A stretch of DNA of 64,000 nucleotides, taken from positions 186,001 through 250,000 of the forward strand of contig JARUHJ010000004.1 in assembly GCA_029667085.1 (NCBI GenBank), written 5' to 3'. The notes beneath the pieces are model-generated. The model was not told where the DNA came from and did not search any database. It worked only from the letters and a program-made list of their open reading frames with translations. Shown here piece by piece: positions 1-64,000 of this stretch. The position numbers and the translations under genes were made by a program. Within the stretch, counting starts at the first letter, position 1, and the number at the start of each line of letters is the position of its first letter. Origin of the DNA: Deltaproteobacteria bacterium IMCC39524. GTDB taxonomy: Bacteria > Desulfobacterota > Desulfuromonadia > Desulfuromonadales > BM103.

Positions 1-2
1 AG

Positions 3-641
3 AATCTTGACTTCGTCGGCGGTTCGCGCGGTTTTCAGGGGATGAAAGATACCACATGGGCGATGATCGACATCTTCGATGGTCCATGGATGCTTTTCTG
101 GGTCATCAATTTCACCATCTTCACGGTCTGGGTGATCCGGCGCTTCATCTCCTCCACATACGGCAAAGGTGTCAACGCCATCTGCCAGGACGAAGTGGCG
201 GCCGAAATCATGAGCGTCAACACCAACAAGATCAAAATCATTAACTTTATGGTCGCTGCCGGGCTGGCAGGATGCGCTGGTGGACTTTACGCACACATCA
301 TCGGCTACGTGAATCCGCAGTCCTTCAACATTCTCAAATCGACCGAGGCGTTGGTCATGGTCTATCTTGGCGGCATGGGGTCTCTCTCTGGCGCTGTCAT
401 TTCCGCCATCATCTTCACCGGCTTGCTGGAAGTGCTCCGCTCCCAGGCAATCATCGACGGCCTGCTCTCACCTGTCACCTTTATGTTTCCCGACTGGGAA
501 CCCTCGGCAGGCGTCATCAAATGGGTCATGATCCCGCTGATGCTGATCATTGTCATGCAGTTTCGCCCCGAAGGAATCATGGGCAACCGGGAATTGGGAG
601 ATGTCTTCCCCAAGTTGAAGAAATTTTACAGGTTTAAATAA
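3..641 (+). CDS. livM: Branched-chain amino acid ABC transporter permease LivM, C-terminal part
   Basis: The reading frame is open from the left edge of the window, so the gene starts upstream and only about 212 C-terminal residues are visible. They contain four or five hydrophobic segments and the conserved stretch after the GxxG loop (AICQDEVAAEIMSVN, then GLAGCAGGLYAH) that is typical of LivM-type inner-membrane permeases, which import Leu/Ile/Val or related amino acids with LivH, LivG, LivF and a periplasmic binding protein. The stop codon TAA overlaps the ATG of the next gene by one base, so translation is probably coupled to livG. The substrate cannot be told from sequence alone; some Liv systems carry other amino acids or urea. 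Confidence 0.92.
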   Translation, partial: NLDFVGGSRGFQGMKDTTWAMIDIFDGPWMLFWVINFTIFTVWVIRRFISSTYGKGVNAICQDEVAAEIMSVNTNKIKIINFMVAAGLAGCAGGLYAHIIGYVNPQSFNILKSTEALVMVYLGGMGSLSGAVISAIIFTGLLEVLRSQAIIDGLLSPVTFMFPDWEPSAGVIKWVMIPLMLIIVMQFRPEGIMGNRELGDVFPKLKKFYRFK

Positions 642-1438
642 TGGCACAGACACAAGAACAGACAGATAATGCGCCGGTCCTCGAAATCAACGGGCTGACT
701 CAACGCTTCGGCGGCCTGACCGCAGTTGACAATTTTAATGTCAAATTGATGCCGGGGAAACTGACGGGATTAATCGGCCCCAACGGCGCCGGCAAGACCA
801 CGGTCTTCAACCTGGCCAGTGGCTTCTACCAGCCGTCCGAGGGAGAAATTCTGGTTGGCGGCAAACCAACGGCTGGCCTCAAACCGCATAAAGTGACCGC
901 GCTCGGCATTGCCCGCACTTTCCAGAACATTCGCCTCTGGAACGACATGACAGTGCTCGACAACATCCGCGTCGCCCAGCACTACTGGCTCGGTTATGGC
1001 TTCTTCCACAGTGTCATCCGCACCAAACGATATAAGCAGCGAGAAGATGAAATCGAACAGGAAGCGCAAAAGCTGCTCGAGGTGTTTGATCTGCAACGCT
1101 TTAAAGATGAGTTTCCGAAGAACCTGCCTTACGGCACCCAGCGCAAGTTGGAGATCGCCCGCGCTTTGTCGACCCATCCGAAGCTACTGCTGCTCGACGA
1201 GCCAGCTGCCGGCCTCAATTCGCATGATGTCAAAGATCTGATCCGGCTGATACGCTGGATTTACGACAATTTCGATGTCAGCATCTGGATGATCGAACAC
1301 CACATGGACGTGGTCATGGAGCTTTGCAGCCATATCAAGGTCATCGACTTCGGCCAAACAATCGCCGAAGGCACACCGGAAGAAATTCGCAACCATCCCG
1401 CGGTTATCACCGCATATCTGGGAGATGATGTAATCTGA
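641..1438 (+). CDS. livG: Branched-chain amino acid ABC transporter ATP-binding protein LivG
   Basis: This 265-residue cytoplasmic ATPase energises the Liv permease. It carries a Walker A motif (GPNGAGKTT, about residues 46-54), a degenerate ABC signature YGTQRKLEIARAL (about 163-175) as is usual in LivG, Walker B LLLLDEPAAGLN (about 182-193) and the H-loop region. The length and the C-terminal extension ending in the AYLGD motif match LivG rather than LivF. It starts inside the livM stop codon and its own TGA overlaps the livF ATG, giving a compact livM-livG-livF tail. Confidence 0.95.
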   Translation: MAQTQEQTDNAPVLEINGLTQRFGGLTAVDNFNVKLMPGKLTGLIGPNGAGKTTVFNLASGFYQPSEGEILVGGKPTAGLKPHKVTALGIARTFQNIRLWNDMTVLDNIRVAQHYWLGYGFFHSVIRTKRYKQREDEIEQEAQKLLEVFDLQRFKDEFPKNLPYGTQRKLEIARALSTHPKLLLLDEPAAGLNSHDVKDLIRLIRWIYDNFDVSIWMIEHHMDVVMELCSHIKVIDFGQTIAEGTPEEIRNHPAVITAYLGDDVI

Positions 1439-2163
1439 TGCTGCTGCAAGTTGAAAATCTCGAAGTCAAGTACGGCAATATCCAGGCGCTGCACGGGATC
1501 AGCTTTCATGTTAACGAGGGCGAGATCGTCACCCTGATCGGCGCCAACGGGGCCGGCAAGACCACCAGCCTCTACTCCATCACCCGGCTGCCACCCCCTG
1601 AAGCCCCACGCGTTGTCGGTGGTGATATTAAGTTTATGGGTGAATCGATCCTCAAGGCCAAGCCCAGCGACGTGGTAAAAAAGATGCATCTCGCCCTGTC
1701 TCCGGAAGGACGGCGGATTTTCGGCAACCTGTCGGTCATGGAGAATTTAAAGATTGCCACCTACTCCCGTGCCAAGGCTGCCGATCTTGATGCCGAATAC
1801 GAGCGGATCTTCGATCTGTTCCCGCGCCTTAAAGAGCGCCGCAACCAGCGCAGCGAATCCCTCTCTGGTGGCGAACAGCAGATGTTGGCGGTTGGCCGGG
1901 CGTTGATGACCGGCTGCAAAATTCTGCTTTTGGATGAGCCTTCGATGGGCCTGGCACCCGTGCTGAAGTACGAGTTGTTCCGTAAGCTCAAACAGTTGAA
2001 TGAAGAAGGGATGACCATTCTTCTCGTTGAGCAAAATGCAAACCTGGCCCTCCACTTAGCCCACCGAGGCTATGTTCTTGATACTGGCAATATTGTTGCC
2101 GAAGGGACCAGCGAAGAATTACTCGGTAATCCGGAAGTCAAAAAAGCTTACCTGGGCGGCTGA
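1438..2163 (+). CDS. livF: Branched-chain amino acid ABC transporter ATP-binding protein LivF
   Basis: The second ATPase of the Liv importer, 241 residues. Visible motifs are Walker A GANGAGKTT (about residues 35-43), the canonical signature LSGGEQQML (about 142-150) and Walker B ILLLDEPSMGLAP. It ends with EVKKAYLGG, the usual LivF C-terminus. It is the last gene of the operon: the ATG overlaps the livG stop, and the next gene is about 180 bases away. A weak hairpin (AAATACAG/CTGTATTT, 2220-2250) follows, but it lacks a clear T-run, so I do not call it a terminator. Confidence 0.95.
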   Translation: MLLQVENLEVKYGNIQALHGISFHVNEGEIVTLIGANGAGKTTSLYSITRLPPPEAPRVVGGDIKFMGESILKAKPSDVVKKMHLALSPEGRRIFGNLSVMENLKIATYSRAKAADLDAEYERIFDLFPRLKERRNQRSESLSGGEQQMLAVGRALMTGCKILLLDEPSMGLAPVLKYELFRKLKQLNEEGMTILLVEQNANLALHLAHRGYVLDTGNIVAEGTSEELLGNPEVKKAYLGG

Positions 2164-2303
2164 TTGCCAGCGCAATCAAATCCTGCACTATATTCTCTAG
2201 GAAAATCCTTACATCGCCGAAATACAGTCTTTTTTAGCAAGGCTGTATTTCTGACGCCTTTCGCGTAACAATTTTCACCCCACCTGAATAAAACATAAAA
2301 AGC

Positions 2304-2331
2304 TTGATATTTTCGATACTTCGGCTAGAAT
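2304..2331 (+). promoter_or_regulatory. Putative sigma70 promoter for the small CxxC protein
   Basis: TTGATA and TAGAAT are separated by 16 bases, 40 bases upstream of the chosen ATG at 2371. The surrounding DNA is AT-rich. Support is pattern only. Confidence 0.35.
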
Positions 2332-2370
2332 TAATCTTGTATAATGCAATTTTTAAAAAAGGAGAAAATC

Positions 2371-2538
2371 ATGCAAAAGAATCCTGACAAAAAATTGAAG
2401 AAGGAAAGACTCTCCCAAGAAACACCTAATTTTACCAAGCCGGTCTGGGGTGATCTCGAAATGTCATGCGAAGATTGCAACTTCAACGGTCAGGACATCG
2501 ACACCTTCCCTTGCGCCAAGTGTCACACTCGCCACTAA
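2371..2538 (+). CDS. Small CxxC/CxxCH protein, probably metal binding
   Basis: A 55-residue, lysine-rich protein. I chose the ATG at 2371 because GGAG lies seven bases upstream; the in-frame ATG at 2344 has no ribosome binding site. The C-terminal half has CEDC followed 14 residues later by CAKCH, i.e. two CxxC knuckles of a small zinc-ribbon-like fold. Although CAKCH matches a heme-binding motif, there is no signal peptide, so covalent heme attachment is unlikely and a cytoplasmic zinc or iron site is more plausible. It has its own putative promoter and a good downstream terminator, so it is a monocistronic unit. I do not recognise the family. Confidence 0.65.
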   Translation: MQKNPDKKLKKERLSQETPNFTKPVWGDLEMSCEDCNFNGQDIDTFPCAKCHTRH

Positions 2539-2561
2539 CCAAAGGGCACAACCAGATTCCC

Positions 2562-2603
2562 AAAAAATGATTTTTGCCGATGAGCAAAAGTCATTTTTTA
2601 TTT
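2562..2603 (+). terminator. Rho-independent terminator after the small CxxC gene
   Basis: AAAAAATGA and TTTTGC pair with GCAAAAG and TCATTTTTT across a short loop, and the stem runs into a T-tract. From here to 2880 I see no gene, only AT-rich DNA that presumably holds the cysK promoter. Confidence 0.65.
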
Positions 2604-2899
2604 CCCTCGTATTTAGAAACCTGGGAAATTACCCATCTCCTAATTTGTAAGCCACAGCATTTCTACATAAAACTGCCGTTGTTTGTTCTAATTTTATTCT
2701 TGACTGATGTAGTGCATTTTTGTATTGTCGGAACATACTCAACATAGTGACCAATCTAATTTCTTGTTTACAAAGAAAGAGCCCTTTTTTAAAGGACGTA
2801 TAAGTTATCCCCATAAAATTTCATACTTAACGAGATGCAGATCTCTCAAGATAGATTAAACTGATAAACACACACTTTCAAAGATTTAAGGAGTTTGCC

Positions 2900-3856
<957 letters not shown>

Positions 3857-3965
3857 GGTATTTCCACAGAAATTAGGATATGAACGACAGTCAATCATTA
3901 CCTTTTCAGTTGACATTTCCAGCATATTTCTTTATCTCTGTGGTCAAATAGTTGCTTAACAGCAG

Positions 3966-4093
3966 CGTCTTTATCAAGAGTGGTGGAGGGACAGGCCCTT
4001 TGAAGCCACAGCAACCGATGACCCGGAGCTTTACGTGACGGGGAGTGCCAGGTGCTAATTCCTGCCCCGGAATATCGGGGGAAGATGGGGACG
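3966..4093 (+). promoter_or_regulatory. SAM-I (S-box) riboswitch
   Basis: The segment contains the S-box core: ATCAAGAG, GGTGGAGGGAC, GGCCC-TTTGAAGCC, CAGCAACC and GGTGCTAATTCCTGCC, in the expected order. The closing P1 helix can be drawn between CGTCTTTATC (3966-3975) and GATGGGGACG (4084-4093) with ten pairs including G-U wobbles. It is followed 33 bases later by a strong intrinsic terminator and then a PLP transsulfuration-type gene, the classical arrangement in which SAM binding favours termination. S-box control is common in Firmicutes and also occurs in Geobacter-like bacteria. Confidence 0.93.
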
Positions 4094-4126
4094 GAGCTTA
4101 GAGGACATGTTTATTGTCTTTCCAGG

Positions 4127-4157
4127 CCCCTTCTCAAAATCCGAGAAGGGGTTTTTT
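4127..4157 (+). terminator. Riboswitch expression-platform terminator
   Basis: CCCCTTCTC (4127-4135) pairs perfectly with GAGAAGGGG (4143-4151), followed by six T residues. It lies between the SAM-I aptamer and the start codon at 4188, so it is the attenuator of the metI/metC-like operon. Confidence 0.92.
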
Positions 4158-4187
4158 CGTTCCCCTCTCACCCACCGAGGAGGAAAG

Positions 4188-5339
4188 ATGAAAAAAGCAG
4201 TTCATTTTACCAAAGAAACCAATCTGATCCAGTTGGGTGTCGGCTTCGATGAAAAAACCGGCGCAATCAGCGTTCCCATTTATCCGAGTGCAACCTATCG
4301 ACATCCAGGAGTAGGCGAATCTACCGGCTACGATTACACCCGTTCAGGGAACCCGACCAGGCAGGTTCTCGAGAATGGCCTGGCGGAGCTGGAAGGGGGC
4401 TCACGCGGGCTCGTCTTCTCCTCGGGAATGGCAGCGCTCACAACCTTTTTCCTGCACTTTTCCCAGGGCGATCATCTCATCGTCAGTGAAGACCTTTATG
4501 GCGGCACCTATCGCGTTCTTGACCAGATATTTGCCAACTTCGGCCTGACCGTCTCCTACGTCAACACCACAGACACAGAAGCTGTGGCAGCGGCGATCTC
4601 CGATCAAACCAGAGCACTTCTGGTTGAGACGCCCGGCAATCCCCTGCTTGGGATTTCAGACCTTGCTGCCTTAGGAAAACTCTGTCAACAACACGAAATC
4701 CTCTTCGCCGTAGACAACACCTTCCTCAGCCCGCTCCTGCAGAGGCCTTTCGAGTTCGGCGCCGACGTTGTCATCTATAGCGCCACCAAATATCTAGGAG
4801 GTCATAACGATCTCTGTGCCGGCGTACTCATCGCTCGAGACGAAGAGCTTGGTGAAAAACTTTACTTCCTGCAGAACTCGACCGGCGCAATTCTGCCACC
4901 TTTTGACTGCTGGCTTCTTTTGCGCAGCCTGAAAACGCTAGCCCTGCGAATTGACCAGCACTGCAAAAACGCCATAATAGTGGCAAAGTGGCTCGAGCAA
5001 CATCCCAAAGTCACTGAAATCTATTATCCGGGGCTGAAACAACATCCCGGCCATGAACTCTCAAAGAACCAGGCTAAGGACTTCGGCGGCATGCTTTCAT
5101 TCAGAGTCTGCTCTGCTGAGCATGCCAGATCTGTCCTTAAACGCTTAAAACTGATCTCCTTTGCCGAGAGCCTTGGCGGCGTAGAATCATTGATGACCCT
5201 CCCGGCAATACAAACCCACGCCGACATCCCGGAAGCTGAGCGTGAACGCCTTGGCATCTGTGAACGACTGCTACGACTTTCCGTCGGCACCGAGTCCGTC
5301 GAGGACATTATTGCCGATCTGGAACAGGCCTTGACTTAA
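4188..5339 (+). CDS. PLP-dependent transsulfuration enzyme (MetI/cystathionine gamma-synthase-like)
   Basis: A 383-residue Cys/Met-metabolism PLP enzyme. The start at 4188 follows GAGGAGGAAAG; an upstream in-frame ATG at 4107 would translate through the terminator and is rejected. The PLP lysine is K201 in SATKYLGGH, with YDYTRSGNPTR (substrate and phosphate-binding region), SSGMAA and ETPGNP upstream. This family includes cystathionine gamma-synthase, O-acetylhomoserine sulfhydrylase and the beta/gamma-lyases, which sequence motifs alone do not separate. The SAM-I riboswitch and a downstream paralogue most like MetC recall the Bacillus metI-metC operon, so conversion of an activated homoserine to cystathionine or homocysteine is the best guess. 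Confidence 0.87.
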   Translation: MKKAVHFTKETNLIQLGVGFDEKTGAISVPIYPSATYRHPGVGESTGYDYTRSGNPTRQVLENGLAELEGGSRGLVFSSGMAALTTFFLHFSQGDHLIVSEDLYGGTYRVLDQIFANFGLTVSYVNTTDTEAVAAAISDQTRALLVETPGNPLLGISDLAALGKLCQQHEILFAVDNTFLSPLLQRPFEFGADVVIYSATKYLGGHNDLCAGVLIARDEELGEKLYFLQNSTGAILPPFDCWLLLRSLKTLALRIDQHCKNAIIVAKWLEQHPKVTEIYYPGLKQHPGHELSKNQAKDFGGMLSFRVCSAEHARSVLKRLKLISFAESLGGVESLMTLPAIQTHADIPEAERERLGICERLLRLSVGTESVEDIIADLEQALT

Positions 5340-5354
5340 GGTGAATTAACTGAG

Positions 5355-5485
5355 AAATCAAGCTCAAAGCAAAGACGAAACGCAAAGGCGAAAAGAGGTG
5401 AGGCAAGCCGCAAAGGGTTAAGTTTCACGCATTCAAACCCTAGAGATCTTCTTTGCATCTTTCTTTCACTTGGCGACTTTACGTT
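5355..5485. repeat. Intergenic element with CGCAAAG-type inverted arms
   Basis: The gap between the two PLP enzyme genes has AGACGAAACGCAAAGGCG on the left and the roughly complementary CTTTGCATC...TTGGCGACTTTACGTTACG on the right. Similar CGCAAAG/CTTTGCG-rich blocks occur at 13205-13345 and 56790-56890, so this is probably a dispersed non-coding repeat. The match is imperfect and the boundaries are estimates. Confidence 0.45.
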
Positions 5486-5545
5486 ACGCTTGAAGAATTA
5501 GATTCTCCAACTACAAAATCCTATCCATTTCAGGAGCACCAAAAG

Positions 5546-6691
5546 ATGTACCACTCAAAATACCGCCCAGCAACAGTACTGGTCCACCAGGGCACAGACC
5601 GTGACCCGGCAACCGGGGCTTCAACGGTGCCTATTTACCAGGCCTCCACCTATCATCACGAGGGCGGAGTGTCCGGTGAATATGATTATGCCCGTAGCGG
5701 CAATCCAAGTAGAGACCAGGTCGAAGATGCGATTGCACTGCTCGAAGGTGGCGTACGGGGCTTTGCCTATGCTTCAGGGATGACCGCTATCGGCAGCAGC
5801 CTGGCAATCCTCAAAAGCGGTGACCATTTAATCGCAGCGGCCGATCTCTATGGCGGTTCCTGGCGTTTCATCACCGGAGTTCTACCGCAACAAGGAATCT
5901 CGGTCAGTCTGGTTGACACAACCGACATCAATGCCGTGAAGGCAGCAATCACGCCGCAAACCCGAGCTCTCTTTCTTGAGACACCGTCCAACCCTCTCTT
6001 CAAGATTACCGATCTGAGAGCCATGGTAAACATCGCCAAAGAGAATAAGTTGATCACCCTGCTCGACAACACCTTTATGACCCCGCTGATGCAGCGTCCT
6101 CTGGACCTCGGCATTGATATCACAATTCACAGTGCCACCAAGTTTCTAGGTGGCCACAGCGATATACTCGCAGGGTTGGTGACAACGTCTGATCCAGATC
6201 TGGGCAAGCGCCTGAAATATTTCCAGAACGCCTTTGGGGCAGTCCTCTCTCCCTTTGACTCGTTCTTACTCTCCCGTGGCATCAAGACCCTTAAGGTGCG
6301 GCTTGAAGCAGCTCAAAAGAGCGCACAAGAGCTTGCTGAAAGACTCATGGGTCATCCTTCGGTTGCTCGCGTCTGGTTCCCGGGACTCACAGATTTCCCT
6401 GGTCGCGACTTGCACTTTTCTCAAGCGACAGGAGCCGGAGCGATCCTTTCTTTTGAACTCAAAGACGAAGGTCAGATCAAAAACCTTCTTGAGAACGTCA
6501 AACTGCCAATTATCGCACCGAGTCTGGGCGGCGTCGAAACCATACTCACCCATTGCTGGTCGATGTCCCACGCCGCCATTCCTGCTCAGGACAAGCTGCA
6601 GCAAGGGATATCCAAGAGTCTTTTACGCATTTCCGTCGGGCTTGAAGATGTTGACGACCTCTGGGAAGATCTGGAGAAAGGACTAGGCTGA
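5546..6691 (+). CDS. PLP-dependent transsulfuration enzyme (MetC/cystathionine lyase-like)
   Basis: A 381-residue paralogue of the preceding enzyme. I start it at 5546, where AGGAG stands ten bases upstream; a longer in-frame start at 5453 runs through a repeat and lacks a binding site. The PLP lysine is K199 in SATKFLGGH, and YDYARSGNPSR, ASGMTAIG and ETPSNP are present. It resembles Bacillus MetC (cystathionine beta-lyase) and would turn cystathionine into homocysteine, or act as a gamma-lyase toward cysteine. It lies about 200 bases after the riboswitch-controlled gene with only an intergenic repeat between, so co-transcription is likely. Confidence 0.86.
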   Translation: MYHSKYRPATVLVHQGTDRDPATGASTVPIYQASTYHHEGGVSGEYDYARSGNPSRDQVEDAIALLEGGVRGFAYASGMTAIGSSLAILKSGDHLIAAADLYGGSWRFITGVLPQQGISVSLVDTTDINAVKAAITPQTRALFLETPSNPLFKITDLRAMVNIAKENKLITLLDNTFMTPLMQRPLDLGIDITIHSATKFLGGHSDILAGLVTTSDPDLGKRLKYFQNAFGAVLSPFDSFLLSRGIKTLKVRLEAAQKSAQELAERLMGHPSVARVWFPGLTDFPGRDLHFSQATGAGAILSFELKDEGQIKNLLENVKLPIIAPSLGGVETILTHCWSMSHAAIPAQDKLQQGISKSLLRISVGLEDVDDLWEDLEKGLG

Positions 6692-7164
6692 AGAAAAAAC
6701 TGGCGCTTTTGTGGCATCGGTTCAGGGTTCAATGTAAAAGGTTCCAGCTTTTGACTATAGAGTTCAAGCTTTATCCTTGAACCTTTTCAATGAATTTCAT
6801 CCTCACTCCATGTATAAAACTGGACATGAAATTTAATTGAAAGACAACTGAGTTTGTTCTAAATATCGGTGCCTTAACAATGTTTGCCGTTGTAGCTCAG
6901 TCGGTAGAGCAGCTCACTCGTAATCATCCGCCCTTCCTTAAAAACCTAACAATTACAGCAACATACACCTTTTTTTTCTCACTGTCCCAAACTTGTCTCA
7001 CACTCCTAAGTTGTCAATAGAACTCCTTTGTGAGAGGATGACAATGTGTAAACCTTATATAAGACGATCATAGGCTTCTAGCTGGTTACAGAGCGCTTGA
7101 CCAGGAGCTATAGATCGCATAGAAGGTAGCTTTAATTTCTTTCTTTAGGGGGTGGGGACTCACT
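6692..7164. other. Gene-free stretch holding a partial tRNA copy and inverted repeats
   Basis: No coding region is visible. It contains the 5' half of tRNA-Thr at 6886-6924 and then, ahead of the first XRE gene, an inverted repeat TCTCACA (6996-7002)/TGTGAGA (7029-7035) overlapping a second pair TTGTCA (7011-7016)/TGACAA (7039-7044). The repeats sit where an operator for the XRE regulators would be expected; that role is inferred. Confidence 0.5.
6886..6924 (+). repeat. Partial tRNA-Thr (5' half), probable attachment-site copy
   Basis: These 39 bases are identical to positions 1-39 of the intact tRNA-Thr at 7958, starting exactly at the first base of the acceptor stem and ending just after the anticodon. 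The 3' half is absent, so it cannot be a functional tRNA. An exact direct repeat of a tRNA half flanking a 1-kb insert is what integration into a tRNA gene leaves behind. Confidence 0.8.
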
Positions 7165-7509
7165 GTGAATGTTCAAGAAATACTGGCATCACTCAGAAAA
7201 GACAACGGCATATCTAAAACTAGAGCGGCTCAAATTGCTGGTGTTTCTGTGAACACATATTCTTCATGGGAAATAGATGGCATCCAACCAAAAGTACAGA
7301 GTGGTATAAATTTAGCGGACCACTATAAAGTTACCCTTGATTATCTGTATGGCAGAAAAACGGAAAGTAAATCTCTAAGCAATGAACTAACAGAAGACGA
7401 AACAGAATATATTGAGGTACTCCGCTCACTAGAACCAACTGACCAACTAAAAGTCGTCAACCTGTTGCTCCGACTTCACAGAAGCGGCGATGCCATGGAG
7501 AACCTATGA
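7165..7509 (+). CDS. XRE-family transcriptional regulator
   Basis: A 114-residue protein starting with GTG after a G-rich GGGGGTGGGG leader. Residues about 8-60 form a Cro/CI helix-turn-helix (SKTRAAQIAGVSVNTYSSWEIDG...), followed by the DYLYGR segment common to phage repressor-like proteins and a C-terminal acidic helical tail. The following gene is a paralogue with the same layout, and its ATG overlaps this stop codon. Small repressors in tandem between tRNA-derived repeats suggest a phage or ICE maintenance switch. The target operator may be the inverted repeats just upstream. Confidence 0.8.
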   Translation: MNVQEILASLRKDNGISKTRAAQIAGVSVNTYSSWEIDGIQPKVQSGINLADHYKVTLDYLYGRKTESKSLSNELTEDETEYIEVLRSLEPTDQLKVVNLLLRLHRSGDAMENL

Positions 7510-7838
7510 AAGAGGCTGTTGGTAAAAAGCTTAAAAAGCTCCGCGGACACTTAACGCAAGACGCTATGGCATCAGGATTGGGCGTACCAAAACCTACTTA
7601 CGTAAAATGGGAACACGGGTCTGTATACCCACCACCCGAAAAGCTGTGCGAAATTGCAGACAAATATAAAGTCACAATTGATAATCTCTATGGGAGAGAA
7701 ACGGAAAGCAAACCTCTCGGCGGGGAACTAACAGAAGACGAGAAAGAATACATTGCAACAATGAGATCACTTCGACCAGAAGAAAGAATTGTTGTCGTCA
7801 ATCTTCTCTTGAAGTATAAGTGTTCTGTCGTTAAATAA
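7506..7838 (+). CDS. XRE-family transcriptional regulator (paralogue)
   Basis: A 110-residue protein whose ATG overlaps the preceding TGA (ATGA). It has an N-terminal helix-turn-helix (LTQDAMASGLGVPKPTYVKWEHG) and shares YKVTIDNLYGRETESKPL, ELTEDE.EYI and the VVNLLL tail with its neighbour, so the two arose by tandem duplication. The recognition helices differ (VSVNTYSSW against VPKPTYVKW), so they may bind different operators or antagonise each other in the way of CI and Cro. Two alternative hairpins follow the gene. Confidence 0.8.
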   Translation: MKEAVGKKLKKLRGHLTQDAMASGLGVPKPTYVKWEHGSVYPPPEKLCEIADKYKVTIDNLYGRETESKPLGGELTEDEKEYIATMRSLRPEERIVVVNLLLKYKCSVVK

Positions 7839-7874
7839 AGACATTGACCTAAACTCAAACAAGCAGTAAAAAAA

Positions 7875-7937
7875 ACATACAAAAGCACTACAAAGTGCTA
7901 AAACTTTAGTTGTATGTCTCACATGGACCGTGAGACA
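7875..7937 (+). terminator. Overlapping hairpins downstream of the XRE pair
   Basis: ACATACAA (7875-7882) pairs with TTGTATGT (7910-7917) around an inner AGCACT/AGTGCT stem. TGTCTCAC (7915-7922) pairs with GTGAGACA (7930-7937) and shares bases with the first. An A-run but only a weak T-run follows, so termination is plausible but uncertain. The TCTCAC half-site is also present upstream of the first XRE gene. Confidence 0.45.
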
Positions 7938-7957
7938 AAAACCCCGTAAACGCCCAC

Positions 7958-8033
7958 GCCGTTGTAGCTCAGTCGGTAGAGCAGCTCACTCGTAATGAGC
8001 AGGTCGTCCGTTCGATTCGGATCAACGGCTCCA
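7958..8033 (+). tRNA. tRNA-Thr (anticodon CGU)
   Basis: A full cloverleaf can be folded: acceptor GCCGTTG/CAACGGC (perfect seven pairs), D-stem GCTC/GAGC, anticodon stem GCTCA/TGAGC with loop CTCGTAA giving anticodon CGU, T-arm GTCCG-TTCGATT-CGGAT, discriminator T and an encoded CCA at 8031-8033. It reads the ACG threonine codon. A strong terminator follows immediately. The 5' half is duplicated at 6886, which suggests the present promoter side came with an inserted element. Confidence 0.95.
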
Positions 8034-8040
8034 CAAAAAA

Positions 8041-8074
8041 GCAGGCCTTGTCCAATGACAAGGCCTGCTTTTTT
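8041..8074. terminator. Bidirectional terminator between tRNA-Thr and gloA
   Basis: GCAGGCCTTGT (8041-8051) and ACAAGGCCTGC (8058-8068) form a perfect 11-pair stem flanked by A6 and T6, so it can end both the tRNA transcript (+) and the convergent gloA transcript (-). Confidence 0.93.
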
Positions 8075-8096
8075 ATTCGATGTTATTTCTATAGTC

Positions 8097-8477
8097 TCAG
8101 GCCTTTACAACCTCAACCAGGTAGCCATCAGGGTCGGCTAAAAAATAGAACCTTGCGCCCTGTCCTGGCAAACCTTTCAACGGTTTTGGCTCCAGCCCCA
8201 TCTCTTCATGCTTTTTATGAGAAGCCTCAAGATCGACAACAGACACAGCCAGGTGAGAGTAACCGTTGCCAAGCTCATAAGGCTCTTCTTGATCATGATT
8301 GCAGGTCAGCTCTAACTCAAAATCACTCCCGGAGGAGCGCAAATAACTGAGGGTGAACTTGTATTCAGAGTAGTCCTTGCGCCTTGCGACAGTAAATCCA
8401 AAAGCCTCCTGGTAGAAGCTTTCAGACTTTTCAAGGTCCATAACGCGAATACAGGAATGAATCATTTTGTATGACAT
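8097..8477 (-). CDS. gloA: Lactoylglutathione lyase (glyoxalase I)
   Basis: A 126-residue VOC-fold metalloenzyme that isomerises the methylglyoxal-glutathione hemithioacetal to S-lactoylglutathione. IHSCIRVMDLEKSESFY at the start, FELELTCN in the middle and YSHLAVSVVDL in the second half match GloA, with metal ligands expected at the early His, the Glu of ELEL, the His of YSHLAV and the late Glu of YLVEVV. I start at the ATG of MSYKMIH because AAGGAG lies five bases upstream; a GTG two codons earlier is less likely. It overlaps or abuts the upstream membrane-protein gene, so the two probably share a transcript. Confidence 0.88.
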   Translation of the reverse strand: MSYKMIHSCIRVMDLEKSESFYQEAFGFTVARRKDYSEYKFTLSYLRSSGSDFELELTCNHDQEEPYELGNGYSHLAVSVVDLEASHKKHEEMGLEPKPLKGLPGQGARFYFLADPDGYLVEVVKA

Positions 8478-8479
8478 GG

Positions 8480-8842
8480 TCACTCCTTCTCTTTTTTTCT
8501 GCCTAGTTCAAAAGGATGAGCCTGACGGCTGACAATAAAGTCTGCAAAAATTTTCATCCAGAGTGTCACGCCAGCGATAGAACTCCAGGTCTTGTAAGGA
8601 AAGAGTGCCAGCACAACACAGACAATCGTCACCAGTGCCGCACCACCAGCAGCCAAATTGACAATGCCCGTGGCAGGGGCCCACTTCTTGGGGTTCGGTG
8701 GAGACTCACCACGTTTTAAAGCGACCTCGGAATAATCGTGCTTGATAAAAATCCGCCAGGCTCTGCGCAGCCAGATAAAAGCCATGGGGAAAAGGGCGAG
8801 GAACAACATCCATGTGATCGCAATACTTATGTCAAAAACCAT
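8480..8842 (-). CDS. Small membrane protein, unknown function
   Basis: A 120-residue protein with two hydrophobic segments: one right at the N-terminus (ISIAITWMLFLALFPMAFIWL) and a second near residues 60-85 (TGIVNLAAGGAALVTIVCVVLALF), with a basic C-terminus. GGGAG lies seven bases ahead of the ATG. It stands directly upstream of gloA with essentially no gap. I do not recognise the family. Confidence 0.7.
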   Translation of the reverse strand: MVFDISIAITWMLFLALFPMAFIWLRRAWRIFIKHDYSEVALKRGESPPNPKKWAPATGIVNLAAGGAALVTIVCVVLALFPYKTWSSIAGVTLWMKIFADFIVSRQAHPFELGRKKEKE

Positions 8843-8934
8843 TCAATACTCCCGTGGTCCTGCCGAAACAGAGCCATAAATAAATTTGTTCTCTCTTGTA
8901 CCCGAGGATGTTGGGCTAAGCAATTAAATTTTGT

Positions 8935-8964
8935 AAAAAAACCCCGCCAGACTGGCTGGCGGGG
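8935..8964 (-). terminator. Terminator of the symporter operon
   Basis: On the minus strand, CCCCGCCAG pairs with CTGGCGGGG around a five-base loop and is followed by seven T residues, 40 bases after the symporter stop codon. Confidence 0.92.
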
Positions 8965-9006
8965 TCAAGAGATCAGGCAAAAGCCAAATCAGATTTGCAC
9001 TGAAAT

Positions 9007-10809
9007 TTAGTGAGCGTGAGAACCGTCAACAGCTTTGGAACCGCGAGGGGTACGCACGCTTTCGACCATATGCTGGATATGCTCAGGGCATTCCGGAGTG
9101 ATTTTGCTGACCACGTAGGCAACAGCAAAGTTAACCAATGCGCCGATCGCGCCAAAGGCGTTAGGCTCAATGCCCATGAAGAAGTTCGCTTTGCCACCAA
9201 AGAGACCGAGGAACGAGGTGCCCTTGATGAAGAAGATACCTTTGTGGGCGAAAACGTAGAGCATGGTAACGCCGATACCAGCGAGCATACCAGCCATTGC
9301 GCCTTCTTTGTTCATCTTCTTGTTGAAGATACCCATCATCAGAGCCGGGAAGATCGAACTTGCAGCGAGACCGAAGGCGATAGCAACGGTACCTGCCGCG
9401 AAGTCAGGAGGATTGAGACCGAGATAACCAGCGACCAGAATCGAGCAGGCCATGGCGATCTTACCGGTCATCAGCTCATTCTTCTCGCTCATGTCAGGCA
9501 TGAAGATGTTTTTGAAAAGGTCGTGGGAGATCGCCGAGGAGATCGCCAGCAACAGACCGGCAGCCGTTGAAAGAGCAGCAGCCAGACCACCGGCAGCAAC
9601 CAGTGCGATAACCCAGTTAGGCAGTTTTGCGATTTCAGGATTCGCGAGAACCATGATGTCGCGGTTTACTGACAGTTCGCTACCTTTCCAGCCAGCAGCA
9701 ACAGCACCAGCTGGAGCGTTCTTGTCATTGTAGTACTGAATACGGCCGTCGCCATTCTTGTCTTCGAACTTGAGCAGGCCGGTTACTTCCCAACGCTTCA
9801 TCCAGTCAGGTCGCTCATCGTACTTGATGCTGGCACTTTCAGCGAAGAGGTCGCCACCAGACTTAACAGACGTGTTAACAGAAGCGTGCAGGTTCAGGCG
9901 AGCCATAGCAGCAACGCCAGGAGCCGTGGTGTAGAGGATCGCGATGAAAACCAACGCCCAACCGGCGGAGGAGCGAGCAGCCTTAACCGAAGGAACCGTG
10001 AAGAAACGCATGATAACGTGCGGCAGACCGGCAGTACCGATCATCAGTGACATGGTGTAGACGAACATGTTCAGCGTGCTGATACGAGTCATCGTGGTGT
10101 ACTGTGGGAAACCGAGGTCCATTACAACCTGGTCAAGCTTGCCCAGAAGAGTCATGTCGGTGCCAACAAAGTCGCCACCGAGGCCGAGCTGCGGCAAAGG
10201 ATTGCCAGTCAGAGTCATGGAGATGAAGATTGCAGGAATCGTGTAAGCAAGAATCAGAACGCAGTACTGCGCGACCTGAGTGTAGGTGATGCCTTTCATG
10301 CCGCCGAAAACCGCGTACATAAAGACGATACCCATACCGATGAAAACACCCATTGTATTGGAGACGCCCAGGAAACGGGAGAAAGCAACACCAACACCGG
10401 TCATCTGACCAATGATATAGGTGAGCGAGGCGGCCAACAGACACATAACCGCCACACAGCTGGCAGACTTGGAGTAGAAACGGTCACCAACGAACTGGGG
10501 CACAGTAAACTTACCGAATTTACGCAGGTAAGGCGCCAGCAGCATCGCCAGGAGAACGTAACCACCGGTCCAACCCATGAGGAAGAGACCGCCGCCGTAG
10601 CCCATGTTGGCAATCAGACCGGCCATGGAGATAAAGGATGCCGCAGACATCCAGTCAGCACCAGTTGCCATACCGTTGAGAACGGGTGGTACGCCACCAC
10701 CAGCGACATAGAATTCACTGGTGCTACCAGCGCGGGCCCAAATAGCGATACCGATATAAAGAGCAAAGGTAGCGCCGACAACCATATAAGTCATAGCTTG
10801 AAGTGACAT
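9007..10809 (-). CDS. Sodium:solute symporter, large subunit (VC_2705/ActP-like)
   Basis: A 600-residue inner-membrane protein of the SSS family with about 13 hydrophobic segments. The N-terminal GGGVPPVLNGMATGADWMSAASFISMAGLIANMGYGG region carries the usual Na+-site sequence of acetate-type symporters. It pairs with a small DUF4212 subunit encoded just upstream, which places it in the VC_2705 subfamily rather than among single-subunit ActP proteins. A soluble insert near residue 355 contains DKNGDGRI, an EF-hand-like calcium loop. The divergent neighbour encodes a CBS/nucleotidyltransferase protein often found with this symporter class. Acetate or another short carboxylate is the probable substrate, which would suit an acetate-oxidising anaerobe. 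Confidence 0.88.
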   Translation of the reverse strand: MSLQAMTYMVVGATFALYIGIAIWARAGSTSEFYVAGGGVPPVLNGMATGADWMSAASFISMAGLIANMGYGGGLFLMGWTGGYVLLAMLLAPYLRKFGKFTVPQFVGDRFYSKSASCVAVMCLLAASLTYIIGQMTGVGVAFSRFLGVSNTMGVFIGMGIVFMYAVFGGMKGITYTQVAQYCVLILAYTIPAIFISMTLTGNPLPQLGLGGDFVGTDMTLLGKLDQVVMDLGFPQYTTMTRISTLNMFVYTMSLMIGTAGLPHVIMRFFTVPSVKAARSSAGWALVFIAILYTTAPGVAAMARLNLHASVNTSVKSGGDLFAESASIKYDERPDWMKRWEVTGLLKFEDKNGDGRIQYYNDKNAPAGAVAAGWKGSELSVNRDIMVLANPEIAKLPNWVIALVAAGGLAAALSTAAGLLLAISSAISHDLFKNIFMPDMSEKNELMTGKIAMACSILVAGYLGLNPPDFAAGTVAIAFGLAASSIFPALMMGIFNKKMNKEGAMAGMLAGIGVTMLYVFAHKGIFFIKGTSFLGLFGGKANFFMGIEPNAFGAIGALVNFAVAYVVSKITPECPEHIQHMVESVRTPRGSKAVDGSHAH

Positions 10810-10821
10810 TAATTAGCTCCT

Positions 10822-11076
10822 TTATTCTTCGTGAACGTCAAATTTGATATCGAGATTATTCATGAGCTTCCCATAGACGAAGATCAGAATAACAAAGACA
10901 TACATCGAACCCTGCTGTGCGAACCAGAAGCCCAGCGGATAACCACCGATGCTCATGCTGTTGAGTGCATCCGCGAACAAGATGCCACAGCCGAATGAGA
11001 CGAAGAACCAAACAGCTAAAACCTGTGCGATCAACGTCAGTACTGCTTTCCAATATGCTTCTCCAGATTTGTCCAT
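10822..11076 (-). CDS. DUF4212 small subunit of sodium:solute symporter
   Basis: An 84-residue protein with two membrane helices (AVLTLIAQVLAVWFFVSFGCGILF and PLGFWFAQQGSMYVFVILIFVYG), matching the small subunits encoded ahead of VC_2705-type symporters. AAGGAGG lies before the ATG, and only 12 bases separate it from the large-subunit gene. It is expected to be needed for stability or function of the transporter; that role is from family knowledge. Confidence 0.88.
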   Translation of the reverse strand: MDKSGEAYWKAVLTLIAQVLAVWFFVSFGCGILFADALNSMSIGGYPLGFWFAQQGSMYVFVILIFVYGKLMNNLDIKFDVHEE

Positions 11077-11674
11077 AATAACCTCCTTCAGGTTAGTTAA
11101 AAAAACTCTTAAATCTTTAAAGTGCCGAACGTGAACTCCCTAACCACCTCCTTATAGCTCTGCTCGGATAATAATGGGGATAACTCCGATGCCGTTAGTG
11201 TCTCCCAGGTCAGTGGCTCTGGCCTATTGGAGACGAAGTTTTAATTTCTAGTTACAACGTTTGAAAAACACCTTATTAAACGACTGCTTAAACCTGTAAA
11301 AGCCAACCTTTAAAAAGACCTTAAAACCAGATTTTAACCATCGTTCTCTTTGTGTAATCAGTAAAAACCCCAAAGATAAGGAGGTTTAACGAGAAGATAG
11401 CTTGAGTTACACAACTTAGTCAATAAAAAAATATAACGTTGTTTCGTTTTTGTGAAACAGCCCTTTCAAAACGCGCAAAAGCCACAACACCCAAAGGGCC
11501 ACCACTTGCGCGTAACAAGTATAGCAGCAAAACACAAGTTTGGTAGTGAACGTGCTGTTTTGCTTGCCACACCGCGGTTTTTACTGCCTCCGTATTCAGC
11601 AACGAACGGTTGCATCTGGAGTCAAAAGCGTAGACAATAGCGACAATTCCCCCTGTTTTATTTCTGGAGAGGTC
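11077..11674. other. Long divergent regulatory region with several hairpins
   Basis: This 600-base gap separates the symporter operon (-) from the CBS/nucleotidyltransferase gene (+). I see no coding region. It contains a strong hairpin at 11200-11234 and two inverted repeats on the plus-strand leader side: CGCGCAA/TTGCGCG (11472-11512) and AGCAAAAC/GTTTTGCT (11526-11564). Promoters for both directions must lie here but I cannot assign them with confidence. Confidence 0.5.
11200..11234 (-). promoter_or_regulatory. Stable hairpin in the symporter leader
   Basis: GTCTCC pairs with GGAGAC and, inside, AGGTCAG pairs with CTGGCCT, giving a 13-pair interrupted stem. It lies about 125 bases upstream of the DUF4212 start on the leader side. 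No T-run follows, so it is more likely a structured 5' leader or binding site than a terminator. It does not match a riboswitch class I know. Confidence 0.4.
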
Positions 11675-13132
11675 ATGCCAAACAACAACTTTTCCGAAGA
11701 GAGTTTTTTTTTCCTGCATATCGATAGCGTCTGCCGGACTCCAGCGATCACCTGCCCTCCCGACATGAGCGTCATTGACGCTGCTCGATTAATGCAAGAG
11801 CACAACATCGCCGGACTCGTTGTGGTTGAGGATGAGACCCCGACCGGCATCCTTTCGGTCAGAGATTTACGAGACATCATAGCAACGGCCGGTGAGGACC
11901 TTACCTCACACCGTGTGCGTGACATCATGCATGTCGGAGTTGTGACCGTTCGCAATCAGGCCTATGTCTTTGAGGCCATCTTCAAAATGGCTAAAAACAA
12001 CATTCATCGCCTGGCGGTTGTCAACGAAGAGAAGAAACTGATTGGCGTGATCAACGCGACCGATCTGCTCAGCATGCAAACACGCAGCCCCCTCTATCTG
12101 ACCCAGGAAATGGAAGCGGCAGAGTCCCTTGACGACCTTCGCGAAATCAACAGCCGCATACTCGATATGGTGAAAAGGGCGATGAGCGCCGGGGCTGACA
12201 CCAGAAGCCTGGTCCACCTGATCGCCCATTTCAACGACGGCTTCACGCATCGCATCATCTCCCTTATGGAGAGCCAGGAGGGAATCGTCCTGCCAGCGAA
12301 AGCAGCCTACCTTGCACTTGGCAGTGAGGGACGCGGTGAGCAGACCCTGCGCACCGACCAGGACAGCGCCATGGTCTACTCCGACGATATTTCAGATCAG
12401 GATCTGGAGCTGTGCGCCCGCTTCGCCTCAAGACTGGTTGATGCTCTGGAATTTGTCGGCATCCCCCGCTGCCCGGGAAACACCATGGCCAGCAACCCGC
12501 AGTGGCGTCATAGCCTCAGCGAATGGCAGGAGCTCATAGAACAATGGATCTCCGTACCCAAGGGAGAGCATATGGTCAACTTCGGCATGTTTCAGGATTT
12601 TCGAACGATTCACGGTGATGGGTCCCTGGAGAAGGCGCTCCACAAGTTCGTCCATGAGACCACCCAGGCAAACATGATCTTCTTCCCACACGTCGCCAAA
12701 AACATTGTCCGCTTCCCCGCACCACTGGGGATATTCGGGCGAATCAAAGTTGATCGAAAGGGTAAGAACAGGGGAAAGGTGGATCTGAAGAAAGCGGGAA
12801 TTTTTGCCATTACCGAAGGCGCCAGCCTACTGGCATTGGAAAACAATCTCGGCGAGGGCACCACCTGGGACAAGCTAGAAAAATTGGGACAAGCAGGAAT
12901 CCTGTCCCAAAAATGCAGCGAAACAATCAGTGAGGCGTTTTCTCAACTGGTTCACTTTCGGTTAAAAAGGCAATTGAGCGATCTCGCTGCCGGCAATACG
13001 CCCAGCAACGCCATTGACCCGCAGAGGCTCCCGGAAAAAGAACAGGGGCAACTCCGTGAAGCTCTACGTGGAGTCAACCGCCTGATGCGCATCATACGCG
13101 ACCGTTACCACCTCGATTCGATCTCCCGCTAG
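11675..13132 (+). CDS. CBS-domain protein with DUF294 nucleotidyltransferase-like domain
   Basis: A 485-residue cytoplasmic protein. The ATG at 11675 follows GGAGAGG; a longer frame upstream lacks a binding site. Residues about 15-140 contain two CBS motifs (MSVIDAARLMQEHNIAGLVVVED and VFEAIFKMAKNNIHRLAVVNE) that should bind adenine nucleotides. A GlnD-like nucleotidyltransferase motif follows, GSEGRGEQTLRTDQDSA near residues 216-232, with the paired Asp residues, then a C-terminal DUF294 helical domain. No cyclic-nucleotide domain is present in front of the CBS pair. It is divergent from the VC_2705-type symporter, a recurrent pairing, so a role in sensing energy state and tuning carboxylate uptake is a reasonable inference. 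Confidence 0.87.
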   Translation: MPNNNFSEESFFFLHIDSVCRTPAITCPPDMSVIDAARLMQEHNIAGLVVVEDETPTGILSVRDLRDIIATAGEDLTSHRVRDIMHVGVVTVRNQAYVFEAIFKMAKNNIHRLAVVNEEKKLIGVINATDLLSMQTRSPLYLTQEMEAAESLDDLREINSRILDMVKRAMSAGADTRSLVHLIAHFNDGFTHRIISLMESQEGIVLPAKAAYLALGSEGRGEQTLRTDQDSAMVYSDDISDQDLELCARFASRLVDALEFVGIPRCPGNTMASNPQWRHSLSEWQELIEQWISVPKGEHMVNFGMFQDFRTIHGDGSLEKALHKFVHETTQANMIFFPHVAKNIVRFPAPLGIFGRIKVDRKGKNRGKVDLKKAGIFAITEGASLLALENNLGEGTTWDKLEKLGQAGILSQKCSETISEAFSQLVHFRLKRQLSDLAAGNTPSNAIDPQRLPEKEQGQLREALRGVNRLMRIIRDRYHLDSISR

Positions 13133-13204
13133 AAACAGCGAAACAAAAAAAACAGGTCTACGCCCCAAACAAAGCGAATACGTCTTTACACCAAAACAGA
13201 TAAG

Positions 13205-13345
13205 AGCTGAAATCAAAAGACCAAGGCAAAGACGCTAAGAAAACCAAGCAAGACGCAGACGGTGACAATTCTCGTTTTTTTGAAGTGGTTTTCTTTGCGG
13301 GTTCTCTCTACCCCTTCGCGCCTTCGCCTAAAGCGCCTACTTCTG
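13205..13345. repeat. Intergenic element with CGCAAAG-type inverted arms
   Basis: Left arm GGCAAAGACGCTAAGAAAACC and right arm GGTTTTCTTTGCGGGTTC are roughly complementary, with a further CTTCGCGCCTTCGCC block. Its composition matches the elements at 5355 and 56790. The rest of the 13133-13451 gap holds only a terminator. Confidence 0.45.
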
Positions 13346-13390
13346 GTGCGTTAATTCCTTACTACCTTTATTTAGGTTATAAGTCCGATA

Positions 13391-13425
13391 AAAAACAGGC
13401 AGACCGGCCATACAGCCGATCTGCC
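13391..13425 (-). terminator. Terminator of the small lipoprotein gene
   Basis: GGCAGATCGGC and GCCGGTCTGCC form an 11-pair stem (one wobble) on the minus strand, followed by TGTTTTTT. Confidence 0.88.
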
Positions 13426-13451
13426 CGTCAAACGAAAATATTCAGATAACG

Positions 13452-13697
13452 TTACTTGCTGGAAGGGTCAAAGAACCATATCTTTTGCTTCTTCCGCCAG
13501 CCTTTCTGCCACATGCAACTCTCGTAGCTCACCCTCTCCTGATTCTTCTCTATCCCCTGAGTAGGGCCACCTGTCTCGCTCTGGCAGGCCCTGTCGTCAG
13601 CAGAGAACTCCGTTTGCCGCTTGGTCGAATGCTCCCACCGGGAAGCACAACCCATCGTAAAAAGCACCATCAAACCAATCACAATCCAACGCATCAT
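13452..13697 (-). CDS. Small lipoprotein, unknown function
   Basis: An 81-residue protein starting MMRWIVIGLMVLFTMGCAS, i.e. a short type II signal peptide with a lipobox ending in Cys. I chose the ATG at 13697 because it gives a proper signal peptide and has GGGAG nine bases upstream; the longer frame adds 13 residues ahead of the signal. The mature part is short, charged and contains two further Cys residues (ACQS and ESCMW) that could form a disulfide. I do not recognise the family. Confidence 0.7.
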   Translation of the reverse strand: MMRWIVIGLMVLFTMGCASRWEHSTKRQTEFSADDRACQSETGGPTQGIEKNQERVSYESCMWQKGWRKKQKIWFFDPSSK

Positions 13698-13828
13698 CAG
13701 CTCAGACTCCCAATAGAAAAAAGTTACCAGACCCAAGAAACGCCAACATCATTAATAATACCAACAAATTATAACATCCTCATCAACAATTGAAAGAAGC
13801 TTAATCTACCGTGACCTACAAAAAAATC

Positions 13829-13857
13829 TTGACCTGAAATCAGTAATTCCATAAATT
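13829..13857 (+). promoter_or_regulatory. Putative sigma70 promoter of the c7 cytochrome
   Basis: TTGACC and TAAATT are separated by 17 bases and lie 43 bases ahead of the start codon. Confidence 0.55.
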
Positions 13858-13899
13858 AACCAATACTTATTGCGTTAATCTAACCAAAAGGAGAGAAAC

Positions 13900-14166
13900 A
13901 TGAAAAAACTGATGATTGCCATCATGCTGGTCGCGTTCGCTTTCACCGTCGTTTATGCCGCTGACATGGTCACCTATGAGAACAAAAAAGGGACGGTCAC
14001 ATTTGATCACAAAACTCACGGCGAGAAGATGGAATGTACTGCCTGCCACGAAGGCACTCCGGCCAAAATCGAGATCGACAAAGATGCGGCTCACGGAGAC
14101 TCTTGTAAAGGTTGCCACAAGGAAAAGGGCGGCCCTACCAAGTGCAACGATTGCCACAAGAAATAA
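13900..14166 (+). CDS. Periplasmic triheme cytochrome c7 (PpcA family)
   Basis: An 88-residue precursor with a 20-residue signal peptide ending in VYA|AD. The mature protein of about 68 residues has three CxxCH sites: CTACH (46-50), CKGCH (69-73) and CNDCH (82-86), with extra His residues (FDHKTH, AAHG) for bis-His ligation. The GPTKCNDCHKK tail is almost that of Geobacter PpcA. These small cytochromes shuttle electrons through the periplasm between inner-membrane quinol oxidoreductases and outer-membrane conduits, so this is a possible donor to the giant cytochromes encoded further on. AAGGAG precedes the ATG and a terminator follows. Confidence 0.93.
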   Translation: MKKLMIAIMLVAFAFTVVYAADMVTYENKKGTVTFDHKTHGEKMECTACHEGTPAKIEIDKDAAHGDSCKGCHKEKGGPTKCNDCHKK

Positions 14167-14189
14167 TTCCCACCTAAAGCAACACGCAA

Positions 14190-14216
14190 AAGCCTCCCAG
14201 TACGGGAGGCTTTTGT
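14190..14216 (+). terminator. Terminator after the c7 cytochrome
   Basis: AGCCTCCC and GGGAGGCT form the stem, followed by TTTTGTATTTT. Confidence 0.88.
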
Positions 14217-14342
14217 ATTTTATGCCGAAGTCTCTTCAAAAGTTGATCCGTTCAGTTCAAACCTTACAACTTGAATCCTGGCAAGAAGATAAAGTCGTAA
14301 AAGCTTCATAAAGAACGATAGCTCTATCTATCTAAAAACACT

Positions 14343-14365
14343 TGACTAAAAGACTGTTTTAGTCA
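14343..14365 (+). promoter_or_regulatory. Palindromic operator upstream of rubrerythrin
   Basis: TGACTAAAA and TTTTAGTCA are a perfect nine-base inverted repeat around GACTG. It ends five bases before the -35 box of the rubrerythrin promoter, a position suited to a dimeric regulator of an oxidative-stress operon. It does not match a consensus PerR, Fur or OxyR site that I know. Confidence 0.55.
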
Positions 14366-14369
14366 TAAA

Positions 14370-14397
14370 TTGCAGGTCGTCCACATTATGCTATAAT
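14370..14397 (+). promoter_or_regulatory. Sigma70 promoter of the rubrerythrin operon
   Basis: TTGCAG and a perfect TATAAT box are separated by 16 bases, 83 bases before the rubrerythrin ATG. Confidence 0.65.
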
Positions 14398-14479
14398 CGC
14401 CACTCGGCACCAGTTCTCACGCAACATTTGAATTCTTTGTCTCAATCGGGTTCGCTTTGCTCAACTTAAGGAGGATGCC

Positions 14480-15052
14480 ATGTCCCTGAAAGGCTCCCAA
14501 ACGGAAAAGAACATACTGACGGCCTTCTGTGGTGAAAGCCAGGCAAGAAACCGCTACACCTATTTCTCTGCCCAGGCCAAAAAGGAAGGCTTTGTCCAGA
14601 TTTCAGCGATTTTTGAAGAGACAGCAAACCAGGAGCGCGAACATGCCAAACGTCTTTTTAAGATGCTTGAAGGCGGCGAGGTTGAAATCAGCGCAACGTT
14701 TCCTGCCGGAGTCATCGGAACAACGGCAGAGAATTTGGGAGAAGCGGCCGGAGGCGAGAACTACGAGCACACAATCATGTACCCGGAATTTGCAGCAAAA
14801 GCACGTGAAGAAGGTTTTACGGAGATAGCAGAGGTCTTCATGTCGATCGCTGTTGCCGAGAAATACCACGAGGAACGCTACCTGAAGTTACTCAACAACA
14901 TCAGAGACAAACAGGTCTTCCATCGCAAGCAGGTAGCGACCTGGAGCTGCCGCAACTGTGGATACCAACACGAAGGGACCTCAGCTCCCGACCCATGCCC
15001 AGCCTGCAACCATGCACAGGCGCACTTCGAATTAACCCCGACCAACTACTAA
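14480..15052 (+). CDS. Rubrerythrin (NADH peroxidase component)
   Basis: A 190-residue cytoplasmic non-heme iron protein that reduces hydrogen peroxide. The N-terminal four-helix domain carries the diiron ligands (E19, E52-x-x-H55, E93/E96, E127-x-x-H130), and the C-terminus is a rubredoxin-type knuckle with CxxC pairs at C157/C160 and C173/C176. AAGGAGG precedes the ATG. It lies 18 bases ahead of a desulfoferrodoxin gene, a logical pairing: superoxide is reduced to peroxide by the latter and peroxide to water by rubrerythrin. Confidence 0.95.
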
Positions 15053-15070
15053 CCAACAAGGAGAAAGAAA

Positions 15071-15451
15071 ATGCCTCAGCTGAATGAAGTCTACAAGTGT
15101 GAGATGTGTGGCAACATTGTTGAACTCGTGCACGGTGGCCCAGGAGCCCTATCCTGCTGCAACCAGAAGATGGTGCATCTTAACGAGAACACAACAGATG
15201 CAGCCCAAGAGAAGCATGTCCCTGTCATCGAAATTTCGGCAGACAGCATTACCGTAAAGGTTGGCAGCGTTGCACACCCCATGCTGGACGAGCACTCAAT
15301 CGAGTGGATCGAACTGATCGCCGACGGCAAGGTTTATCGCCAGAATCTGAATCCAGGAGAGGCCCCCGAAGCGACTTTCCCGGTTATCGCTCAGAAGGTA
15401 ACCGCTCGAGAATACTGCAATCTACATGGCCTCTGGTCAGCAAAGAACTAA
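15071..15451 (+). CDS. Desulfoferrodoxin (superoxide reductase)
   Basis: A 126-residue two-iron superoxide reductase. Center I ligands are C10, C13, C29 and C30 (desulforedoxin-like). Center II has the catalytic E47-K48-H49 segment and ligands H69, H75, C116 and H119. It reduces superoxide to peroxide without making oxygen, as suits an anaerobe. It sits directly behind rubrerythrin with its own AAGGAG and a terminator after it. Confidence 0.96.
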
Positions 15452-15461
15452 CAGTTCAAGG

Positions 15462-15491
15462 AAAGGCCCTCATTAACGAGGGCCTTTTCGT
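15462..15491 (+). terminator. Terminator of the rubrerythrin/desulfoferrodoxin operon
   Basis: AAAGGCCCTC and GAGGGCCTTT form a perfect ten-pair stem, followed by TTTCGTTT. Confidence 0.9.
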
Positions 15492-15583
15492 TTAGTGGCA
15501 AACCCAAGGGACGGAGTTATTGACCGCCCGACCTGCAACTGGCAGTATGTCGGTAGATCCTATTTCCCTGCGGAGAGCCCTGC

Positions 15584-16468
15584 GTGAACGCGACCACCCC
15601 CTCAAATCGATTCCAAAAGCCCCAACCTAAAGGCGACAAGACGCCGGCAAACTGGCGACTGCTCCTGCACGAGGTTATCTTCGAAGCCGACACCCCGGCC
15701 GGCAAGTTCTTCGACGTCGCCCTGATTCTCGCCATCATCTTAAGCATCATAGCCGTCATGTTTGAAAGCGTTGCCGAGATTCGCAATGAACACGGTCACT
15801 TGCTCCACGTTATTGAATGGATATTCACCATCCTCTTCACCATCGAGTATGGTTTAAGAATTATCTCCCTCGGCCAACCCTGGAGATATATCCGCAGTTT
15901 TTACGGGCTTGTCGACCTTATCGCAATCCTGCCCACTTATATCAGCATGATTGTCCCGGGATCGCAGTACCTGATGGTCATCAGAGTTCTACGCCTGTTA
16001 AGAGTTTTCAGAGTTCTGAAACTTGCCCAGTACCTGAACGAAGCGGAATACCTCCTCAAGGCAATGCGTGCCAGCGCTCGCAAAATCTCGGTGTTCCTCT
16101 TTGCCATACTGACCCTTGTCCTGATCTTCGGCTCGCTGATGTACATCATCGAAGGCGACGAAAGCGGGTTCTCTTCGATCGGCGTTTCATGCTACTGGGC
16201 GATCACCACCTTGACGACTGTAGGTTACGGCGACCTATCGCCACAATCGCCGCTCGGGCGCGCGGTTGCCAGTATTATCATGATCATGGGATATGGGGTG
16301 ATTGCGGTACCGACGGGGATTGTCACAGCGGAACTTGTCGCACCAATCACAGGCAAGGTATCAACCCAGGCTTGTCCTGATTGCGGCGCAGAGAAACATA
16401 GCTATGACGCCATCCACTGCAAATATTGCGGCACAGAGTTGAACCCGGATTCGCGCCTGAAAGAATAA
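15584..16468 (+). CDS. Voltage-gated-type potassium channel with C-terminal zinc ribbon
   Basis: A 294-residue membrane protein starting at GTG, with CGGAG eight bases upstream. It has the six-helix Kv plan: S1-S3 between about 40 and 135, an S4-like segment with regularly spaced arginines (IRVLRLLRVFRVLK), then S5, the selectivity filter T212-V-G-Y-G-D217, and S6 (IMIMGYGVIAVPTGIV). After S6 the chain ends in a short CPDCG...CKYCG double CxxC, a zinc-ribbon-like cytoplasmic tail that may help tetramer assembly or gating. It has its own start region and converges on the REC-PilZ gene. Confidence 0.9.
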   Translation: MNATTPSNRFQKPQPKGDKTPANWRLLLHEVIFEADTPAGKFFDVALILAIILSIIAVMFESVAEIRNEHGHLLHVIEWIFTILFTIEYGLRIISLGQPWRYIRSFYGLVDLIAILPTYISMIVPGSQYLMVIRVLRLLRVFRVLKLAQYLNEAEYLLKAMRASARKISVFLFAILTLVLIFGSLMYIIEGDESGFSSIGVSCYWAITTLTTVGYGDLSPQSPLGRAVASIIMIMGYGVIAVPTGIVTAELVAPITGKVSTQACPDCGAEKHSYDAIHCKYCGTELNPDSRLKE

Positions 16469-16481
16469 GTTTTCAAGACGT

Positions 16482-17195
16482 TCAGTCGTCGATCTTGATA
16501 CTCTCGAGAAATTCCTGCAAGGCCGCTACGAATGTCGGGCTAACACTCATGAATTCCAAGCCAACACCACAGGGCATGGAGTTCTTTTTGCGCCATTCCG
16601 GATGGTTGACCCATGCAACCCGCACAGCACTTTGTAAAGCCATCTTAAACCCGGGCAGCACAAACTCCACAGCTAACTCCGTATCAACAGGAAAGAGCGT
16701 TTCTGTCGCCAGGAACATGCCCCCGAGGTTGAGATTAACACAGAGGCCGACGTGCTTTTTCTGTTTGGAATCGAGAAAAGATAACTGGAAGCTGACCGGA
16801 AAACGTCGCGCCAACCTCCGCGAAATCCCGAGCAATCCACACGCCGCATCCAGGAACCGTTCTGCCGCCAAAGGACGATGGACAACCGCATCGCAGCCGG
16901 CAGCCCAGCAGTCATCAGCGAGGTCTTCCTCGGCGTCTTCCGGGAGCAGAAGCAAGACCGGTGTTGCTGCAAGCAAAGGATCGCCTTTAACGGCCCGGCA
17001 ACAATCCACGGCCTGCTCACCAAGATGCATAAGGTCAAAAACTGCAAGGGTTGGCTCTTCGGCTTCAATCGCCTGAAAACCAGTCTGGCCATCCTGCACC
17101 AGAACCATATCAAAGCCTTCTCGTTGAAAAAAAGAGTTGTGCAGAATCGACAGCAGGAGAGGGTTATTGGAGAGGACGATCTTTTTATTGGGCAT
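16482..17195 (-). CDS. Response-regulator receiver/PilZ domain protein
   Basis: A 237-residue cytoplasmic protein with two domains. Residues 1-120 look like a receiver with the phosphoacceptor D54 in AVFDLMHLGE and a hydrophobic LLLLPED strand, although the usual acidic cluster near the N-terminus is poorly conserved. Residues about 125-237 form a PilZ domain, with RRLARR as the first c-di-GMP motif, NLNLGGMF as the second (N/D-x-S-x-x-G-like) and CGVGLEF. It should couple a phosphorelay or protein contact to c-di-GMP binding. No kinase is encoded nearby. GGGAG precedes the ATG. Confidence 0.8.
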   Translation of the reverse strand: MPNKKIVLSNNPLLLSILHNSFFQREGFDMVLVQDGQTGFQAIEAEEPTLAVFDLMHLGEQAVDCCRAVKGDPLLAATPVLLLLPEDAEEDLADDCWAAGCDAVVHRPLAAERFLDAACGLLGISRRLARRFPVSFQLSFLDSKQKKHVGLCVNLNLGGMFLATETLFPVDTELAVEFVLPGFKMALQSAVRVAWVNHPEWRKKNSMPCGVGLEFMSVSPTFVAALQEFLESIKIDD

Positions 17196-17370
17196 AATTC
17201 AATCTCCCTGAGCTAAAAGTCAACCATGACCTAACGACTTGCAGAGTTCGTGCCGCCATACTCAAAACATAAGCGCAGAGAGCCTAAAGACCGATTACAA
17301 GCAGTCGAAGCCCAGAGAAAACGGCAGGGTCCCGAGGAAAGAGCGTCTTCACAGATTCACAGCAGAACGA

Positions 17371-17396
17371 AAAAAGGCCGCCACAAAGTGACGGCC
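17371..17396 (-). terminator. Terminator of the FKBP isomerase operon
   Basis: GGCCGTCAC and GTGGCGGCC pair (one mismatch) on the minus strand, followed by TTTTTTCG. The rest of 17196-17370 shows no gene. Confidence 0.8.
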
Positions 17397-17416
17397 CTTG
17401 TCATTCAACCAGACAT

Positions 17417-17860
17417 TCAGACAAAATCGAGCAGTTCTATTTCGAAGTGCAACTCTTTACCCGCCAGGGGGTGATTACCATCAAGTACGACCGTTTCGTC
17501 GGAGAGCTCGACAACCTGCACTTCCAGAGATTGGCCATCTTCCATGCTGACCTCAAGCATACTGCCCAGCATCAGCTTGTCGTTATCAGGAATCTGCTGA
17601 CGCTCGATTGTAGCGACCATCTCGGGGACATGCTCACCGTAACCATCGGCCGGAGCCACCACAACCTTGCAGCTCTCTCCCGGTTTCAACCCAATAACAG
17701 CCCGATCGAAGCCGGCGATAACCTGTTCGCCTCCGACCGTAAACTCAAGAGGTTCACGCCCTTCAGAAGAGTCGAAGAGCTCACCGTTATCAAAGCGACC
17801 GACATAATTGACCTTGATCTGGTCGCCAACTGCAACAGCGCGTTGATTCGGGGCAGTCAT
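17417..17860 (-). CDS. FKBP-type peptidyl-prolyl isomerase, SlyD-like
   Basis: A 147-residue cytoplasmic isomerase with the split FKBP fold: VNYVGRFDNGELFDSS near the start, a central flap insert (DGYGEHVPEMVATIERQQIP...) and the closing GNHPLAGKELHFEIELL. This is the SlyD/FkpB-type layout but without the His-rich metal-binding tail of E. coli SlyD. Its ATG overlaps the stop of the upstream FKBP lipoprotein gene, so the two are translationally coupled, giving one cytoplasmic and one exported isomerase from one transcript. Confidence 0.9.
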   Translation of the reverse strand: MTAPNQRAVAVGDQIKVNYVGRFDNGELFDSSEGREPLEFTVGGEQVIAGFDRAVIGLKPGESCKVVVAPADGYGEHVPEMVATIERQQIPDNDKLMLGSMLEVSMEDGQSLEVQVVELSDETVVLDGNHPLAGKELHFEIELLDFV

Positions 17861-18576
17861 CAGTTGCTCCCTTTTTCCACACTGATCAATTCCACGTCAA
17901 AAAGCAGAGTCGCGTTGGGCCCGATATCCTGACCGGCACCACGCTCACCATAGGCAAGAGCAGAAGGAATAAACAGCTGCCACTTTGCGCCAGGCTTCAT
18001 GAGCTGCAGAGCCTCGGTCCAACCAGGAATGACGCCACCCACCGGGAAGGTCGCTGGCTGGCCACGATCGTAAGAGCTGTCAAACTGAGTCCCGTCGATC
18101 AGTGTGCCTTTATAGTGTACGGTTGCGACATCCGCCGCGCCTGGGGAATCACCCTCACCCGCTTCAAGGACCTTGTACTGCAAGCCACTCTCGGTGACCA
18201 CGACACCGTCCTTGTTTGCGTTCTCAGCAAGGAAAGCTTCGCCCTCTGCCTGATTTTTCCCTGCAGAGGCTTCCATCTCTGCAACCATCTTCTCTTGCAT
18301 TTTTTGTTGGAAGGCCTGGATCTCGGCGATCATCTCTTCGTCGGTCAGTTTGAGTTCCTTACCTTCGAGACTCTCCTTAAGGCCCATCAACAGGATATCG
18401 GTATCAACGTCGATCTTCTGGCCCTTGAAATCCTGACCAATATTCACGCCGATCGTGTAACTGATACGATCCTTCGGGGTCTCCAACTTCAATTCGGGAG
18501 CAACTTTGGCCTCTTCAGCAGAACAACCTACGGCAAACAGCAGAACAAACATGAGAACAAATAACCTGGAATACAT
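17860..18576 (-). CDS. FKBP-type peptidyl-prolyl isomerase lipoprotein (FkpA/Mip-like)
   Basis: A 238-residue exported protein. The ATG at 18576 gives MYSRLFVLMFVLLFAVGCSA, a clear lipoprotein signal; the longer frame adds 27 residues with no function. The N-terminal helical region, rich in Glu/Lys/Gln, should dimerise as in Mip and FkpA, and the C-terminal 110 residues are the FKBP domain (VHYKGTLIDGTQFDSSYDRG, VIPGWTEAL, YGERGAG, LLFDVELI). It would assist folding of secreted or outer-membrane proteins. Confidence 0.9.
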   Translation of the reverse strand: MYSRLFVLMFVLLFAVGCSAEEAKVAPELKLETPKDRISYTIGVNIGQDFKGQKIDVDTDILLMGLKESLEGKELKLTDEEMIAEIQAFQQKMQEKMVAEMEASAGKNQAEGEAFLAENANKDGVVVTESGLQYKVLEAGEGDSPGAADVATVHYKGTLIDGTQFDSSYDRGQPATFPVGGVIPGWTEALQLMKPGAKWQLFIPSALAYGERGAGQDIGPNATLLFDVELISVEKGSN

Positions 18577-18697
18577 AAATAACCCTCTCTTGGAAAAATT
18601 ATGGGTGAATTCAATAAACGAAGCACTAAAGATAACTATGGGTTTGCTCAGTGTCAATACAAACCACGAGATTAACAGTCTGTTTCAACAAATCTGG

Positions 18698-19855
18698 TCA
18701 CCCTGCTGGAATATCATGAGTTGAGGACAGACCCGTCAAACGTGACAGGTGCACAGCAAGGGACAAAGCAATTATGAGAACCGAACAGAGCAGAAGGATA
18801 AAACCATTCCAACCGAAGTCTCGATACACATAACCGGGGAGGTAAGAGCCGATGGCCCCTCCGCCGTAGTAGAAGGCAACGTAGAGACCATTAATCACAC
18901 CTTTGGACTGTGTAAGATGCTGATTCAGGCAGCCGGTTGCCGTTGCATGAGTCAGAAAGGACGCACCACAAAGAATAAACATGCCACCGACCAGAGCCCA
19001 GACCTGCGGGATCAGCATCACCAGCAAAGCGATTATAAAAAAAGCAAGAGCAGCAACCATGACCTTCTCGGGGCCACCACTGAGGCGATGAATGCGCACA
19101 GCATTCAGAGAGACCGCGATACCCATCAGGTAGCCGGAATAAGCCAGGCCAATGCGAAACTCATCGGCGTTGCTGCTCAACTCAGTCAAACGGAAAGGCA
19201 GAAAATTCATCATCGCGGCAAAGACCAGAAAGAAACAAAAGACCATGGCGTAAGTGGTCCGTACGACAGGGTCAGAGAGAACGCCACCAATCGTTTTCAT
19301 ACTCGGTCGCGCCAACTTAACCGCGTCCGTATCGGCAATACGCCCGAGCCAGAGCCAGGCGACCAAAAGGCCGACACCGAGGAGAAGAAAGCTGAACCGC
19401 CAATGAAACAGGCTCGCAATCAGACCGGAGATGGCACGACCGGCAAAACCGCCCAAAATAGTTGCCGCGATATACCAGGACATCGCCCGCGCCATATCGC
19501 TTTTCGCAGAGACTTGCGAAACGTAGGTCATCAAGGACGTCAGCATAGCCGGAATCAGGAGACCCTGTAGCAAACGCAAAGCCATCAACCAGGCGAACGG
19601 CTCAACCAGGAACATCAGTCCCTCAGTTGCGGCCAGAAGCAGAACCGCCAAGCGCAACATTTTTCGCGCTGAAACCGATTCAAGCAAGGCGCCGTAGAAG
19701 AGCGGAGCAAGACTTAAAGGGATGAATGCAATCGTCGTCAGGAGCGCTGCGGTCTCCCGACTGACGCCAAACTCAGCGGAAAGGACAGGCAATAATGGCT
19801 GCGGCACGTACAGCGCAGAAAGAGCCAGAACTGTGGTAAAAAGAATAGCCGCCAT
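18698..19855 (-). CDS. MFS transporter (YnfM/arabinose-efflux type)
   Basis: A 385-residue transporter with 12 predicted hydrophobic segments and an AG-type loop between helices 2 and 3 (GALLESVSARKMLR). Helix 1 begins almost at the start codon, and no good ribosome binding site precedes the ATG, which lies five bases after the M48 protease stop; translation is probably coupled, or the true start lies slightly upstream. The substrate cannot be inferred. Confidence 0.82.
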   Translation of the reverse strand: MAAILFTTVLALSALYVPQPLLPVLSAEFGVSRETAALLTTIAFIPLSLAPLFYGALLESVSARKMLRLAVLLLAATEGLMFLVEPFAWLMALRLLQGLLIPAMLTSLMTYVSQVSAKSDMARAMSWYIAATILGGFAGRAISGLIASLFHWRFSFLLLGVGLLVAWLWLGRIADTDAVKLARPSMKTIGGVLSDPVVRTTYAMVFCFFLVFAAMMNFLPFRLTELSSNADEFRIGLAYSGYLMGIAVSLNAVRIHRLSGGPEKVMVAALAFFIIALLVMLIPQVWALVGGMFILCGASFLTHATATGCLNQHLTQSKGVINGLYVAFYYGGGAIGSYLPGYVYRDFGWNGFILLLCSVLIIALSLAVHLSRLTGLSSTHDIPAG

Positions 19856-19860
19856 GGCGC

Positions 19861-21105
19861 TTAAAGACGTCTCTCTGTGCCTGTCAGCCTGGCAATCCGC
19901 TCGACAACAGGCGGGTGAGAGTAATAGAACCAGGCGTAAAAGGGGTGCGGATGCAGGTTACTCAGATTCTCCTTACAGAGTTTCACCAGGGCGCTGGCCA
20001 AAGACCCGGGCTCACCGGTCAGATTACGGGCAAACTGATCAGCTTGCCATTCGTGGCGTCTTGACCTCAAACTGGAAAATGGCGTCAAAGGGAAACTGAC
20101 CAGGCTGGCCAGGAAGCCAACCAGCAGGACCTTGCCGAGAAAAGAAAGCTCAACAAGGCCAAACCAACCAGACAAGCCATCCCAAGAGAGCACCCGCCAG
20201 AACGACCAACAGACAACAAGAGAAACCAACTCCATGCTTAACAAGCGTTTCCAGATATGTCCAAGCTTCCAGTGCCCTGCTTCGTGGGCAAGGACACCGA
20301 GAATTTCATCATCGGACATCTGCTCCAGAAGCGTATCAAAGAGGACGATTCGCTTGACGCGTCCGATGCCTGTAAAATAGGCGTTTGAATGCTTGCTCCG
20401 CCGCGAAGCATCGACCTGCTGAACCCGCTCAACCTGCAAACCGGCCTGCTTCATAACGTCCTTGACGCGTTCGGCCAGCGCTTGATCCTGTAATGGCTGA
20501 AACTTGAAAAAAAGCGGTTCTATCAGCACCGGAGAGAGGTACATCAGAATCAAGGTCATCAAGGCAAAGAGCCCCCAAACCCACAACCACCAGAGTTTCG
20601 GGCTGGCTTGCACGAGGGCCAGGGAACCCGCGGTGAGTAATGAGAGAAGAATCATACCGACAGCTAAAGACTTGAGCAGGTCAGTGATCCACAGTTTCGG
20701 AGTCGAGGTATTAAACTGAAAGCGTTCTTCAATAACGAAAGTGCGATAAAGACTGAACGGGATGTCTATCAGCGTTTGCGCCAAGAGAAGGCCAAGGACA
20801 AACAGGCAGCCCTGACCAACAAAAGACGTTGTCACACCGACAATCAAGCCATTGTACCATGCCAACAAGCCACCGAAGACGAAGAGGAGCAGCAGCAGGC
20901 TCGAGAACAACGATTCGATCAAGCCGACCCGACTGGTGGCCAGAGTATAGGCCGATGTCCTGGCAAGCAGTTGCCGGTCAACAATCCCTTCGAAACCGGC
21001 AGGGACCTCCTGGCCGTAGGCTTTCAGGTGTTGCAGATTCAGGTGACGCAGCCAGAGGCGGCAGGCGAGGACAAGCAGGTAGAGTGTAAGGAGAAGCCAT
21101 TTCAT
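19861..21105 (-). CDS. M48 family metalloprotease (Ste24/CAAX prenyl protease-like)
   Basis: A 414-residue membrane protease. The zinc motif HEAGH lies near residue 274 in LAHEAGHWKLGH, and the third ligand Glu is probably in RRHEWQADQFA near residue 350. At least five hydrophobic segments precede or surround the catalytic domain, matching the Ste24/HtpX-like integral-membrane type. In bacteria such proteins serve in membrane-protein quality control. It forms a two-gene unit with the MFS transporter. Confidence 0.9.
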   Translation of the reverse strand: MKWLLLTLYLLVLACRLWLRHLNLQHLKAYGQEVPAGFEGIVDRQLLARTSAYTLATSRVGLIESLFSSLLLLLFVFGGLLAWYNGLIVGVTTSFVGQGCLFVLGLLLAQTLIDIPFSLYRTFVIEERFQFNTSTPKLWITDLLKSLAVGMILLSLLTAGSLALVQASPKLWWLWVWGLFALMTLILMYLSPVLIEPLFFKFQPLQDQALAERVKDVMKQAGLQVERVQQVDASRRSKHSNAYFTGIGRVKRIVLFDTLLEQMSDDEILGVLAHEAGHWKLGHIWKRLLSMELVSLVVCWSFWRVLSWDGLSGWFGLVELSFLGKVLLVGFLASLVSFPLTPFSSLRSRRHEWQADQFARNLTGEPGSLASALVKLCKENLSNLHPHPFYAWFYYSHPPVVERIARLTGTERRL

Positions 21106-21175
21106 AGCTGGAATAATAACAAAAATGCGCCAGCTTTGGCGAAGAATGTCGTGCCTATGTGCCAGAAGGGACGAA

Positions 21176-21946
21176 TCAAGTCAGGCTGTCAAGAAAATCG
21201 AGCAATGCCGCGTTAAACAACTCCGGCTGTTCAAGGTTTGCCATGTGCCCGGCCCCGGCAATAATTTTCAACATAGCGTCAGGCAAGCCTTCTGCCAACA
21301 CCTGAGAGTGTTCAAGGGGCACAGCCAGATCCTGCTCGGCACCGACCACCAGGGCAGGAAGAGCAAAGGCAGGCAACTTATCCACGGCATCATAACGCTC
21401 GCGCATGGCCACAAGCCCCCAGATAAGCCCGGAGGAGGGAGTCGATTCCACCCATTGACGCACCGTGAGAATTAACTGGGGATTTTGCCGGGGCGTTTCC
21501 TTGGCAAAGAGAACGGGGACAAAGGTTTCCGGAATCGTCAGGACGTTGCCAGCCTTGACTTGCTCCACCATCATCGTACGTTTCTGCTTGCCAGCGGCAT
21601 CGTCTGCAGCCGCCCGTGTGACCAGGAACATCGCCCCCAGCAGTCGTTGAGGATAACGTTCAAGCAGATCGAGCAACACGTAGCCCCCCATCGACATGCC
21701 TCCAACCACGGTCTGGTCAATACCGAGTTCATCGAGCAGCTCGATGATGGCATCGGCATAGTTCGACATGCTGGCCGGCCCTGCCAGGGGAGCACTCTCG
21801 CCGAAGCCTGGCAAATCAGGGCAGATAACCCTGTAACCGGCATCAGCAAGAGCAGTCATTTGCGGCGCCCACATCTGCCGGCAGAGCGGAAAACCGTGCA
21901 GCAGCACCACAGGAAGACCTTGGCCCAGTTCATCGTATTTCAGCAT
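21176..21946 (-). CDS. Alpha/beta-fold hydrolase
   Basis: A 256-residue hydrolase. The start ATG at 21946 has AAGGAGG six bases upstream. The oxyanion HGFP lies at 17-20, the nucleophile elbow G-M-S85-M-G at 83-87, an acid is expected near VVGAEQD, and the catalytic His is in GAGHMANLEQPE near residue 236. The sequence resembles 3-oxoadipate enol-lactonase and BioH-type esterases, but the substrate cannot be assigned. Confidence 0.85.
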   Translation of the reverse strand: MLKYDELGQGLPVVLLHGFPLCRQMWAPQMTALADAGYRVICPDLPGFGESAPLAGPASMSNYADAIIELLDELGIDQTVVGGMSMGGYVLLDLLERYPQRLLGAMFLVTRAAADDAAGKQKRTMMVEQVKAGNVLTIPETFVPVLFAKETPRQNPQLILTVRQWVESTPSSGLIWGLVAMRERYDAVDKLPAFALPALVVGAEQDLAVPLEHSQVLAEGLPDAMLKIIAGAGHMANLEQPELFNAALLDFLDSLT

Positions 21947-22035
21947 AATTTCCTCCTTCAACCAGAAAGGGACAGCGCACGCATGGTGACTGTCCCTCTC
22001 TGCTTACGATCAGGGTTCACCCTTCGCATTGCAAA

Positions 22036-23073
22036 CTAATAGACTTCATCAACGACAATCTCGATATCGACGAGGGCTTTGCCCGTCTCTATCTTGATCG
22101 AGTGATCCGGCGTACCCTGGTAGCGCCCGTAGACCTCTCCAGGAGCAGGTGTTCCGCCCAGTTCATTGCGAGCAGCGAGGTAGTAGTATCCCCCTTTAGG
22201 GAAAGATAATTGATAGCGCCCGTCTGCAGCGGTTTTCTGCGACACATAAAGGGGTCGATTGAGCATCATCGAATCTTCGTAGAGCAGGACCTGCAGCCCG
22301 GCCACAGGCTCTCCCTTTGGATCAAGGACCACACCGGAAATCGAGGTATTGCCAAACAGGTTGGCCGCATGGCGAGACACCTTCTCCGGGACCTCGATCA
22401 GTGGGATATGCACGCGAGCCGGAGCGCCCTCATTGATGACCAAAGGATTCCCGGCCAGGTAGCCAAATAGATCCCCGGCTTTTAAAGGCCCTGCCATCTG
22501 GCCGCTCTGACGGACCCTGACCACCAGGTAGTAGGTGCCGACAGTGAGCGGCAGCTCAAAATAGCCCTGCTCATCTGTCGGCGCCGCCATTCCCAAGCCC
22601 ATGCCCTTCAACTGGCTGGAGAGATCCGGGTAAACGGTCACAATTGCACCTTGCACCGGCTGCCCATCAACACTGACGGTACCGGCAACCCCGGTTTCCA
22701 GTGTAGTTGGTTCTCCTGGAACAGGAAGATTGTCGGGGGTCAGCAGAAGGTTGACATCAGTCAGGCCCTCCTCCGGTACGGTTATCGGATTCCGGCCATA
22801 AAAAGCAGACAGCTGCGCCCCCTCGGCGAACAGGTAATACCGCCCGCCGGGCAGCTCCAGCGAGAAGAGACCGTCGTCTGCCGTCGCCTTGGAAGAGTGC
22901 GGAGCCGGGCCGTCAAAAGTCATGACTTCGGCCGGATAAGCGACAACGACAATACCGGCGATGGCCCCTGAGCTGACTGTCGCTTTACCTTTGATGAGGG
23001 CGGCGTGAGAGGTAATTGTCAGCATCAGGCTGGCAACCACCAAAAATAAACAGACCCTCGATAAGTTATTCAT
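22036..23073 (-). CDS. Secreted protein with carboxypeptidase-regulatory-like repeats
   Basis: A 345-residue protein with an N-terminal signal peptide (LVVASLMLTITSHA). The mature part consists of three related beta-sandwich units of about 100 residues, each with a GxVxVDGxPVxGAxVxxY-type opening and a GxYYLxA strand (GGRYYLFAEG, VGTYYLVVRV, KGGYYYLAAR). These match carboxypeptidase-regulatory/CarboxypepD_reg-like domains, which are structural or carbohydrate-binding in cell-surface proteins. GAGGA precedes the ATG. It is a single-gene unit. Confidence 0.75.
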   Translation of the reverse strand: MNNLSRVCLFLVVASLMLTITSHAALIKGKATVSSGAIAGIVVVAYPAEVMTFDGPAPHSSKATADDGLFSLELPGGRYYLFAEGAQLSAFYGRNPITVPEEGLTDVNLLLTPDNLPVPGEPTTLETGVAGTVSVDGQPVQGAIVTVYPDLSSQLKGMGLGMAAPTDEQGYFELPLTVGTYYLVVRVRQSGQMAGPLKAGDLFGYLAGNPLVINEGAPARVHIPLIEVPEKVSRHAANLFGNTSISGVVLDPKGEPVAGLQVLLYEDSMMLNRPLYVSQKTAADGRYQLSFPKGGYYYLAARNELGGTPAPGEVYGRYQGTPDHSIKIETGKALVDIEIVVDEVY

Positions 23074-23263
23074 AAATACGTCCTCAAGATGGAGAAGATG
23101 ACCGGATACCGAATTCTAGCCCTCACACGCACATTCGGTCAACAACTCTGACCGACACTAGAAGCAAACAACAAGAACTGTTGCTGTGGTTGTTCAGTTA
23201 GACTGGATTCGCGTTGTGTTCTCAACTATAATGCGAAAACTTTGCCAACCAAGAGGAACTCCT

Positions 23264-24022
23264 ATGCGCACACTGATATTTGCAAGCCTTTGCCTTACTC
23301 TGTTCTTTGCCTCAGGATGCCAGGAAGAGGTTCAGCAACCTGTTGAAACACCGCCAGCGTCAGCACAAAAAGACCAGGAAGAAACCAAAGAACTAACAAT
23401 CGTTTCAGAACAGGCCACGAGCCTCGAAGAAACGGATTCTCAGGCTGAGCAAGAGAAGCAAGAGCCACCCAAGCCACCAGTCTTTGAAGATTTCCAGGGA
23501 GCTCCCAAACTCTCGCTCTTTCCAAGGGCCGGCGACTTCAGGCCAGCAGACGATAGCGACCGTCTGCCCTATTGGAACACCTTTATCGAGCACCTGGTCA
23601 AAGTCACCGGCGTGGCCGAAGAACAAAGCTCAGGCAACCGCGGCTGGACCTTCCGCAGCATCAACACCATCGACTCTGTCGGTTTTTTCTCGCCGCTGGC
23701 GGTTGAACCGCAGTCTAAATACCAAGTCTCTTTTAGACTGGCTGCGGAACTGCCTGAAGGAGCGTCGGCCGGAATCGGCATCCTCGAATTTGACCAGTTC
23801 CTCTGGATTCCATCTCAGTACACAGAAGAGTTACACAATAAGCATTACCGTGGCGTACACGAGGGGAAACGTGTTACCGGTACAACCTCAGACACACACT
23901 CCTTCACCTTCACCACAGGTCCTGAGACCCATATGGTTCACGTGATTCTCTTCCGGGAAGGCGCCCATGACCGCAACAGCTTGATGTTTGATGATATCGA
24001 GATCACATTGGTAAAGGAGTGA
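23264..24022 (+). CDS. Lipoprotein, unknown function
   Basis: A 252-residue protein starting MRTLIFASLCLTLFFASGCQE, a lipoprotein signal with Cys as the first mature residue. A linker of about 60 residues rich in Glu, Gln and Pro follows, then a globular domain of about 165 residues (PKLSLFPRAGDFRPADD... to ...DIEITLVKE) that looks like a beta-sandwich of the carbohydrate-binding or discoidin type, though I cannot match a specific family. AAGAGGA precedes the ATG. It converges on the CRTAC1/peptide unit across a shared terminator. Confidence 0.72.
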   Translation: MRTLIFASLCLTLFFASGCQEEVQQPVETPPASAQKDQEETKELTIVSEQATSLEETDSQAEQEKQEPPKPPVFEDFQGAPKLSLFPRAGDFRPADDSDRLPYWNTFIEHLVKVTGVAEEQSSGNRGWTFRSINTIDSVGFFSPLAVEPQSKYQVSFRLAAELPEGASAGIGILEFDQFLWIPSQYTEELHNKHYRGVHEGKRVTGTTSDTHSFTFTTGPETHMVHVILFREGAHDRNSLMFDDIEITLVKE

Positions 24023-24108
24023 GGGTTGAGGAACAAAACTTACCCCATTCAAGGTTCTGTCCAAGCATTGTAACTTAACCGTCCCTCCCACTAAAAAATA
24101 ACCACAAA

Positions 24109-24142
24109 AAGAAAGAGCCGGCTTATCGCCGGCTCTTTCTTT
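24109..24142. terminator. Bidirectional terminator
   Basis: AAGAAAGAGCCGGC and GCCGGCTCTTTCTT form a 14-pair perfect stem with loop TTATC, followed by T-rich sequence on the plus strand and on the minus strand by TTTTTGTGG. It ends both the lipoprotein gene (+) and the CRTAC1/peptide unit (-). Confidence 0.93.
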
Positions 24143-24147
24143 TTTCT

Positions 24148-24204
24148 TTAGCAGGGATGTACGTTACTGCTCCCTACAACTCTAGGCTTCATGTACTTCT
24201 TCAT
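24148..24204 (-). CDS. Cryptic 18-residue peptide gene (possible modified-peptide precursor)
   Basis: On the minus strand GAGGAGG is followed by ATGTT and then an ATG that opens an 18-codon frame, MKKYMKPRVVGSSNVHPC, ending in TAA only five bases before the terminator stem. The ribosome binding site is among the best in the window, and the gene lies 72 bases downstream of the CRTAC1-family gene on the same strand. The YxxPxVxG arrangement resembles leader motifs of some ribosomally made modified peptides, and the single C-terminal Cys is suggestive. No maturase is visible in the window. The size means chance cannot be excluded. Confidence 0.5.
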   Translation of the reverse strand: MKKYMKPRVVGSSNVHPC

Positions 24205-24275
24205 AACATCCTCCTCTGTGAGGGCCGCCCATCTGAGAACCAGCCCACGGTTTTATGGTTATCTTTACGAATTCC

Positions 24276-25697
24276 TTATTTAACCTTGACGGTTTGACCC
24301 GTCTTAACAGCCAGACTGACCGCTTCACTGCCAGGTTTGGAAATCTTTGCCACGTAAGCCTTGCCAGCCTCAGCACCGAAATGCACGACAGCAGGCTCCT
24401 GAGCACAGAAACCGGTGGCAGATCTGACTTCACGGGTCGCGACCAGTTGCTCACCATCGTAGAGAGCAACTTTGGCACCAAAGCCGAGACCGGCAATCTT
24501 GACAAAGTTACCATCGTTCTGGTTGTTCTTGTAAAGCTTGTTCTCGGCCCCCCAGTTGATCACATAGAGGTCCAGGTCGCCGTCGTTGTCGATATCAGCA
24601 AAAGCGGTTCCCTTGGTACGAACGGTTGCACATTGCAGCTGAGGCTGATCAGCAGCGACGTTAACGAAGTTGCCGTCACCATCGTTCATGTACATCTGGT
24701 TGGCCAGCTTGCAGTCACCTTCGTAGAGGTCCAGGTCGCCGTCATTATCAACGTCACCAAAGGTCGGCCCTTTGCCCCAGCCTTCTTCACCGGCGATCTT
24801 GTGACTGGCCTTGGTAAAGACGCCAACGCCATCGTTCAGGTACAGGTTGTTGCCGCCGATATAATTGGAAACGAACAGATCCTGATCACCATCGTTGTCG
24901 ATATCAGCAAAGCTGCCACCGAGGCCCCAGTTGGCATCGTTGACACCCGCAGCAGCAGAACCTTCGACAAAGGTACCGTTACCGTTATTGACGAAAAGTT
25001 TGTTTGGCTCACCGGCCGGGTAACGTCCATTGACAACATAGAGGTCAACATCACCATCGTTGTCGATATCGGACCAAACGCCCATCCAGCTCCAGGATTT
25101 ATCGCCCACGCCGGCAGCATCGGTCACATCAGTGAAGGTACCGTCGCCGTTATTAGCGAAGAGTACGTTCTTGGCACCGACACCATAGTTGGCGCAGTAG
25201 AGGTCAAGATCGCCATCGTTGTCGTAATCGGCAAAGCTTGCCGAGTAAGTAAACTCTTTAAGGCCAACGCCAGCAGCGGCGGTCACATCAGTGAAAGTGC
25301 CATCGCCATTGTTGGCGAAGAGGCGGTTGGCTTCAATTTCGTACTGACCACCTGTCGCCAGGTAGAGATCGACGTCACCATCATTGTCATAATCACCGAA
25401 CACGCTACCCATGGTAAACCCAGGAGAGTCGATACCGGCTCCGGCGGTGGCCGTCACATCCTTGAAGCTGCCGTCACCTTTGTTGAGGAAAAGCTTGTTG
25501 CTGCCTCCCTTATTCGACACATACAGGTCGACGAAACCATCGTTGTTGACATCGGCAAAGGCAACCCCCTTACCCAGACCGTCATCAGCGACACCCGCCT
25601 GCTTGGAAACGTCAACAAACTCCTGCCCAATGGCCGGACCAGCCGCCAAGGCAAGTAGTGCAACGCTTATCAGCCAAATACCTGCTTTCTTACTCAT
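24276..25697 (-). CDS. CRTAC1-family exported protein with seven FG-GAP/VCBS repeats
   Basis: A 473-residue exported protein starting MSKKAGIWLISVALLALAAG, with AAGGAG upstream; the longer frame adds 13 residues before the signal and is rejected. I count seven DxxNDGxxDL calcium loops (DVNNDGFVDL, DYDNDGDVDL, DYDNDGDLDL, DIDNDGDVDL, DIDNDGDQDL, DVDNDGDLDL, DIDNDGDLDL) at about 60-residue spacing, fitting a seven-bladed beta-propeller of the integrin-alpha type. The C-terminal 75 residues (GFGAKVALYDG..., ATGFCAQEP, VVHFGAEAG) match the ASPIC/UnbV domain. It is likely a periplasmic or surface calcium-binding adhesion or scaffold protein. A cryptic peptide gene follows it. Confidence 0.88.
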   Translation of the reverse strand: MSKKAGIWLISVALLALAAGPAIGQEFVDVSKQAGVADDGLGKGVAFADVNNDGFVDLYVSNKGGSNKLFLNKGDGSFKDVTATAGAGIDSPGFTMGSVFGDYDNDGDVDLYLATGGQYEIEANRLFANNGDGTFTDVTAAAGVGLKEFTYSASFADYDNDGDLDLYCANYGVGAKNVLFANNGDGTFTDVTDAAGVGDKSWSWMGVWSDIDNDGDVDLYVVNGRYPAGEPNKLFVNNGNGTFVEGSAAAGVNDANWGLGGSFADIDNDGDQDLFVSNYIGGNNLYLNDGVGVFTKASHKIAGEEGWGKGPTFGDVDNDGDLDLYEGDCKLANQMYMNDGDGNFVNVAADQPQLQCATVRTKGTAFADIDNDGDLDLYVINWGAENKLYKNNQNDGNFVKIAGLGFGAKVALYDGEQLVATREVRSATGFCAQEPAVVHFGAEAGKAYVAKISKPGSEAVSLAVKTGQTVKVK

Positions 25698-26145
25698 GGC
25701 TTTCTCCTTTTCACCGACATTACGATTGTAAATCATATATCAGAATCGATTCCGCACGCACTCCGTACAGAGGAACGCTTCTGAAAAGCACTTCTAATAT
25801 AGCGAAATATAGCAACAAATCAACCCGAACCAACAAGGCTCACGAAGATTTCCGTATCTTCAACAACCTAACGAGCCTTATGGTCATACATTATACTTGC
25901 AAAACATGAGCCTAAAAGCACAAGACAAAACCAGACTGTCACAAAAAGACGCCCGGTTTACCCGTAAGTGACAGCCTGACGACCATAGCCACAGATAATT
26001 CGTGGAAAACTTTCTAAGTTTCGTCTAATATCTATCCGCCCACTCAAAAGGATAAGAGACACTAATAAGCAACTCAACCTCTAGCAGCCAGTTCATGGTT
26101 AGTCCGGCAGGTTGCTAGCCATCAGCCTCCTCCGGAGAACACCAC
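25698..26145. other. Divergent intergenic region
   Basis: No gene is visible. The stretch separates the CRTAC1 gene (-) from the metallo-hydrolase gene (+) and is AT-rich. It contains an inverted repeat CTGTCAC/GTGACAG (25936-25974) and, at 26101-26119, a 19-base sequence (AGTCCGGCAGGTTGCTAGC) that recurs with one mismatch at 47384-47402. Confidence 0.5.
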
Positions 26146-27534
26146 ATGTTCACAGCCTCTGGCTATCAACTCATTCACCATGGCGCTCAGCACAGTGTAA
26201 CCGGATCCTGCCACGAACTGCGTATCTCAGAAGAGTGTGGCCTTCTGATCGATTGCGGGATCTTTCAAGGCAAAGAATCTGGCAAAGAAATGGAGATCAC
26301 CTTTGCCGTCAAGCATCTTCGTGGTCTGGTCATTACCCACGTCCACATTGATCACGTCGGCCGCCTGCCCTACCTGATTGCCGCAGGCTTCAAAGGGCCG
26401 ATTTTCTGCAGCCTGGCCTCCGCACACCTCCTGCCAACCGTTCTCGAGGATGCCCTGAAAATCAGCTTCACCCGTGACAAACGGCAAATCGAGTATTTTT
26501 TAAAAATCATCAAGAAGCAACTGCACCCCATCGAGTACAACAGCTGGCAACAGGTTGAAACGTCAACTAGGGACAGCCTGAGCATTCGCCTGCAACCTGC
26601 GGGTCACATCATCGGCTCCGCCTATCTGGAATGCCGTTTCAAAAAGCATCACGGCCAACAAGAGAGCATCATCTTCTCCGGCGACCTCGGTGCCCCTTAT
26701 GCCCCTCTCCTTCCAGCGCCGAAGCCTCCCTATGGAGCCGACCTGGTGGTCCTTGAAAGCACCTACGGTGACCGTCTTCACGAAGACCGCAAACACCGCA
26801 AGAAAAAGCTAAAGAGAATGATAGAACTCGCACTCCAGGATCGCGGCGTCATCCTGATTCCAGCCTTCAGCATTGGTCGAACCCAGGAACTTCTCTACGA
26901 AATAGAAGATTTAATTCACCGCAATCAGCGAAGCTTTGCTGCATGCGACCTGCCCTGGCAAGAGCTGGAAATCATTCTCGACTCACCCCTCGCCAGCCGC
27001 TTCACAACTCTCTATCGGCAACTGCAGCCCTACTGGGATGCGGAAGCACGCGGCAAGCTCAAACGCGGCCGCAGGCCTCTCGCTTTCGAACAGATGACCA
27101 CGATCGACAGTCATCAGGATCATCTCTACACCGTCGACTATCTGCAACGCAAAGCGCGACCCTGTATCGTCATCGCCGCCTCTGGCATGTGTAGTGGCGG
27201 CCGCATCGTCAACTACCTGAAAGCCACAATCAGCGACCCACGCACCGACATCCTCTTCAGCGGTTACCAGGCCGCTGGCACCCCGGGACGCGCCATCCAG
27301 CAATATGGTCCACAGGGAGGCTATGTCGTTCTTGACGGCAAACGTTACGACATCCGCGCCCGCATCCACAGCATCTCCGGTTATTCAGCCCATGCCGACC
27401 AGCAGAACCTGGTCAACTTCATCAAACGCATGCGCAAAAAGCCCAAACACGTTCGCCTCGTCCACGGCGAACCCCACGCACAACAAGCCCTACACAGAAA
27501 ACTCGCAGAACTCAACATCCCAACCATCGATTAA
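26146..27534 (+). CDS. MBL-fold/beta-CASP metallo-hydrolase (RNA-processing type)
   Basis: A 462-residue protein of the metallo-beta-lactamase superfamily. The zinc motif is H65-V-H67-I-D69-H70, with SGDLG as the next metal-ligand region and the beta-CASP insertion from about 190 to 390 (ESTYGDRLH, GVILIPAFSIGRTQELLYEIE, FSGYQAAGTPGR). The C-terminal VHGEPHAQ completes the CPSF-73/KH-free YsgF-type layout (RMMBL region). Such proteins are endo- or exoribonucleases. CGGAG lies nine bases before the ATG. Immediately after the stop codon comes a REP palindrome. Confidence 0.9.
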   Translation: MFTASGYQLIHHGAQHSVTGSCHELRISEECGLLIDCGIFQGKESGKEMEITFAVKHLRGLVITHVHIDHVGRLPYLIAAGFKGPIFCSLASAHLLPTVLEDALKISFTRDKRQIEYFLKIIKKQLHPIEYNSWQQVETSTRDSLSIRLQPAGHIIGSAYLECRFKKHHGQQESIIFSGDLGAPYAPLLPAPKPPYGADLVVLESTYGDRLHEDRKHRKKKLKRMIELALQDRGVILIPAFSIGRTQELLYEIEDLIHRNQRSFAACDLPWQELEIILDSPLASRFTTLYRQLQPYWDAEARGKLKRGRRPLAFEQMTTIDSHQDHLYTVDYLQRKARPCIVIAASGMCSGGRIVNYLKATISDPRTDILFSGYQAAGTPGRAIQQYGPQGGYVVLDGKRYDIRARIHSISGYSAHADQQNLVNFIKRMRKKPKHVRLVHGEPHAQQALHRKLAELNIPTID

Positions 27535-27595
27535 TTCGGTGACAGTATACTTAACCCAACCATATGCCGGGAAATAAGTATACTGTCACCAAATT
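27533..27595. repeat. REP palindrome 1 of the RAYT-associated family
   Basis: Arm AATTCGGTGACAGTATACTT and its complement flank a loop of about 21 bases. It overlaps the stop codon of the upstream hydrolase gene and lies just past the 3' end of the RAYT transposase gene. The same arms occur at 28338, 30063 (one arm decayed) and 47501. Confidence 0.9.
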
Positions 27596-27603
27596 GTAAT
27601 CAT

Positions 27604-28254
27604 TTACCTTTTCGGGCCGGGTTTTTGAGGACGCATCGGCCGGTTAAAGATACGCTCCAGTCCCAGGATAAATTCCTTTCGCCCAAGCGGTCGGCCTGTA
27701 TTTGCATGGTGGATAAACCGGCTATCATGTTGAGAATCACCCGAGGCAAGGAAGCCCTTCCAATCGTCAACCCGCTCGAGCATGGGAGCTGTATTCACAA
27801 GGATATCATCCGCCTGATGCAAATGTGCTCGGGCGCTGCTCCAGGGATAATCTTCCGCAAAGGTGGTTAATCCAGCCCGCACCGGATTCAACTCGACATA
27901 GCGCACGGCCGCCATTAGGTATGACTCATCCATGACAAATGAGGCAAAACGCTCCTGCCAGAGATGGCCACTCCAGCCTTCCCTTGCGTTGACTATCAGG
28001 GCGTGATGTCGATGTGCCTGACCGATGGCGCGCGCCAGTCCTTCGGCAGTCTCGGGCACGGCAACCAGGTGTACATGGTTTGGCATCAGGCAATAGGCCC
28101 AGATCGAGACTCTCTGACGGCGACACCATTGTGCCATCAGGGCCAGGTAGTTCTGATAATCTTCTTCGCGGAAAAATGTTGCTTGACGACGACTGCCACG
28201 TTGCGTGACATGGTGTGGATAGCCGGGGACAACAACCCGAGCAATACGTGCCAT
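27604..28254 (-). CDS. REP-associated tyrosine transposase (RAYT)
   Basis: A 216-residue Y1/HUH-type single-strand transposase related to IS200/IS605. The HUH motif is H60-V-H62 in MPNHVHLV, and the catalytic tyrosine is probably Y119 in AAVRYVELNPVRAG, the signature of RAYTs. GGAGGGAG precedes the ATG. The gene is bracketed by two copies of the same palindrome (27533-27595 and 28338-28400), with no terminal inverted repeats of its own, as expected for RAYTs that act on REP sequences in trans. The reading frame is intact, so it may be functional. Confidence 0.9.
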   Translation of the reverse strand: MARIARVVVPGYPHHVTQRGSRRQATFFREEDYQNYLALMAQWCRRQRVSIWAYCLMPNHVHLVAVPETAEGLARAIGQAHRHHALIVNAREGWSGHLWQERFASFVMDESYLMAAVRYVELNPVRAGLTTFAEDYPWSSARAHLHQADDILVNTAPMLERVDDWKGFLASGDSQHDSRFIHHANTGRPLGRKEFILGLERIFNRPMRPQKPGPKR

Positions 28255-28337
28255 GACTCCCTCCATTCAAAAATTTCATAACAATACAATGCCACCCAGT
28301 CTAACCAAAGCGAGCGACCTGTCAATACAACCAAATC

Positions 28338-28425
28338 AATTCGGTGACAGTATACTTATTAGCTTCGCATGCCTTGAATTAAGTATACTGTCACCGAATT
28401 CAGGCTTGTCACCGAATTCAGGCTG
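28338..28425. repeat. REP palindrome 2 with a partial duplicate
   Basis: AATTCGGTGACAGTATACTT (from 28338) and its complement ending at 28400 enclose a loop TATTAGCTTCGCATGCCTTGAA-like. A second short copy of the right arm end, TTGTCACCGAATTCAGGCT, follows at 28405-28423. It lies upstream of the RAYT gene and next to the 3' end of the TMTC-like gene. Confidence 0.88.
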
Positions 28426-29904
28426 CTAGTGGCGCTCCCAAGGTGGTTGAAGACGCATTTTATGCTTGGCATCCAGGGCCTCAGAATGTCGGCCAAGCCT
28501 GGTGTAGATCTGAGAAAGGTTATAGTAACCAATTTTTTTGTAAGGATATAATGACACCGATTTGTGAAGATACTCAAGCGCCGGCTCCACCTCACCGTTC
28601 AAATACAAAGTGACCCCCATATTGTGATTGGCAACCGAGGATTGCGGGCTGACAGTCACGGCACGTTGCCAGAGTAGAGCATTGGTGCGCCAGTACTGTG
28701 ATTGTTGAAAACTAATAGCCGCAAAAGCCAGGCACAGAAATACAATCACTGCCGCTGTTATTTTGTGATGGCTTTCAAAAAGCGGTCTTATTGCCTGCAA
28801 AAACAAATAAATCAGTCCGGGAAGAATCGCATACCAATACCGATCCGCAGCCAGCGCTGCCGCAGGCCAAAGGTTGGAGACTGGCAACCAGAAGGTCAGG
28901 CACCAGAGAAGCGCAAAGAAGACATTAGATTCATGCTGCCCGCTGGATCGATAAAGGGCTATCAACACCGAGGCACTCGTAAGAACAGCCAGGATGACTG
29001 GGAATTCGTGCCATGTCGCCGGGGCCTGAATAGAGTACTCAGGAGCCAGGTTAACAGGCCACACAATCTTTGCCAGCATGGTTCCCCAAGATTTCAGCAG
29101 CAGGTGAACATAATCGATAAAATCAGGTTTCGGGTATAAATCCATGCGGCTTATGGCCTTCCACGCATGCAGCTGCAGCGCCCCCACCCCGCCCATAGAG
29201 ATCAATTTCCAGAGATATGCGCTGCAACCAGCGCAGAAAAGAATGATCAATGAATTCCCTGGCGAGGTTATTGCCAGGACACGTTTTCCCGAAGCGACAA
29301 AACGGTATTCATAAGCGAGCCAGAGCAAGGGGACCAGAAACGCATTTTGTTTTGCCGTACAGGCAACCAGGTAGAGCAAAAAGCACCCGAGAAAGAGAAT
29401 CAACCGTTTGCTTTTTTCGCTGCGATGAGCCCACCCAAACACGAATAAAGAAAGGAGAGAAAAGGCCAGCGACAAGCTTTCTTTGCGATGGGAAATGTTG
29501 GCTACGACTTCAACCGTGAGTGGATGGACCAGGAAAAGGGCCGCACCCAAAAGTGCGGGGAGCGCCCGGGAAAAGAGCTTTCGCCCCAGAAGATAGATGA
29601 GAATGCCATTAAGCCCATGCCAAAAGAGATGCTGGAAATGGTAGCCGAACGGGCTTTGCCCGAAGAAGGCGTAATCAGCTAAAAAAGTAAATTCTCTTAA
29701 AGGCCTGCCCGGTTTGGTATTTTCAAAAAAGCCTGACAACGACTTTATGTCTGGATTGTTGACTAAAACCTTCAGGTCATCGAGAGTCCATTCGTTATAA
29801 AAAGTCTGATAGTAAAGACCATAGGTCAGAATCAGCAGAAAAAAACAATGGAGTATAGGGGATGAAAATCCCAGGGGTTTTTTCGGTTTCATAGAAGACT
29901 GCAT
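28426..29904 (-). CDS. TMTC-like membrane glycosyltransferase with C-terminal TPRs
   Basis: A 492-residue protein with 10-12 hydrophobic segments and a C-terminal stretch of about 90 residues that folds as tetratricopeptide repeats (LLWQRAVTVSPQSSVANHNMGVTLYLNGEVEPALEYLHKSV...). The first periplasmic loop WTLDDLKVLVNNPDIKSL...GRPLREFTFLADYAFFG matches the GT-C-type TMTC/PMT-like family, with an Asp pair (DD) at the expected catalytic site. Such enzymes transfer mannose or other sugars from a lipid carrier to exported proteins. It lies close to the giant cytochrome locus, which makes exported cytochromes or lipoproteins candidate acceptors; this is inference. I see no strong ribosome binding site, so the start could be the ATG four codons later. 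Confidence 0.78.
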   Translation of the reverse strand: MQSSMKPKKPLGFSSPILHCFFLLILTYGLYYQTFYNEWTLDDLKVLVNNPDIKSLSGFFENTKPGRPLREFTFLADYAFFGQSPFGYHFQHLFWHGLNGILIYLLGRKLFSRALPALLGAALFLVHPLTVEVVANISHRKESLSLAFSLLSLFVFGWAHRSEKSKRLILFLGCFLLYLVACTAKQNAFLVPLLWLAYEYRFVASGKRVLAITSPGNSLIILFCAGCSAYLWKLISMGGVGALQLHAWKAISRMDLYPKPDFIDYVHLLLKSWGTMLAKIVWPVNLAPEYSIQAPATWHEFPVILAVLTSASVLIALYRSSGQHESNVFFALLWCLTFWLPVSNLWPAAALAADRYWYAILPGLIYLFLQAIRPLFESHHKITAAVIVFLCLAFAAISFQQSQYWRTNALLWQRAVTVSPQSSVANHNMGVTLYLNGEVEPALEYLHKSVSLYPYKKIGYYNLSQIYTRLGRHSEALDAKHKMRLQPPWERH

Positions 29905-30015
29905 TCAAGTGATCAACAGAGGTAGATTTCAATACATTTTAAGCCCAGTGTTTTTCCCACCCGTTCTTACATACAACACAATCGATTGAGAAATGTCATT
30001 GGACCTATTAATTCG

Positions 30016-30044
30016 ACGGGGTCAGACAATTCGAGTCTCCCCGT
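30016..30044. repeat. Short palindrome
   Basis: ACGGGG...AGAC and GTCT...CCCCGT form an interrupted inverted repeat. It lies just ahead of a decayed REP copy and no T-run follows, so it may be another repeat remnant. Confidence 0.35.
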
Positions 30045-30062
30045 TTGAGTGCATCCAGGTTC

Positions 30063-30122
30063 TCGGCGACAGGAGACCTACTAGCTTCGCATACTTTGAG
30101 ATAAGTATACTGTCACCGATTT
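30063..30122. repeat. REP palindrome 3, left arm decayed
   Basis: The right arm TAAGTATACTGTCACCGATTT and the loop TAGCTTCGCAT.CTTTGA match REP 2 closely, while the left arm is altered to CGGCGACAGGAGACCT. It lies directly after the stop codon of the lipoprotein gene on the minus strand. Confidence 0.75.
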
Positions 30123-30130
30123 AACAGAGA

Positions 30131-30736
30131 TCAATCGTTATATTGCATCACCCACTCGATATCACAATAATCAGGTTTCTCACTCCTGTCCCAAGTAATG
30201 GCATAAATTTTCACATGCCTGCCGATCGTCTCTCCGGGATACCTATCATTATTCGCTTCATGGTCGTAGATAAGGTCTTCCGTAGCGGAGTTTGAATAAC
30301 GTCGGACAAATTCCTCGCAAACCTCAATTTTTAGATCCGGCACAAAAATAACATCATCATGAGCCCCGATGTTATCCAGGTTGTCATATCCGTTTACATA
30401 ATTAAATTCGTACTGAACAGGATCAGCAAACGCGAAAGGGGGAACCTCCGGCCATGCCTTGAGATAGCCAGAATCCAGAAACTGGGATTTTATTGTCTTC
30501 AGATTCCCAGGCGGCAGGCGACCATCATGATCAAGCGCATACCGCTCAGCGGCCTCACTGATGGCGTTCATGCCATCGTAAATAATGTCCGCCGACTGAG
30601 AGACACGCGCCATAAATTCCTTCTCGGTGAGCACCCTGCTTTCATCCTGCTCGTGGCGTAGCACCGAGTTCTGAGATGTCATGCTTGTGCAACCATAAAC
30701 CATTAGGATAACAAACAGAATTAATAGCTTACGCAT
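30131..30736 (-). CDS. Lipoprotein, paralogue of the one at 48272
   Basis: A 201-residue lipoprotein. Starting at 30736 gives MRKLLILFVILMVYGCTS with GGAG nine bases upstream; the longer frame adds 45 unrelated residues. It shares its whole length with the 48272-48883 protein: EKEFMARVSQSADIIYDGMNAISEAAERYALDHDG, the WPEVPPFAFADP segment, the NGYDN.D..GA.DDVIF block and the identical C-terminus EWVMQYND. The family is unknown to me. Both copies stand near a TPR-like exported protein and a giant cytochrome, so they belong to the duplicated locus. Confidence 0.78.
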   Translation of the reverse strand: MRKLLILFVILMVYGCTSMTSQNSVLRHEQDESRVLTEKEFMARVSQSADIIYDGMNAISEAAERYALDHDGRLPPGNLKTIKSQFLDSGYLKAWPEVPPFAFADPVQYEFNYVNGYDNLDNIGAHDDVIFVPDLKIEVCEEFVRRYSNSATEDLIYDHEANNDRYPGETIGRHVKIYAITWDRSEKPDYCDIEWVMQYND

Positions 30737-30926
30737 CCTGACTCCGAATTCTTGAGAAATAACGGCAAACTTTTCATGCACACTTCCACCATGTATGAGT
30801 TTTTGATAATATAACATGCTCCGCTCGTTTAGACGATCACAACCTGTTGATAGATGAGCCTTTACCTCCACCTCAATAATTCTAAAAATCGCCTTGAGTT
30901 GTTATGATCCTCGGCCTGGAGTTTCC

Positions 30927-32267
30927 ATGTTCCGTCACATCACACTGATTTGTGCCACGCTGTTGCTCTTCTCCGGTGTCCATCTTTGCCAAGACGCCCT
31001 GGCTGCCAGTTTGCCACACAAGGCAGCAGAGTCTGCGAACGAAACACCGCAGGGAAAGATCCTGTTGCATGATTCGATCGAACTGAAGCATTACGAGTTG
31101 CCCTTCCAGGCATTGCAGAAGTGGTACACCTTTCGGGATCTGCGCCCCGCGTTACTGCTCTACTCGAACGACCCCCTGATGCAACCGGCCCCCGCTGCCA
31201 TTCAAAAAAGGCTTTTGGAGCGGCTCGCCGCGCAAGACCGGGAAGCTTTACGCTACGATAGCCCAGATCCTGCCATTATGCCGAAGATGGCTCTCCACTC
31301 AGCGCTCGAAGCCGGCCTGTTTTCAGCAGTTTACTGGATGATGCCGACAGGTGTGAACAAAGAAACTCTCTCGGTCGAAACCTTCCGTACTCAGATGGTC
31401 GAATTTGGCGCAATGTCTGACGAAGAAGCGAAAAGCTTGACTCTGCATGACGGAGTCTTCTCCGGAACAGTGCGGGGGCTGCCGTTCCATGCCCTGCACC
31501 CTCAGGCAGAGGTCAAGATTTCCGGACCGGCAGTTCTCCACTTCGACCTCAGTTTTCTGGCGCCACTTTACCAGGGAGAGATCAAAACCGGCATCTATTC
31601 GCTTGTTTACCAGACGCTGAAGCAGCTGCGCGACCAACAGGTTAAAGCCATCTTCGCCAGCGTCTCCTATTCACAGGTCTCTGGCGAAATCCCGCTGAGT
31701 TCGCGATTTGTTGGCGATGTCCTCGCCCAGCTATTTAAACAACCTGACATGCTGGACGAGAAGTTGCCCCAGGCATGGCAACAGCGTGCCAACGCGCTTT
31801 ACCTGCCGGAAATGTTCCTCTCCGGAGAGACCCGCAAGCTCTTGTTGCAGTTGGCCCAGAACAACCCGGAAGACGCTTCGCTGCAATTCGCTCTGTACCA
31901 GGTCAGCCGGGAACTCAAAGCAACCGCCGGCGCCGCACTCGGCCACCTTGCCGAAGCCGTACAGCACGACCCGGTATACAGCCTCGAGTACCTGGCTTTA
32001 GCGTCTGAGGCCGGCGAGAAGGGGTTGCCTTACGAAGCCCAGAGAATGCTTCGTCTGGCGCTTGAAAGCCACCCGAACAATCCCTTTATCGCCCTTAAAC
32101 TTGCTCAAGGTCTTATCGATGCCAAGCATGGTGAGAGTGCCATACCACTCCTTGAACAGCTTTTAGAGCTAAAGTGGGCGGCCCTTTTTTACCCCAACAT
32201 CCGTGAACACCTGCAAGGGCTGCTTGACGAAGCCCGCAGCCAGGGCTCTGTAGAGACAAACAGTTAA
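30927..32267 (+). CDS. Exported helical-repeat protein, paralogue of the one at 55345
   Basis: A 446-residue protein with signal peptide MFRHITLICATLLLFSG...ALAA; TGGAG lies six bases before this ATG. It aligns throughout with the 55345-56730 protein, sharing RPALL.Y.NDPL, LTLHDGVFSGTVRG.PFHALHP, FHFDLS.LAPLYQGEIK, SYSQ.SGEIPL.SRF.GDV.AQLF and, in the last 130 residues, TPR-like units (ALGHLAEAVQHDPVYSLEYLALASEAGEKG..., MLRLALESHPNNPFIALKLAQ). The family is not one I recognise. It converges on the giant cytochrome gene, as does its paralogue, so the two-gene arrangement is conserved. Confidence 0.8.
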   Translation: MFRHITLICATLLLFSGVHLCQDALAASLPHKAAESANETPQGKILLHDSIELKHYELPFQALQKWYTFRDLRPALLLYSNDPLMQPAPAAIQKRLLERLAAQDREALRYDSPDPAIMPKMALHSALEAGLFSAVYWMMPTGVNKETLSVETFRTQMVEFGAMSDEEAKSLTLHDGVFSGTVRGLPFHALHPQAEVKISGPAVLHFDLSFLAPLYQGEIKTGIYSLVYQTLKQLRDQQVKAIFASVSYSQVSGEIPLSSRFVGDVLAQLFKQPDMLDEKLPQAWQQRANALYLPEMFLSGETRKLLLQLAQNNPEDASLQFALYQVSRELKATAGAALGHLAEAVQHDPVYSLEYLALASEAGEKGLPYEAQRMLRLALESHPNNPFIALKLAQGLIDAKHGESAIPLLEQLLELKWAALFYPNIREHLQGLLDEARSQGSVETNS

Positions 32268-32439
32268 CGTGACACCAGTGGCTCGGGTCAGCCGTTTCTT
32301 TGCCTAAAAACTAAAGGCACTCCTTATTTCCAAACCACAATCAAAAACAGGTCTCTTGAGCAAAGGACTCAAAAAAGCCCCTTCTCCGTGCAAGGATACA
32401 AACCATAGACACCTTAATAACTACGAAAAACAATAAAAG

Positions 32440-32463
32440 AAGGCCGGGACAAGCCCGGCCTTC
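32440..32463 (-). terminator. Terminator of giant cytochrome 1
   Basis: GAAGGCCGGG pairs with CCCGGCCTTC, with a T-rich run on the minus strand. The second giant cytochrome has a terminator with the same GGCCGGG stem at 57275. Confidence 0.85.
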
Positions 32464-32492
32464 AATCTTCAACATCATTTCATGGTCTGCCA

Positions 32493-35400
32493 TTACAGCA
32501 TCTTGGGCCTCGGGGTGACCAGGTTCCAGCCGCCGCCCGTGCCACCCTGACCGCCATTCTGGGCGGGATCACCGAGGCGGTGACAGTTCTGTGCCGAAGT
32601 CAGGTTAGAGAACGACTTGTTATTGTTGTCGGCATTCGGAGAGAGAGTTTCTCCGCCACTGGTGCCGGAAATAACTTTGCCATCGTCCCAACTGTTCTGC
32701 TTGGTGTCGAGACAATTGGTAATCAGCAACTTCGGCAGACGCGAAGCATGAGGGTTATGGCACTTGGAACAGGTAAAGGAATGATACCCCTGATTGATGG
32801 TCCCGTTATCTTGAGTTGCTCCCCAGCTATACGAAGCGTAGGCGTAATTGGCATCAATCTTCGGTTCAATTAACCAGCCGTAGGTACCTTTGTAGACCGA
32901 ACGGAAGCCGTCCACCTGGCGATTTGTTGCGCCATCTGCGATGTTCACGCTTTGATAACCCATCGAAGGGTTCTGCGGGTCGGCATAGTTGGCGGTCAGT
33001 TCAGGCGGAGGCGTACCGCTGATCGTGTGCCGTCCTCCGGCGTTGGTGAAGTTAAGGATATCGGACGCCTCCCCCGAGGTAGCAGGAGTACCGCCAAGGG
33101 CCGAGTTGGAGTGGCCGTTTTTACCGGCAGTCATCCACAGACCATCGCCACCATTATCCGAGGTGTAGTCCATGGTGTTGACAACTGTGCCATGACACAA
33201 TGTACAGATACCGGCCGAGTTAGAGAGTGACAGGCCCTTGGTGGCGTCCGGGTTATTCTGGTCGATCTGGAAGCCGCCCGACTGATTGTAGCCAGAACCA
33301 GCGCGTGGCACGGCGCCGTAATTATTGTTCGTCTGCCCGGCGCTAAAATCGGTGCCGGACTGCGGCGCACCGTCTTCGGGATAAGGGTTACGGACCCAGC
33401 TGCCACGCAGGTAGGGAGGGCCGTTCATCTTATCGTTCTCAGCAAAGTTCATGTCGTGGACATCGTGACAGTTGTGACACTGCAGGTTGCCAACCGTATC
33501 CAGGTCTTCCGACCAGACATCAATACTCGTGTTGCCGTTATTGGTATCGTTAATGATTGAGTTATAGACCAAGCTGGTTCCACCCGTATTGGTCGAATGC
33601 GTGGACATGATGAGGCCGGTCTTGTAGGCGAACTTGTCACTGGTCCAGGTAGCACCAATCCAGTTGAGTTGGTTCAGGTAGCCGTAGTTATAGTTGGAAT
33701 CGCCGGCCGTCAATGAAACAGTGTTCAGGTTATTGTTCGGCGTACCGCCCGGGCCATCATCGGCATACCACTCACTGACCTGGTCTGTTTGTGCATCGTG
33801 ACAGCCCCAGCAGAGCTCAGCCTGTGTCTGGTAAACCGAGTGCCCGCCGCCTGTGCCTCCTGGTTGCTTGCGCAGGTGGATGCCCTCCGACGCGTAGTTG
33901 ACACCGACCAGCGCGTTGTTGGGCAGGATCAGGGCAGTGCCATTAACATCATCGCGCGGATGACCGGCAAAGTGGCACCAGGTACAGTTGCCCGGGTTGC
34001 CCTCGTAGCTATTCTGCTCTAGAGGATCAACTACAAGGCTTCCGACTTCATCCGAGAGGTGACCGATATTGTAAATATTGTCAACGCCACCCATGGTGTG
34101 GCAGCCGATACAGGGGAAGTTGTCCTGGTTATCCCACAGAGGGGTTTCATCGTAAGGATGACACCTGTAGGCGTCCATATTACCGCAAGATCCCGCTACA
34201 CCAGTAGTGCCTTCAGCGTAGTAGGCATCGGGACCTGCTGCGATGGTATCGAGCTCCACATCGACGATCATGTCGCCGTGCTTGCCGTCGAGCTCTTCCA
34301 CCTGACTCAGATCGTAATGGCCTGGATGGCAGAGGTTACAGCTGTCGCCCTTGCTGAAGCGGAAGCTGTAGTTGAGGTGCTTCTCATGCTGGCCGATATG
34401 CTTACGTTCATCTACGTTCGCGGAGTTGTAATCCCAGCCACCGCGGTTGTCGGCGCCCGGTGAACCGATAATCTGATCCTGAACGGCATTATAGAGCACG
34501 GTGCTGTCATAATCACGACCGTAGAGATCGGTAGTCCGGTTCGGATTACCGTGACAGCGACCGCAGTCCAGGTTGGCAGACTTAAGCCAGATCGGCGTGT
34601 TATAGAGCGGGTACTGACTACCAGCACCATCGGGATCTTCGCCGGCCAGGCCGTGGCAACCGAACAAGCCCTGTGAGCCGAAGTTGAAGCAACCGCCGTC
34701 GTCGATTCCGACACCTACCGAGTTGTAACTGCCATCGCCGAAGCCGCCAAAACCATCAGTGTCCTGATACATGATGACACCACTCGCATTATAGTAGGTG
34801 ATGATGGCGCCATTGATCGTTGGGGTCACAGGCCCGTCCTGCAGATAACCCATGGTCAGCTGGCCATCCTGGTGGTCGAGGCCGTAGTTAGCAGAAACCG
34901 CGCCATGACACTTTGTGCAATCGTTCAGGGTGTAGCCGTGCAGCTTGTGGTTACCTTCCGACTCGACAACACTCGGGCCGGTGGTATGACACATGCCGCA
35001 GCGAGGGCCGCCGTTGACCGGGCCGACAATGTTAGACTTCTCAGAGAGGTTACCCGCCTCGTCCATCGTCTTCATCGCGAACCAGTAAGGTGTATCGGGG
35101 AGTAAACCGGTGACCTCGAGCTCGTTGATATGGCCACCGAAATCGGGGGCAGGCGAACGTTTAAACACAGTTGCGCTATTGTAATCAGTGAGGGCAATAT
35201 CGGAATCCAGATAACGGATATCAAAGGCACTGGCGCGACCGTTGTTGTAAGTATCATCGCCTGGAGTCGTCCACCTTAGCGTGACCGTACCCGACTTGGG
35301 CCGCGACCTGACACTCAGATCGGTAATCTTATCGGGAGCGACATAATCCCAAGGGTCAGCGGTTGTCTGAGGCAAGACAGGAATTTCTACAGGCGTGTGT

Positions 35401-38400
35401 TCATAGCCGTCACCGGCCCTGATCAGAACCCCCAGGGTACCGCCGGTGATGCCATCGGCCTGGGTGTTCCATTCAATGTTGTTGGTGGCAAAATCGAGTT
35501 CTTCGGCAATGACGTATTCGTAAGGAGCGCCACCCGTGTCTGTCCCATAGACATCGAAGTGAATCGGGTCTTCTGTCGCGTTGTCCAATCCGTCACTATC
35601 AAGGAGACCCGGCGTCCATGAAATCTGAACAATCGCCTCACCCGGGTTGAGTTGCGCAGCCCCCGTAACGGCGGCTGGGACGGTGTTGATAAACCGTGAG
35701 CCAATCGTTGCTGAGCCGCCGGTTGTCCCCGAGCCATATTCGACGTTAGCGGTATTGCCGCTCGACGTTTCTGTCGTTAGCCGAACTGCAATAGACTGGC
35801 CATTAGGCACAATAACGCCACCGGTATCAGCAATCTTGAATGTCGCCAGTTTTGGCGAACGCTTTGAAAAGGCTGATTGACCCATGGCCCCGCCGCTGAC
35901 AAAGCTACTGCCAGTCCAGACCCCGGCTTGCGCGTAAATGGTCTGACTGGTGTTCCCCGGATCAATATAAGCCGAGAAGCTGTCGACATAATACCTGGTC
36001 TCCGCGCCGGCAGCCGGAGCGTAGAAGGTAATCCCGGCTGCACCTTCGCCGAATGCCGTTGGCCCTGTTGGCGAGCCAGCCGGTATGCCATCTATCGGCA
36101 TGACCAAACTGCCTTCGCTAGTATAAATATCTATGGAGAGCGGGGTGTCGGGAACCTTGGTCGGTGTCCCTTTCACGATGATGGTATTGTCATCACAGTT
36201 CTTGGGTGTTTCCGCGTCACAGGCACGGACACCCACCTGGTAGGTATCCTGATTTACCAGGCCCTCAATCTCGTAGGCGGTTCCGGTAAAGCCGGTCACC
36301 TGGGGTCCGTGAGTAGGATTATCCATATCAAGGTCACCGTCAACATTTTCATCTCTCCACCAGATGTCGTAGGTGATCGGCTTCATAGCCAGAGTCGCCA
36401 TGTTGTACATCGAGTGGTCTTCGGCGTTGGTCCACCAGAGGTTAAGGGCACCGCCCTCGTCACCACGCTTCACACTGTCAATGCCATAGAAGTCTGGAGC
36501 GACTTGGTCAGCTGCAGGTGAGAGTACGTCTGTCGCCGTATTGGACACCGGTGACCAGTTGCCTGCAGTATCCTGGGCTTTAATCTCAAACCGGTAGCTC
36601 TTGGCAGGGTCCAGGTTATCGACCATCAACTCAGTTGCCTCTCCGCGCAGATACGTGATCGGCAAGCCGCCAACAAAGTTGGTCGCCGAGTTATAATCAG
36701 CGCTCCAGTCGACAGAACCGCCGTCATCACTGTAGCGGACGTCGTACTTGTACGCTGTTGTGTTCGGATAGTTCGTGTCGCCGCCCGGAGAGGTCCAGGT
36801 CAGCTTGATCCGGCCGGGAATATCGCCTAGGTGCGAAGTCAGATCTGTAATCTGCTCAGGGCCATAGACATCGTCATACCATTGCGGCGTGTAGCTGTTA
36901 CTGAAGTGACAGTTGACGTTTGTACAGGTGACTTCCTCATAAGGAGCGACCGCTGTCGAGCCACGGTTTGCGTAGTTGACGATAACATCAGTATCATCAA
37001 CCCCGAACATGTCGGTAAAGGCCCAGTCGGCCGAAGGCATGTAGTCCGGATATCCAAGCGCTGAATCATCATGGGTCGGGCCGCTCCCGCCATGGTTCTC
37101 ATGACAGTAATTACAGGTGTTGTCACGGTTGGTGGCGTTGTCGGCGCCCATGTGCGCAGCAATGGCGTGGACATGCTCAGTGTGCTTACCGTCACGGTTT
37201 GGCCAATCCGCTTCGTCGCGAGAAGCCAGGAGCGGCCAGGACTCATCTTGGCCGTGGCAGCTGGTGCAGCCCCCTTCGGGAGTTTCTGTACCAGCCACAT
37301 AATTGATAGATGCCGGGAACGCCAGCGAATCGAGGAAAGTGTGGGTGCCAGTATTATATGCAACCTCGGCACTGCGATCATCGTGGCAGTTGGTACAATA
37401 CCAACCCGTTGCGCCCGATGCGAGGGTAAATGTGGTCCCACTTCCGGAGAATGTGATCGTATTCGCCACTTCGTGAGAAATCGCCGAATCATAACCATGG
37501 CAGGCTTCGCACTGGTTCGGGTCATCAGGCGTGTGGGAGCCATCGCCCTTCAGTTCGTTCGCACCGGAGCCGGATCGGAAGTGGACCGTGCCCTCACGCC
37601 AACCTGTTGAATTGGCGATGCTCGAATAGGTTCCGTGACAGACATTACAAACCGCCTGGCTTGGATCCGGACTGGCGACGTAGTCGACATCGGCGTCTGT
37701 TGACCAGAGTCGGAACCAGTTGCCGCCATCACTGTGGCAGCTGCCGAGAGCCGTTCCGGTTCCGGAACAGGTCGAGCTGTTGGGAGCCTGCTCGCCATAG
37801 GTCATGGTGGCAGAATTCAGGAAGCGGGTTTCTCCGTTGCTGGTCAAATCATCTTCCCAGACAGTGTCAACATGGCTGGGTGGTGCCGCATCATAATCGA
37901 GGTGGCAGTCGACACAGTAGATGTCGGGCGGGTTCTCTCCATGTGAGGTGACATTACTTGCCGTGGTGGCATGCAGACCGGACACAGAATTGTAGTTCTT
38001 GCCTGTTATGCCGCGCCAGTTGTTTCCGCCGACAAAAGTGCCTGCGTGACAGTCGACGCAGTTCACCACCGTCGTGCTGGACCAGAGAGTGCCCCCCAGT
38101 GCTGATGCATGACAGTTGTTGGTACAGGTGTTGTCCCAACCGCTGTTGTTGAGCGGGTCCGTGATCGCGCCGCCAAAATCGACCTTGGTATCGATGTGTT
38201 TGATGTCATCCGCAGCCGTGTGACACTCACCACAACCGCCCGGCACGTAGGTGGTGCTGGTCATGTGGTCCGTGTGCGCAGCCGTTGCCGCCGGCGGATC
38301 AGCGTGGCAGATATCACAGTCGGTCAGGCCCACACCCCATCTGTAGTCGGGGCTGGTATCATAAGCAGGTGCTCCGCCGTTACCATCGTTATGGCAATAG

Positions 38401-41400
38401 TTGGTGCCGCAGCCCACATCGGTGGTGTAGACATAGGTGCTGCCGTCAATCTTGTCGCCACCTTCGACGGCAAAGGTGCCATCGATATGGTTGCTGGTCG
38501 GTGCAACGCCGTCCGAGGTTGTGGGTGCATTGCTATCCCAGGAAACCGTACCGGGACCGTGGCAATCACTACAGGCGATCGTCATGCCGAAGTTTGCGGT
38601 GGTTCCGAGAACCGCCGAGTTCATGTGGGCGACGTGGGTGCCGCCGTTGGAGTCCACTACTGAACCGTCGGTGACATCGACGTGGCACATGATGCAGTCG
38701 CCGTCGTTGCCGTCGTACCAACCGTAGACGTCGTTTATTGTATCCTTATTGAAATGGCAGTCGATCGAGGCACAGGTGTCCTGCAGGCTAACAATGGCGC
38801 TGCTGTTGTAATAGACGCCGTCACCGTCAAGCGTCTTACCCACCATAAAGTAGAAGTTGTTGTTGTTAACATCGGCCGGCAGGCCATCGTTATGACCAGA
38901 GTCGCCCACCAGGTTCGGGGTGACGTGACAGTAGGAACACAGCTCCTTCTGCTTCTCTTCGGAGGTCCCTGGGTGGAGAGTGTTGTCCGTAAGCAGGTTA
39001 GTGATCATCTCTGTATCGTTCGCGCCAACATCTGACGGGTAAACCACCCTGGCGAGTTCCAGAATATGAGTGTTGTGCGCGCCGGAGTTATTGTCTTCAG
39101 CGTTGTTCTGTTCATTGCCATCACCATACGGCCAGAAACTGTTTTGAGCCGGGCCGGTATGCTGACCACCGTGGCACTGATAGCAGGTCGATGCGAGGGT
39201 ATCACCGAGCACCTGGTCTAATGGCCAACTGGTTGTGGTAAAAGAGAACTGGCCTGGGTTGATCCCGTCATATTGGGGGCTGTGACAAGGGAGACAACCG
39301 GAGAGGGTGCCTCCGTCACGACCGAAAGTAAAGCCGTTATAGTTGAGCGTGATCAGGCCGTCACCATGGTTGCTGGTCTCTGCAGTCAAACCGGTTTGGC
39401 CCGGATCATTGTCGTTCCAGTCTGCCGTAAGGGGAGTATAGGTGTAACCGGTTGCAGCCTGCAGGGCATGGCAGTCTTTACACCCCAAGGTCCCGTTACC
39501 GTGAGTATTTTTCGGTTGGGGATCAGTAGCCAGAACCTGGCCTCGGTGATTGACGCCGGCCCGGAAATCGTCCCATACGCCATGACAATTCTGACACTCG
39601 GCACCATCGCCAGCGTTGCTGTAGGCGGTGAGGCTCCACTTGTAGGCCCATGAAGTACCGTTCTTGTCGGCCAGGTGACAGCTGGTGTTACAGGTCAGGT
39701 TGGTTGCGTTATAGCCAATGGCCAGGTCGATGACCGCCTGCGTACCAAGCAGGTTGCCATCCATGTGACCGCTGGAGGGGTCCGTGGTGTGGCAAGTGAC
39801 ACAATCAGCAGGGACGGCCAAGGTGGAGCCGTTGTAGAAGCTGCCATCATGGGCGTTACCGGTTACCGTCAGGGGCGCGGTATTGTTGTGCAGGCCAGAG
39901 GTCGGGTTGAAGTTGGTGTCGAGGGTATCAGTGTGACACTGCAGGCAACCTGCATTGCCGTCATCAATGGGGGTATACCACTCCGCTGCGCCCGTAGCAT
40001 GGCAGCCGGTGGTGGCGCTTGAACAGGTGTTGAGATCATCATAACCAAGAGCGGGGAGGACGTCGCGCACACCACCGCCTTCATCAAAACCGGCTTCGTT
40101 GGGTTCTGCCAGTGCTGCGCCGTTATAGTATGCAATCGAATCGATAACACCACTGTTAAAATTGATATGGGCCAGCGGACCTGGAATGGAATTACCAAGG
40201 ATGCCGCTGTTGTATTCTGAGCTGGTCATGTCGTGGCAATCACCACAGACTTTACCCGCTTCAAAGTGCTCGCTATGGCTGAGACTGATCGATTCGGCGC
40301 GACCGTCACCAACGCTGCCATGATTGTCGTTGGCAGGGCCGGACGGACTGTTGGAATAATAGTGGCACTTGTCACAATCCAGGCCGTTTGCATCGCCGGC
40401 CCAGGTACCGTCGGACAGGTCCGTATTGTGACAGGCATTGGTACAGGTATCGTCCGTATTGTCCGTAAGTGTTGCAGCATTGTTGAAACCGATCGTGGTG
40501 TTGAGCACATCCTGACGATAAGCCCTGCTGACGTTGTGATTAAACTCGCCGACCGCGTAGGTGTAACTAAGAACGTCTGCACCATGGCAATAAGCACAGT
40601 CTGAACGATCATCAGTGCCATCATCGTTGGTCGTAGCGCTATGCAGCAGATGGGCGCCTATTGGCGGCGGGTATCCATGACAGCCGGTACATGACGTTCC
40701 CGCTCCGGGCTTGAAAACATCCGTCGGATCTGCAGAATTATGAGCAAGATGGCACTCAAAGCAGTCTGTCCCAAGTTGATCAGGGAGGCTAGCATGACTC
40801 GAATTACTACTTATATTATCTATGTTGTTATGGTCTATACCTGCGGCCACGCTATGACAGACAGCACAGATATCGTCAGCGTTGCTTTCCAGAATCGCGA
40901 CATTATCAACGCCGTCGGGCCAATTATCATCCTCATCGTAGGAATTCTGGTTACCGCCCGTAAAGTCGGTTCTGTTGGTGAAAACAACGTTCCCGGCGGC
41001 GTATTTACCGGTAGATGTTTGGTCGTGAGGAATCTGGTCGCTCGGGGAACTCCAGATCATGGTGAGATTAAACTCTTCGCCGTGAACATTGTGACAGGCC
41101 ACGCATTTTTTGCCTTTGTGGGTCGCCATGTTCTGATTATCTGCATTCTGTGCAACATGGGTCGGATGGTTTCGGCTGGGTGCGTCACCGTGGCAGTTGG
41201 CACAGTACTGGTCTTCCTGGCCAACGTAAGGTGCAGGGGCAAATCCGGCGGTGTTATAGAGCAGCAGCAGATCGAGCTCATCGGCAGAGGACGCATAAGA
41301 GGTTCTATCCCAGTGGTTGGGGCTGTCGTCAACGTGACAGGTCAGGCAGTCAGCTTCTGCTGCCCTGTAGCCGCTCGGATAGGCTCCATTATCTGCATCC

Positions 41401-44042
41401 TTGCGGTCGTGACCGCCAGTTCGGGCCCATGGCATCAGGGGCGGAGATTGGCCGTCAAAAGTTCCACCGCAGGCGCTGCCGGCATGGCAGGTTGCACAGT
41501 CGGTTGTATTTGGATCGCTCCACTTGGGCATGACTTCACCCGCTTCGCCATCATAACCATGACAATTCAAACAGATGTCCGCGGTATCGGAGACAAGGGT
41601 GCCATCGCCATGAACCCCGAGCAATGCCGAGTTGAGAGTAAGCAGGCCATCGATATGACCGGCATTGGTACCGGTATCGGCACCCGTATCATGACAATCG
41701 GAGCAGTCAAGCTGAGGGCCTAAAGGATCTGAAACGTGCCGGGTATGCGTACCAGAAGAAATCACAGTGCCATCAAGGAGAGGTCGGCCACCGTGGCAAG
41801 AGTCACATTCCATGGCGCCAGCCACGTCCCAGTCGGCGGACAGGCCATTACCGGCGGGAAGGGTCGTAGAAGTCGCATCGTGGCAGTAGACCGAGCAGGT
41901 GCCGTCGCCGTTGGAATCGTAAGTTTCACCAGCAAGGGCATTATATAGAATTGTCGCGTTGTAAACGACATCCTGCACACCGTTGACGTGCTGACCGCCT
42001 GCACGATGGTCGGTGGCGTTGGCAGTCAAGGTGGTCGCGTCGATGGCGGTGTTGGCGTGACAGATGTTGCAGTTGGTACCGATAACAACCGAATTAAAAT
42101 GAGCGTCATGGACCTCCCAGGTGTTGTCGTTTATCGTCCCTGCAGGGTTCATGGAGGCGGTATCATTACCATGGCAAGTCTGGCAACGGTCAGTGGGAGT
42201 CTTGCCAAGAATCGCGCTGTTTCCACCATTCCAGTTCGGGGTCGTGACCAGACCGGCGTCGGTGTTACGCGTTGAATCGCCGGTACGAGGGGCTCCGGCG
42301 GAGTGACAATAGATGTCGGTGCAGCTGCCATTAACACCTGGGTTGTATGTACTCGTCGCGATGACGCCATTGTAGGTGGCAATCTTATCGAAGATTACAT
42401 CATTAAAGGTGCCGGCATTGTTCTTCTTGTGATTGCTTAAAATATCATCGCCGGAATTGGGGCCGTGGCAGGGATCACAGGGACTATCACCGCCGCCTAA
42501 AGCCCCGTCGAAAAAATACCAACCGTCTGAACCAGGCAGCGGTGTCACGGCATCGGATTTCAGATCGCGACCGGCGTGGGCCTTATGAGGAGTCGAAGCT
42601 TCAGGCTTATAGTCACCGTCGTTGAGGTAATCGTAACCGAGCGCATTGTAGTAGGCATAGCCACCGTCTCTGGCATCATATTCTGCGGCACGATCACCAC
42701 GGATATTTTTATAGGGCGGGAAACCGTGGCATTCGCCGCAGGCCGTTTGTGATTCTGGCGCCGTAAAGCTCATGTTGACATCGGCATGGTCATGACAATC
42801 AGTACATTCAGAAGTCGCGATATCACGGTGTTGGGCTGAAACAGCGACTATGCTACCACCTTGAACATCACCGTGGCAGGCTTCGCAGAAACCGTTAGCG
42901 TCTCCGTCAGTCCTGTCTGACCAAGTAATACCGGTGTTATATGTGACTGTAAAAGGAGGAAAATTGACCAGCTTCACCGTGTTGAAGACCCGGTTGGCAC
43001 GAGTCGGCACGGCATCGAGACTCCAACCACCGTTCAGGACATAGAGGCTCGGCGTGTTATCATTATAAGAATGGCCGCCATGGCAATCGAGACAGCCTAC
43101 TCTATTGGTAGAGGCCGTTTTGCCGTGCAGCTTGTAGGTGTGGCAAGACTGACAGAGGTTGGAGCGCAGTTGCGCAGTCTCGTTGCGGTCTACACCTAGG
43201 CTGGTTGGGCCATCACTGCGCAGCAGTATGCCATCACCACCTGAGGCCCCGGGTCCATCAGATGTCGATGAGTTGGAATCGGTAAAGTGCGGACCGTGGC
43301 AGCTCGAACAGCTGACACCGCCCTCGATCAAAATTGCACTGTTGGTGTAGGGAGCAGCCGAATTGTAGTTTTGAACTTGCGCCATATTGTAGGCGGGATT
43401 TCCTGTGACGTAGGTGCTAATTTCTGCAGAATTGACTATCGGGTGCGACATCAAACCATGATTATCCCGATCGCCTATAGAAACAAAAGTGCTATGGCAG
43501 GCCACACACAATTCGTCCTCAGCCATTGGGTTTATGTTGTCAGAAGACAAACGCAGCAATTTGGGATTGGTCTCAAAATCACCATGAGGATCATGACAAC
43601 GGGTGCAGGTCACCTTGCCAGTAGAGACGTTGTACTTGCTGTACATATTCGGGTAGAGAGTACGATTTGGCTCCTTTGACCCGGCAGAGGAATTGTACGT
43701 AGTCGCAACCGCCCAGTGATGGGAAGTCTGAGCGCCAGGAAGAACACCACTGTTATACACATCACTTGCGTCACCGGCATCAAAGTGTGACGTTGTAGTG
43801 GGAGGGACATTAACCGCAGCTGTCGGATTGTATCGACTTCCTGCATTAAAGGGTGAGTCTTTTGGAGCATTAGCGTCATGGCACCTGAAGCAGACGTTCT
43901 GGCCCGCCAATTCATTGAGCGTCCCGCCACTCAGATGGCATTCAGAACAATCAAAATAGTGTGCATTTTCGTGAGCCATCGACAAAGACGGGATGGACAC
44001 AACTATCACCAACACAAGTGCTACGATCAATTTAACCTTCAT
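32493..44042 (-). CDS. Giant multiheme c-type cytochrome (CxxxxCH/CxxCH domain family), 3849 aa
   Basis: The protein has a signal peptide (LVLVIVVSIPSLSMA) followed at once by heme sites CSECH and CFRCH. By eye I count about 54 CxxCH motifs, plus longer variants: CX3CH (CSVYCH, CTNACH, CNTSCH, CTNNCH), CX4CH (CTDIYCH, CASIDCH, CGTNYCH, CTNVNCH), CX6CH, CX8CH, CX10CH and CX11CH. Residues 1-2390 are a chain of repeated Geobacter CxxxxCH...CxxCH modules. About 2400-2990 is almost heme-free and holds fibronectin-III-like units (DLTSHLGDIPGRIKLTW, GALNLWWTNAEDHSMY, DLSVRSRPKSGTVTLRW). The C-terminal 850 residues carry about ten more hemes. AGGAG precedes the ATG. It is probably extracellular or outer-surface and conducts electrons to external acceptors; no anchor or sorting signal is visible at the C-terminus. 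Confidence 0.95.
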   Translation of the reverse strand: MKVKLIVALVLVIVVSIPSLSMAHENAHYFDCSECHLSGGTLNELAGQNVCFRCHDANAPKDSPFNAGSRYNPTAAVNVPPTTTSHFDAGDASDVYNSGVLPGAQTSHHWAVATTYNSSAGSKEPNRTLYPNMYSKYNVSTGKVTCTRCHDPHGDFETNPKLLRLSSDNINPMAEDELCVACHSTFVSIGDRDNHGLMSHPIVNSAEISTYVTGNPAYNMAQVQNYNSAAPYTNSAILIEGGVSCSSCHGPHFTDSNSSTSDGPGASGGDGILLRSDGPTSLGVDRNETAQLRSNLCQSCHTYKLHGKTASTNRVGCLDCHGGHSYNDNTPSLYVLNGGWSLDAVPTRANRVFNTVKLVNFPPFTVTYNTGITWSDRTDGDANGFCEACHGDVQGGSIVAVSAQHRDIATSECTDCHDHADVNMSFTAPESQTACGECHGFPPYKNIRGDRAAEYDARDGGYAYYNALGYDYLNDGDYKPEASTPHKAHAGRDLKSDAVTPLPGSDGWYFFDGALGGGDSPCDPCHGPNSGDDILSNHKKNNAGTFNDVIFDKIATYNGVIATSTYNPGVNGSCTDIYCHSAGAPRTGDSTRNTDAGLVTTPNWNGGNSAILGKTPTDRCQTCHGNDTASMNPAGTINDNTWEVHDAHFNSVVIGTNCNICHANTAIDATTLTANATDHRAGGQHVNGVQDVVYNATILYNALAGETYDSNGDGTCSVYCHDATSTTLPAGNGLSADWDVAGAMECDSCHGGRPLLDGTVISSGTHTRHVSDPLGPQLDCSDCHDTGADTGTNAGHIDGLLTLNSALLGVHGDGTLVSDTADICLNCHGYDGEAGEVMPKWSDPNTTDCATCHAGSACGGTFDGQSPPLMPWARTGGHDRKDADNGAYPSGYRAAEADCLTCHVDDSPNHWDRTSYASSADELDLLLLYNTAGFAPAPYVGQEDQYCANCHGDAPSRNHPTHVAQNADNQNMATHKGKKCVACHNVHGEEFNLTMIWSSPSDQIPHDQTSTGKYAAGNVVFTNRTDFTGGNQNSYDEDDNWPDGVDNVAILESNADDICAVCHSVAAGIDHNNIDNISSNSSHASLPDQLGTDCFECHLAHNSADPTDVFKPGAGTSCTGCHGYPPPIGAHLLHSATTNDDGTDDRSDCAYCHGADVLSYTYAVGEFNHNVSRAYRQDVLNTTIGFNNAATLTDNTDDTCTNACHNTDLSDGTWAGDANGLDCDKCHYYSNSPSGPANDNHGSVGDGRAESISLSHSEHFEAGKVCGDCHDMTSSEYNSGILGNSIPGPLAHINFNSGVIDSIAYYNGAALAEPNEAGFDEGGGVRDVLPALGYDDLNTCSSATTGCHATGAAEWYTPIDDGNAGCLQCHTDTLDTNFNPTSGLHNNTAPLTVTGNAHDGSFYNGSTLAVPADCVTCHTTDPSSGHMDGNLLGTQAVIDLAIGYNATNLTCNTSCHLADKNGTSWAYKWSLTAYSNAGDGAECQNCHGVWDDFRAGVNHRGQVLATDPQPKNTHGNGTLGCKDCHALQAATGYTYTPLTADWNDNDPGQTGLTAETSNHGDGLITLNYNGFTFGRDGGTLSGCLPCHSPQYDGINPGQFSFTTTSWPLDQVLGDTLASTCYQCHGGQHTGPAQNSFWPYGDGNEQNNAEDNNSGAHNTHILELARVVYPSDVGANDTEMITNLLTDNTLHPGTSEEKQKELCSYCHVTPNLVGDSGHNDGLPADVNNNNFYFMVGKTLDGDGVYYNSSAIVSLQDTCASIDCHFNKDTINDVYGWYDGNDGDCIMCHVDVTDGSVVDSNGGTHVAHMNSAVLGTTANFGMTIACSDCHGPGTVSWDSNAPTTSDGVAPTSNHIDGTFAVEGGDKIDGSTYVYTTDVGCGTNYCHNDGNGGAPAYDTSPDYRWGVGLTDCDICHADPPAATAAHTDHMTSTTYVPGGCGECHTAADDIKHIDTKVDFGGAITDPLNNSGWDNTCTNNCHASALGGTLWSSTTVVNCVDCHAGTFVGGNNWRGITGKNYNSVSGLHATTASNVTSHGENPPDIYCVDCHLDYDAAPPSHVDTVWEDDLTSNGETRFLNSATMTYGEQAPNSSTCSGTGTALGSCHSDGGNWFRLWSTDADVDYVASPDPSQAVCNVCHGTYSSIANSTGWREGTVHFRSGSGANELKGDGSHTPDDPNQCEACHGYDSAISHEVANTITFSGSGTTFTLASGATGWYCTNCHDDRSAEVAYNTGTHTFLDSLAFPASINYVAGTETPEGGCTSCHGQDESWPLLASRDEADWPNRDGKHTEHVHAIAAHMGADNATNRDNTCNYCHENHGGSGPTHDDSALGYPDYMPSADWAFTDMFGVDDTDVIVNYANRGSTAVAPYEEVTCTNVNCHFSNSYTPQWYDDVYGPEQITDLTSHLGDIPGRIKLTWTSPGGDTNYPNTTAYKYDVRYSDDGGSVDWSADYNSATNFVGGLPITYLRGEATELMVDNLDPAKSYRFEIKAQDTAGNWSPVSNTATDVLSPAADQVAPDFYGIDSVKRGDEGGALNLWWTNAEDHSMYNMATLAMKPITYDIWWRDENVDGDLDMDNPTHGPQVTGFTGTAYEIEGLVNQDTYQVGVRACDAETPKNCDDNTIIVKGTPTKVPDTPLSIDIYTSEGSLVMPIDGIPAGSPTGPTAFGEGAAGITFYAPAAGAETRYYVDSFSAYIDPGNTSQTIYAQAGVWTGSSFVSGGAMGQSAFSKRSPKLATFKIADTGGVIVPNGQSIAVRLTTETSSGNTANVEYGSGTTGGSATIGSRFINTVPAAVTGAAQLNPGEAIVQISWTPGLLDSDGLDNATEDPIHFDVYGTDTGGAPYEYVIAEELDFATNNIEWNTQADGITGGTLGVLIRAGDGYEHTPVEIPVLPQTTADPWDYVAPDKITDLSVRSRPKSGTVTLRWTTPGDDTYNNGRASAFDIRYLDSDIALTDYNSATVFKRSPAPDFGGHINELEVTGLLPDTPYWFAMKTMDEAGNLSEKSNIVGPVNGGPRCGMCHTTGPSVVESEGNHKLHGYTLNDCTKCHGAVSANYGLDHQDGQLTMGYLQDGPVTPTINGAIITYYNASGVIMYQDTDGFGGFGDGSYNSVGVGIDDGGCFNFGSQGLFGCHGLAGEDPDGAGSQYPLYNTPIWLKSANLDCGRCHGNPNRTTDLYGRDYDSTVLYNAVQDQIIGSPGADNRGGWDYNSANVDERKHIGQHEKHLNYSFRFSKGDSCNLCHPGHYDLSQVEELDGKHGDMIVDVELDTIAAGPDAYYAEGTTGVAGSCGNMDAYRCHPYDETPLWDNQDNFPCIGCHTMGGVDNIYNIGHLSDEVGSLVVDPLEQNSYEGNPGNCTWCHFAGHPRDDVNGTALILPNNALVGVNYASEGIHLRKQPGGTGGGHSVYQTQAELCWGCHDAQTDQVSEWYADDGPGGTPNNNLNTVSLTAGDSNYNYGYLNQLNWIGATWTSDKFAYKTGLIMSTHSTNTGGTSLVYNSIINDTNNGNTSIDVWSEDLDTVGNLQCHNCHDVHDMNFAENDKMNGPPYLRGSWVRNPYPEDGAPQSGTDFSAGQTNNNYGAVPRAGSGYNQSGGFQIDQNNPDATKGLSLSNSAGICTLCHGTVVNTMDYTSDNGGDGLWMTAGKNGHSNSALGGTPATSGEASDILNFTNAGGRHTISGTPPPELTANYADPQNPSMGYQSVNIADGATNRQVDGFRSVYKGTYGWLIEPKIDANYAYASYSWGATQDNGTINQGYHSFTCSKCHNPHASRLPKLLITNCLDTKQNSWDDGKVISGTSGGETLSPNADNNNKSFSNLTSAQNCHRLGDPAQNGGQGGTGGGWNLVTPRPKML

Positions 44043-44292
44043 GAGCTACTCCTAGAACACTATTTTCACATTGAATAAGTTTGTCCATCAAACCGCTACG
44101 AGAATCAAAGATAGCGCAATGATCCGCTCCACCGAGCCAGGCCAAACCGGCAACCAGCACAGCGCTCAAGCCACTCGCGGCCAGGAACTCAAGCACTGGT
44201 GAGCAGATCACAAGAACTGACTTGAGCCATATCACACCGAGAGGCAGCAACATCGCCGTGAAAAGGCTGAAAAGAACGTAAAGTTGTTTCAA
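44032..44292 (-). CDS. Small membrane protein upstream of the giant cytochrome
   Basis: An 86-residue protein. I place the start at a TTG (44292) preceded by AGGGGGTG, giving MKQLYVLFSLFTAMLLPLGVIWL...; the longer frame from 44361 begins with a Cys-rich stretch lacking a binding site. Two hydrophobic segments (LYVLFSLFTAMLLPLGVIWL, LEFLAASGLSAVLVAGLAWLGG) point to an inner-membrane protein. The stop codon overlaps the cytochrome start by 11 bases, so the two are translationally coupled and it may aid export or assembly. The family is unknown. Confidence 0.6.
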   Translation of the reverse strand: MKQLYVLFSLFTAMLLPLGVIWLKSVLVICSPVLEFLAASGLSAVLVAGLAWLGGADHCAIFDSRSGLMDKLIQCENSVLGVAHEG

Positions 44293-44553
44293 TGCAGCAC
44301 CCCCTGAGCATACGAAGCAGCTCAAATAAAGCCTATTATTACAGTAACTTAATCTTCTCATTAATAAAATCCGTTAACTTTAAAATGTTAATTAATCATA
44401 TTTCATTGCAACCTTAATACCAATTTATTTTAATTGAACAATGCTCATTAAATCCCAAGACCAACGACTCCCCTTGATATGCCCCCAAAAAAAGACTGAA
44501 ATCACGCGTTAAACGTTAGAACAACTGTTTAGGGAGGAGAGTCATAGACATAC

Positions 44554-44588
44554 AAAAAGGCGACACACAAATTGTGTGTCGCCTTTTT
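44554..44588. terminator. Bidirectional palindromic terminator
   Basis: AAAAAGGCGACACACAA and TTGTGTGTCGCCTTTTT form a 17-pair perfect stem with a one-base centre, flanked by A5 and T5. No gene ends nearby on the plus strand; together with the related ACACACAAATTGTGTGT at 47956 it may be a repeat. The rest of 44293-44786 holds no gene and is AT-rich, presumably the promoters for the two divergent transcripts. Confidence 0.6.
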
Positions 44589-44786
44589 ATTGACCTACTT
44601 TAACGACCATTCCCTCATTAAAGAATGAACGCGTAACTCTTTGCTTTTAAGCCACCATAGCGAAGGGTTCTTTCATAACAGAAGGCTAGAAAACCTCAAG
44701 CCCCTACAGCTCAACCGGCACAAGGTTTGCAGTGGCTAATAATACTTTTATAATTTGTCGGGTTTCACTTATCGACAGGGGGGCAA

Positions 44787-47348
44787 ATGAGTAAGATCAA
44801 AGGGCGACACAGGTTCACCATCTTCCTGATTTTCTGTTTTTCCGGCTTCAGTGCCCTGGTTTACGAAGTTCTGTGGACCAAGTACCTGTCGCTTACTTTT
44901 GGCACGACCATGGCTGCCGTCAGCATTGTCGCCGCAACCTTTATGGCCGGCCTGGCCATCGGCAGCTACCTCCTTGGCAAGTACGCCGACCAGGAATCCA
45001 ATCTGTTACGTATTTACGCCTTTCTGGAGATTGGTATCGCGCTCTTTGCCCTGAGTTTTCCGCCCGCCCTTAAGGTTGTCAACCACCTTCATATCTACTT
45101 TGAGAGACTCGTCGGTCACCTGCCGCTTCTTGATCATTTTCTTCATCTGTCGTTGTCTAGCGTCCTACTGATACCACCGGCAGTCTTCATGGGCGGAACC
45201 TTTCCACTCATGTGCCGCTACTTCGCCCGTAACAAATCCGGTGCGCAGATAGGGCGCCTCTACGCTATTAACACCATTGGCGCAGCCTCGGGAGCCTTCC
45301 TGAGTGGATACCTCCTCATCCCAAGCCTCGGACTATCCAAGACCAATACTCTCGCTGCCGCCATTAACCTGGTCATCGCTGCCATTGCCTGGCACATGTC
45401 CAGATCACACGGAAGACTGACGACTGTCGAACCTGTCAGGCCAGTACGCAAGAGCACAATCAGAATGGCCAAAGGGCAGCGTTCGGTCCTCTTGGCCAGT
45501 GCCCTGATTGGTTTCCTCGCGCTGGCCTATGAAATTCTCTGGACCCGAGTCTTTATGCTTTTTCTCGGCAACACCAGCTACGCCTTCGCACTCATCCTGA
45601 GCTCCTTCCTGATATGCATTGCCCTGGGCGGAGCTCTCTACTCACGGATCATAACTCCTGAGACCAACGAGAAGAAACTGTTCGTTCGCCTGACCGTGAT
45701 GATGGGGCTATCGATCATGGTTACCGTCCCTTTCTACGACCAGCTGGCCCATGTTATGCTGTGGGCCCACGAGATAACCAATGGCCAATGGTGGTTGCTT
45801 TCACTACTTTCCGCCACAATCGTCTTCGCGGTCATCTCTGTCCCAGTCATCATCTCAGGCTGCCTTCTTCCTGCGGCAATCGCCATCCTGGACCCTGGCC
45901 GGCAGCGGACCGGTGAAGGTGTCGGGCTGGTGGTTCTCTACAACACCTGTGGTGCGGTCCTCGGCAGCCTGACAGCCGGTTTCGCCCTGGTCACCCTGAT
46001 CGGCACCCAGAACAGTTTCCTGCTCCTTGGCGCGCTTAACGCCCTGCTTGGTGCCACACTATGCATGACCTTCATCGAGGCGGCCCCGCGGCGCAGCGCC
46101 CAGGTCGGTGCGGTCTGCATTATCGCCGTCACCCTCGCTTTTCTCAACCCGAAGTGGGATCAGGGATTGATGAACAGTGGGGTTTACATCTACGCATCGA
46201 AGTACATCGAAGCCGGGGGGATTAAACAAGTCCTGGCCGAGGAAAAGATCATTAAGGTCATTGAAGGGATGGAGGCCACTGTTGCTATCCACGAAAGTAA
46301 CGATGGTCAGGTCCGCTTCTTTTCGGTTAACGGTAAAACAGACGGCGGCACCGGACGTGACATGGCGACCCAAGTCCTGGTCGGACACCTGCCAATGCTG
46401 CTCCACGAAGCCCCCAGCGACGTCCTTGTCGTCGGGCTGGGGACCGGCATCACCCTCAACGGCATGAGCTGCCATCCGACCAACAATATCAGTTGTGTCG
46501 AGATTTCCTCCGAGGTCGTGGAAGCTTCGAGTTACTTTAATGACGCCAACGACAATGCTTTAGACGACTCTAGAACCACCCTCCTGGTCAACGACGGCCG
46601 CAACCTGCTTCTGACCGAGGACAAGCTCTATGACGTCATCGTATCAGAGCCATCCAATCCCTGGCAGAGCGGCAACGCCAACCTGTTCACAGATGAGTTT
46701 TATCAGCTGGCCGCAAGCCGTCTCAAAGTCGGCGGCCTGTTTACTCAATGGATCGGCATCTACGACATCACACCCGACAATCTACGCATCGCCGTCAACA
46801 CACTGCTGAAAAACTTCCCCGAGGCCCTGGCTTTCAGAAATGGCAGCGACCTGATTATCGTCGGGGCCCAGCATGACTTGCAATTTGACTACATGAGACT
46901 GCGAAAACGCATGAACACACCTGGTATCCGCGAGATCATGGCCCGCATAGGGGTCGATTCTCCCGGCAGCCTGATTACCAAGCATTACCTGCATAGTGAC
47001 CAGCGCTTGCGCAGTTTTGCCCATGGCGCCCAGGTCAACACCGACGACATGCCTATTCTCGAGTATTCGGCTCGCGACCTGCTCGGTGACATCACACTGG
47101 GAAACCTGCAGATGGAAAACGTAAAGGCCCTGGCAGCATCGAATCAACAGACCGTTCTGCCAATAACCAACCTTGGACAGGATGTGCCAAGCATCATCAA
47201 CTCGCTACGTGAGCTAAGTGAGCATTTTTACGAGGTAGGCCGAACCGCAGAAGCAGAAAAGTTCTTGCTCAAAGCCGAAGAACTTGAGTCAAAACAAACG
47301 CATTCCAAGGTATCCGTCTCCATAAATTCGTTACCACCCCGGGGCTAA
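44787..47348 (+). CDS. Fused membrane transporter-like/spermidine synthase-like protein
   Basis: An 853-residue protein. The N-terminal 480 residues have 12-14 hydrophobic segments (CFSGFSALVYEVLWTKYLSL, AATFMAGLAIGSYLLG and a second FLALAYEILWTRVF unit), a duplicated layout like MFS or fused SpeE proteins. The C-terminal 370 residues resemble spermidine synthase: DVLVVGLGTG (about 543-552) for the decarboxylated-SAM site, CVEISSEVVE, NDGRNLL and the VSEPSNPWQSG segment with the usual Asp replaced by Glu. AGGGGGG precedes the ATG. True polyamine synthesis is not assured. It lies between the two cytochrome sets. Confidence 0.83.
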   Translation: MSKIKGRHRFTIFLIFCFSGFSALVYEVLWTKYLSLTFGTTMAAVSIVAATFMAGLAIGSYLLGKYADQESNLLRIYAFLEIGIALFALSFPPALKVVNHLHIYFERLVGHLPLLDHFLHLSLSSVLLIPPAVFMGGTFPLMCRYFARNKSGAQIGRLYAINTIGAASGAFLSGYLLIPSLGLSKTNTLAAAINLVIAAIAWHMSRSHGRLTTVEPVRPVRKSTIRMAKGQRSVLLASALIGFLALAYEILWTRVFMLFLGNTSYAFALILSSFLICIALGGALYSRIITPETNEKKLFVRLTVMMGLSIMVTVPFYDQLAHVMLWAHEITNGQWWLLSLLSATIVFAVISVPVIISGCLLPAAIAILDPGRQRTGEGVGLVVLYNTCGAVLGSLTAGFALVTLIGTQNSFLLLGALNALLGATLCMTFIEAAPRRSAQVGAVCIIAVTLAFLNPKWDQGLMNSGVYIYASKYIEAGGIKQVLAEEKIIKVIEGMEATVAIHESNDGQVRFFSVNGKTDGGTGRDMATQVLVGHLPMLLHEAPSDVLVVGLGTGITLNGMSCHPTNNISCVEISSEVVEASSYFNDANDNALDDSRTTLLVNDGRNLLLTEDKLYDVIVSEPSNPWQSGNANLFTDEFYQLAASRLKVGGLFTQWIGIYDITPDNLRIAVNTLLKNFPEALAFRNGSDLIIVGAQHDLQFDYMRLRKRMNTPGIREIMARIGVDSPGSLITKHYLHSDQRLRSFAHGAQVNTDDMPILEYSARDLLGDITLGNLQMENVKALAASNQQTVLPITNLGQDVPSIINSLRELSEHFYEVGRTAEAEKFLLKAEELESKQTHSKVSVSINSLPPRG

Positions 47349-47383
47349 TATCAAGTCGGCCTGAGAGGGTTGGAAACCCTGAC

Positions 47384-47402
47384 AGTCCGGCAGGCTGCTA
47401 GC
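47384..47402. repeat. 19-base sequence shared with 26101-26119
   Basis: AGTCCGGCAGGCTGCTAGC differs from the 26101 copy at one base. CAGGCTGCTAG also occurs beside REP 2 at 28419. It may be part of the REP-associated DNA. Confidence 0.4.
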
Positions 47403-47485
47403 TGGTTTCCAAATCAGAAATCTACACTGTATCCATGCAGAGTTCCTGGATGGGATCTAGCTATCTTGAAAAGAATCCTGAACAT

Positions 47486-47563
47486 GAAATCGGTGACAGG
47501 AAATCGGTGACAGTATACTTATTTAGGCTCTCCTTCGGTTAATTAGTATACTGTCACCGATTT
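47486..47563. repeat. REP palindrome 4 with a partial duplicate
   Basis: A full palindrome lies at 47501-47563 (AAATCGGTGACAGTATACTT...complement), preceded by a truncated left arm GAAATCGGTGACAGG at 47486-47500. It sits exactly at the point where an IS110 transposase frame is cut short and supplies that frame's last codons (SVTVY, stop). Confidence 0.88.
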
Positions 47564-47848
47564 CCGATCATTCTTCTTCTTGGCCGCTGTTATTGCTTTG
47601 AGCATCTCTGGATGGGCGACCTTCAGTTCAACCGCATACGGCTTGAGAAAGTCGTAGATCCAGCCGGTGAAGAGGGTCGCTTCCATTGCACCGATCCAGG
47701 GGCCAGAGATCTCCGCTTGCCATTCCCGTAGGGTCTGGCGTTCAGAGCGGACGGTTCCATGCTGAACAGTCTTCCCGGCCACCGTCTTGATGCAATAAGC
47801 AATGGTTTTCTTGTGGACGTCGAGTCCGATGTAGTGAATACTTTCCAT
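47543..47848 (-). pseudogene. Truncated IS110-family transposase (N-terminal fragment)
   Basis: The first 97 residues match an IS110/IS1111-type DEDD transposase: IHYIGLDVHKKTIAYCI with the first Asp, then EATLFTGWIYDFL and AHPEMLKAITAAKKKNDR. Full-length members have 300-400 residues and continue after KKNDR with a conserved Asp; here the frame runs into REP 4 and stops. AAGGAGG precedes the ATG. The 3' part is not visible on the other side of the REP, so the element is dead and its remainder deleted or displaced. Confidence 0.88.
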
Positions 47849-48271
47849 GGGAGCCTCCTTGTGGGTCTGACTTGGGGCGATTTATTCGACCCTGCCGCTC
47901 ATTATGAGCTGTCCGCCACTTGGAGGCTTCCGCTTTTAATTACTTATACATTCAAACACACAAATTGTGTGTCCACGAGCATCAGGATAAATGAACTACC
48001 TCGCAGCAAGCTACGAGGTATCAACAGCTTGCAACCTTTGCAAAAGCGCGCAGCAAGCTGCGGGGAATTAGACCCACTCTTTCGATTAAAATGGTTATTA
48101 GCTGGCTGTTCAGATTGAAGTATATGCAATTCGATGCGATAATATAAAGCAAACTTATAAGGGACAATGAAGGCAATAGACGACCCAAAGACCTTGCTAT
48201 TGTACAATTGAAACCTGCAAGAAAGACATTAAAACCTAAAGCTTCGGCCCTCACAAGGGGAACCAAGAAAA
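47849..48271. other. Gene-free stretch with palindromic repeats
   Basis: No gene is visible. It holds ACACACAAATTGTGTGT (47956-47972, same core as 44554) and two related palindromes around GCAGCAAGCT (47997-48020 and 48049-48062). The left part may be IS110 left-end DNA. Confidence 0.5.
47997..48062. repeat. Two GCAGCAAGCT palindromes
   Basis: TACCTCG-CAGCAAGCTA-CGAGGTA and CGCAG-CAAG-CTGCG stand 28 bases apart and share the CGCAGCAAGCT centre, as in tandem REP-like units of a family different from the RAYT-associated one. Confidence 0.5.
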
Positions 48272-48883
48272 TTGAAAAAACCGCTCCTTATCTTTACCGC
48301 TCTGGTTATTTACGGTTGTGCCAGCCTGCCACCCAGCAATAAACCGACACTGCTCCATGAGGAATCTGAGCCCAATCTCCTCACAAAACAGGAGTTTATA
48401 GACAGATCCGTTCAATCGGCCCTACTGATTTACGAAGGCATGCGTACCATCAGCGAAGCGGCCCAAAAATATGCACTTGATAACAACGACACGCTACCTA
48501 TCAGCACCCCTCAAAAACCTGTGAAGGAACTGCTCCTGGAGGGGGGGTATCTCAAGTCGTGGCCGACGGTTCCGCCTTTTGCATTTACAGACCCAACCCA
48601 ACTTGAATTGAATTACGCGAACGGATACGACGATATGGATGGCACCGGCGCACCAGACGATGTTATTTTTTTACAGGACGTAAAGATCGAGGTATGTAAA
48701 GAGTTTATTCGACGTTATTCCAGCGCCGGCCCCGATGACATTATTTACAACTACAAGGCTAACAAGGAAAAGTATCCAGGAGAGGTTTTTGGCAGGCACA
48801 TAAAAATCTATGCGATCAACTGGCCTGGTGAAGAGTATATCGAATATTGCGATATCGAATGGGTGATGCAGTATAATGACTAA
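48272..48883 (+). CDS. Lipoprotein, paralogue of the one at 30131
   Basis: A 203-residue lipoprotein starting at TTG with AGGGG about ten bases upstream: MKKPLLIFTALVIYGCAS, a lipobox ending in Cys. It is colinear with the 30131-30736 protein, with identical EWVMQYND C-terminus and conserved KEFIRRYS, NGYDDMD..GAPDDVIF and YPGEVFGRH segments. Two Cys residues (EVCKEF and EYCDIEW) are conserved between the copies and could form a disulfide. It lies 211 bases upstream of the Dlt-like operon in the same direction and might be co-transcribed. Confidence 0.8.
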   Translation: MKKPLLIFTALVIYGCASLPPSNKPTLLHEESEPNLLTKQEFIDRSVQSALLIYEGMRTISEAAQKYALDNNDTLPISTPQKPVKELLLEGGYLKSWPTVPPFAFTDPTQLELNYANGYDDMDGTGAPDDVIFLQDVKIEVCKEFIRRYSSAGPDDIIYNYKANKEKYPGEVFGRHIKIYAINWPGEEYIEYCDIEWVMQYND

Positions 48884-49094
48884 TCCTGCCAAACCTTTGC
48901 CATGCACGTGACACGCGACGAGAGAAAACATCTCGCTTTGAAGAGAACTCAGCTTATTCGCCTTATCTGTAGACCCAAATCACTCACTTTGAAAAGCCTT
49001 TACTCGATTATTTTTTCTGGAACGTTTTCATATATACCCATATAATTCCAGATATATACATTGGACATTCGTTTCGCCTGCCACGGACCCTTAT

Positions 49095-49343
49095 ATGAGC
49101 GACCAAGAAATTATCAGTAATTTTATCCACAAGCTTCTCAGAGACCACGACTATGTTGATGAAGTGACGACGTCAGCATCGCTTATTCTTAGCGGACTGC
49201 TTGATTCACTAGCCGTGATCCACATTGTTGTTTTTCTGGAAGAGCAATACGGCATTGATTTTTCCGATGTCTACTTTGACCAGGCCAGCTTCGACACGAT
49301 CGATCAGATCTTAGACTTCGTGAAAATTAACAGAAGACCATAA
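49095..49343 (+). CDS. Acyl/aminoacyl carrier protein (DltC-like)
   Basis: An 82-residue acidic carrier protein. The phosphopantetheine serine is S38 in GLLDSLAVI, and the tail DVYFDQASFDTIDQILDFV resembles DltC (EFDRD..NT...I) more than fatty-acid ACP. It should carry an activated substrate from the adenylating enzymes encoded downstream. A TATAAT box lies at 49041-49046, and the binding site (CGGA) is weak. Only four bases separate it from the next gene. Confidence 0.87.
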   Translation: MSDQEIISNFIHKLLRDHDYVDEVTTSASLILSGLLDSLAVIHIVVFLEEQYGIDFSDVYFDQASFDTIDQILDFVKINRRP

Positions 49344-49347
49344 AGCC

Positions 49348-50577
49348 ATGAATCAAAAGATTTCTTTTGACATTGAACTCAGTCAACGCATCAATCAGTG
49401 GTTTCAACTGATCCCAAAGGGCTGCAAAGCACATCACGTCAGGGAGATGATGAACGAACTCGAGTGCACTCCCGGAGACACGGTTCTCGACCCTTTTTGT
49501 GGCGAGGGATCCACTCTCATCGAAAGCCAGATTGCCGGCTTGAATGCCGTAGGCTTCGAAATCAATCCCTTTCTTCATTTTGTCAGCAAAACCATAACCA
49601 CCTGGGATATTGATCTAGACGAACTGGATCGACAAAAAGACCTGGTTATTAACCAATTCCTCTGCCGCTCCAAGGGGGCCACTCTTGCCACACTCGAGCA
49701 GCTTGGGCTTGCCATACCACCCATCCATAAGCCTTTTTCATGGTGGCGAGAGGATATACTTGTCAATCTCCTGATTTTGAGCCAAGCCATCAATCAGCAA
49801 GCGACAGACCCAATCGTTCGCCATTTTCTACGGCTCGCCCTGGCAAGCATCCTGGTTCCGGAACTTTCCAACACCAGACTTGAAGGGCATTTGCTTCTTT
49901 TAGTCGAACGTCAGGATAATTCACTGGACGTACTGAAGAGTTTTACCAATAAAGTTTCTACGATGATCATCGACCTTGCAGCGCTTGCAAAAACTCCCTT
50001 CAAAAAAACGACTCAAAGTTACCTTCAGGACGCAACCTGCCTGGACAACCTCTCTCTTGAGAGTGAAATCAACTGCGTTATCACTGCCCCGCCTTATCCG
50101 GCACGCTTTAGCTATGTCTGGAACACGCTCCCACACCTCTATTTTTTCGGTTACCACACTTCCCCCCGTGAGCCTTCGGCTCTTGACGAAAAAGCTCTCG
50201 GAGGGACCTGGGGCGATGCCACCTACAAACTCATGCGCGAACCGGTCGCCGTTGAGCACAGTAGCGTTGCAAAACATATCAGCCCTATCGCTGACCAGTT
50301 TCGGAAAGAAGATCCTCTAGCTGCCAATTACCTTATTAAGTATTTCAATCTGATCACTCGCCACCTCATTGAACTCGACAAGCTAGCGCAGCGTAATTTT
50401 CGCGTCGCCTACATGGTCGGCTCTGCAGAACTGGGTGGAACACTCATCAACACAGGGCAACTGCTTGGATCAATCCTCGACGACTTCGGTTACAGCATTC
50501 GTAAAATCCAGGACTGTGGAAACTATGTTGCAGGTCGCTCGCAATACACTGAAAAAATCGTTTACGCATGGAAGTGA
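49348..50577 (+). CDS. DNA-methylase-fold SAM-dependent methyltransferase with APPY motif
   Basis: A 409-residue protein. The SAM-binding motif I is D48-PFCGEGST, followed by LIESQIAGLNAVGFEINPF, which is the layout of N6-adenine/N4-cytosine DNA methylases and of related RNA methylases. The catalytic motif IV, normally D/N/S-PPY, reads A247-P-P-Y250 in VITAPPYPARFSY, so the residue that holds the target amino group is replaced. The C-terminal half has no recognisable target-recognition domain. Embedded in an aminoacyl-activation operon and without a restriction enzyme nearby, it may methylate a small molecule, carrier-bound substrate or nucleic acid. Its end overlaps the next gene by ten bases. 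Confidence 0.82.
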   Translation: MNQKISFDIELSQRINQWFQLIPKGCKAHHVREMMNELECTPGDTVLDPFCGEGSTLIESQIAGLNAVGFEINPFLHFVSKTITTWDIDLDELDRQKDLVINQFLCRSKGATLATLEQLGLAIPPIHKPFSWWREDILVNLLILSQAINQQATDPIVRHFLRLALASILVPELSNTRLEGHLLLLVERQDNSLDVLKSFTNKVSTMIIDLAALAKTPFKKTTQSYLQDATCLDNLSLESEINCVITAPPYPARFSYVWNTLPHLYFFGYHTSPREPSALDEKALGGTWGDATYKLMREPVAVEHSSVAKHISPIADQFRKEDPLAANYLIKYFNLITRHLIELDKLAQRNFRVAYMVGSAELGGTLINTGQLLGSILDDFGYSIRKIQDCGNYVAGRSQYTEKIVYAWK

Positions 50578-52172
50578 AGAACTCCGCACCAGACCAAAAG
50601 AATAATCTCGCCTACGACTTTTTCAGTCACGCGTGCCGCTCTGCCGATCGCACAGCGGTCTGGGTGAATGGTCAACTCTGGAGCTACAAAGAGCTGTCCG
50701 TACATGTCTCTCGGCTCGCCGGATGGCTCCGCTCCCGCTTTCCTGGTGGGGGCAAGAACATCGGCATACTGGCGAACCGCAGCGCAGAAACATACATCGG
50801 CCTGCTTGCTGTGCTGTGGTCCGGCAACACCTACGTGCCACTCAACAATAAATTACCGGCACCTTACCTTAAAAGCCTGATGCTTCAAGCCGATGTGGAG
50901 AACCTGGTTGTGGACAGACAAACGCTCCCCACACTCACTGATCCATGCTTCAAAGAAAATCATGCGCTGACGGTGATCTCCCCATTAGAATTCCTCAAAG
51001 CACCAGTCGAACTTAACCTGGTGAGCCCAGATACAATTAAATCCGTGCGCACCCTTTCGGAGCCAGTGGCCGTCTCCGCAGAGCAGACCGCCTACATCAT
51101 CTTCACCTCTGGCAGTACAGGCGCTCCCAAAGGGATTGCTCCTAATGTCGCTAATGTCGCCTGGTTTCTGGAGGCCACCCAGGAGCGTTATCAACTCCAA
51201 CCGGACGATCGCATTTCGCAGGCCAATGATTTGTACTGGGATCCTTCGGTGTTCGACCTATTCAGTAGCTGGAAAGTCGGTGCCGCAACCTATGTTGTCC
51301 CAGACAGACAACTTGTTGCGCCTCTGCACTTTATACGTGAGCACGCCTTGACTGTTTGGTATTCAGGACCAGTCCAGATTAATTTTTTAAATAAAATGCA
51401 TCTGTTAAAAACAGGGGTTTTCCCATCACTGCGGCTATCACTCTTTGTCGGCGAGCCTCTCCTGAAAGAAGCCGCCGAAAGCTGGCAGAAGGCCGCCTGC
51501 AACAGCCTGATCGAAAATGTTTACGGCCCCACAGAAACAACTGTGGTCTGCACTGGACAATTGTTCAGTGACGACCCGGCCTGCATAACCCCAGAGCGCG
51601 GTTATCTCGCAATCGGAACCCCGTATCGAGGAGCTCAGATCAGAATCCTCGATGAGCAACAACGCACTTTGGCCGAGGGGCAAATCGGGGAGATTGCCAT
51701 TGGTGGTCCCATGGTCACTCCCGGCTACTGGAAAGCGCCCGAGCTGACGACGGGCAGTTTTGTCTCGCTCCCGGGGTCAAAAGATCAGTGGTATCTTACC
51801 GGTGATCTTGGGTACCGCACCACACAGGGTGTATTTCACTTCGTGGGTCGTAGAGACAATCAGTTACAGGTGCAAGGCATGCGGATCGAACCCGAAGAAA
51901 TCGAGTCCCATCTCCGTAAAATTACTGGCTCTGATGAAGTTGCCGTGATCGGCTGGCCGGCGGAGAATCTTTTGATCACTGGCCTTACAGCCTTCATCAG
52001 CACACCTAAAATGGATCTTGACAACATTCGACGGCAGCTTAGAAAGACTTTGCCTGCCGTCATGGTCCCCAACAGGATCGAAGTTCTCACTCAATTACCG
52101 CGCAACCAGAATCATAAAATTGACCGCAAGGCTCTCTTGCAGTTGCTCAAAGAAAAGGGGGCAACGGCGTGA
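50568..52172 (+). CDS. Amino-acid adenylating enzyme 1 (DltA-like)
   Basis: A 534-residue stand-alone adenylation enzyme. Core motifs are present: A3 FTSGSTGAPKGI (about residues 179-190), A4 WDPSVFD, A5 ENVYGPTETT, A7 YLTGDLG, A8 GRRDNQLQVQGMRIEPEEIE and A10 QNHKIDRKAL with catalytic K517. The Asp in the A4 motif implies an alpha-amino group on the substrate. No carrier or condensation domain is fused, matching DltA. It overlaps the methyltransferase gene by ten bases and the second adenylating gene by four, so all are translationally coupled. Confidence 0.9.
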   Translation: MEVKNSAPDQKNNLAYDFFSHACRSADRTAVWVNGQLWSYKELSVHVSRLAGWLRSRFPGGGKNIGILANRSAETYIGLLAVLWSGNTYVPLNNKLPAPYLKSLMLQADVENLVVDRQTLPTLTDPCFKENHALTVISPLEFLKAPVELNLVSPDTIKSVRTLSEPVAVSAEQTAYIIFTSGSTGAPKGIAPNVANVAWFLEATQERYQLQPDDRISQANDLYWDPSVFDLFSSWKVGAATYVVPDRQLVAPLHFIREHALTVWYSGPVQINFLNKMHLLKTGVFPSLRLSLFVGEPLLKEAAESWQKAACNSLIENVYGPTETTVVCTGQLFSDDPACITPERGYLAIGTPYRGAQIRILDEQQRTLAEGQIGEIAIGGPMVTPGYWKAPELTTGSFVSLPGSKDQWYLTGDLGYRTTQGVFHFVGRRDNQLQVQGMRIEPEEIESHLRKITGSDEVAVIGWPAENLLITGLTAFISTPKMDLDNIRRQLRKTLPAVMVPNRIEVLTQLPRNQNHKIDRKALLQLLKEKGATA

Positions 52173-53746
52173 ACCTGCTCACTCCCTTTCACGAACACGC
52201 CCTCACGTCCCCAGAGAGCCTCGCCCTGTCCGTTTCTGGCCTGGAGCTATCTTACCAACAACTATCTGAAAAGATCAGTCGCATCGCAGGCTGGATAAAG
52301 GCAAATGCAGGGTCAAGCAACCCACGTGTCGGCATTTTTTCTTCGCGCAGCATCACAGCCTACACCGGCGTTCTGGCAGCAAGCTACGCCGGCGCCGCCT
52401 ATGTCCCAATCAACATCAAGGCCCCGCTCAACTATCTCAACGAAACCTTGCGATCAGCGCGACTCGATATCTTGATCGTGGACCGGACCGGGGCAGAAAT
52501 CCTAGAGCGGTTGCTCCCTGATGGTCTGCCGGACCTTGTCCTCTCACCCTGTGATCTACCACCCGTAAGTTCACATATCAAGATTTCCGGCCCAAACGTG
52601 CTTTATTCACTGGCTCCTTTGAGCCAACCAGCAGCCTGCAATCTTCACGACGAGGCCTACCTGATGTTCACCTCGGGGACCACAGGCAAGCCGAAAGGGA
52701 TTGTCATCACGATTGAGAACATCCTGCACTTACTGACCACATTACAACGCCGCTACCACTTCATTCCGAAGGACCGTTTTTCCCAAGCCTTTGAGTTGAC
52801 CTTCGACCTGTCAGTATTCGACATCTTCATGGCACTGCGCGCCGGGGCCTCACTGCACGTTATTCCTGAGACACACATGTCAACACCGGCACATTTCATT
52901 CAGCAGCACCAATTGACCGTCTGGTTTTCGGTCCCTTCGTTGATCGGCATGCTCAAGCATGTAAAGCTGTTACGCAGCAACATCTTCCCGTCTCTTCGGC
53001 TCTCGCTTTTCTGCGGCGAAGCGCTTCCGGAAGAGAGCGCACGAGACTGGCAGGAAGCCGCGCCTAACAGCCGGGTAGAAAACCTCTACGGCCCGACCGA
53101 AGCCACTGTCGCCTGCCTGCAGCAGGATTGTAGCTGTCCGAACGCAGTCACACCCGACCGCGGCACTATTGCCATTGGGCGACCATTTGATGGGCTGACC
53201 ACAGGCATCGTTGATCAGGAGGGGCACTTTCTTCCTCCTGGAGATCACGGTGAACTTGCCGTTTGCGGGCCCCAGGTCGCTACAGGTTACCTCGACAACG
53301 AGGAGTTAACCCGACAGCGTTTCCCATACCTCATACACCCCGAGCTCGGTTCTTCCCGTTGGTACCTTACAGGTGATCAGGCCTACATGGATGATGACGG
53401 GACCTACCACTTTCTCGGGCGGATAGATAACCAGGTGCAGCTTCGTGGCCAGCGCGTGGAACTGGATGCGGTTGAATACCACCTGCGGACTGTCAGTGGT
53501 TGCAGCAATGCGGTGGTCATTTTTCTTGATCCACTCGAACTTTGGGCTCATGAGATAATCGGCGTCATCAGCAGCAGCCCTCTTAATAGCCGAGAAATCC
53601 GGACACAGCTGGGAAAACTCATACCCGCCTACATGGTACCGAAAAGGATCATTATATGGGAGGAGCTTCCACGCAATGCGAATGGTAAAATCGACCGCGT
53701 TGCCATAAAACGCAAGTTGTCAGCGTACCAAGGGTCGTCATTATGA
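52169..53746 (+). CDS. Amino-acid adenylating enzyme 2 (DltA-like)
   Basis: A 525-residue paralogue of the preceding enzyme. A3 is FTSGTTGKPKGI, A4 FDLSVFDIFMAL (very DltA-like), A5 ENLYGPTEAT, A7 YLTGDQA, A8 GRIDNQVQLRGQRVELDAVE and A10 NANGKIDRVAI with K507. It differs from enzyme 1 in the A4-A5 pocket, so the two probably activate different substrates for the single carrier, or one is specialised for loading. The start overlaps the previous stop (ATGA) and its end overlaps the membrane-protein start in the same way. Confidence 0.9.
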   Translation: MNLLTPFHEHALTSPESLALSVSGLELSYQQLSEKISRIAGWIKANAGSSNPRVGIFSSRSITAYTGVLAASYAGAAYVPINIKAPLNYLNETLRSARLDILIVDRTGAEILERLLPDGLPDLVLSPCDLPPVSSHIKISGPNVLYSLAPLSQPAACNLHDEAYLMFTSGTTGKPKGIVITIENILHLLTTLQRRYHFIPKDRFSQAFELTFDLSVFDIFMALRAGASLHVIPETHMSTPAHFIQQHQLTVWFSVPSLIGMLKHVKLLRSNIFPSLRLSLFCGEALPEESARDWQEAAPNSRVENLYGPTEATVACLQQDCSCPNAVTPDRGTIAIGRPFDGLTTGIVDQEGHFLPPGDHGELAVCGPQVATGYLDNEELTRQRFPYLIHPELGSSRWYLTGDQAYMDDDGTYHFLGRIDNQVQLRGQRVELDAVEYHLRTVSGCSNAVVIFLDPLELWAHEIIGVISSSPLNSREIRTQLGKLIPAYMVPKRIIIWEELPRNANGKIDRVAIKRKLSAYQGSSL

Positions 53747-55269
53747 AGCCGCCACGCTTTTCCCTTGTTCCACAGCTTGATCACTCCCGGCGATGGGTCT
53801 CCTTTGCCCAGACCCTGCCCGGGACACTCGTTATAGTTGCCCTTTTCGCCTGTTTACTTTTCCTTCACAGCGTCTCGTTGTGGTGGCTCATTAGTTTGTA
53901 CCTGCTCGCCTTCAGCCTGTGGCCCGGGCAGCGCTGGCCGATTCTGCTCTTGTCCACATTGAGCTTTCTTCTGTTCGGCCCTGTCGACATCCGTTGGGAT
54001 CGCATCACGAATATTTTCAGCGAGGCCGGGATATCTTGGCAGATTACTAATACACCTGAAGGGAGTGCCTTTATAGGAGCCGCCATTCTGTTTATTTCCT
54101 TCTGCATCTGGCTGGCACGAAGGTTCTCAAAGCAACTCCAACGACCGGTTCTAGCCTTAACGACCTTTTATCTTGGCTTGATGGTGATCGCCTCCTACGC
54201 ACCCCTCCCGCAATCTGTTTTGGCTTTTATGTGGGCCTTCATTACAGTCTTGAGCCCCTATTTCTGGTATCTTTGCTACTCCCTTAAAGAAACTCGGTCA
54301 CCGGCCCCCAAACCACTCTACCTCCAATTCGGCCACTACCTGCCGTTTTGGTCGCCGGCGTCGATCCCCTATCCCAAGGGGGCAAGCTATCTTAAAAAAA
54401 TCGAAGCCAAAACCACCGAGCAGTTCGCGATTTGTCGACTTAAAGGACTTAAACTGCTGATCTGGGCGCTGTGGCTGAGCATTTTCGCACTGGCTATCAA
54501 CGTGATATTCTACGGTTACGGTGAATTCCTGTTCGGTCGACTGCAGTTCAAAAGCGAGCTCGGCAGTATTCAATTGTTTTTTGACGGTAATTATCTAAAA
54601 ACGTTATTCACCCTTCCCTTCGAAACATCCTTGCCACGCTATGAGGTGGCCTTTCGCCAGGCAGCACTTGGCAACCCGCTACCCTGGTACCTGAACAGTT
54701 TTCTCACAATTGCCCATTTCCTCTACGATCTGCTTTATGTTGCTTTTACCACCCACATTATTATCGCAACCATTCGTATGTGCGGCTTCAATGCCCTGCG
54801 TAATACCTATCGCCCGTTAGCCTCGAAATCCATCGCAGAATTCTGGAACCGCTATTACTATTATTTCAAAGAACTGCTGGTTGAATTTTTTTTCTACCCT
54901 GTGTTCTTCCGTTATTTCAAGAAGAACCCCAAGCTTCGGATGTACGCAGCCACCATGGCCGCAGCCTTTTTCGGAAACTTCCTGTTTCACTTCATGCGTG
55001 ACATCTGGTTTGTTGTTGAACTTGGTTTTTTTGAAGCTGTGGCAGCCTTCCACACCTATTTTATCTACAGCTTTGTGCTGGGCAATGTCATCTTTCTCTC
55101 TCAAGCGCGCCTGGAAAAGACGAGTCAACAAGTGGCCGGTCCAGTCTCACGTTTTTTCGCGCCTGTGCGCGTCCTCGGCTTTTACTGTTTGCTAACGATC
55201 TTTGTCGACTTCCGTCGTGAGAGCATCTCTGATAATATAGCCTTCCTGATGTCCCTGTTCCCTTTTTAG
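53743..55269 (+). CDS. MBOAT-like membrane protein (DltB-like)
   Basis: A 508-residue integral membrane protein with about 11 hydrophobic segments, longer than a typical 400-residue DltB. The stretch FWNRYYYYFKELLVEFFFYPVFFRYF followed by AAFFGNFLFHFMRD resembles the MBOAT core, with H416 as the likely catalytic histidine. MBOAT enzymes move acyl groups from a carrier across or onto the membrane. With the carrier and two DltA-like enzymes upstream, a DltB role is the best reading. There is no DltD homologue next to it; the helical-repeat lipoprotein after it may take that part. The overall similarity is weak, hence the moderate confidence. Confidence 0.68.
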   Translation: MKPPRFSLVPQLDHSRRWVSFAQTLPGTLVIVALFACLLFLHSVSLWWLISLYLLAFSLWPGQRWPILLLSTLSFLLFGPVDIRWDRITNIFSEAGISWQITNTPEGSAFIGAAILFISFCIWLARRFSKQLQRPVLALTTFYLGLMVIASYAPLPQSVLAFMWAFITVLSPYFWYLCYSLKETRSPAPKPLYLQFGHYLPFWSPASIPYPKGASYLKKIEAKTTEQFAICRLKGLKLLIWALWLSIFALAINVIFYGYGEFLFGRLQFKSELGSIQLFFDGNYLKTLFTLPFETSLPRYEVAFRQAALGNPLPWYLNSFLTIAHFLYDLLYVAFTTHIIIATIRMCGFNALRNTYRPLASKSIAEFWNRYYYYFKELLVEFFFYPVFFRYFKKNPKLRMYAATMAAAFFGNFLFHFMRDIWFVVELGFFEAVAAFHTYFIYSFVLGNVIFLSQARLEKTSQQVAGPVSRFFAPVRVLGFYCLLTIFVDFRRESISDNIAFLMSLFPF

Positions 55270-55344
55270 GCCTCGATACAATTATCAACCATGTTTGCCT
55301 GGTAATCATTGCCAAGGGATTGTGCCCCGCTGATCGGAGTTACC

Positions 55345-56730
55345 ATGACTAGAATTAAGACATTTGCCTGCCTTACGCTAGCTCTGCTGCTGTTGTGCGG
55401 CTGCGAAGAACAGGAGACTGCTTCCGCCAACAGACTACCAACCGGTTCCGGCCAAACGTCAACAGTTAGCGCAACAACAGCACCCACCCCGCCCCCTCAC
55501 CTTGCGGAACCTGCGCCCGATATTTCTGCACCCCAGGAAACGACACTCCTTTTGCAGAAAGCAACCGCCCTGAAACGTTACGAAGTGCCTTCTCAAGCTC
55601 TCCTTTCATGGTACGCTTTGCGCGAAGCGCGCCCCGCGTTGCTCATATATGCAAACGACCCATTGCTGCAAACGATCTCACCTTCCATGCAGAATAATTT
55701 GATGGAACAGCTTGCAAAGGGCAATGATTCAGCCCTGGATTTAACCAGCCCTGACATTGCGATCTTGCCAAAGATGACACTCGAGGCAGCCTTGCAGGCG
55801 GGTTTCTTCTCGGCTATTTACTGGGTGATGCCAGTAACCGTTGAGATGGCGGAGCTCTCCATCGAAGTCTTTCGCACACAAATGATCCAACTCGGCGCCA
55901 TGGACGATGATGAAGCCCGCCAGTTGACTCTGCACGACGGGGTTTTTTCCGGCACCGTACGTGGTGTACCTTTCCACGCCCTGCATCCAAAGGCCAAATT
56001 CGCTATCAACGGACCGACAGTGTTCCACTTTGACCTAAGCTATCTGGCACCGCTCTATCAAGGAGAGATCAAATCCCAGGTCTACCCACTGATCTATCAG
56101 ACGCTCAAATACCTGCGAGACCAACGGGTCGAAACCATCTCCGCCAGTTTCTCCTACTCGCAACTCTCCGGTGAAATACCACTCGGCTCACGTTTCATCG
56201 GTGATGTTTTTGCGCAACTGTTCACTAAACCGCAACTGCTCGATGAGAATCTGCCTCAATCCTGGCAGCAGCGTGCCAAGGCCCTGTATCTACCTGAACT
56301 ATTCAACAACAGTGACGCTCGCAAAACTTTACTGGAGCTTTTGGCAACAGAACCGGACGACCCCTCGGTCCACTACGCCCTCTACAGCATCAACCGTCAG
56401 GTCCGTGCAGCCCGCAATTCAGCTTTGGACCATCTTGCGGAAGCGGTACGTCGTGACCCGGTTTACGCCCTCGAGTACCTGCAGCTGGCCCCAGTGGCCC
56501 GCGAGATGGGGCAACCTGACGAGGCGCTGCGCATGCTCCGTCTGGCCAACGAGGCCAGCCCCGAAAACCCGTTTATCGCCCTGGAACGGGCCCAGGCGCT
56601 AATTAAAGCAGGACAAGGGGAAAACGCAGCACCGCTGCTGCAGCAGCTGCGCAACCGCGAATGGTCAAAGATTTTTTACCCGGATATGCCAGCCTACCTG
56701 GAGCAACTGCTAACCGAGTCCGGTGGCTAG
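55345..56730 (+). CDS. Lipoprotein with helical repeats, paralogue of the one at 30927
   Basis: A 461-residue lipoprotein: the ATG at 55345 follows CGGAG and gives MTRIKTFACLTLALLLLCGC. After a Thr/Pro/Ser-rich linker it aligns with the 30927-32267 protein, including RPALLIYANDPLLQ, LHDGVFSGTVRGVPFHALHP, FHFDLSYLAPLYQGEIK and TPR-like units at the end. The 30927 copy lacks a clear lipobox while this one has it. It is 75 bases after the MBOAT-like gene, so it probably belongs to that transcript, and it converges on giant cytochrome 2. Confidence 0.83.
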   Translation: MTRIKTFACLTLALLLLCGCEEQETASANRLPTGSGQTSTVSATTAPTPPPHLAEPAPDISAPQETTLLLQKATALKRYEVPSQALLSWYALREARPALLIYANDPLLQTISPSMQNNLMEQLAKGNDSALDLTSPDIAILPKMTLEAALQAGFFSAIYWVMPVTVEMAELSIEVFRTQMIQLGAMDDDEARQLTLHDGVFSGTVRGVPFHALHPKAKFAINGPTVFHFDLSYLAPLYQGEIKSQVYPLIYQTLKYLRDQRVETISASFSYSQLSGEIPLGSRFIGDVFAQLFTKPQLLDENLPQSWQQRAKALYLPELFNNSDARKTLLELLATEPDDPSVHYALYSINRQVRAARNSALDHLAEAVRRDPVYALEYLQLAPVAREMGQPDEALRMLRLANEASPENPFIALERAQALIKAGQGENAAPLLQQLRNREWSKIFYPDMPAYLEQLLTESGG

Positions 56731-56789
56731 TGGCCCGTGCGGCTAATCCTCTTCTTTAATTCTGTAATAAATCGGTTCGATAACCTTAA

Positions 56790-56890
56790 AAGAAGTTTTA
56801 ACGCGGAGACGCAAAGTTCGCAGAGTAAAAAACGTTTTCAGGGTAAAAAGACTTACGCCTTGGTCATTCTTCCCAGCGTCTCTGCGACAA
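56790..56890. repeat. Intergenic element with CGCAAAG-type inverted arms
   Basis: TAACGCGGAGACGCAAAG on the left and CCAGCGTCTCTGCGAC on the right are partly complementary. The composition resembles the elements at 5355 and 13205. Confidence 0.45.
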
Positions 56891-56929
56891 TGATTGGGCT
56901 GGCCTTTGTTTGGGCTATAGGTCCTTAAT

Positions 56930-56968
56930 AAATCAGGGTGACACAATCCAATTGTGTCACCCTGATTT
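56930..56968. repeat. Perfect 18-base palindrome
   Basis: AAATCAGGGTGACACAAT and ATTGTGTCACCCTGATTT are exact complements around CCA. The GGTGACA core is shared with the RAYT-associated REP arm, and GACACAA with the palindrome at 44554. It could be a terminator for the upstream gene or another repeat. Confidence 0.6.
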
Positions 56969-57274
56969 AGTCGTAAAAAGAGAGCCTGTCGGGCCCCTGT
57001 CAGCAGAGCGCCCTGGGGCTGAAGCTGGCCGTTCTGATCAATGCCAAACAGACTCGCAGCATATTGCCCGGCTTTTGACACCAGAAGAAAAAGTCTTCTC
57101 TTCTTTACAATATCTCTACAGCTTCAGCAGCGAGGTCCGTTCAACACGCTTTATGACAGTCGCTCAATCTCAACCCGTTGCCGGCTTTCAGCGGATAGGC
57201 ACGTTTTCTAGTAGCAATTCCTGGCTGACATCGTTGAGTTGCCCCTGACAATTATTTTACAGACCCAATTCGTC

Positions 57275-57307
57275 GAAAAAAAGGCCGGGACACAATGCCC
57301 GGCCTTT
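57275..57307 (-). terminator. Terminator of giant cytochrome 2
   Basis: On the minus strand AGGCCGGGC pairs with CCCGGCCT and runs into seven T residues. It resembles the terminator of giant cytochrome 1. Confidence 0.9.
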
Positions 57308-57384
57308 GATCCTGATTCTCATTTCATACAGTTTTTACCTGCAAGCATCCATCTTGCAAAGCCTTTGATTCCCGGCCCACACTA

Positions 57385-60300
57385 TTATAGTGATCCCGGA
57401 GGTTTTGCGCTCCAAGGGGTGACGTTGTTCCAGCCGTCACCGGGCCCGCCTGTTGCCTCACCACTTCCGAGACGGTGGCAGTTCTGTGCCGAACCTGCCT
57501 GGGAAATAACAACACCGTCATTATCCCCACCTGTTACGCTATTGCTACCACCGCCGTCGCCCCCAGACAGACCACCTGAGGGCCTGTTGTCATCCCAGGT
57601 GTTGTGCTTGGTGTCGAGGCAGTTAGTGATCATCAGCTTCGGCAAGCGCGAAGCGTGCGGATTGTGACACTTGGAGCAGGTAAAGGCATGGTAGCCCTTG
57701 TCTATTCCGCCGGTGGCCTGAGTCACTCCCCAGTCGAAATCAACATAAGCATAGTAGGTTCCATCTACTTGCGGCAGCACGCCATAACCTTTGCCGCCGT
57801 ATGCTGAACGGAAACCGCTGACCCGGGTAGTCGTGGACCCATCCTCGCCGACGTTCGCATATCCCATACTCGGATCTGCTCCATCATTGTATTGAGTGAA
57901 AGGCGAGGGCGGTACACCGCTCGGATTGCGGATGGCGTAGCTCAGGATGTTGGTAGTAACGGCATCGTCAGCAGTACCGCCGAGCGCTGCGTTGGAGTGA
58001 CCATTGCGATTTTGGCCACCGATCCAAAGTCCAGTGACGCCATTATCTGCAGTCATATCCATGCCATCGACACCATTCGCGCCGTGGCACAGCATACAGA
58101 TTCCGGCCGAGTTCCCGACAGACAACCCCTTGGTGGGTGGCAAGCCACTGGTATAATTGTTCTGATCGATCTGATAGCCCCCGGGATTGTTGTACATCGT
58201 GCCACCACGCGGAACCGCCATATACTCGTTCTCGGGGGCATAAGTAGAGCTGGAGAGCGGTGCGCCATCTTCGGGATAAGGGTTACGTACCCAGCTCCCG
58301 CGCAGGTACGGATTACCGCTCATGGTGTCACCGTCAGCAAAATTCATGTTGTGAACGTCGTGGCAGTTGTGGCACAGGATATTAGCGACAGCGTCAGGAT
58401 TTTCTTCCCATTGACTATCCGTAGCATTCCAGGTGAGGTTACTCTGGCCGCTTGCCAGATTAGTCGAGTGCGTCGACTGGATTTTGCCGGACTTGTAGCC
58501 AAAAGCAGCCGTACCACTGGTCCACTGAGCCGTAGTCCAGTCACTGGTTTGGAACGGCGCGGTACCGTTTGACAAACTGCCATAATTGTAATCAACGGTC
58601 GGATTGACGATCGGGTTGGTGGCGGCATTCTGATTGCCGTCGTCAGCATTCCATTCGGAAATGTTATTGGCATCGTGGCAGCCCCAGCAAAGTTGAGCCT
58701 GAGTCGTATAAGGTGCACCAGTTCGACCGAGGTTGCCCGGATCCCGACGCAGGTGGATGCCACCCGATTTGTAATTGATACCAACCTGCGGGTTGTTGGG
58801 CAGGATAATCGCGGCACCACCCACATCATCGGTCGGGTGCCCGGCAAAATGACACCAGGTGCAGTTGCCCAGAAGACCTTCGGTGAAGCCATCCATATTG
58901 GCAGTATTGTCCTTATCTAAGGTAACACCTCCATTCGGGTCGGTGAAATGGCCAATATTGGCAATATCATTGCCCATGGTGTGGCAACCGATACAAGGAA
59001 ACTCAGCATTCGTATCCCAAACTGGGGCTTCATTATTAGGATGACAGTTAAACGGATCCATATTGAAGCATGTCCCGGCCGTACCTGAACCGGCCGAATT
59101 GTAATGCGCACCAGCTCCGGCTGCGGTCGTATCCAACTGGACATCAACGTTACCGTCACCATGCTTGCCGTCCAGGTCGTCAATATCCGAATAATGACCT
59201 TTGTGACAGAGATTACAGCTATCACCCTTACTGAAACGGAAGCTATAATTCAGGTGTTTTTCGTGTTGACCGATATATTTGCGCTCATCCACGGTGTTAG
59301 CAGTGAGCGGATCATCGTCCCATCCGCCGCGGTTATCAGCACCCGGCGCGCCGAGGATCTGGTCAGGGACCACCCCGGCTGGTTTTGTAGGACTATTATA
59401 GAGGGTACCGTCAAAATCGCGACCATAGGGGTCGAATTGCTGATTGACACCCGCGGTCTCATCACGATTGGGATTACCGTGACAGCGGCCGCAATCAAGG
59501 TTGGCAGCGGCATCCCAGGTCGGCGTATCGAACAGCGGAAACTTGTTTGCGCCGCCGCCATCGGGATCTGTGCCTACCGGGCCGTGACAGCCGCCAACAC
59601 CCAAAGCGCCGAAATTACTACAGCTGCCGTTGTCTGTCGAGTCAGGGGCGACATTCGCATAGTCCCCGCTGCCGAAACCACCGAAGCCATTGGTGTCCTG
59701 GTACAGGATAGCAGTATTCAAGGTCCCGTCATCAGTGTAGTAAATCGTTCCAGTCGGCTCGTCCAGATACGCCGCTTCGTGAGCACCCCCTGGCCCATAG
59801 CCCATGACGAGTTTACCGTCCTGATGCCATAGATCATAGGAAGTCACAGGAGTGGTCCCGTCGTTGTGACATTTATTGCAATCGGTCATGGTGCGCCCGT
59901 GCAGCTTGTGGTTGCCGGCCGATTCAACAACGCTCGGTCCCGTGGTGTGGCACATGCCGCAGCGCGGGCCGGTTGTGTTGGTTGCGATATTTGACAACGG
60001 CGATTTAAGATCCTGCTCGTCAACCGCCTTGATCGCGAAATCGTAACTGACCTCTGGTGTCAGACCAGTGACTTCAAAATCCATAACGTGATAACCAAAG
60101 TCCGGGTAAGGCGGGTTGGGTACCAAGGTCGCACTGTTGAAAGTTGCACCATCGCTGATTCCGGGTGCTCCCGTCGGCGAATAGCGAATTTCAAATTTTG
60201 TGGCACGACCGTTGTTCATGTAGTCGTCGCCCGGGCAGGTCCAGCGCAGCAGGACCGATCCGCTCTTGGGCCGAGCCAGGACAGACAGATCGGTAATCTG

Positions 60301-63300
60301 GCTTGGGGCAACCTTGTCAATCGCGGTTGCCGTACCAAGTATGCCGGAGATATAGACGCTATGCCCAAAGCCGTCACCAGGTCTTATTTTGACCGCGATA
60401 TCACCGCTGGTGATGCCATCGGCCTGAGTGTCCCACGAGTAGCTATAGTTGGGGCCCGTGGCGACATAATTTTCGGCAATCACGTAATCCCAGGGACCGG
60501 TTGGGCCATTGTTCGAACCGTAAATATCGAAATGCACCGGGTCTGTCGTCGCGTCCGGATTTGCATCGGTTGCGGGAATACCGTCAGTGTCGACTCCGTC
60601 GTGCGTCCAGCTCATATTCACAATGGCGCCGTCAAGGCTTACAACCGGAGTTATATTATCGGGGGCAATGTTGACCTTGCGCTCACCGACATCAGCGTCG
60701 CCACGATTTGCCGCACTACCCCATCCGCAGTTGACAGCGGAGGACGCCGTCAACTTAATGGCGAGACTCTCGCCAGAAGCTACGCTGACGCCGCTGGCAT
60801 CGGAAAACTTAAAGGTATAGGCTCGTGCAGAACGCTTACCCGGGGTAAAGGTGACTAATTTAGCGGAACCGTTAAAAGTGGTACCGTTCCAGGTCCCAAG
60901 CTCACCCGTGACCGGGACAGGAGCATTGCCCGGATCAATATAAACGGTGAAGGAACCGGTGTAGTAAATCCTCGGAAAAGTTTCTACTTCGGTAATAAAG
61001 TAAAGTGGTGCAGCAGTGGAGAACGTGCCGGTCTGTGCCGTTCCCGGCGTGCCACTATTGAACATGGTGACAACTTCGCCTCCCCCCCCAGGAACGGAGG
61101 CCGCATTACTGACATAGGTAAAGAACTCTTGTGGCACTTCGGGAACTTTTTTAGGCGTCACTTTGACGATCGCCGTGTTTGTATCGCAAGTACCGTGCAT
61201 ATCACAGGCACGCACACCCAACTGATAAGTGATATCGTTGGTAACAGTCGTAGAACCGTAGGTTCCCTCGAGCTCTATCTCGGTCCCGGTAAACCCGGTG
61301 ATGATAGGAGCATTAAGGCCTGTGCCATCGGCCATATCCAGGTCGCCATCCAACTCGGACTTTAAATAGATATTGTAGCTGATCGGCTGTTGCAATCTAT
61401 TTGCCTGCACAGCATCATCCATGATGTACATCGAGTGGTCTTCTGCAGCCGTCCACCAGAGGTTGATTGATGCACCCTCGTCACCCGGGGTCGCCTTGTC
61501 GGCACCATGGAACATGGGTGCTTCTGTGTCATCATTCGGTGCAACTGGTCCTGCTGTTGCCGGTGTTGCAGACCAGAGGCCTTCTGTGTCCTGCGTGCGA
61601 AGTGCGACATAGTAAGTTTTGCCAGGATCCAGGTTTTCAATATTGACTTCCGTCGGCTCACCATAGACATGCGTTGCCGGCAAACCACCGACATAGGTTG
61701 CCGCATCGAAGTTGCCGGCATTGATTGCAGAATCACTGATGCGCATGTCGTAAACGTAAGCAGTGGAGTTAGCTAGGCCAGCATCCATCCCAGGCGCATT
61801 GAAGGTCACCTTGAGCGAATTAGGGTTAGGCCCTGCAACAAGTGTCAGAGGACTCGACGCTGCATCGGGAGCTATGTTGCTGCTTGTATACCAGTGCGGG
61901 GTGTAGCCATTGTCGAAATGGCAGTTGATATTCGAACAGGTGCTGTTGCCGTTAAAGACGCCGTCAGTGTCTACAGCGAGACCGGCGAGAGATCGACCGA
62001 TCGAGTTGTAGAAGGTCGTCGTGTTGTTGGGCAGGTTGACCCCGTTGCCGTTGTGATCACCAACCTCGTAGGACGACTTGCCGGCATTGTAGGGATGACA
62101 GAAATTGCAGGCGTCCGTCTGGCCGAGACCGAGACCTGCAGCGTTCATCAATACATCCATATGCCTGGTGTGCATGCCCGCATCATTGTCTGGGTCGGCC
62201 TTTAGACCTTGAGGCCAGTAGTTTCCGCTAGCACCGTGACAGCTGTCGCAACTGCCGCCACCTGCTGCCACAACATCAGTACCTGCTACAGTCGCCAGGT
62301 TAAAAGTCGAAGCCGGGAAGTCATGAGTCCCATCAGCGGTCGTGGCGCCGTTGTGACAATCGGTACAGCCTGAACGCCCACCGATATCGTGCTCATTTGC
62401 CAAGACGCCACTATTATTCATGGTGATAAAGCCGTCACCGTGAAGCGTGCTTCCGGCTTCAATTGCTTTCCAGTCGTTGCTGCCGCTGGTCCAGGGGTAC
62501 TCAGAAACGGTGGTGCCACCAAGAACGTGACAGGCGTAACAGTCGAAGCCGAGGTTGATCGGTCCCGGATTGTGAGTGCCGGAAGAACCACGGGTTTGAT
62601 TTTCCTCATGACTTGTCCCTGCGCGCCAGCCGCTGCCGTCACTACCAGTCGCCCAATAGCCGTGACAACCGGCACACTGCAGGTTACCAGCTGTGGTATC
62701 GCTATTTTCGTGCCAGGTACGAGACCAGTCACCGCCGTCAAAGTGACAGCTTGACAGGGTACCGTTTGGTGAACAGGTCGGCTTGGCCGCATCGGCGTAA
62801 TTAACCTCCGCTGCAAAATTGATCACGGCGTTGGTCGCCGAGTTGTAGGTCATGCCCCAATTACCATCTGCGTGCGCGGTGGCCGGACTGGTTGGAACAG
62901 CGCTGTGACAGGTTTCACAGTCGCCCGTGGAACCGCCACCGTTGTAGAGGAAGTTGTCGTCGTGAGTCACTCCTGAAACCACCGGTACTTCATCGTGCAG
63001 ACCGGTTTGCGCCAGGTAGTTGTTGCCCGAGGCGCGCCAGTTGTTACCACCAACGTAAGAACCTGAATGGCATTCGGTGCAGTCTACAACGGTTCCGCTA
63101 TTCCAAAGCGTACCGCTCGGGCTTGAAGACGCATGACAGTCGTTGGTACAGGACTGGTCCCAACCGCTGTTGCTGGCGGGAGCAGTGATTGCACCGCTGA
63201 AATCGGCATTGCTGTCGATATGAGTGCCAACGTTTGCCGCCGTATGACACTCATTACAGCTGCCCGGCACGTAGGTGGTGTTGTTGATGTGCGCGGTATG

Positions 63301-64000
63301 TGCGGTAGTTACCGTAGGAGTCGCAGCGTGGCACATAATACAGCTATCCGGATAATCCGTACCCCATGCATAAGGCGCTATGGCCGGAGTCGTGCCGAGA
63401 TCGCCGTTACCGGCGTTGTGGCAATCGTTGGTGCCGCAGGAGTTGGTTACGCCCATGTCGTAGGTATTCAGAGTGCCATCCATGACGCTGCCGCCGGCAA
63501 CTTCATAGGTGCCGTCGAGATGGCCTACAGAAGGTGGAGTGGGAGTGATATCCCACTCGGTTGCAGTGTCATGACAGTCGGCACAACCAATGTCACGGCC
63601 TAATCCGTTAACCTGGGAGTCGGTGTGCGCGGTGTGTGCGGGATCAGTCGGGACATCGAGATGGCACATGATACAGGCACTGCTGGCAGGGGTATCGTAC
63701 CAGCCGTACACATCGTCCTGGGTGGTCTTATTGAAATGGCAATCGACCGTGGAGCAGGTGTCGTTGCCGGCTGCTTCAAGGCTGGAGTAGACACCATCGT
63801 CCGGGACACCATTTAGCGTATTGGTTTTTGTTGTGTCCCACAACTTGTACATACTGTTGACTTCAGCAGGCAGGCCATTTTTATGGTTTGCACCGCCAGG
63901 GGTGTCGTGACAGAAAGAGCAAAGATGTTCTTGCTTGACCTGAGAAAAACCGTTGCCGTTATCGGTCAGCAGGCCAGTGAGATCCTCTGAGTAAACAGCC
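57385..64000 (-). CDS. Giant multiheme c-type cytochrome 2, 5' end beyond the window
   Basis: The frame is open through the right edge, so the N-terminus and start lie outside; about 2205 residues are visible. They carry about 22 CxxCH motifs plus CX3CH, CX4CH (CSTVDCH, CGTNDCH, CSNINCH) and longer variants. The order of modules is the same as in the C-terminal part of giant 1: heme modules, then fibronectin-III-like units (GDEGASINLWWTAAEDHSMY, DLSVLARPKSGSVLLRW) and a C-terminal heme cluster beginning CGMCHTTGPSVVES and ending ASRLPKL.ITNCLDTK. It is clearly a paralogue; by alignment to giant 1 some 1600 more residues should follow to the right. An extracellular electron-transfer role is inferred as for giant 1. 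Confidence 0.93.
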   Translation of the reverse strand, partial: AVYSEDLTGLLTDNGNGFSQVKQEHLCSFCHDTPGGANHKNGLPAEVNSMYKLWDTTKTNTLNGVPDDGVYSSLEAAGNDTCSTVDCHFNKTTQDDVYGWYDTPASSACIMCHLDVPTDPAHTAHTDSQVNGLGRDIGCADCHDTATEWDITPTPPSVGHLDGTYEVAGGSVMDGTLNTYDMGVTNSCGTNDCHNAGNGDLGTTPAIAPYAWGTDYPDSCIMCHAATPTVTTAHTAHINNTTYVPGSCNECHTAANVGTHIDSNADFSGAITAPASNSGWDQSCTNDCHASSSPSGTLWNSGTVVDCTECHSGSYVGGNNWRASGNNYLAQTGLHDEVPVVSGVTHDDNFLYNGGGSTGDCETCHSAVPTSPATAHADGNWGMTYNSATNAVINFAAEVNYADAAKPTCSPNGTLSSCHFDGGDWSRTWHENSDTTAGNLQCAGCHGYWATGSDGSGWRAGTSHEENQTRGSSGTHNPGPINLGFDCYACHVLGGTTVSEYPWTSGSNDWKAIEAGSTLHGDGFITMNNSGVLANEHDIGGRSGCTDCHNGATTADGTHDFPASTFNLATVAGTDVVAAGGGSCDSCHGASGNYWPQGLKADPDNDAGMHTRHMDVLMNAAGLGLGQTDACNFCHPYNAGKSSYEVGDHNGNGVNLPNNTTTFYNSIGRSLAGLAVDTDGVFNGNSTCSNINCHFDNGYTPHWYTSSNIAPDAASSPLTLVAGPNPNSLKVTFNAPGMDAGLANSTAYVYDMRISDSAINAGNFDAATYVGGLPATHVYGEPTEVNIENLDPGKTYYVALRTQDTEGLWSATPATAGPVAPNDDTEAPMFHGADKATPGDEGASINLWWTAAEDHSMYIMDDAVQANRLQQPISYNIYLKSELDGDLDMADGTGLNAPIITGFTGTEIELEGTYGSTTVTNDITYQLGVRACDMHGTCDTNTAIVKVTPKKVPEVPQEFFTYVSNAASVPGGGGEVVTMFNSGTPGTAQTGTFSTAAPLYFITEVETFPRIYYTGSFTVYIDPGNAPVPVTGELGTWNGTTFNGSAKLVTFTPGKRSARAYTFKFSDASGVSVASGESLAIKLTASSAVNCGWGSAANRGDADVGERKVNIAPDNITPVVSLDGAIVNMSWTHDGVDTDGIPATDANPDATTDPVHFDIYGSNNGPTGPWDYVIAENYVATGPNYSYSWDTQADGITSGDIAVKIRPGDGFGHSVYISGILGTATAIDKVAPSQITDLSVLARPKSGSVLLRWTCPGDDYMNNGRATKFEIRYSPTGAPGISDGATFNSATLVPNPPYPDFGYHVMDFEVTGLTPEVSYDFAIKAVDEQDLKSPLSNIATNTTGPRCGMCHTTGPSVVESAGNHKLHGRTMTDCNKCHNDGTTPVTSYDLWHQDGKLVMGYGPGGAHEAAYLDEPTGTIYYTDDGTLNTAILYQDTNGFGGFGSGDYANVAPDSTDNGSCSNFGALGVGGCHGPVGTDPDGGGANKFPLFDTPTWDAAANLDCGRCHGNPNRDETAGVNQQFDPYGRDFDGTLYNSPTKPAGVVPDQILGAPGADNRGGWDDDPLTANTVDERKYIGQHEKHLNYSFRFSKGDSCNLCHKGHYSDIDDLDGKHGDGNVDVQLDTTAAGAGAHYNSAGSGTAGTCFNMDPFNCHPNNEAPVWDTNAEFPCIGCHTMGNDIANIGHFTDPNGGVTLDKDNTANMDGFTEGLLGNCTWCHFAGHPTDDVGGAAIILPNNPQVGINYKSGGIHLRRDPGNLGRTGAPYTTQAQLCWGCHDANNISEWNADDGNQNAATNPIVNPTVDYNYGSLSNGTAPFQTSDWTTAQWTSGTAAFGYKSGKIQSTHSTNLASGQSNLTWNATDSQWEENPDAVANILCHNCHDVHNMNFADGDTMSGNPYLRGSWVRNPYPEDGAPLSSSTYAPENEYMAVPRGGTMYNNPGGYQIDQNNYTSGLPPTKGLSVGNSAGICMLCHGANGVDGMDMTADNGVTGLWIGGQNRNGHSNAALGGTADDAVTTNILSYAIRNPSGVPPSPFTQYNDGADPSMGYANVGEDGSTTTRVSGFRSAYGGKGYGVLPQVDGTYYAYVDFDWGVTQATGGIDKGYHAFTCSKCHNPHASRLPKLMITNCLDTKHNTWDDNRPSGGLSGGDGGGSNSVTGGDNDGVVISQAGSAQNCHRLGSGEATGGPGDGWNNVTPWSAKPPGSL

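Follow-up and report, generated by a model that had tools for sequence, protein, structure and literature searches.

Introduction

Glycylation of Vibrio lipid A by AlmEFG requires an adenylation (A) enzyme, a carrier and a membrane transferase, and uses one amino acid. AlmG has another acyltransferase fold and is not known to be an MBOAT. The Gram-positive Dlt system consists of a stand-alone A enzyme, a small carrier and the MBOAT enzyme DltB. In current models, bacterial MBOATs acylate the envelope by means of an acyl-tyrosine shuttle together with an SGNH transferase; pairs such as PatA-PatB have an FxYxxF shuttle at the C-terminus, an SGNH partner and an acyl-CoA donor (PMC12148441). A dltBAC operon with a polymyxin survival phenotype, for which a dltD/pbpG gene is also reported, exists in Dickeya (PMC3544676). 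The first-pass annotation of the DNA studied here had tied D-alanylation to Gram-positives, which is thus too strong.

We analysed a module in a window of 64,000 nucleotides (the whole stretch of DNA under study) that brings together an A enzyme, a carrier and a membrane transferase, as AlmEFG does, and would likewise decorate a Gram-negative envelope with an amino acid. With Dlt it shares the stand-alone A enzyme, the small carrier with a GLLDSL-type site, a membrane protein (MEM) with DltB as its nearest predicted fold, and DltA-like pocket letters in one A enzyme (A2). Unlike Dlt, it has two A enzymes per carrier and Gram-negative hosts; MEM is far from the DltB model and lacks the FxYxxF tyrosine peptide, and a weak neighbourhood test found no SGNH/DltD partner near MEM. 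The Dickeya operon also combines an MBOAT, an A enzyme and a carrier in a Gram-negative bacterium, but with one A enzyme and dltD/pbpG (PMC3544676), and is likened to the module here by its gene content. MEM has the MBOAT core and conserved histidine of PatA-PatB, but is without FxYxxF and is accompanied by a carrier. No description of this three-gene family was found among open-licence papers.

Organization of the locus

Five open reading frames, all on the + strand, occupy 49095-55269 in the order ACP, methylase-fold gene, A1, A2 and MEM. They are separated by a 4-base gap and then by overlaps of 10, 4 and 4 bases, exactly as the first-pass annotation had placed them. The features are as follows.

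44787-47348, + strand: fused MFS/spermidine-synthase-like membrane protein, 6.4 kb from MEM; candidate functional neighbour
48272-48883, + strand: LP48, small lipoprotein, flank of the module
49095-49343, + strand: carrier protein (ACP, DltC-like), 82 aa; PP-binding 21.3 bits
49206-49208, + strand: codon of the phosphopantetheine serine of the carrier, Ser38, within GLLDSL
49348-50577, + strand: methylase-fold gene (type II-like amino DNA methyltransferase), 409 aa, between ACP and A1
50568-52172, + strand: A1, stand-alone adenylation enzyme, 534 aa; pocket letters DPFVLVVVVK
52169-53746, + strand: A2, stand-alone adenylation enzyme, 525 aa, GTG start; pocket letters DLFSLCLVAK (DltA-like)
53743-55269, + strand: MEM, membrane protein with a predicted, divergent MBOAT fold, 508 aa; probable aminoacyltransferase
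54847-54849, + strand: MEM Asn369
54988-54990, + strand: MEM His416, putative MBOAT histidine
55309-56730, + strand: TPR lipoprotein with arginase-like N-terminal domain, directly downstream of MEM

A carrier with a GLLDSL site and a DNA-methylase-fold protein had been read from the sequence, and both are borne out by Pfam, with PP-binding at 21.3 bits (cut-off 20.8) and N6_N4_Mtase at 34 bits (cut-off 26.7). The two A proteins score 224 and 234 bits against AMP-binding. No condensation or multimodular domains of an NRPS assembly line were found, and the above-cut-off Pfam domains in the five genes are the A, carrier and methylase domains only. The TPR lipoprotein gene right after MEM was absent from the first-pass description.

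Conservation of the module

The carrier, an A enzyme and MEM make up the conserved core. In 34 of 42 loci, from several phyla, both a carrier and an A enzyme are found within 4.5 kb of MEM, a count that takes in L194, whose ligase resembles acetyl-CoA synthetase (33 of 41 without L194); the carrier is within this distance in 38 of the 42. The Dlt-like front end recognised earlier is therefore kept together with the MBOAT. Five of the eight exceptions are interrupted by contig ends or N, while L034 has neither A enzyme nor carrier nearby and L041 has no A enzyme nearby. The trio is also present in a distant MEM branch from the whole-genome profile search (L189, L190, L191 and L193). Sixteen of the 49 MEM-search loci (L047-L062) carry other MBOATs and were used as controls. 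The MEM alignment omits L019 as a fragment, L024 for a masked stretch, L037 because L038 and L040 make it redundant, and L046, which gave an 82-residue match; the 33-row counts given below include the window, L019, L024 and L037 and exclude L046.

The family is sparse. Among 395 genomes of the phylum, 14 match at E 1e-3, just three of them strongly. In gammaproteobacteria the count at E 1e-10 is 9 of 369 genomes, and no relatives were found in viral contigs or plasmids. The L020 copy of MEM is divided between two frames, and that of L046 is broken. The form with two A enzymes is that of four Desulfuromonadales genomes (the window, L009, L010 and L011; L014, L015 and L020 duplicate the last three, and each is counted once), and the unit kept in these loci has four genes, methylase excluded.

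The methylase gene (94.7 bits against the MTase_II profile) is a passenger inserted between ACP and A1, judging by its distribution. Of 96 related genomes just one carries it, searches of the remaining 95 giving nothing at E 1e-20, and it is missing from the other three two-A loci. This rules it out as a part of the system, and the five-gene unit that had been proposed does not stand: for this gene, the outcome is the one that the first-pass annotation had named as refuting. Pfam gave no nuclease matches among the ten neighbouring genes scanned.

Fold and family of MEM

Searches with MEM against Pfam and NCBIfam at E 0.01 and against PDB sequences at E 10 gave no match, and the MEM profile likewise found none in the latter. 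The Pfam MBOAT profile matched none of 30 MEM members at E up to 1. The DltB model TIGR04091 matched 13 of the 30, far below its cut-off (best 2.2e-6), the window MEM not among them. As no member falls in the relevant Pfam families and only 13 weakly touch the DltB model, annotation pipelines would likely call MEM hypothetical. The missing Pfam match marks the divergence of MEM, not its exclusion from the superfamily.

The structure model of MEM (pLDDT 90.2) was matched best by DltB (8jem_A; Z 21.2, rmsd 3.9, 368 residues aligned), followed by MBOAT7, PORCN, HHAT, LPCAT3, DGAT1 and ACAT; the first non-MBOAT chain had Z 4.3. Foldseek also supports the MBOAT fold of the model, and hhalign of MEM against other bacterial MBOATs gave a probability of 97.5 and E 6e-12. 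By its predicted fold, then, MEM is an MBOAT nearest to DltB, and the MBOAT-like core noticed at first was confirmed by both predicted fold and profile-profile comparison. The IAEFWNR motif is common to MEM and ordinary bacterial MBOATs. His416 is kept in the window and in 31 of 33 members, the two Bosea members having Ser/Thr; its equivalence is taken from the position after this motif, where the hhalign alignment is gapped. The position of the DltB His289 motif is never His in MEM (0/33).

The carrier and the two adenylation enzymes

Every NCBIfam model listed for the carrier is below cut-off, ACP_for_OlsHI at 39 bits being the best and DltC reaching 29 bits against a cut-off of 68 (NF003464). 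Ser38 is invariant across the four two-A loci. The A3 (TSG-S/T-TGxPKG), A5 (YGPTE), A7 (YLTGD) and A8 (GRxDNQ) motifs and the A10 lysine, which had been called intact, are present in A1 and A2 and in the four aligned copies of each. Against AA-adenyl-dom of NCBIfam (cut-off 317), A1 scored 308 bits, below, and A2 329.5 bits, above. Against the DltA models A2 reached 275-279 bits, below cut-off; for TIGR01734 (cut-off 559.85) A1 scored 208 and A2 275 bits.

The first-pass annotation had two distinct A enzymes, and their pocket letters indeed differ in the same way in all four genomes having both. A2 keeps the Asp, Leu and selectivity Cys named for DltA (PMC8972799, PMC4176424), with Phe (Leu in L020) replacing the DltA Met; A1 does not, and its four copies have Pro and Val/Ile at the positions of the Leu and Cys of A2. 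The suggested comparison with DltA thus separates A2 from A1, with DltA represented by residues from the literature. A DltA search in the control-locus genomes gave matches that were all below cut-off and mostly frames of NRPS length, so no true DltA sequences were recovered and the comparison uses the paper-named residues and motif position.

In a tree of A enzymes, from which L032_3022 (a different ligase), L037 and L038 were left out, the A1 copies of the four Desulfuromonadales form a clade (100/100) that is sister to the A2 clade (92/89, slightly below the support mark of the program). The two-A form seems to have arisen by duplication, with a pocket that changed, and the substrate of A2 would be a small amino acid, with D-alanine the likeliest. 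The genome encodes two further DltA-like proteins, both amid apparent surface-polysaccharide clusters, judged from sequence starts.

Shuttle motif and SGNH partner

FxYxxF was not found at the MEM C-terminus in any of 33 members (L017 is truncated there), and in 34 loci no small ORF credibly carried this motif; the three regex matches in these loci are the L046 MEM frame itself or out of frame inside MEM. The motif is present in 12 of the 16 control MBOAT loci, several of which are close Paenibacillus relatives. An SGNH regex recovered 1 of 16 controls and was replaced by phmmer. The latter gave matches in 0 of 34 MEM neighbourhoods versus 11 of 16 controls, with queries taken from genes beside control MBOATs and mostly unconfirmed by Pfam (1 of the 10 scanned was confirmed as SGNH-like, with 2 more below cut-off). 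In the mechanism proposed below, an SGNH transferase step would probably be absent.

The module could be a plain Gram-negative Dlt system, in which A1 and A2 both activate D-Ala and a DltD/DltX-like relay elsewhere finishes the transfer to LPS or a polymer. The DltA-like pocket of A2 and the DltB fold match of MEM would fit, as would the polymyxin-protective Dickeya operon (PMC3544676). The genome also carries one ordinary PF03062 MBOAT elsewhere, and the SGNH search missed 5 of 16 controls. However, the A1 copies differ from A2 at the Leu and Cys positions, MEM has no FxYxxF, the A enzymes and carrier are far below the DltA and DltC cut-offs, and the DltB model gives no match to the MEM of the window. 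We regard this explanation as unlikely.

Neighbouring genes

No acceptor gene common to all loci was found. A CptA-type phosphoethanolamine transferase is encoded 3' of the carrier on the same strand, at 0.45-0.97 kb, in L016, L019 and L024, which are one lineage (MEM 86-89% identical). L025 has a sulfatase-superfamily protein at the carrier, and L018, whose MEM is 80% identical to that of L025, has no such neighbour.

In 6 of 42 loci (L020, L032, L043, L189, L190 and L191) a spermidine-synthase-like membrane protein is encoded no more than 6 kb from MEM, as judged with a profile made from the proteins of five of these loci and that of the window; none was found in the 16 control MBOAT loci. 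The gene abuts or overlaps the carrier gene in L032 and L043. TauD hydroxylases are present in L189, L191 and L192, and GntB-like hydroxylases, below the NCBIfam cut-off, in L027, L028 and L042. The neighbours of the module hint at LPS or polyamine chemistry. They would also suit a pathway to a small aminoacyl product (a lipid, polyamine conjugate or signal). In it, amino acids on the carrier, hydroxylated in some cases, would be joined by the MBOAT to a lipid or polyamine-like acceptor, which the spermidine-synthase-like neighbour would make or move. Yet 36 of the 42 loci have no such gene within 6 kb, and in the Desulfuromonadales these genes accompany the TPR lipoprotein also without the module (L108-L111, L118), so the copy of the window itself is weak evidence. 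Such a pathway seems to us quite improbable.

The TPR lipoprotein adjoins the module in all four two-A loci. Its model matches OspR (8brp_C, Z 16.0) over residues 67-292, followed by TPR repeats. Of 136 genomes of the order, 50 have a match at E 1e-5, or 44 if six weak TPR-sized matches are set aside. Twenty of its loci were examined: 7 have a CxxCH-rich giant frame, 5 a spermidine-synthase-like gene and 11 one or both, and the module was found in none, several contigs being short. Being far more widespread than the module, the lipoprotein was rejected as a dedicated DltD substitute.

The first-pass annotation had suggested neighbouring exported proteins as possible acceptors. In the window and in L009/L014 the module is flanked by LP48 and the TPR lipoprotein within a giant-cytochrome locus, an L020 fragment akin to the L014 cytochrome adjoins it, and HHAT and PORCN share the predicted fold of MEM. 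An HHAT/PORCN-like aminoacyltransferase might thus modify giant multihaem cytochromes or their lipoproteins and serve extracellular electron transfer. Both L014 and L020 have LP48 relatives. A paralogue at 30131-30871 of the window lies in a second giant-cytochrome set (30131-44042), which has no module. Furthermore, L014 alone among the 33 named loci has a frame with at least 8 CxxCH, the L010/L015 contig (13 kb seen) has no frame with 3 CxxCH, and all seven cytochrome-bearing loci among the 20 examined in the order are without the module. The link to giant cytochromes is one of position only, does not extend to all four genomes, and cytochrome modification is very unlikely.

Proposed mechanism and significance

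From the genes, their co-conservation, the predicted fold, the motifs, the pocket difference and the lack of a shuttle motif, we infer the substrates, direction, acceptor, omission of an SGNH step and effect of a carrier-dependent trans-membrane aminoacylation, in which two amino acids are transferred by the MBOAT straight to an envelope acceptor with no shuttle. We hold this to be somewhat better than an even chance. Ser38 of the carrier would be phosphopantetheinylated. A2 would adenylate a small amino acid, D-alanine being the likeliest, and load the carrier; A1, a diverged duplicate, would charge this same carrier with a different alpha-amino acid. On the cytosolic side, MEM would accept the aminoacyl group from the loaded carrier and, using His416, transfer it directly to an acceptor reaching the active site from the membrane or periplasm. 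No tyrosine shuttle, whether DltX or an MBOAT C-terminus, would be involved, and an SGNH transferase (DltD/PatB) would probably be dispensed with. The acceptor may most likely be a lipid or lipid-linked envelope glycan, e.g. LPS, and the outcome would be an altered surface charge.

A wider and more doubtful proposal is that MEM represents a separate branch of carrier-dependent MBOATs in several phyla, acting in one step from the cytosol to a membrane-borne acceptor without tyrosine shuttle or SGNH protein. In Desulfuromonadales, two A enzymes that differ in specificity, with one carrier and the MBOAT, might write a two-amino-acid surface code; elsewhere the surface groups might be aminoacyl-polyamine or hydroxy-aminoacyl ones, on which the branch would act together with hydroxylases and membrane enzymes of the spermidine-synthase-like kind.

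MEM is probably a little-known relative of a Gram-positive wall-decorating enzyme, handling two amino acids with one carrier across the inner membrane, and the gene set would be a new variation on a familiar means of altering the cell surface. If carrier-coupled MBOATs without a shuttle do exist, they would be a second solution in Gram-negatives, probably ending on lipids or lipid-linked glycans, and carrier-dependent surface aminoacylation would reach beyond teichoic acids. The A1/A2 pair may send two amino acids through one exporter, which is testable.

Gene content of the locus

All five open reading frames of the Dlt-like operon proposed by the first-pass annotation were found, at the positions and with the spacing that it had given.

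49095-49343, DltC-like carrier (ACP)
49348-50577, protein with a DNA-methylase domain
50568-52172, stand-alone adenylation enzyme A1
52169-53746, stand-alone adenylation enzyme A2
53743-55269, membrane protein with an MBOAT-like core (MEM)
3968-4091, SAM riboswitch, outside the operon
7958-8033, tRNA-Thr, outside the operon

Spacing this tight on a single strand, with three short overlaps and a single short gap, is beyond chance expectation. As had been read from the sequence, Pfam gave a carrier domain, a DNA-methylase domain and two AMP-binding enzymes, and the catalytic motifs described as intact are retained in A1 and A2, with four copies of each aligned. MEM had no sequence match in Pfam, NCBIfam or PDB. 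An IS110-type transposase-like fragment (27.3 bits against a Pfam cut-off of 29) is present at 47494-47848, adjoined by a 30-nt inverted repeat.

Conservation of the module and its surroundings

Strong MEM matches were found in four of 98 related genomes, namely the window's own, G005, G035 and G007; two more had weak matches, which were to other MBOAT-like proteins. The gene order in G005, G035 and G007 is ACP-A1-A2-MEM, with a TPR lipoprotein adjoining (preceding the carrier in one locus, L011) and without the methylase. The methylase is similar to type II methyltransferases; of 96 genomes searched at E 1e-20, the 95 besides the window's own contained no match to it. The proposed five-gene operon thus holds for ACP-A1-A2-MEM, kept in three relatives, but not for the methylase, which is missing from all three and is a passenger.

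The window has two sets of lipoprotein and cytochrome genes.

30131-30871, lipoprotein of the second set
30894-32267, TPR lipoprotein of the second set, forming with the preceding gene a pair paralogous to the one around the module
32493-44042 (-), giant CxxCH-rich frame of 3849 aa, interpreted as a multihaem cytochrome
57385-63852 (-), giant CxxCH-rich frame of 2155 aa, interpreted as a multihaem cytochrome

The two giant frames flank the module, which lies between the two lipoproteins of the other set; the second set (lipoprotein, TPR lipoprotein and giant cytochrome, 30131-44042) is without it. Both TPR lipoproteins (55309-56730 and 30894-32267) belong to a family with an arginase-like N-terminal domain, and comparison with the peptide arginase OspR (8brp_C) gave Z 16.0, rmsd 3.0, 189 aligned residues and 16% identity. 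Members of this family turned up in 50 of 136 genomes searched in the order, 44 of them with strong matches, so it is part of an older neighbourhood and not of the module. In G005, a 27-residue MEM C-terminal tail with 74% identity (contig C70, 83052-83135, L008) precedes a second TPR lipoprotein of that genome, which suggests the vestige of a duplicated module since lost. No named MEM locus except the window and L014 had a frame with at least eight CxxCH motifs, so the cytochrome link is limited to some Desulfuromonadales copies.

Fold and active site of MEM

The MBOAT-like core claimed for MEM was borne out by structure and profile comparisons. An AlphaFold2 model built from a 30-row alignment had a mean pLDDT of 90.2 and a pTM of 0.89, and its top Foldseek matches were DltB, PORCN, HHAT, DGAT1 and LPCAT3. 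VIA-align placed it nearest DltB (Z 21.2, rmsd 3.9, 368 residues, 12% identity), followed by MBOAT7 (Z 18.6) and PORCN (Z 17.6); the best chain from outside the superfamily reached Z 4.3. Compared profile to profile with 11 ordinary bacterial MBOATs, MEM gave a probability of 97.5 and E 6e-12, with the IAEFWNR motif common to both and aligned. The NCBIfam DltB model matched 13 of 30 MEM members (best 2.2e-6) and did not match the window's MEM. Ordinary MBOATs reach 195 bits on this model (57 of 369 gammaproteobacterial genomes at E 1e-20), so MEM is far more remote from DltB than they are.

Asn369 and Arg370 are present in all 33 MEM members and His416 in 31. Ordinary MBOATs have the His of a WH motif at the second position after IAEFWNR, whereas MEM has Tyr, Phe, Leu, Val or Asp there, and His in 0/33. 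For DltB, an invariant His336 and a conserved His289 have been described (PMC11035591). MEM residues were equated with those of DltB through motif position, without superposing coordinates, and the hhalign alignment has a gap where the histidine lies. Two Bosea loci (L044, L045) have a MEM with Ser or Thr replacing the MBOAT histidine, and their adenylation and carrier genes adjoin MEM on the opposite strand.

Shuttle motif and SGNH partner

In DltX and PatA-type MBOATs, the acyl group goes to a tyrosine in a C-terminal FxYxxF and from there to an SGNH protein (PMC12148441). FxYxxF was found in the last 80 residues of none of 33 MEM proteins (the end of L017 being cut off), and no credible small ORF with this motif lay within 4 kb of MEM in 34 loci. 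It was present in 12 of 16 control loci of other bacterial MBOATs (five within the MBOAT, seven in a DltX-like ORF), which are not independent because many are Paenibacillus.

The SGNH test is weaker. Genes adjoining the control MBOATs, used as queries, had no match among 2279 ORFs of 34 MEM sources, and they detect one another in 11 of 16 control loci. Pfam confirmed one of 10 queries as SGNH-like (L013, ALGX) and gave weak GDSL matches for two more. Since so few queries are backed by Pfam, it is by inference that MEM systems are without an SGNH step.

The two adenylation enzymes

In the tree, A1 and A2 (four proteins each) fall into separate clades, both with full support and sister to each other (92/89, slightly below the program's mark), consistent with a duplication in the Desulfuromonadales lineage. 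Pocket letters were read by alignment to motifs, the positions being assigned with GrsA numbering. They differ between A1 and A2 in all four loci, in line with the two distinct enzymes first proposed. A2 reads DLFSLCLVAK in three loci (window, L014, L015) and DLLSLCLVAK in the fourth, L020; A1 reads DPFVLVVVVK in three copies and DPFVLIVGGK in L020. The DltA D-Ala site is described as including Asp, Leu, Met and Cys, the Cys having a major part in the choice of enantiomer (PMC8972799, PMC4176424). At these four positions A2 has Asp, Leu, Phe (Leu in L020) and Cys, and A1 has Asp, Pro, Phe and Val (Ile in L020). The pocket of L017 and L018, which fall outside the duplication, is almost that of A2, so the change probably took place in A1. 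The letters differ again in other family members, so substrate choice probably varies across the family. Substrate readings from these letters are predictions.

The MEM family beyond the order

Searching named genomes with a four-row MEM alignment returned 33 relatives (L014-L046), of which three are the loci already known from G005, G035 and G007. Their hosts include Gamma-, Beta- and Alphaproteobacteria, Acidobacteria, Desulfobulbaceae, Methylomirabilis and Riflebacteria, and most have a three-gene unit A-MEM-ACP. Whole-genome searches, which do not share the pattern bias of the named-genome search, gave matches at E 1e-3 in 14 of 395 genomes from the phylum, strong only in the window's own and the newly added G447 and G117; the G117 ligase differs in type (23% identity). 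Gammaproteobacterial genomes added six more distant matches (9 of 369 match at E 1e-10).

Profile searches of 42 loci placed an adenylation enzyme no more than 4.5 kb from MEM in 36, a carrier in 38 and both in 34, counting the doubtful L194. Eight loci are exceptions: contig ends truncate four (L017, L019, L025, L192), L024 is cut by N, L046 is a broken gene, and L034 and L041 are real. A remote branch (L189-L191, L193), has frames of about 570-620 aa and adenylation and carrier genes; with a spermidine-synthase-like membrane protein added in L189-L191 and a TauD hydroxylase in L189 and L191, it is possibly a biosynthetic cluster of its own.

Neighbouring genes and possible acceptors

No universal partner gene was found among the MEM loci. 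Downstream of the carrier, 0.45-0.97 kb away and in the same orientation, L016, L019 and L024 encode a CptA-type phosphoethanolamine transferase. These three are one lineage (MEM 86-89% identical); the L016 protein scores 698 bits against a cut-off of 404, the other two being assigned by homology. L025 has another sulfatase-superfamily protein at this place. A search of five genomes for such genes gave 2-7 rows in each.

Six of 42 loci, against 0 of 16 control loci, encode a membrane protein with a spermidine-synthase domain no further than 6 kb from MEM. The profile behind this count was made from five of the six together with the protein of the window; the latter, 6.4 kb from MEM, is outside the count. 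This gene begins 8 bases past the carrier gene end in L032 and overlaps the carrier gene by 4 in L043; L189, L190 and L191 are likewise among the six. TauD hydroxylases (L189, L191, L192) and a GntB-like hydroxylase below the model cut-off (L027, L028, L042) suggest amino-acid tailoring.

The module works like the front half of Dlt, the D-alanylation system, and its MBOAT core resembles DltB, but it falls short of Dlt on profile cut-offs and the shuttle motif. By our own estimates, LPS or another lipid is a tentative candidate for the acceptor, the use of two different amino acids by the module of this genome is somewhat favoured, and the adenylation-carrier-MBOAT unit quite probably exports aminoacyl groups.
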